IMG/VR virus record: IMGVR_UViG_3300032053_009941
Coordinates: 1 to 20,645 of that record
DNA from: a virus
DNA length: 20,645 nt
Direction: 5' to 3' (one strand)
Part shown: piece by piece, positions 1 to 20,645 of the stretch
How the letters are laid out: every line of letters starts with the position of its first letter
How positions within the stretch are numbered: the stretch's first letter is position 1
Position numbers and translations under genes: made by a program
The notes under the pieces: model-generated
Told to the model about the DNA's origin: nothing
Databases searched by the model: none
What the model saw: the letters and a program-made list of their open reading frames with translations, nothing else

Positions 1-1473
1 AGCCCCGTTGCCGCCCTCTTGCCCGGGCTGTCCCTCGGTTCCACCTTGCTGCTGCTGCGCCATCTGAGTTTTCATCTGCTGGAACTGGTTCCAGGTAGCG
101 TCCAGGATGCATTCTCCCAAACCATCGGGCAGTGGTTCTAGGTCGTTCAACTCCCTCATCTCGTCCACCGTCATCAGGTAGGTGGTCTGCTTCTTCTGGT
201 TGTCGATCTCGGCCGCCGCCTCCTTGGGGTCCAATCCCGTGAAGATGAACTGCAACTCCGGATTGATCGGCCAGATGAGATACCTGTTGATGTTGTCCTC
301 GATGAACATCAGAAGTGGGCGGAGACCCTTGTCACGGCTGTGCTTTACCCGTGTCTCGGTGTTGCTCTGGTTGCCCATGGACTGCGTCTGGCCTGTGTTC
401 CCGTAGAGAAAGTTGATCTCCGTGGGGTCGATGAGGCACAATCCACAGAACAGCTTGATCAGAAAATTGGACCACTCGCCAAACTCCATGTCCCTGTTGT
501 TCGTGTGGAAGTCGATCCAGGACGCCTCCTCAAAGTTCGTGATCGGAGTTCTCCAGGCGTTTGCGATGCCGCTCACCACCATGTGCCACTGGTTGGCGAA
601 GATCCTGAGCTTGTTGTCCGGCACTCTGGGCAAGTTCAGCATGCCCTTTGCCACGCTTCCCTGCTTGAAAAAAGCCGAATTGTAGTCAAACCCGTAGATG
701 GAAGACGTGACTATCCGGATGCCGAGTTCCAGCTCGCTGATCCCGTAACCATTCGCTCGAAGGTCTGTCCGTGGGTTGCGGACCGCGAAACACAGGTCGC
801 GCGGAGTGAACTCCTGGACCACCGATCCGTCGTAGACCTGGACGTATCGGATCTCCTTGTCCGCCTTCGAGATGTCCTTGTTCCACGGTTGGTCCACGAT
901 CCTGATCGATGAACCGTCGACGGCGTAGAAGTCAGCAGGGATCCCTTTTCGGTTATAGACAATTTCATGACAGGCCTGGTCGTAGAGCAGGCTGTCCTTG
1001 GCGAACTTCTGCAGAAACGTCGAGAACGAGTCCTTGATGTATCCCTGCGTCGATCCGCAGGTCGACACCCATTCCTCCAGATCGCGACATTGCGAACGTT
1101 CTTTCTTGGATGGGACAGCGTCCTTGTCCCGCATGCGGATCTGATAGCCCGATTCATTATCGTCATGCTGTGGACGAGAGAAAAGCTGGATCTGTTTCAG
1201 CCGTATTTGAAGGATTGGCGGAAAGATTGGCATCCGGTATGCCATGCGCTGCAGGGCATCGTAGCTGACCATTGAGTAACGTTCGCGGTACCCCAGCGTC
1301 TCGAGCAGGGCGAACGGATCCCAGTAGATGGCTTTCGGATCGTCAACGGGTGCCTCAGGGGCAAGCACCATGTTTGTCGGTCCGGCCTTCACCAGCGCCT
1401 CAGATCCGATCCGGTCTGTTACAGCGTCGGCGATGGCATCGATCACCAGGCCGACGGTCTCCTTGATGCCCAT
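1..1473 (-). CDS. Phage portal protein (3' end outside window)
   Basis: The frame is open from an ATG at 1473 to the window edge, giving 491 residues without a stop. A strong GGAGG site lies about 7 nt before the ATG. The portal forms the dodecameric ring at the capsid vertex through which DNA is packaged and ejected. What I see fits this family: a helical N-terminus, then RMPIFPPILQIRLKQI near residues 80-95 (the portal pattern of a Pro-hydrophobic stretch followed by a helix with Arg), a Tyr/Asp-rich wing region, and near residues 380-420 the segment GNTGQTQSMGNQSNTETRVK followed by a long helix. This last part is typical of the clip/stem-to-crown region. The last visible residues are Gln- and Gly-rich, as in many portal C-termini. 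It starts 13 nt after the 709-aa gene, so it is likely co-transcribed with the polyvalent genes. The family call is by resemblance; the subtype is not resolved. Confidence 0.85.
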   Translation of the reverse strand, partial: MGIKETVGLVIDAIADAVTDRIGSEALVKAGPTNMVLAPEAPVDDPKAIYWDPFALLETLGYRERYSMVSYDALQRMAYRMPIFPPILQIRLKQIQLFSRPQHDDNESGYQIRMRDKDAVPSKKERSQCRDLEEWVSTCGSTQGYIKDSFSTFLQKFAKDSLLYDQACHEIVYNRKGIPADFYAVDGSSIRIVDQPWNKDISKADKEIRYVQVYDGSVVQEFTPRDLCFAVRNPRTDLRANGYGISELELGIRIVTSSIYGFDYNSAFFKQGSVAKGMLNLPRVPDNKLRIFANQWHMVVSGIANAWRTPITNFEEASWIDFHTNNRDMEFGEWSNFLIKLFCGLCLIDPTEINFLYGNTGQTQSMGNQSNTETRVKHSRDKGLRPLLMFIEDNINRYLIWPINPELQFIFTGLDPKEAAAEIDNQKKQTTYLMTVDEMRELNDLEPLPDGLGECILDATWNQFQQMKTQMAQQQQGGTEGQPGQEGGNGA

Positions 1474-1486
1474 GCTGGGCCTCCGT

Positions 1487-3616
1487 TCAGTAGCTGCGCC
1501 CGTACGGTGGCTGTGCTCCGGGGATCTTGCCGTCCTCGTCGATCTGCACGGTCTCTTCGCCGAAGATCGAGTTCAGACCAACGCGCTTATCATCCGCCGA
1601 CTGGAACGGTTGATTCAATACCGCATATCCGTCGACGATCTCCGGCGTCACCTCGATTGTGGTCGCCCCGAAAGCCTGATGCTGGGTCATCTCCGGCGTG
1701 GACACCTCGGTGGGCTCCATCTCGGTTCCGGACTTCTTGAGCCCAAACGGAAGAGGCTCATAGAACCCGTTCTGTTGCTGGACGGCCTTCGACAGGTCGT
1801 AGTCGCCGAAAAATGACTTCACGCCAATGCTTTTTCTTCGTTCTTGTTCGTGGTGCAAGTGCTCGAAAATCTGTCTATGTCCCTCAACTGCTCCGGACGT
1901 CTTGGCACTATCCATTTGTAGAGAATGATGCTTCTTTCCTTCGTCCAATTCATCGTTGCTCAAGTGCCGATATCCGGTAACAACTCCCCGGTTGCGTTTC
2001 TCTCTGTCGTTTTGCTCTTGTTCTGGATCGTGCTTTGGTTTGTCTGTTCCGTAGATTGGTTTTCCGCCTGGCGTGTGACCAATGACATGCCCGCCACGGC
2101 TCCCCTCGCCCTGCGTTGACTTGCGCATGTTGCCCTCCGTGAAAGACTTCTTGTGAATGTCTTCTGGCTCCGCTCCGAGATCCTTGGATGCGTCATAGGC
2201 AAGTCCGGATGCCTCATGCGCCCTGGCGGAATTGTCTAACGCACCCTTCGCCTGACCTGGCCATTGATCTTTCGTCTTGGGATGGGCCCATTCTCTCAAA
2301 CCGTCTCCGGCGTGTGCATGAGTCATTGCAGCCTGGTTGTGTTGCATCGCCACTTGTTCGTGCTTCTCGGATTGCTCGCGAAGCTTTTTCGCTTTTGGGC
2401 TGGCCGGATCCCTCTGTCGCAGTTTTGCCGATCTGTTTCTCGTCTCTTCGGACGCCTTTTTGTGGAACATATACGCTTCGTTGTGTTTCGCCACTTGAAC
2501 ATGGTGTCGAGCAATTTCGGTTGACCAGTCCGCTACAGCATGTTCCTTTTCGGCATTTGCAGATGCATTAGCGGCCCGTTCCGTTTGCACCTTAATCGAC
2601 TCGGGGGATTCTCCACTCCTATGTGCCGTAGCCACTCGCAGATGTTCCCCCGCCGCCTTTTTGTGGGCGTCGGCCGCGTTGTACCTTTCCGCCGTTACTG
2701 GTCCGGGTCCATTATCGAGTTCGTAAGCCTTGGCCTTGTGGCTCTGACTTATCTTTTCGTGTCCCTGTGCCATACCCTCCGCTTCCGATCTGTATCCCGT
2801 CGGCTTATCCGCCTTTTCCGATCGTGCGTTTGCCTCTCCGGACAGACCTTCCGCCTCTTTCATCTTTTTCGTTGCTGTCTCGCTATCATGTCCGTGCTGC
2901 CTGATTGCTTCCAGCGCAGCGTCGTGCTTCTCGGCCGCCTCGAAGTGCTTGTCTTGGGCTTCCTTGTGGCGTTGCCAATCATCTCCGGTCTTGCCCGTCA
3001 TCTGATCGCGATGATGACGGGCCATCCTCCTATGCTGCGATGCGCGCTCTTCGTGCTTGTTCTTCGCGAGGTCATGAGCAACCTGCCTGGCGATCTGGCG
3101 TTGTTTCGTTGCCGAATCGAACTCCGGCTCCTTCCTCTCCACCTCTGGCCCACCGATCTTCTTCCGTTGCTCTGCCCGTTTCTCTTCTTTCGTCTGCTTT
3201 GGCGCCTTGACCTTCGGCGCCTTGGGCTTGCTGGCTTCCTCGGCCTCCCGGCTGGCCGTCTCGGCAAACCCACTCGCCCTGCCCGCCGCATAGCCAGCAG
3301 GGATCCCTTCGCCTAGTAGCTTGGACGCTTCATCATGCTTGCGAGCAGCGTCCTCGTGACGACTACCAGCCCCCAAATGGGCGATCTTGGCCTTCCCCTG
3401 TGGAAGCTTGGCCGCCTCTTCATAGTGCCCCTTGGCCTTGGCCCTATGCTCCATTGCCTTCTGCTGACTCTCGTAGACCGGATCGCCGCCCGCCGTGTGG
3501 CCCACCACATGTCCGCCTCGCGATCCCTCCCCCGTGCCCCCGCCGAACATCGACATCTGTTCCGCCTTCCGCAGTTCGTCCAGCGCGGCCCGTAGAAGTT
3601 CATCGTGGCGATTCAT
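1487..3616 (-). CDS. 709-aa His/Ala-rich helical repeat protein, putative polyvalent or ejected protein
   Basis: No enzyme domain is recognised. The ATG at 3616 overlaps the stop of the helicase gene (ATGA), with GAGGAG about 8 nt upstream. Residues 20-24 read QMSMF, then GGG and a Gly/His module GEGSRGGHV(V)GHT at about 29-41. The same module returns at about 503-516. Between them (about 55-480) lies low-complexity, mostly helical sequence with recurring A-x2-H-x2-A-A-x2-H spacing, rich in Ala, His, Lys and Glu, with helices separated by short Gly/Pro turns. The C-terminal 110 residues are less biased and more globular. The protein is part of the giant-gene block and directly precedes the portal gene. 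It may be an internal capsid or ejected protein that travels with the polyvalent proteins, or a scaffold-like helper. This is inference from position and composition only. Confidence 0.75.
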   Translation of the reverse strand: MNRHDELLRAALDELRKAEQMSMFGGGTGEGSRGGHVVGHTAGGDPVYESQQKAMEHRAKAKGHYEEAAKLPQGKAKIAHLGAGSRHEDAARKHDEASKLLGEGIPAGYAAGRASGFAETASREAEEASKPKAPKVKAPKQTKEEKRAEQRKKIGGPEVERKEPEFDSATKQRQIARQVAHDLAKNKHEERASQHRRMARHHRDQMTGKTGDDWQRHKEAQDKHFEAAEKHDAALEAIRQHGHDSETATKKMKEAEGLSGEANARSEKADKPTGYRSEAEGMAQGHEKISQSHKAKAYELDNGPGPVTAERYNAADAHKKAAGEHLRVATAHRSGESPESIKVQTERAANASANAEKEHAVADWSTEIARHHVQVAKHNEAYMFHKKASEETRNRSAKLRQRDPASPKAKKLREQSEKHEQVAMQHNQAAMTHAHAGDGLREWAHPKTKDQWPGQAKGALDNSARAHEASGLAYDASKDLGAEPEDIHKKSFTEGNMRKSTQGEGSRGGHVIGHTPGGKPIYGTDKPKHDPEQEQNDREKRNRGVVTGYRHLSNDELDEGKKHHSLQMDSAKTSGAVEGHRQIFEHLHHEQERRKSIGVKSFFGDYDLSKAVQQQNGFYEPLPFGLKKSGTEMEPTEVSTPEMTQHQAFGATTIEVTPEIVDGYAVLNQPFQSADDKRVGLNSIFGEETVQIDEDGKIPGAQPPYGRSY
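2177..3454 (-). repeat. Degenerate His/Ala helical repeat region of the 709-aa protein
   Basis: Over roughly 425 residues the protein repeats helices with His every 6 to 8 positions flanked by Ala, for example EKHEQVAMQHNQAAMTHAH and EAQDKHFEAAEKHDAALEA. At least four blocks can be picked out by eye, separated by short Gly- or Pro-containing turns. The repeats are diverged in DNA as well as protein, so they are old. A related segment closes the SNF2 protein (3667-3879). Confidence 0.55.
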
Positions 3617-6600
3617 ACGCGTTTCTCCTCGGCCTTCGGCTCGGGCTTGGGTTGTTTCTTTTCCGGCTTCTTGTTCTGCAGATTCTCCGACATCGCTCTT
3701 GCAGCGTCAGAGTACATTTTCGCCTCTGAGGGGGACAGCTGTCCAGACAGCGCTGCATGATGGGCCCCCATGGCAATCCTGTGCGCGTGGGCCGCGATGT
3801 CGTTCGCTTTCTCCGGCGCCTTCTCGTGGATCTCGAGCATCTTCTTGTGATACCCGACGGACGCCTTATGGTAGTCGGGCAACTTGTTCCCCTTCAGGAG
3901 CAGGAACGTCCCGGGACCGATCACCATCCGGAATGACTTCCGGAACAGGGAATCAATCACCCCTGACACCTGGTATTTCCGCATTCCAGATATGTCACGT
4001 GGTCCGGTATAGGAACTCGGAGCTTGCCGGATCAGGCTCAACGCAAACCGCACCTGCTTGAACGTCGGCCGCATCGTGGGGTGAAGCGACATGAAACTCT
4101 CTGCAAGTTTTGAATCTATCCCGGGATACTCTTTGCTGGTTGATCCTGAGGCCTCTTCGGTCCTTGCTTCCGGCCATGACGATCGTCGCGGTTCAGGACT
4201 GTACTTTTCGTAATTCTTTGTGTTGAGGTCGTGGGTCATTTCGTCAAGTTTGTCCGCCGGAACTGCCCACCCATACGATCGATCGTAGCGCTGCGTCGTG
4301 TGCTTCTTGATCGCGCTCTGCAGTTCCTTGGTGTTGCCGGTGACGGATACCAAGTTGGTCCCGTGGTACATGGGATGCGGAATCACCCGAAGCGCGTGCT
4401 TGAACAGCAACTCCTCGACCGTCTTTTCGTGCTTCGTCAGATCTTCCACTCCCTTTTCCTTTGGGAGCTTCGCCAGGTCGACCTTGATCTCGTGAGCCTT
4501 GGCCACCTTGGCCAGTGCTGGCATGTTCTCGATTGGCACCAGGAAGGTGTCGAGGTAGGCCAGCTGCTTGCCGCCCACCTTTGCGCCCGTGACCATCTTT
4601 TTGATCTTCGACTGCAGACCGGTTCCTCGAGCATCTATCTCATACATGCCCAACGTCGGCCGGTAAGTGATCTGTGGCCCGTAGTCCGGACCGCTGACGA
4701 AATGCTGTTTCAGCTGCTCTGCCGCCCGGCGACCCTCTCTCATTGCCTCCTTTTGTCGCTGGATCTGGCGGTCAGTGTAACGCTCCTTCAACACGTCCCT
4801 CCCGCCCTTCCTGGCCTCGGCAAACTGCCTGAAGTGAGCCCGGGCAGCCTCCGCCTCGTCCCTCAGTTGCTGCGTGTGCGGCTTCCCTGTCCGCTCCTCC
4901 TCTACCATTGCCTCGAGCCCATCCACCATGTCGTCAACGGACGCGTCAGGATCGATGTCCGCCGCGAAGTCGGATGCCATGAGCGACGTGGCCTCCGAGG
5001 CCTTCTCGGGGTTGCCGGAGGTCAGGGCTCCGAGTGCCCCCAGGCGCTTGCCACACTTGTGTGCCAGGGAATGCTCCGTCTCGGTGTCGGCGATCATCCA
5101 AATCATCTCGGTCTCACTCTTGGATCCCAGCCGATGACTCCGCCCGGCGAGCTGCAGCCAGCCCATTGACGTGTAGGGGATCGTCAGGTTGATCTGGACG
5201 CGGGGAGCCGTCCCCTTCGTGTCATGGAGACTGATCCCTGTCGCGCCCTTGGAGATAGTCGCCACGCAAACCTTCTTCTCCCCGCTCTGGTACATGGCCT
5301 GCTCAGACGTGGCTTTCTTGCGCGTGTCGCCGTGGATCTCCGCCACCTTGCCGGGACCACCCAGGGCATCGACAAGTTTCTTGGGCGTGCTTTCCATCTT
5401 GGGGAGCCTGGCGATCATGGCCTCGAAGTGGTTGGCCTGCGCCAGTAGCTGCATGGCCTTGCCTTCTTGATCGTCGGGCAACCTTTCCGCCTTGCGACGA
5501 AGGTACTTCGGTATCGCGGCGAGATGGGCGTGATCGGGAACTTTGAATTCGGAGTACAGGGCAACTTGCTTTCCCTCGGCAAGCGCCTTCTTGGCGTACT
5601 CGATTGCCTTGTCGGTCTTAACGCCCTCCCAGTACTTCTTTGACCAACCAGTGAAAAGAGCTTTCAGACACCCCCCCGGTAGCACAGCATATTCCTCGGC
5701 ATCCTTGATGATCTGTCGCGCCAACGAAACGGCCCCTAGGTGCTCCTCGGGGATGTCCGCTTCCTTCATCAGATCGAACCGCGCGTGAAGCCCCTCCATC
5801 GACGTCACACGGTTGATTGAAATACCGTCCACGTGCATCACGGCAGCGACGGCAGCCATGGGTAATGGGCTGGTCGGGTTGTTCACGCTATCCAGGGCCT
5901 TCCCCTTCACCTCACAACCAACGTATTCCGCCCACTTCAAGAACTTGTCGGTCGAGTCATCGTTGCCAAGTAGTACCTGTCCCTCCGGACCCTCGTTGAA
6001 CAAACCCGTCTTCCACAGGTAGTGCATCTCCTTGACGTTCTCGAACGGCGTGGCGGACATGTAGAGAACCTTGTCCGCCCTGGTCATCAGCTGGCGTGCC
6101 GCCACCGATCGCGAGCCCATCTTTTTCATGTTGTGGCACTCGTCGAACGCGATCGTGTCCCACGTCCCGTCGAATAGTTCTGGTCTGAACTTTGTGAGTG
6201 CCTCACCTTCGATGTTGACCTTCTGCTTCCCGTTCTCGTCCAGATCCGGCACCAGAAGCTCATCATAACTCACGATGTAGTAACCCGGAGCGGTAGAGCT
6301 GAGCTTATCCACTCCTTGCATGTCTATCCCGTACACGCCAGAATTCTCCGGCCCCATCCACTGCGTTTTGAGATTTTCTTTGCCGGAAACGGGAACCACG
6401 ACCAAGTTGCGTTTTCCGCCATGAGCTTGGAGCGCCGCAAGAGCTGTCAAACTCTTTCCTAGTCCGGCCGAATCTTGAATCAGAACACCGTCGCGATGTT
6501 TCCATGCCCAGTTGATTCGTTCCGCCCCCTCCTTCTGGTGCGGATAGAGCTTGTCGATCGCTCCAACCTGCTTCCCGGTCTCACGGTCGATGATCGGCGC

Positions 6601-7599
6601 AGGATGTGGGAAGTTCACGAGGCTGTCTGGAAGCTCCATCTCGGACGAGATCCGGGGGAGCAGATCGGCGTGTTCCGCGATTGCCGGCCCCTTCTGGTCC
6701 GTCACGGGTCTGGGATCTGCCACGGGACAGGGGTTCGGTGGCACATCGAAGAACTCGTTCAGGTCGAGGTCTTCTCCGATGTCTCTTGGCGCAGCTTCTC
6801 GTCTCTCTTCTTCGCTCGGTCCCTCATTAACTGGTCGATCCGGTCTCTGTCCTCCTGCGGCAGCCTCCAGTAGCCCGGGACCTCCACCACCACTCGGGGC
6901 AGGTTCTTTTTCTCGCTCATGCTTGATCTCCTCTGGGCTGACGACGATCTTTGGTGCCGGCGCTACTGGAGCGGGTTTCTCCGGTTCCTTCTCTTCCAAT
7001 GATGCGAGATGGGCAAAGTGATGCGCCATGGCGGGGTAGTCTTTTTCATGTGGCATCGCCGAAATACCACGTCCCGGGTACCAATACTGATAATGATCAC
7101 CCACCTTCTTATGGTAACCCCCATGCTTGCTGCCCGGGATGGGCGTGAATCCGGCCGGAGGTTTCTCCGCGCCCGTTGCACCTCCGACGTTGCCTCCGAA
7201 CAAACCCATCTGCGTTGCCTTGATGATGACGCGATCATGCCAATACCGATAGACGTCAGACGCTGACCCTTTCTCGATCTTCTTGAGCTTCTTGTAGTAG
7301 TCCGCATCCTCGGTCAAGTGGTCCTTGGCGATCTCTCGGGCGATCTTTCGGTCCTTGGTGTGCTCCATCTCGACGAGAGTCCCGGCCGCCAGCTGCTCGG
7401 AGTCGAATTTGGAGTCAGACTTGCCGGCCGCCAGTCCACCGGGGATCTGGTCGTTTTTGACCCCCTTGGAGCCCTTCATCTTCTGGAAGATGTGCATCAC
7501 CAGTGCCCAGTTGTGCCCCTGTCCCTGTTTCTCCGCCGCCGCCTTGGCGCGGGCCCAGAGGCCTTCTTCTTCTTTTCCGTGGACCGCGTTGACTGGCAT
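3613..7599 (-). CDS. SNF2-type helicase, large polyvalent protein with DUF5661-like N-terminus
   Basis: A 1328-aa multidomain ATPase. An in-frame GTG at 7605 exists, but the ATG at 7599 has GGGGAG about 6 nt upstream, so I take the ATG. Residues 60-110 match the DUF5661 pattern (VEMEHTKD ... AKDHLTEDADYYKKLKKIE). QMGLF is at 130-134 and a HGGY-YWYP module at 149-185. The helicase core spans about 348-848: YPHQKEGAERI (Q region), DSAGLGKS at 376-383 (Walker A), DECH at 486-489 (motif II), SAT at 515-517 (motif III), ATISKGATGISLHD near 780-793 (motif V) and GRSHRLGS at 819-826 (motif VI). All expected catalytic residues are present. The C-terminus (about 1241-1311) is a His/Ala helical hairpin like the neighbouring 709-aa protein. 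The protein probably translocates on DNA, perhaps to remodel host or phage nucleoprotein after entry. It overlaps the stop region of the 1803-aa gene, so the two are likely translationally coupled. Confidence 0.88.
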   Translation of the reverse strand: MPVNAVHGKEEEGLWARAKAAAEKQGQGHNWALVMHIFQKMKGSKGVKNDQIPGGLAAGKSDSKFDSEQLAAGTLVEMEHTKDRKIAREIAKDHLTEDADYYKKLKKIEKGSASDVYRYWHDRVIIKATQMGLFGGNVGGATGAEKPPAGFTPIPGSKHGGYHKKVGDHYQYWYPGRGISAMPHEKDYPAMAHHFAHLASLEEKEPEKPAPVAPAPKIVVSPEEIKHEREKEPAPSGGGGPGLLEAAAGGQRPDRPVNEGPSEEERREAAPRDIGEDLDLNEFFDVPPNPCPVADPRPVTDQKGPAIAEHADLLPRISSEMELPDSLVNFPHPAPIIDRETGKQVGAIDKLYPHQKEGAERINWAWKHRDGVLIQDSAGLGKSLTALAALQAHGGKRNLVVVPVSGKENLKTQWMGPENSGVYGIDMQGVDKLSSTAPGYYIVSYDELLVPDLDENGKQKVNIEGEALTKFRPELFDGTWDTIAFDECHNMKKMGSRSVAARQLMTRADKVLYMSATPFENVKEMHYLWKTGLFNEGPEGQVLLGNDDSTDKFLKWAEYVGCEVKGKALDSVNNPTSPLPMAAVAAVMHVDGISINRVTSMEGLHARFDLMKEADIPEEHLGAVSLARQIIKDAEEYAVLPGGCLKALFTGWSKKYWEGVKTDKAIEYAKKALAEGKQVALYSEFKVPDHAHLAAIPKYLRRKAERLPDDQEGKAMQLLAQANHFEAMIARLPKMESTPKKLVDALGGPGKVAEIHGDTRKKATSEQAMYQSGEKKVCVATISKGATGISLHDTKGTAPRVQINLTIPYTSMGWLQLAGRSHRLGSKSETEMIWMIADTETEHSLAHKCGKRLGALGALTSGNPEKASEATSLMASDFAADIDPDASVDDMVDGLEAMVEEERTGKPHTQQLRDEAEAARAHFRQFAEARKGGRDVLKERYTDRQIQRQKEAMREGRRAAEQLKQHFVSGPDYGPQITYRPTLGMYEIDARGTGLQSKIKKMVTGAKVGGKQLAYLDTFLVPIENMPALAKVAKAHEIKVDLAKLPKEKGVEDLTKHEKTVEELLFKHALRVIPHPMYHGTNLVSVTGNTKELQSAIKKHTTQRYDRSYGWAVPADKLDEMTHDLNTKNYEKYSPEPRRSSWPEARTEEASGSTSKEYPGIDSKLAESFMSLHPTMRPTFKQVRFALSLIRQAPSSYTGPRDISGMRKYQVSGVIDSLFRKSFRMVIGPGTFLLLKGNKLPDYHKASVGYHKKMLEIHEKAPEKANDIAAHAHRIAMGAHHAALSGQLSPSEAKMYSDAARAMSENLQNKKPEKKQPKPEPKAEEKRV

Positions 7600-7601
7600 G
7601 A

Positions 7602-10600
7602 TCACTCCCCGATGAATGCGCGTGTTACGATGAGACGTGCGGCAGAAAATGCCTTTTCAAAATGGTTATGCTTTCTCAGAATGTTGACCAACTCGTCGAT
7701 TGTCGCGCCAACTGCCTTCCTGTGATCGCTTCCCGCTGGAATAAAAATCCCCGGAGCATCCTCTCGTGTCCCGTCTACGAGATACCCGTTCTTCCTTCCC
7801 TGTGAATGCAACCGGTCTTCAACCCATGACTCGAAAGCGTAGGCAAACAGTTCCCTGTCCTCGCTGTAATAGTTCCCTCCGGCAAGTTCCTTCGCTGCAG
7901 CGTAGTGATCGGTGTCATCTCCACGGCCAGAAAGACTTCTCCACTCGTCGAGTAGCTTGTTGTGCTTGTCTCTGGCCGCCACCATCGCGTGCCAGTTCTC
8001 GTCCTTCACAACGTCGGTGGTAAACGGAACAACATCTTCTCTCTTCCACCCACCGGGCGGAGGGTTGTCAGCGACTACCTGTGCACTGGAGCCCTCCACG
8101 GGGGCTTTGAGACTCGCTTCGTCAAACGCCGTCTCTTCTTTCGTCTTCTGACGCTTCTGAACCTCTTCTTTGAGAGCGGCAAGCTGATCCGACAGTTCAA
8201 TCCTTCTTTTTGCTCGGGCCTTTACTTCGTCTTCCGTTCTCTCCCTGTACTTGATCGTCTTCAGCACCTTTTCCATTGCCCGAGAGATCTCCACTGGCAT
8301 GCCCGTGGGAGATCTGCCCTCAGACAAAAACTTCGGCTTGCCCTCTCGGCTGTAGGCCATCATCAAGGCGTGGTCCATGAAATGTCCCCACTCATGGGCC
8401 AGCGATCCGACACCGTGTAGTTTTGTGATGTTGATAACCTGCCGACCCGGTTCATAGTGCGCCGTCGGTGCACGAAAACCACCACTTCCTCTAGCCCCGA
8501 ATGCGATACTCAATCGCTCCTTGATGCCAAGTTTGGTTGGCTCTACACCAAGAACGTCGGCCAGATCTATCAATCCGGCGTGGGCACCGGTGACATGAAA
8601 CTCCCGTTCTGCATCGCTTGCCCAGTTCCCATACTCCACCCCGGGGAACCCAAAGGACTTCATGAATTCGACGCTGTCTTTTGGTGGAGAAACCTTCGGC
8701 CCGCCTTTTCTTTCCGCCTTGCCGGTCTTTCTCGTCCACACCCACTTGGAGTCCCCGACCTCCAGTGTTCCCATCTCTGGCTTTTCTTTCTTGCTCTTTG
8801 CCTTTTCGACCACCCAGGACCACGCTTCTCCTGGTGCAGCGCTTCTCACCGCCTCAACCTTTTTGTCGAATTCGGTTCTCCCCTTTGTCCTTCTGATCTC
8901 TCCGCTCCACGTTGCGCTGGCTCCAATGGCCGGACCGCCAGATCTCATTCGCACCACGTGCCCAACAAGCTCGGCAAACCGGTTCCCGAAAGCGCCGACA
9001 TACAGCTTGCTTGTTGCAGCCTCCACCTTGTCAGAAATCCAGAGTGGGCTGATCGTCCCGTCGCTGTTTCTTCGCCATGCTGCAAGACCGCCCTTCGCCA
9101 TGGTCTCGCGCTGGAAGGAAGGAGAGTTCTGGAGCTTCCCCCACGCCTTGTAATGATCGGCCAACGTCCCCTCGTTCCCCGCCGCCAGCCAATGCATGAA
9201 ATCGAATTCCGTTCGACGCATCATTCCCCCCTCGCCCTCCCATCCAAATGCGAATGGGCCATCCTCCTTGAACCGTTCTTTGCCCAGCCTTCTGCCCAGT
9301 GCCGCGTCTTGCCACTCGTCGAACAAATCATGGACGTCGTCGATGGTCTTGCACCGGGAAAGACCGCTCAGAAGAACGCTCGCTCCCCGTCGATAGTGAT
9401 CGCGGATGTCGGGATGGTCGTATGGCTTGCCAGCTACGCTGTCCAGGATCTCTTTCTTTGCAAAGGCTGCAGCTGGCTCTACTCCAGCTTCCCGATCCAT
9501 GGCCGCCCAATCTGCTTTCCACGTCCCCAACACGTTCGCCTTGGTGACGAGCGTTCGGGCCAACGTGGGGTTCTTCTCCAGATCTTCCATCTTCATCGAT
9601 GCGAGATCTGCGCGAGAACCCCCGATCTTCTTTCCGGCTGTCTCGAACTTGCGATCGGCTTCTTTCTCCTGACTGACTGTCTCCTTGACCTTCTCCGGCG
9701 TGACAACGAGTTTCGGCTGTGGCTTAGCATCATCCGGTTTGATCCGTCGATATCGTCCATCAGGCTCGCGAACAGCGATTCCTTGCTGAACCCACTTCTC
9801 CCACATTGGGCGTGGCCCTTCGCCTGTTATCATGCCAGACCCGAGCCCACCCTTGTCCTCTGCCCATGCTGCCGCTCGATCATGCAACTCCGTCGCGATC
9901 CCCTGCCTGCGATGCTTCTCATCCACATAAACCTGCCCGACATACCACGGTGCACTTGGCGTTTGCCGTTGAAGTAGTATGTAGGCGATTTTCCCGCCGG
10001 ATCGATCCCGAACTCTCCACAGCCGTCCCTCGCCGGATGTGATCATGTCTCCTGCCGGCTCGGGGCCCTCGATACTTGTTCGCCTATTATCCTCCGGCTT
10101 CGCCCGTTCATGTGCCTCGTGAACCTCTTTGGGCTCTCCCTCATGTGGCTTGCCGGTCATCCCTTTGTCCGGGTACCAGTAGCCCCACCCGCCCGATGGG
10201 TTCTTCTTGCGAAATCCCCCGTGGCGACCGTGAGGGATCGATTCCCAGCCAGCTCCAGGTGGTTTGTTTGTCGTAGCTGCTTGCCCTACCGTCGGCTTCT
10301 CGGTCTTTTCGGTCTTCCTGGCCGGCCGATCGAACAAGCCAAGCTGCTCCGCCTTGATCAGATCTGTCAGGTTGGCAAATCCCTTTTCGGTCTTCACCTG
10401 CCCCAGCGCCCCAATCAGACCCGTCACCTGCTCCGACGTGAGCTTCGCCGCCCGAGCCGATTCCGCCAGCTGCGGATCTGCACCCACCGCGTAGGCCATG
10501 GCTTCCCCGAGGCGCATCCTGACCTTGTCCGTATCCACATCCCGCTCCTCGAGCGCCGCCGCCGACCGTTCGGCATCCATCAACCGCCGCAACTCTCGCA

Positions 10601-13013
10601 CCACAGCATCGATGAACATCGCACCGGGCTTGGACTTGTGAAGCGACGATCGCATGATGCTCGCGAACATGGCTTCCTGTCCCGCTGCAACGGGGGGTGG
10701 TCCATCCTCGGGCACCTCCTCCGTCGTGGTCCCCTTTCCCTTCTTCTTCATTGCCTCCGTTATCCCGAAAGTCGCCTCGAGCTGGGCCTGTTCCACCTTC
10801 GCTCGCTTCTTGTTCTCCGAAATCGCCCTCTTGCTTATCTGAGACAGGCCGAACGATCGATCCAGGGCAACATCCGGGGTTTCCTTCTCCTCGCCGCCAA
10901 ACAGCGATCCGCCAGCCACCTCGCGAGCTGCCTCGGCCCGCCGAGCGAACTCTCGGAATCCAGCTGCCATCTTGTTGGGCCCGTTATACTCGTCGAGCAC
11001 CTGCAACAGCGCCCGGGCCACATTGTCCTTCTGAATCGTCAGGGCCGGATGATTTGGATCTAGAGTTTCGTTGACCGTCTGCTTGTCGAAATAGTCCTCG
11101 TGCGTCTTGATCTGCGATTGCGCACGAAAAGCGATATCTCCCCTGACCGCCGCTTCAAGCGCTCCTCGGATGTCCCATCCCGCCGCCTCCGCCCGGAGCA
11201 TGTACGGAACGGACTTGGCGATGTTACCCCTGGTCTCCTGGTTCATCTTGGACAGTAAAGTGGCATCAGGGATCATGCGTGCGGCAAGCACCCGCTCCAC
11301 CCTTAGCCGACCATCCTCATTCAACAGACCAGTCTCGGGATCTACGAACTCGTCACGGTTCATTTCATCGATGATGCCAGACCGTTCGAGGGCCTTCACA
11401 AAGCCGGCTGACTTGGGATTGTGCAGATAGGACGCGAGGGATTGATCTGGCTCCATGTCCGTCGTCAGAGCACCAACCAACTCATGGTTCACGAAGTTCT
11501 TCCCGATGGCAACCTCTGCGGTCCTGGGATCCAGGCCCTTGGTCAAGGACTCGTTCAGCCGCCGACCGAGCATGCGCAGCTTATCCGTTTCCTTGCCGGC
11601 CTGGACCTTTCTCACCAATATCGGATGCTTCATGGCCTGCACGTCAGCCGTTGACAGGCCAAAGTTCTTCGCCTGGGACATGAGATAGGTTCGAAGACGA
11701 GCAGCCGATTCGGGATGCTGCGCGTAGGCCAGCTGTTGCGCCATTGTGCGCCCGTTGCCCCCGAGAACCACGTTGTCTTCCGTCACAACCGGCGTGCCGT
11801 TCACCCCGTCGGGGTTCGTGTTGATCACGATCTCTGGCCGGATCGTCTGGCCGATCTTGTGGACCTTCATCTGCTCGCCCACTAACTCGTGATAGCGCCG
11901 CTCCTGGACCCCGGTCGGGTAGTCCTTCCGTGGCGCCATGGTCAGCGGATCGTGGCTAGCGATCAAATCGTCGGCCTCGACCACGGCATACTGGGCGTCC
12001 AGTTCGCGGATCCCCGCCCCGGTCTTGTCACGCATGAACACCTTGGTGTGGTCTCCCTGAAGTTCCTTCTGTGGCTCTGTCGATCGTGGCTTGCGAGCTG
12101 CAACCAGAAAACCGTTCGGCTGGGCAACGACGGCCACCTCGTGCCCGGGCCTGGTTGCCGCCAGCTTCGCCGCCGATTGTCGATCCGGGCTGAAGCCCAC
12201 GATCTCCTCCCATCCTCCCTTCCCCAACTCGTCGAGCGAGATGTCCTTGACGTCGGCCCGGGGCGTCAGCTCCGGCTTCTCTTCTCGAGCACGCTTTCCC
12301 GCCCGCTCCGCCCTTTGCTTGGCGATCGCATCCTTGGTGCCACGCTTCTCGTGGTACTGGTTGATCATCCCCCGGAGCCCCTCCTCGCCGATGCTGGTCG
12401 TGTGTCCGGTCTCGTCGTGCCGGATCGTCACGTTCCCCTGCCCCTGGTCGTGCTTCATCACCTCCCAGTGGCCCTCGTGCCCCTCGTGCTCGCCCTTGAT
12501 CTTGGTCCCCTCGTGGAGCTTCTCGCCCGAGACGATCACCCCACGCTTGGGGATGTAGTAGTAGTACCGATACTTGGGCTTCGCTCGGCCGGTAAGTTCC
12601 CTCTTGAAGTACTTGTGGCCAGCGCCCTTCTCGAGCGGATCGACCATCATGGCCACAAGAAAGCTTTTCATCCGCACCACAGGCCAGCGCTGCGGTCCTG
12701 TGGCCATCTGCGTCTGGATGTACTGCAGGGCCCGACGCATGATCTCCTGACGACGGTACGGATCGTCTGGCAGGGCTCCACGTAGATCGTGAAGCATGCT
12801 CCCGTGGGCGTCAGTGGGCGTCGACGATGTGGACCAGGCTGTCAGTCGCTGTCGCAACACCGTTTCGATGTCTCGTGGCAAGCCGAGACCAACGAAGACA
12901 TCGTCGATCGTTTTGACGACCTTTCCGGTCGGCATTGGATCTGCCGGCACGGTACGGCCGTTGACGAGGGATTGAAGCGAGCTGTTGGAAATGACAGTGC
13001 GCACCTGGGGCAT
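7602..13013 (-). CDS. 1803-aa polyvalent protein: ddrB-ParB-like, GNAT and zincin-like domains
   Basis: Start: the ATG at 13013 has GGAG 7 nt upstream; an in-frame ATG at 13043 lies in a small hairpin with a poorly spaced site, so I reject it. Numbering is from 13013. Domains by eye: an N-terminal module with KYRYYYYIPKRG (about 147-158) and a His-rich stretch; a small alpha/beta unit (about 265-310); a ddrB-ParB-like domain (about 340-680) with GGNGRTMAQQ, catalytic-type GNGR at 419-422; a helical part with QEAMF at 779-783; QLGLF at 890-894; a HGGF-YWYP module (921-958); a GNAT acetyltransferase (about 985-1090) with VYVDEKHRRQGIAT as the acetyl-CoA loop; an unassigned 350-residue region; and a zincin-like domain with HEWGH at 1540-1544 and possible third ligand E1721 in ELFAYAFE. 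The layout fits polyvalent proteins that enter the cell with phage DNA to counter host functions. Substrates of each domain are unknown. Confidence 0.85.
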   Translation of the reverse strand: MPQVRTVISNSSLQSLVNGRTVPADPMPTGKVVKTIDDVFVGLGLPRDIETVLRQRLTAWSTSSTPTDAHGSMLHDLRGALPDDPYRRQEIMRRALQYIQTQMATGPQRWPVVRMKSFLVAMMVDPLEKGAGHKYFKRELTGRAKPKYRYYYYIPKRGVIVSGEKLHEGTKIKGEHEGHEGHWEVMKHDQGQGNVTIRHDETGHTTSIGEEGLRGMINQYHEKRGTKDAIAKQRAERAGKRAREEKPELTPRADVKDISLDELGKGGWEEIVGFSPDRQSAAKLAATRPGHEVAVVAQPNGFLVAARKPRSTEPQKELQGDHTKVFMRDKTGAGIRELDAQYAVVEADDLIASHDPLTMAPRKDYPTGVQERRYHELVGEQMKVHKIGQTIRPEIVINTNPDGVNGTPVVTEDNVVLGGNGRTMAQQLAYAQHPESAARLRTYLMSQAKNFGLSTADVQAMKHPILVRKVQAGKETDKLRMLGRRLNESLTKGLDPRTAEVAIGKNFVNHELVGALTTDMEPDQSLASYLHNPKSAGFVKALERSGIIDEMNRDEFVDPETGLLNEDGRLRVERVLAARMIPDATLLSKMNQETRGNIAKSVPYMLRAEAAGWDIRGALEAAVRGDIAFRAQSQIKTHEDYFDKQTVNETLDPNHPALTIQKDNVARALLQVLDEYNGPNKMAAGFREFARRAEAAREVAGGSLFGGEEKETPDVALDRSFGLSQISKRAISENKKRAKVEQAQLEATFGITEAMKKKGKGTTTEEVPEDGPPPVAAGQEAMFASIMRSSLHKSKPGAMFIDAVVRELRRLMDAERSAAALEERDVDTDKVRMRLGEAMAYAVGADPQLAESARAAKLTSEQVTGLIGALGQVKTEKGFANLTDLIKAEQLGLFDRPARKTEKTEKPTVGQAATTNKPPGAGWESIPHGRHGGFRKKNPSGGWGYWYPDKGMTGKPHEGEPKEVHEAHERAKPEDNRRTSIEGPEPAGDMITSGEGRLWRVRDRSGGKIAYILLQRQTPSAPWYVGQVYVDEKHRRQGIATELHDRAAAWAEDKGGLGSGMITGEGPRPMWEKWVQQGIAVREPDGRYRRIKPDDAKPQPKLVVTPEKVKETVSQEKEADRKFETAGKKIGGSRADLASMKMEDLEKNPTLARTLVTKANVLGTWKADWAAMDREAGVEPAAAFAKKEILDSVAGKPYDHPDIRDHYRRGASVLLSGLSRCKTIDDVHDLFDEWQDAALGRRLGKERFKEDGPFAFGWEGEGGMMRRTEFDFMHWLAAGNEGTLADHYKAWGKLQNSPSFQRETMAKGGLAAWRRNSDGTISPLWISDKVEAATSKLYVGAFGNRFAELVGHVVRMRSGGPAIGASATWSGEIRRTKGRTEFDKKVEAVRSAAPGEAWSWVVEKAKSKKEKPEMGTLEVGDSKWVWTRKTGKAERKGGPKVSPPKDSVEFMKSFGFPGVEYGNWASDAEREFHVTGAHAGLIDLADVLGVEPTKLGIKERLSIAFGARGSGGFRAPTAHYEPGRQVINITKLHGVGSLAHEWGHFMDHALMMAYSREGKPKFLSEGRSPTGMPVEISRAMEKVLKTIKYRERTEDEVKARAKRRIELSDQLAALKEEVQKRQKTKEETAFDEASLKAPVEGSSAQVVADNPPPGGWKREDVVPFTTDVVKDENWHAMVAARDKHNKLLDEWRSLSGRGDDTDHYAAAKELAGGNYYSEDRELFAYAFESWVEDRLHSQGRKNGYLVDGTREDAPGIFIPAGSDHRKAVGATIDELVNILRKHNHFEKAFSAARLIVTRAFIGE

Positions 13014-13035
13014 AGGTGACTCCAAACGGAGCCCC

Positions 13036-13071
13036 GGGCACATGCCCCTCGGAGGGCGCGGCGCGGCGCCC
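13036..13071 (-). promoter_or_regulatory. GC-rich inverted repeats in the leader of the 1803-aa gene
   Basis: The 69-nt gap between the 193-aa gene stop (13083) and the chosen ATG (13013) contains a 6-bp all-GC inverted repeat, GGGCGC/GCGCCC with a 6-nt loop (13054-13071), and a smaller GGGC/GCCC hairpin with a 4-nt loop (13036-13047). No T-run follows on the transcript, so it is not a standard terminator. It may tune translation or transcript processing. Given the high local GC, chance is a real alternative. Confidence 0.3.
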
Positions 13072-13082
13072 CAGGGTTCTCG

Positions 13083-13664
13083 TTACGTGAAAGACGACCA
13101 GTCGCCGAGCGACGTGTCCGCCACTGCCACCGGCCACGAACGCACGATGTTGTTGTATGACTGGACAACCGTCGTGTCGCCGGTTCGTCTCAGGGTCGTT
13201 TCGCCGAGCTTCACCCATGCGTTGCCGGCGCCCACTGCCGCCTGGATCACCGCAGCTGATGGGGCAACCTGGGCCCCCCACAGCGCCGTGGTGCCCTTCA
13301 CCGTCACCAGCGAAATCGTGCCGGTGACGTTCTTGAGCACGACAGCCGCCACGCACGCGTACCCATCGGCAAACGAGGTCAAGAGCGATCCGGTATGGAT
13401 CACGTTGTCGGCCTGCACCACCAACTCCGCGATCACTCCGTCGACGGTGGCAAGCAATGCGGAAACGTTGATCCTCCACACGGTGTTTCCAACGCCGCTT
13501 GCCTGTGTGGATGCACTCGTCGGCGCGACGACAAGTCCGCCCTCCACCCTGTTCTTGAACCAGGTCCGGATCTTCTCCAGATCCTGGATCAGCTTGTCAA
13601 ACTCCGATTGAAACTCGCTTGGCGTGATATGCCGAGTCGGCGACACGGCAGAACGTCCGGACAT
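13083..13664 (-). CDS. Hypothetical 193-aa protein, possible virion component
   Basis: I do not recognise a family. The ATG at 13664 has a textbook AGGAGG about 6 nt upstream, and it begins 10 nt after the terminase stop. Residues 15-40 form a probable amphipathic helix (FQSEFDKLIQDLEKIRTWF). The remaining 150 residues are rich in Val, Ala, Thr and Gly with short beta-type segments and no Cys except one, as in phage decoration, head-fibre or tail-associated proteins. No signal peptide or membrane segment is seen. Its place between terminase and the polyvalent genes, and its beta-rich composition, suggest a structural role. This is a weak inference; a small enzyme or ejected protein cannot be excluded. 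Confidence 0.7.
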   Translation of the reverse strand: MSGRSAVSPTRHITPSEFQSEFDKLIQDLEKIRTWFKNRVEGGLVVAPTSASTQASGVGNTVWRINVSALLATVDGVIAELVVQADNVIHTGSLLTSFADGYACVAAVVLKNVTGTISLVTVKGTTALWGAQVAPSAAVIQAAVGAGNAWVKLGETTLRRTGDTTVVQSYNNIVRSWPVAVADTSLGDWSSFT

Positions 13665-13674
13665 GCTTGGCCTC

Positions 13675-16563
13675 CTATGTGTCTTCTTTCAGTATCCCGG
13701 GATAGGAAAGTACCGGGTTTCCGTTGCTTACACCGTAGCTTTTTAGGCCAAACGGGTCAAATGTTTCGTTTTCTTCCACATCGATCTTTGGTGGGCTCAG
13801 GGCCAATGGAGCAGCAGATCCGTCCAGAACTGCCTGTTTTGGTTGTGTTTCATCGGATGGAAGTCCACCCACCCAATGTGCCGAGAAACCGCCTCCCATT
13901 CTGATTGCCACGTCACAAAACCAGGTTGCCATCGTTAAATCGTCGTGTTCGCCAACGGACACAACCTTCCCCGAGTGAACACTCATGCACTGCAACTCAC
14001 CCATCCACAAGTCCGTCAACTCGATCGATCTCTCGTCACCTCGAGGTATCCGCCATTTTCGGTTTTCGAAACTCATCCTGAGCGACGGAATCCCGCGATC
14101 GATGTGGTGCTTGTTCACGGCTATGGAGGTCATCCCCTTGCGCCAGGGCTTCTTCGGCGTGATGCCAGTCGTGAAGAACGATCGAATCGGAATGTCTGTT
14201 TCTCGGCGAAGCTCCTGTGGCCATACCCGCTGCATCTGGTTCGCTTCGATGTGAAACATGTCGGGTCTGAACTTGACGTAACAGTCCTTGATCACGTCTT
14301 TCTGGGATTGGAACGTCATCCCGCGCTCACGGATGATCTCGACGATCCATCGGTTGCCCAGCTTATCCAGGGCCACGATGAACACCACGAAGTAGTCAGA
14401 GCCGATCTCGGTCGACATGGCGATGTCTACGCCCGCATATCTGACCGTCCCCATTTCGTCCCAGTAGCTCGCCGGCAGACCGAGGCGATACGGCATCCTG
14501 ATGTCAGATCCGGCGAACAGCGAGGAGGGAAACAGAGATGACTCGTCCGTCATTGGAACGCAGTTATGAACCGCAATCCCGTCGGCTACATAACTGTTTT
14601 CATCCTCCACCTCAATATTGAATACCTCTCCCTCATAGTCATATGGAATCAGTGTTTCCTTAATCCTAGTCCAGCTATGCGATCTGTTATGCAATCTCCT
14701 TTCCCGAATCGAATCCGCACCTCCGCCATCAACCGTCAACCTCCAAGACGTTCTAAATTTATATTCTCTCCCCCGGCCGTCGTTGTCGAAAAATCCGAAT
14801 CCTTCTCCTCCTAGTTTCTGAATATTTATCGTTGATACGATCCCGCATTTGGCAAGTAAATACTGAATGTCATGCAATAGTAAATTTGAAACACTTGACA
14901 CCCTTACTTGCCTGCCCGCTTCGACGCTTCCGTCACCGTCAATGTATCCCATGCATATTGCGAATGACATTTCCCGAGAAATGTTTCTAAATACTTGCGG
15001 GATCCTTTTGTTGGCAGCGCCTTTCCCGAACATTCTCTCAAACCAATCTGCAACTATTGAAGAGCATGCAATAATCTGTATCGTGTTACCGTCCACATCC
15101 TCAACTGTTCTGCATTTGATCCCAAAAATATCCAATACGGATTCGATTACTTCCCGTGCAAAGGTATCTTTCTCATGGAGACCAAAGGACCAAACTAATG
15201 ATTTTCCTTTTGCGCCGATGTGTCCCTCGGCAAGCCACAACCCAACAATCCTCATCAACTCTTCGGATATGGGAATCTCAATCGGAACAGACTTTGCTCC
15301 ACTTTTTCCTACAGATCCTGACGGGATATGTTTTGCTGAACCACGTGCATACATTCTGGATCTGCACGACGTAAGAAGATACGGAACACTGCAGGCATGA
15401 TCAAGTCTGATGCTCGTTAGCTGTTCATCAAAATCGGATGGAATGGGGAAGGTTACGGAATCGCCGTTTGTTAAATTGAGAGATGAGACAAAACCATCCT
15501 GTGTAAAGATTGGATGATCTGGCGTAACGTGCAACAAGCCTTTTATTCTAAGTAGACGTCCGATGTAATATCTTCTGAAGGTTTGAATCACCTTTTTCCA
15601 TGCACCTGTATGCGCAAGGACAATATCACCTGTTTTTATGCGTTCGATTTCAACCGCCCCACACAGGGTTTCGATCATGGTTTTTGGTCTACAACACTGA
15701 AATTCTCGAGCAAATCTTGTAGGTCCAATCTCCTGCTTCTTGTCTTCGAGCTTTTCCAGGCTGTAGATCTCGGGGAACAGCGGCTTTCCATCTTCGATCG
15801 CTGGGAAGTTTATTACGTGGTAACGTTTTGTCTGTTCGATTTTAGAGTACAAATCCGCAGCATGCAGGGGCGTGCCAACGCATATGATCTGCCCGTCCGG
15901 GGTCACCATGTTTGATATGGCAGAAAAGAAAAACTCCGTGACCCGATCTCTGACCGTCTCGCTGTACAAGCACTCATCGTCCAGACAGTCATCCGCCACT
16001 ATCCAGTTCGGGTGACCTCCTCGGATGCGCGTGCCCCAACCACGTCCACGTATCAGTGTCCCTGTTGTTGTTCTGATTTCACGCTTAGTCCAGATTTTGT
16101 CCTTGCCAATCGGAAGTAGGTGGAGCAGCTTTTCGTTGCCTTCTAGCTGTTCTTTCGTTTCTGCTAATCGTTCCTCCGCTAGCGTCTGCGAAGCTGAAAA
16201 AATGTATCCCAGGGATCCGGGGTGATTGATGTCAGCTTTCCAGATCGGAAATGCAACCCCCAAGGCCATTGACTTTCCATGGCCACGAGCAGCTCTGGAC
16301 AACACCCTATCGTGATCTCTGACAGCCTCATCCCACGCGAGATGATGTCTCCCAACCATGAACCGACCATTGAACGGTGGCTGTGGTGGCCCCTGGAGCA
16401 TGTTCACCGCGTAGTAGATGAACGAAACCTTCATCATCTGCTCATGCAGACGTTCCCTGCTTTCCTTGTCATCGAACCGTTTGTCTCTGGAGTGTGGATC
16501 TACGATGACACCATTGATTAGCGGTGTACGTGGTGGCGGATCGTAGCGAAGGAGCAGATTCAC
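13675..16563 (-). CDS. terL: Terminase large subunit precursor containing an intein
   Basis: This is the ATP-driven DNA packaging motor with a genome-cutting nuclease domain. The 962-aa precursor begins with GTG at 16563, overlapping the previous stop (GTGA); its AAGGAGG is about 14 nt away, so coupling to the upstream gene is likely. ATPase part: RAARGHGKS (about 91-98) as Walker A, IVADD (188-192) as Walker B with nearby acids, and ICVGTPLH (227-234) as coupling motif. Nuclease part: D713 in YAGVDIAMS, E773 in FHIEANQ, and HDD at 873-875 in VGEHDDLTMAT, the expected acidic triad. An intein fills 290-667, between the two domains. Removing it gives 584 aa, a normal TerL length, and restores EFQ-CVPMTDESSLFP, which matches the usual terminase linker. 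Its position between lysis genes and the capsid block is normal apart from the giant genes downstream. Confidence 0.95.
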   Translation of the reverse strand: MNLLLRYDPPPRTPLINGVIVDPHSRDKRFDDKESRERLHEQMMKVSFIYYAVNMLQGPPQPPFNGRFMVGRHHLAWDEAVRDHDRVLSRAARGHGKSMALGVAFPIWKADINHPGSLGYIFSASQTLAEERLAETKEQLEGNEKLLHLLPIGKDKIWTKREIRTTTGTLIRGRGWGTRIRGGHPNWIVADDCLDDECLYSETVRDRVTEFFFSAISNMVTPDGQIICVGTPLHAADLYSKIEQTKRYHVINFPAIEDGKPLFPEIYSLEKLEDKKQEIGPTRFAREFQCCRPKTMIETLCGAVEIERIKTGDIVLAHTGAWKKVIQTFRRYYIGRLLRIKGLLHVTPDHPIFTQDGFVSSLNLTNGDSVTFPIPSDFDEQLTSIRLDHACSVPYLLTSCRSRMYARGSAKHIPSGSVGKSGAKSVPIEIPISEELMRIVGLWLAEGHIGAKGKSLVWSFGLHEKDTFAREVIESVLDIFGIKCRTVEDVDGNTIQIIACSSIVADWFERMFGKGAANKRIPQVFRNISREMSFAICMGYIDGDGSVEAGRQVRVSSVSNLLLHDIQYLLAKCGIVSTINIQKLGGEGFGFFDNDGRGREYKFRTSWRLTVDGGGADSIRERRLHNRSHSWTRIKETLIPYDYEGEVFNIEVEDENSYVADGIAVHNCVPMTDESSLFPSSLFAGSDIRMPYRLGLPASYWDEMGTVRYAGVDIAMSTEIGSDYFVVFIVALDKLGNRWIVEIIRERGMTFQSQKDVIKDCYVKFRPDMFHIEANQMQRVWPQELRRETDIPIRSFFTTGITPKKPWRKGMTSIAVNKHHIDRGIPSLRMSFENRKWRIPRGDERSIELTDLWMGELQCMSVHSGKVVSVGEHDDLTMATWFCDVAIRMGGGFSAHWVGGLPSDETQPKQAVLDGSAAPLALSPPKIDVEENETFDPFGLKSYGVSNGNPVLSYPGILKEDT
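14563..15696 (-). mobile_element. Intein with LAGLIDADG homing endonuclease inside terL
   Basis: A 378-residue in-frame insert with the known splicing blocks. Block A: C1 C2 R P K T M I (C290, T295, matching the C-x4-T-x-I spacing of inteins). Block B: HVTPDHPI with T347 and H350. Block C: IVGLWLAEGHIG (about 439-450). Block E: CMGYIDGDGSV (about 537-547) with D542 and D544. Blocks F and G: GEVFNIEVEDENSYVADGIAVHN ending in H666-N667, followed by C668 as the +1 nucleophile. The two LAGLIDADG-type motifs keep their acidic residues, so the endonuclease may be active and able to home into intein-free terL alleles. The insert is clearly AT-richer than its surroundings. The adjacent C290/C291 make the exact N-boundary a choice; spacing and the restored extein favour C290. 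Confidence 0.93.
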
Positions 16564-16787
16564 GTCGGTTGCGCTTTCCTCCTTCCGCTTCGCTTCTTCT
16601 TCTCTATCGGAAGGTCTCTGACTGTGGGAGTGGTCGGAAACTGAGCTTGCAGAACAGCTATGGCGAGCAACTTCCTCTCGTGTTTCAGGGCCGCCTCCAC
16701 GTCGTGATGGGTTGCCAAATGCTTTTCCCCGTCCACGGAGAATACCATAAAGAAGACCTCACCAGTAGATGTGGAAAGCTTGATCAT
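16560..16787 (-). CDS. Hypothetical 75-aa protein
   Basis: No family is recognised. The ATG at 16787 directly follows the TAA of the 144-aa gene, and its stop overlaps the terL GTG. Upstream pairing to the ribosome is weak (GAAGAG), so it probably depends on coupling. The N-terminal 35 residues alternate beta-like segments (GEVFFMVFSVDGEKHLATH), followed by a helix and a basic tail (KKKRSGRRK) that could contact nucleic acid. The order 144-aa gene, 75-aa gene, terL is fixed by overlaps, so all three are made together. A packaging accessory role is possible but unproven. Confidence 0.65.
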   Translation of the reverse strand: MIKLSTSTGEVFFMVFSVDGEKHLATHHDVEAALKHERKLLAIAVLQAQFPTTPTVRDLPIEKKKRSGRRKAQPT

Positions 16788-17222
16788 TTATGCGGACTCT
16801 TCGCAACAAAGCGTGTGTTGTAACTTGTGCCATGCTGCCAAAAAGTTACCTCCGGTGATGATCCGTTCAAGCTGTTCGCAGATTTTCTCGCTCAACTCTC
16901 CAATGGCGTCCTCGGCAACCTTGTCAGCAGTCTTTCCTATCTCCGTCAACCTCTCCTCTAGCGCTTCGATCCTCTCCCTCAGGGATTGCAGGGTGGCTAA
17001 CTCTGGAGCCTGGGCACCGGTTCCGCCGGTTGGAGGTCTGCACTCCTTCCAGTTCTTTAACGCAGGCCGCGTGAGATCTGCAATGCTGACAGTGCCAGAG
17101 TTGGCCAGCCTCTCTTGGAGCAATGGCTTCAACAACACACACACCTTGTCTGGCGTAAGCCAATCCAGCCCGAACTCATCTACGATCTTGATCTGAAGTA
17201 CCAGCGTTTTCTCGTAGTGCAT
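16788..17222 (-). CDS. Hypothetical 144-aa coiled-coil protein, candidate small terminase
   Basis: The ATG at 17222 shares its A with the TGA of the endolysin gene (TGATG), with GGAGG 8 nt upstream. Residues 15-60 look like a compact helical unit (LTPDKVCVLLKPLLQERLANS ... IADLTRPALKNW) that could be a DNA-binding head. After a Pro/Gly linker, residues 75-125 form a strong heptad-type coiled coil (LQSLRERIEALEERLTEIG ... AIGELSEKICEQLERI). A DNA-binding head plus an oligomerising coil is the general plan of small terminase subunits, and these often lie just upstream of terL. I cannot identify a family signature, so this is inference from layout and position. Confidence 0.7.
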   Translation of the reverse strand: MHYEKTLVLQIKIVDEFGLDWLTPDKVCVLLKPLLQERLANSGTVSIADLTRPALKNWKECRPPTGGTGAQAPELATLQSLRERIEALEERLTEIGKTADKVAEDAIGELSEKICEQLERIITGGNFLAAWHKLQHTLCCEESA

Positions 17223-17974
17223 CAGCCATCCCTCCAGTGCAGCGCTTTCTCTGCAACGCGTTTGAGAAAATCAGGATAACCCTCCCTGCCACCGCCGCGA
17301 TTGCCCATGACCCCGCAAAACGCAGAATTTGTGAGTGGTCCCCACTTGCCGTCCATCGGTCCGCAGTCGCATCCGAACACCGTTTGCAGAGCGTCCTGGA
17401 TGAACAACACCCGGCTGTTTCGGGCCTTCCCGGTCAGGTCGCCGGGACGCAACACCGGCGCCGTCCCGTCGTCACAGTGCCAATGATCGTGGTGCTCTGA
17501 GTCATATGCCCAATTCAACACGGTCCCGAACGTTCGCCGTAGAACAGCCTCGATTCCGAGATAGGTTTTTCTGTTCGTTCCGTAAGCCGTCTCGGTCACA
17601 AGTGACATGCAGTCGTTGTCCCACCACACCGAGTCGATGTCGATCGCCCTCCCTTGGCAATGCCGACACGGCTTGTGATCCTTGTCAGTTCTCCACTTGT
17701 CATGCCATGCACCGGCAAGCACCAGCGACGACAAATCCGGGAGCAGATGCGACAACTCTTCGACGAAACAAGCCACCTTGGCCTCGAACGCCGGAGTCCA
17801 CCTCACAATCCTTGGCTTGCCCAATGCGGCCTCGAACGCCGGAGTCCACCTCACAATCCTTGGCTTGCCCAATGCCCAATATGGATCTTTGGCCGTCCTC
17901 GCGTATCGGATCAGGATCCGACCGCCGCCGAAAGTGCTGTATGTCCTCGTTTCACTTTGCGGTGTCGGTTCCAT
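17222..17974 (-). CDS. Endolysin: M15-type metallopeptidase with peptidoglycan-binding C-terminus
   Basis: Cuts peptide cross-links of the host cell wall at lysis. A TTG at 17989 is in frame, but the ATG at 17974 has GGGGGAGAG just upstream, so I use it (250 aa). The metallopeptidase signature is HxxGxAxD at H105-D112 (RHCQGRAIDID) and EHHDHWH at 160-166, the zinc-binding pattern of the M15 / extensin-like carboxypeptidase group. Residues 178-222 look like a peptidoglycan-binding domain (FIQDALQTVFG ... DGKWGPLTNSAF). No signal peptide is seen, so it would need a holin to reach the wall. Residues 34-65 are an exact 16-residue tandem duplication, absent from any expected fold. It overlaps the neighbouring 73-aa gene. 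Several Cys lie around the active site (C103, C106, C122). Confidence 0.85.
   Translation of the reverse strand: MEPTPQSETRTYSTFGGGRILIRYARTAKDPYWALGKPRIVRWTPAFEAALGKPRIVRWTPAFEAKVACFVEELSHLLPDLSSLVLAGAWHDKWRTDKDHKPCRHCQGRAIDIDSVWWDNDCMSLVTETAYGTNRKTYLGIEAVLRRTFGTVLNWAYDSEHHDHWHCDDGTAPVLRPGDLTGKARNSRVLFIQDALQTVFGCDCGPMDGKWGPLTNSAFCGVMGNRGGGREGYPDFLKRVAEKALHWRDG
17780..17875 (-). repeat. 48-bp perfect tandem duplication inside the endolysin gene
   Basis: Two identical 48-bp units abut at 17780-17827 and 17828-17875. The unit is a multiple of three, so the frame is kept and the peptide ALGKPRIVRWTPAFEA occurs twice in a row. I found no base difference between copies, which points to a very recent event or an assembly error. 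Confidence 0.97.
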
Positions 17975-18173
17975 CTCTCTCCCCCGCAACGATGCGCATG
18001 ATTTGGGACGTAAGAATCACGTCCGTTGTCTTCAACGGGCAATCTTCGATTTGCGCTGGTCCGTCGTCCTCGCTCAGCCAGCACCACTCTCCTCCCTCTT
18101 CGCCGTGATACCGTGCTGGGCACTCGTCGCAGTTGTCGATCTGGATCACTCGCACCAATCGTTCGGCCATCAT
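17952..18173 (-). CDS. Small Cys-rich protein (73 aa), possible zinc-binding
   Basis: Starts at ATGATG (18173 or 18170) overlapping the TGA of the transglycosylase gene, with AAGGAG just upstream. The longer reading frame back to 18317 lies wholly inside the transglycosylase gene and is not supported. The protein has CDEC at residues 15-18, C31 after exactly 12 residues, and C45-P at the end of the motif, a four-Cys arrangement typical of small zinc-stabilised phage proteins. Its function is unknown. The 69-aa protein at 18977-19186 shares the C-x2-C-x12-C spacing, suggesting a common origin. Its 3' end overlaps the endolysin start. Confidence 0.72.
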   Translation of the reverse strand: MMAERLVRVIQIDNCDECPARYHGEEGGEWCWLSEDDGPAQIEDCPLKTTDVILTSQIMRIVAGERDGTDTAK

Positions 18174-18613
18174 ACCTCTCCTTCTTTCTCCCGTATCGCG
18201 TCTTCGAGTCGTCGCAGCCATCGCCTGAAGCTGCCGCGCCAGCTCCGTGAATGCCAGTTGTACCGCGCCCATTCCGTCTGCTTGCACTGCCACGTCCGCC
18301 TGAGCCTCGTAGAACATGCCATGCTGCTCCAGGACAAGATCTCGGCCGCCCGGGTCAGGTTGTTGCGGTAGTCGAGATAAAACCGCTTCTCCGCGCAGCT
18401 CGCGTGTACCTGGGCCAGACCGATGTCACAGCGACCGTCCCACTCCCTGCGGAAAACACGGTTTCGACACTTGGTCTCGGTCATCACCGCAGCCAGAATC
18501 ACCGTCACCGGCACACCATGTCTGACAGCGGCTCGTTGCGCCTCATGCACAACCAAATCTGGGCGTTGGCACTGCGGATCGAGCGACAGGAAGGCTAGCA
18601 GCAACACGGACAC
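18170..18613 (-). CDS. Lytic transglycosylase, SLT-like
   Basis: A 147-aa protein that probably cleaves the glycan strand of peptidoglycan. It starts with GTG at 18613, 8 nt after the stop of the RRM gene, with a modest AGGTG site. Residues 1-12 are hydrophobic (MSVLLLAFLSL), possibly a short export signal. The lysozyme-like fold is visible: VPVTVILAAVMTETKC with E46 as the likely catalytic acid, CDIGLAQVH (63-70) as the GLMQ-type motif, NNLTRAAEIL (84-93), and ARYNW (116-120) matching the conserved Tyr-Asn near the C-terminus. It is shorter than cellular Slt enzymes but normal for a phage one. It may act in lysis with the endolysin or in cell-wall penetration at entry; the lysis-type neighbourhood favours the first. 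Confidence 0.8.
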   Translation of the reverse strand: MSVLLLAFLSLDPQCQRPDLVVHEAQRAAVRHGVPVTVILAAVMTETKCRNRVFRREWDGRCDIGLAQVHASCAEKRFYLDYRNNLTRAAEILSWSSMACSTRLRRTWQCKQTEWARYNWHSRSWRGSFRRWLRRLEDAIREKEGEV

Positions 18614-18621
18614 CGGAACAC

Positions 18622-18915
18622 CTAGTCCCTGGTTCTCGTCGATCGTCTCCCGTTTCCCTCTTTCTCGTCTTTCCTCTTGTCCTGTGCGTCGCTCACTCTG
18701 ACGGTGCGCCCGTTGATCTTCTGCCCGTCCTTCTTCTTGGCCTTCTCCGCCGCCTCTTCCGTGGTGAACTCCACGAATCCGAAGCCTCTGCTCTTGTTTG
18801 TTTCTTTCTCCCGAATCACCTTCGCGGACACGATCTCGCCACAGTCCAAAAACGCTTCCTCGAGATCTGCGTCGTCCGTCCCCCAGCTGATACCTCCTAC
18901 AAAGATCTTCTTCAC
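18622..18915 (-). CDS. RNA-recognition-motif (RRM) RNA-binding protein
   Basis: A 97-aa single-RRM protein. The GTG at 18915 has GGAG about 7 nt upstream; the open frame back to 19095 covers the 69-aa gene in another frame and is rejected. RNP2 is KIFVGGIS at 3-10 and RNP1 is RGFGFVEF at about 43-50, with the beta-alpha-beta-beta-alpha-beta order complete (… DLEEAFLDCGEIVSAKVI … AAEKAKK … INGRTVRVSDA). The aromatic residues that stack on RNA are kept. The C-terminal 20 residues are basic and charged, like the tails of cyanobacterial and other bacterial Rbp proteins. RRM genes occur in some bacteria but are unusual in phages. It may bind phage or host mRNA. A hairpin lies in its own leader (18937-18972). 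Confidence 0.9.
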   Translation of the reverse strand: MKKIFVGGISWGTDDADLEEAFLDCGEIVSAKVIREKETNKSRGFGFVEFTTEEAAEKAKKKDGQKINGRTVRVSDAQDKRKDEKEGNGRRSTRTRD

Positions 18916-18936
18916 TTCTCTTCTCCGTTGTTGTGT

Positions 18937-18972
18937 CCCTGCCCCTTGCTTGGATCCTCGAGCTGGGCAGGG
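18937..18972 (-). promoter_or_regulatory. Hairpin in the leader of the RRM gene
   Basis: An 8-bp perfect inverted repeat CCCTGCCC/GGGCAGGG with a 20-nt loop lies in the 61-nt gap between the 69-aa gene and the RRM start. It ends about 10 nt before the GGAG site. There is no following T-run, so it is not a typical terminator. It could be a site for regulation of the RRM gene, perhaps by its own product. Confidence 0.45.
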
Positions 18973-18976
18973 CTCT

Positions 18977-19186
18977 CTATCTGGCCTCGGCCAGGGATCC
19001 GTTATCCCCCCTCCAGGGCTTCCATTCTGGACATGGAGTTGAAGGTGTCCACGCATCAGGGCAGACACTGCACAGCCAGCGTACAATCGGACCACCCGGA
19101 TCGAGTTGGTGCGGATTTAGATCGCACACGATCGCACCCGCGATACCCCACCTGGCGTGACCACACGTTTTGCACCCGTAAGTCAT
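18977..19186 (-). CDS. Small Cys-rich protein (69 aa), possible zinc-binding
   Basis: The ATG at 19186 overlaps the TGA of the 68-aa gene (ATGA), which supports the start. Six Cys are present: CKTC at residues 5-8, C21 after exactly 12 residues, a second C-x2-C (CSVC) near 39-42, and a final CPEW. This looks like a small zinc-stabilised fold. The opening C-x2-C-x12-C spacing equals that of the 73-aa protein two genes downstream. No function can be assigned. It is the gene directly before the RRM gene. Confidence 0.65.
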   Translation of the reverse strand: MTYGCKTCGHARWGIAGAIVCDLNPHQLDPGGPIVRWLCSVCPDAWTPSTPCPEWKPWRGDNGSLAEAR

Positions 19187-19389
19187 CGATCTGACGGTCT
19201 GCTTCCGTGGAACTCGTCGAGATATCTTTTCTCACTCACCTCCAGCGCTGCCTTGTGCTCGCCGAGATACTTGTCAGCCTTCGTAGCGATGTCCTGTGGC
19301 GAGACGTCTTCTCCCTTGCTCTTGAGATAAGCCGACACGCCAGCCACTCCCAGTGCTACGAGTTCCTGTAACAGCCATGCCCAGTTCAT
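19183..19389 (-). CDS. Small membrane-anchored protein (68 aa)
   Basis: The ATG at 19389 has AAGGAG 6 nt upstream; a longer frame to 19494 overlaps the previous gene and lacks such a site. Residues 1-21 (MNWAWLLQELVALGVAGVSAY) form one hydrophobic helix, followed by a charged, helical cytoplasmic-type tail rich in Lys and Glu. The size and layout fit small phage membrane proteins of lysis clusters, such as holin accessories or antiholins, but also entry-exclusion proteins. No family is recognised. Confidence 0.68.
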   Translation of the reverse strand: MNWAWLLQELVALGVAGVSAYLKSKGEDVSPQDIATKADKYLGEHKAALEVSEKRYLDEFHGSRPSDR

Positions 19390-19411
19390 CAGATTCTCCT
19401 TCGGGCCCCCG

Positions 19412-19430
19412 CTCGGCTGTCGCAGCCGAG
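19412..19430 (-). promoter_or_regulatory. Strong hairpin before the 68-aa gene
   Basis: CTCGGCTG and CAGCCGAG form an 8-bp perfect stem with a 3-nt loop in the 53-nt gap between the 124-aa gene and the 68-aa gene. It sits about 14 nt before the AAGGAG site. A terminator is unlikely because no T-run follows. RNA processing or translational control are possible roles. Confidence 0.5.
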
Positions 19431-19442
19431 ATCCCCAGTATG

Positions 19443-19817
19443 TTAGCCGGTGACGCAACTTGCCGGGGGCTTTTCTGTCAACTCTTGACCGCAAGCCGAA
19501 CAGCGCTGGGCCCTACGAACGGCTTTCAATTCATACTTGTGGCTCCCACTCTCCGGATCCTCCACGGTATCGAAGGTGACTTCGTATTCGGGGATGGTCT
19601 CACCCTCTTCTACCTCGTCGAACAGATCGCTCATGCCTATGTATTGGACATCGTCACGACACATTTTTCGATCTGCCGACAGGATAAACACCCTGGACAG
19701 AAACGGCTGAAGCATGTCCCAGGTCTGTCCGCCAGGTCCGTCCGCCATCATGAGACACACGACCTCTCCAGATATGTTGAATCTTCCAAGGCGCTGTCTT
19801 AAGCCCCGTTCCATCAT
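19443..19817 (-). CDS. Hypothetical 124-aa protein with C-terminal CxxC
   Basis: Starts at ATGATG (19817 or 19814), overlapping the TGA of the lipoprotein-like gene, with GAGG about 8 nt upstream. The open frame back to 20003 is inside that gene and rejected. The first 80 residues read like a compact mixed fold (FNISGEVVCLMMADG ... FLSRVFILSADRKMCRDDVQYIGMS). An acidic stretch follows (FDEVEEGETIPEYEVTFDTV), and the end carries a knuckle, CSACGQEL, typical of zinc binding. No family is recognised. Confidence 0.65.
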   Translation of the reverse strand: MMERGLRQRLGRFNISGEVVCLMMADGPGGQTWDMLQPFLSRVFILSADRKMCRDDVQYIGMSDLFDEVEEGETIPEYEVTFDTVEDPESGSHKYELKAVRRAQRCSACGQELTEKPPASCVTG

Positions 19818-20275
19818 TGCACCAACCTCAACAGGCCGCTCTTTTCCAGGCTCGTCTTCAGTCTGGCCAGCGCCTCGAGGATCTGCGCCAGGGTGGCCTT
19901 GGCCTCCGTCTCGTTGCCGATGATCAGAGCTGCGCAAGCCGTCTGCACACCAAGGTGGATCCCGTTCGCCGAGACCACGCTCGCCTTCTGCACAGTCCAG
20001 CATGTCTTGAACCCCGGACAGGTCTCAGCCCACGATCCGAGCGTATCGACCACAGGCCTGGACGTGGGAGCCTCCTTGCGACAATCGGTGATCTTCTCCC
20101 TGCACAGGTCCTCGAGCATGGGATTTGCCCGTTTCATCAGGCTTGCGGTCACGTCGTTTACCGCGTTCAACCTCTGCGCCGTGGTCATCCCGCAGCTGGC
20201 GCAAAATAGGCAAACGATCCCGAAGATGCCCAGGACAACCAGAAAAGATCCAACTCGGGCCCGATGGTCGTTCAT
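19814..20275 (-). CDS. Putative lipoprotein, 153 aa
   Basis: The ATG at 20275 overlaps the stop of the holin-like gene (ATGA), with GAGGAGGG about 10 nt upstream; the frame further back to 20629 is a shadow of that gene. The N-terminus has a basic start (NDHRAR), a hydrophobic helix (VGSFLVVLGIFGIVCLF) and CASCGM, a plausible lipobox with C28 as the modified Cys. The -3 residue is Cys rather than the usual Leu, so this is not perfect. The rest is helical with several Cys (C58, C62, C80, C86, C104 region), possibly disulphide-bonded in the periplasm. Directly after a holin-like gene, a spanin-like lysis role is conceivable, but the length and Cys content are atypical. Confidence 0.7.
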   Translation of the reverse strand: MNDHRARVGSFLVVLGIFGIVCLFCASCGMTTAQRLNAVNDVTASLMKRANPMLEDLCREKITDCRKEAPTSRPVVDTLGSWAETCPGFKTCWTVQKASVVSANGIHLGVQTACAALIIGNETEAKATLAQILEALARLKTSLEKSGLLRLVQ

Positions 20276-20645
20276 TGTTTTTTGCCCTCCTCTTTCTCTT
20301 GGTTCTTTTCGTCCTTTTCTGCCCGTAGGTCGTTCGCCGCCGTCTTTTCTTCCTCTGTCCCGACCTCCCCAAAGACCTTCGGCAGCACCGCCTTGCCAAC
20401 CAGGCTCCACAGGAGAGCCGACTCCGCCCCGGTCACGAAACCGTCCAGGATGAAGTTGGCCCAAACAAACGGAGTCACCGAGAGATGTGATGGGAGCGTC
20501 GCCAGAAATCCCATCAGGGCCGTGATCCACGGGATGTATTTGGACTCGATTTTGGCGATGATGATCTTGTCGAATCGGCGCCAGAAGTAGATGAGAATCG
20601 TCAACAGGAGAGCGATTGCGGGCCTCCACTCGTGCGATCGAAACA
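20272..20645 (-). CDS. Holin-like membrane protein (5' end outside window)
   Basis: The frame stays open to the right edge (read as ...FRSHEWRPAIALLLTILIYFW...), so the start is beyond the window; an internal TTG at 20604 is not convincing. Three hydrophobic segments are seen: RPAIALLLTILIYFW, PWITALMGFLATL and FVWANFILDGFVTGAESALLW. The C-terminus is a highly charged Lys/Glu tail (EKDEKNQEKEEGKK). Three membrane segments plus a charged tail is the common plan of holins, which open the inner membrane for the endolysin. The downstream lipoprotein-like and peptidoglycan-cutting genes fit that role. Confidence 0.65.
   Translation of the reverse strand, partial: FRSHEWRPAIALLLTILIYFWRRFDKIIIAKIESKYIPWITALMGFLATLPSHLSVTPFVWANFILDGFVTGAESALLWSLVGKAVLPKVFGEVGTEEEKTAANDLRAEKDEKNQEKEEGKKQ

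Follow-up and report, generated by a model that had tools for sequence, protein, structure and literature searches.

Genes at the locus

The window, i.e., the whole stretch of DNA that was analyzed, was one complete IMG/VR virus record, linear and 20,645 bases long. The record is a metagenome fragment, and its source is an uncultivated tailed phage. All genes were located on the minus strand, on which the lysis genes were followed by the lytic transglycosylase (LT) gene, other small genes, the gene of a large terminase with an intein, and those of a 193-aa protein, three long proteins and the portal. The features around the RRM gene are given in Table 1. The RRM gene started with GTG at 18915 and ended with TAG at 18622–18624. 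Its GC content was 0.56, compared with 0.57 for the window. The codon use of the gene was phage-like, with a mean log-odds value of 0.165 (0.130 for the LT gene), where uniform synonymous codons gave −0.127 (sd 0.054).

Table 1. Features of the phage genome fragment, with the evidence for each.
Feature	Position	Strand	Evidence
Gene for 97-aa single-RRM protein	18622..18915	minus	Pfam RRM_1, AlphaFold model, PDB fold matches
RNP2 motif IFVGGI, residues 4-9	18889..18906	minus	translation and alignment with other RRMs
RNP1 motif RGFGFVEF, residues 43-50	18766..18789	minus	translation and alignment
Shine-Dalgarno-like GGAG, 7 nt before GTG of RRM gene	18923..18926	minus	sequence
Lytic transglycosylase (LT), 147 aa, GTG start	18170..18613	minus	PHROG transglycosylase E 0.037; homology to L073; motifs
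Small gene 3' of LT, own Shine-Dalgarno (SD), no Pfam match	17952..18173	minus	ORF, sequence
Extensin-like_C peptidase, lysis block	17222..17989	minus	Pfam PF06904 28.1 bits; 38% to L072 homologue
Small cysteine-pair protein directly 5' of RRM gene, no Pfam match	18977..19186	minus	ORF, synteny
Lipoprotein-like gene, lysis block	19814..20275	minus	homologous to L002 8173-8646, E 4e-6
Terminase large subunit with intein	13675..16563	minus	PHROG 38 E 4e-51, Terminase_6C, intein models
Portal protein, runs off record	1..1473	minus	Pfam Phage_portal 72 bits

The LT gene started 8 nt past the RRM stop codon, its own SD was poor, and its stop codon overlapped the start of the next gene (ATGATG). The LT was aligned by BLASTP (E 3e-6) with its syntenic homologue in the related record L073, which matched Pfam SLT with 55 bits. 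Moreover, the catalytic Glu (E46) and the GLxQ motif were conserved. The fold model of the LT protein was poor (pLDDT 48.6); hence, its identity rests on the sequence motifs and synteny, by which the gene is judged to be a real lytic transglycosylase. The sequence-only reading, which placed the RRM gene directly before a transglycosylase gene in a lysis block, was borne out in both respects. In the relatives, an Amidase_2 or extensin-like peptidase gene, and in some of them an LT gene as well, was located just upstream of the terminase gene; the label of a lysis block is therefore fair. The cysteine-pair gene occupied, by synteny, the place of the zinc-ribbon gene in L006, L073 and L088.

The terminase shared about 50–60% identity with the L002 and L006 terminases and was also related to those of L072–L085. 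Its intein (about residues 289–667) was in frame, carried LAGLIDADG motifs and lay between REFQ and CVPMTDESSLF, and the exteins aligned to the intein-free L002 terminase. A 1330-aa protein between the terminase and the portal (3613–7605, minus strand) matched a Strawberry-notch/SNF2-type helicase and, at the N-terminus, DUF5661. In the translations, the motif GW..IP.G.HGG[FY]R......W.YWYP..G recurred in several long proteins between the terminase and the portal (window 3613–13043, L002 and L006). The extensin-like peptidase gene contained an exact, in-frame 48-nt tandem duplication at 17780–17875, which is either a recent duplication or an assembly artefact.

Promoter counts in the window were not above those in shuffled sequences. 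Terminator-like sites numbered 7, compared with 3.1 (sd 1.6) in the shuffles, and the minus strand had none in the interval from the RRM gene to the LT gene. As a clue to the host, the L002 homologue of the terminase and the portal were compared with isolates; their nearest matches were remote and disagreed with each other (Bacteroides phages, 28%; SPO1-like phages, 38%).

Domain and predicted fold of the RRM protein

The RRM is the commonest RNA-binding domain of eukaryotes and is present in some bacteria, where its roles are only now emerging. The full translation of the window protein is MKKIFVGGISWGTDDADLEEAFLDCGEIVSAKVIREKETNKSRGFGFVEFTTEEAAEKAKKKDGQKINGRTVRVSDAQDKRKDEKEGNGRRSTRTRD. Pfam RRM_1 (PF00076) was matched over model positions 1–70 of 70 with 77.8 bits (E 5.7e-22), which was above the curated cut-off of 20.7 bits. 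The three aromatic positions for RNA contact were kept (F5, F45 and F47), and G44, F45 and F47 of RNP1 were invariant among 26 aligned RRMs. The tail was short and basic (KDEKEGNGRRSTRTRD), lacked PDPRWA and was not glycine-rich. The AlphaFold model, computed with 26 sequences, had the classical β-α-β-β-α-β fold of the RRM with a pLDDT of 88. Hundreds of RRMs in the PDB matched the model in Foldseek, with E values of 1e-9 to 1e-7 and mostly 1–2 Å rmsd, and the matches included the RRM–RNA complexes of RBM38, SUP-12, HuR and TIA-1. The window protein is a true one-domain RRM with intact RNP1 and RNP2, as had been read from the DNA with exact coordinates. The RNA-contact residues suggest that it can bind RNA. 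In known RRM proteins, a surface of this kind binds single-stranded RNA over a length of a few nucleotides; some RRMs bind single-stranded DNA or proteins instead, which was counted against a role as an RNA regulator.

Relation to bacterial RRM proteins

The closest bacterial sequences were 38–45% identical to the window protein and included those of Piscirickettsia salmonis plasmids, a Patescibacteria MAG and betaproteobacterial plasmids. The Patescibacteria MAG (43%) was the sole match in a scan of genome contigs, which was limited to exact 8-mers. RRM genes were found on 158 plasmid records of P. salmonis. Those examined (L007, L008 and L013–L016) were located near ParA, AAA ATPase and transposase genes and sometimes near phage tail or terminase genes.

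The bacterial single-RRM proteins, namely cyanobacterial Rbp, Bacteroides RbpB and the Piscirickettsia plasmid proteins, likewise have a short tail and a single RRM, about 80 aa long, in which RNP1 and RNP2 are canonical, and those sampled were about 31–45% identical to the window protein. In contrast to them, the window protein is encoded by a phage in a late block. Its RNP2 belonged to the IFVGG type, which is also that of hnRNP A1, whereas most bacterial rows of the alignment had YVGNL. In cyanobacterial Rbp proteins, the tail of cluster I is glycine-rich or absent, and that of cluster II carries the PDPRWA motif (PMC9333190). The window tail showed neither the glycine-rich composition nor the motif, but the tails within cluster I differ from one another and can be dispensed with. 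The score of the window protein for the Rbp regulator family (NF058537) was 78.7 bits, below the NCBIfam curated cut-off of 100. Thus, the proposed likeness to cyanobacterial Rbp proteins held at the level of the domain but did not extend to the family score, the tail or a placement in a tree. The tree of 62 rows and 89 columns, which included no cyanobacterial Rbp row, contained no well-supported group with the window protein, and the phylogeny that had been suggested for finding the donor lineage consequently pointed to none.

Occurrence of RRM genes in phages and viruses

No PHROG was matched by the RRM protein at E ≤ 1. Four RRM queries against 50,697 phage records matched three records, which were bacterial chromosome by gene content (for the two Acinetobacter records, whose RRM matches were near-identical, the gene content was taken from one). 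The candidates Microcystis phage MaAM05 (glyS, murJ, smc and fliM) and Acinetobacter phage MD-2021a (topA, rpmB and rpmG) were rejected on the basis of these genes. L003 and L004 (MW495066) and L123 (CAKLQH020000005) are filed as phage, carry housekeeping genes and are apparently mislabelled bacterial chromosome. In BFVD, every named RRM match at E ≤ 1e-3 was from a giant virus or a baculovirus. These proteins are virus-encoded like the window RRM and were its best BFVD fold matches, but they belong to eukaryotic viruses, are longer and were 14–32% identical to it.

Two motif scans of IMG/VR detected 50 contigs with RRM genes (40 and 10), and this number is a lower bound because only the common RNP1 spellings are detected. 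A terminase match was found in 13 of the 47 RRM-bearing contigs tested. A few of these RRM genes, such as those near the ends of prophage-like records (L034, L035 and L041), may be host genes. The nearest sequence found was that of L070 (52% over 77 aa), whose RRM gene was located a few genes before the terminase gene. In L043, the RRM gene was 3' of the terminase gene; in L057, it was flanked by genes whose sequences look like those of DnaB helicase and primase. Such viral genes (e.g., in L070, L057, L027 and L043) also encode single RRMs, and some are accompanied by a terminase, but the neighbourhoods differ. A conserved link between RRM and terminase genes was rejected; with the window left out, the distance was no smaller than chance (Fisher p 0.20). 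The first 40 RRM-bearing viral contigs shared no gene with the window phage beyond the RRM. No close relative was retrieved from IMG/VR with the 8-mers of the window RRM, which is the single sequence of its exact lineage. In L023, L027, L028, L046 and L048, similar RRM genes had glycosyltransferase-like genes in their vicinity, together with a gene for a small protein that contains an AILIYEDP-like stretch; these contigs may belong to a single phage group in which the RRM is conserved.

The literature search found no paper on phage-encoded canonical RRM proteins. The translational repressor RegA of phage T4 is a post-transcriptional regulator that has been described with an RRM-fold RNA-binding domain (PMC7824862). 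Unlike RegA, the window protein has canonical RNP1 and RNP2, and an assignment to the RegA type was rejected, as no RegA family model was among the Pfam and PHROG matches at E ≤ 1. The claim that RRM genes are rare in phages was thus confirmed, the qualification being that such genes are present on about 50 contigs of uncultivated viruses.

The slot before the transglycosylase gene in related phages

No RRM_1 match was found in the 44 related IMG/VR records, many of which are fragments and some of which are related via one protein only; therefore, the RRM gene is accessory in this phage group. Where the block before the terminase was readable, a shared frame of zinc-ribbon gene, slot, LT and terminase was found. 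The slot was empty in L073 (zinc ribbon 9237–9545, LT 9549–10004) and in L088 (zinc ribbon 6778–7062, LT 7160–7636). In L006, an 81-aa protein with a weak helix-turn-helix match lay in the slot, between the zinc ribbon and the LT, which was followed by TerL. In the window phage, the same slot holds the RRM gene. This comparison suggests that the slot is a variable site for accessory genes. The RRM as a conserved component of the lysis block of this group was rejected, given that no relative carried it and that the slot was empty or held another gene. The search for phage RRM genes in the same position, which had been proposed as a check, gave none in the relatives, and the other phage RRM genes were in varied places.

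Proposed role and alternatives

The reading that we favour, and hold to be somewhat probable, is that an accessory RRM gene was horizontally acquired, and that late in infection its product binds single-stranded RNA in trans and tunes phage or host mRNA at the level of translation or stability. The control of late mRNA that the sequence-only reading had suggested is thus still plausible. A phage lineage would have acquired a single-RRM gene horizontally, and the gene would have settled in the variable slot of the conserved lysis–packaging block. The protein would be made late, along with the late genes, since its gene is closely packed with them. Acting in trans, it would then attach to short single-stranded segments of mRNA and may thereby change how phage and/or host messages are translated or how stable they are, by analogy with bacterial one-RRM proteins. 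An RRM protein was able to repress translation in E. coli (PMC10942595); RbpB of Bacteroides, which has a single RRM, binds RNA globally and acts together with sRNAs (PMC11697453). The support counted for this reading comprised the RRM_1 match with intact RNP motifs, the RRM fold with its matches to RRM–RNA complexes, the 8-nt packing with the LT gene, the location on one strand, the slot comparison, the lack of RRM_1 in all 44 relatives and the mobility of RRM genes on plasmids.

Alternatively, the protein may time lysis or regulate its own expression by binding its polycistronic message near the RRM–LT junction, thereby holding back or coupling translation of the LT. Translational coupling of the two genes is conceivable, because the LT gene starts so close behind the RRM stop codon and its own SD is poor. 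However, the relatives have this block with no RRM in it, and the other phage RRM genes adjoin DnaB and primase genes (L057) or precede the terminase gene (L070), with no recognizable lysis genes beside them. Furthermore, the nearness to the terminase was not above chance. The tie to lysis timing that the sequence-only reading had suggested was not supported by these neighbourhoods, and a lysis timer is unlikely here. It is likewise unlikely that the gene is a recently captured host gene without a selected function in the phage. The single occurrence in this lineage and the mobility of RRM genes on plasmids fit such a passenger, whereas the open frame, the retention of all key residues, the gene's own SD and the phage-like codon use argue against it. 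A role in host takeover or counter-defence, in which the protein would coat or remodel phage RNA or bind host sRNA or mRNA and so protect phage messages or disturb host regulation, is consistent with an accessory gene of sporadic spread in a variable slot, a pattern that genes of this sort typically show; a context of defence or counter-defence genes was not found, and we regard this role as improbable. An assembly join or host contamination, conceivable for a linear 20.6-kb metagenome fragment, is very improbable because phage genes homologous to L002, L006, L072 and L073 flank the RRM gene on both sides, and its spacing, strand, GC content and codon use all fit. The RRM gene is hence judged to lie within phage DNA, in line with the earlier description of it as phage-encoded, and the refuting case named there, a host-derived gene at a contig join, is unlikely.

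The favoured reading of a horizontally acquired regulator could be extended to a general one, in which single-RRM proteins were recruited by phages again and again to regulate infection post-transcriptionally. They would form a class not described so far, and its member here would be wired into the late lysis–packaging operon. This extension is doubtful at present. The observation itself was correct: a member of a known protein family is encoded at an unusual site, the late block of a phage. In tailed phages, no RRM was found in PHROGs, BFVD or deposited phage genomes, mislabelled records aside, yet about 50 viral contigs carry one. The phage RRM proteins are small proteins with which it may be asked whether phages use RRM-based control of translation.
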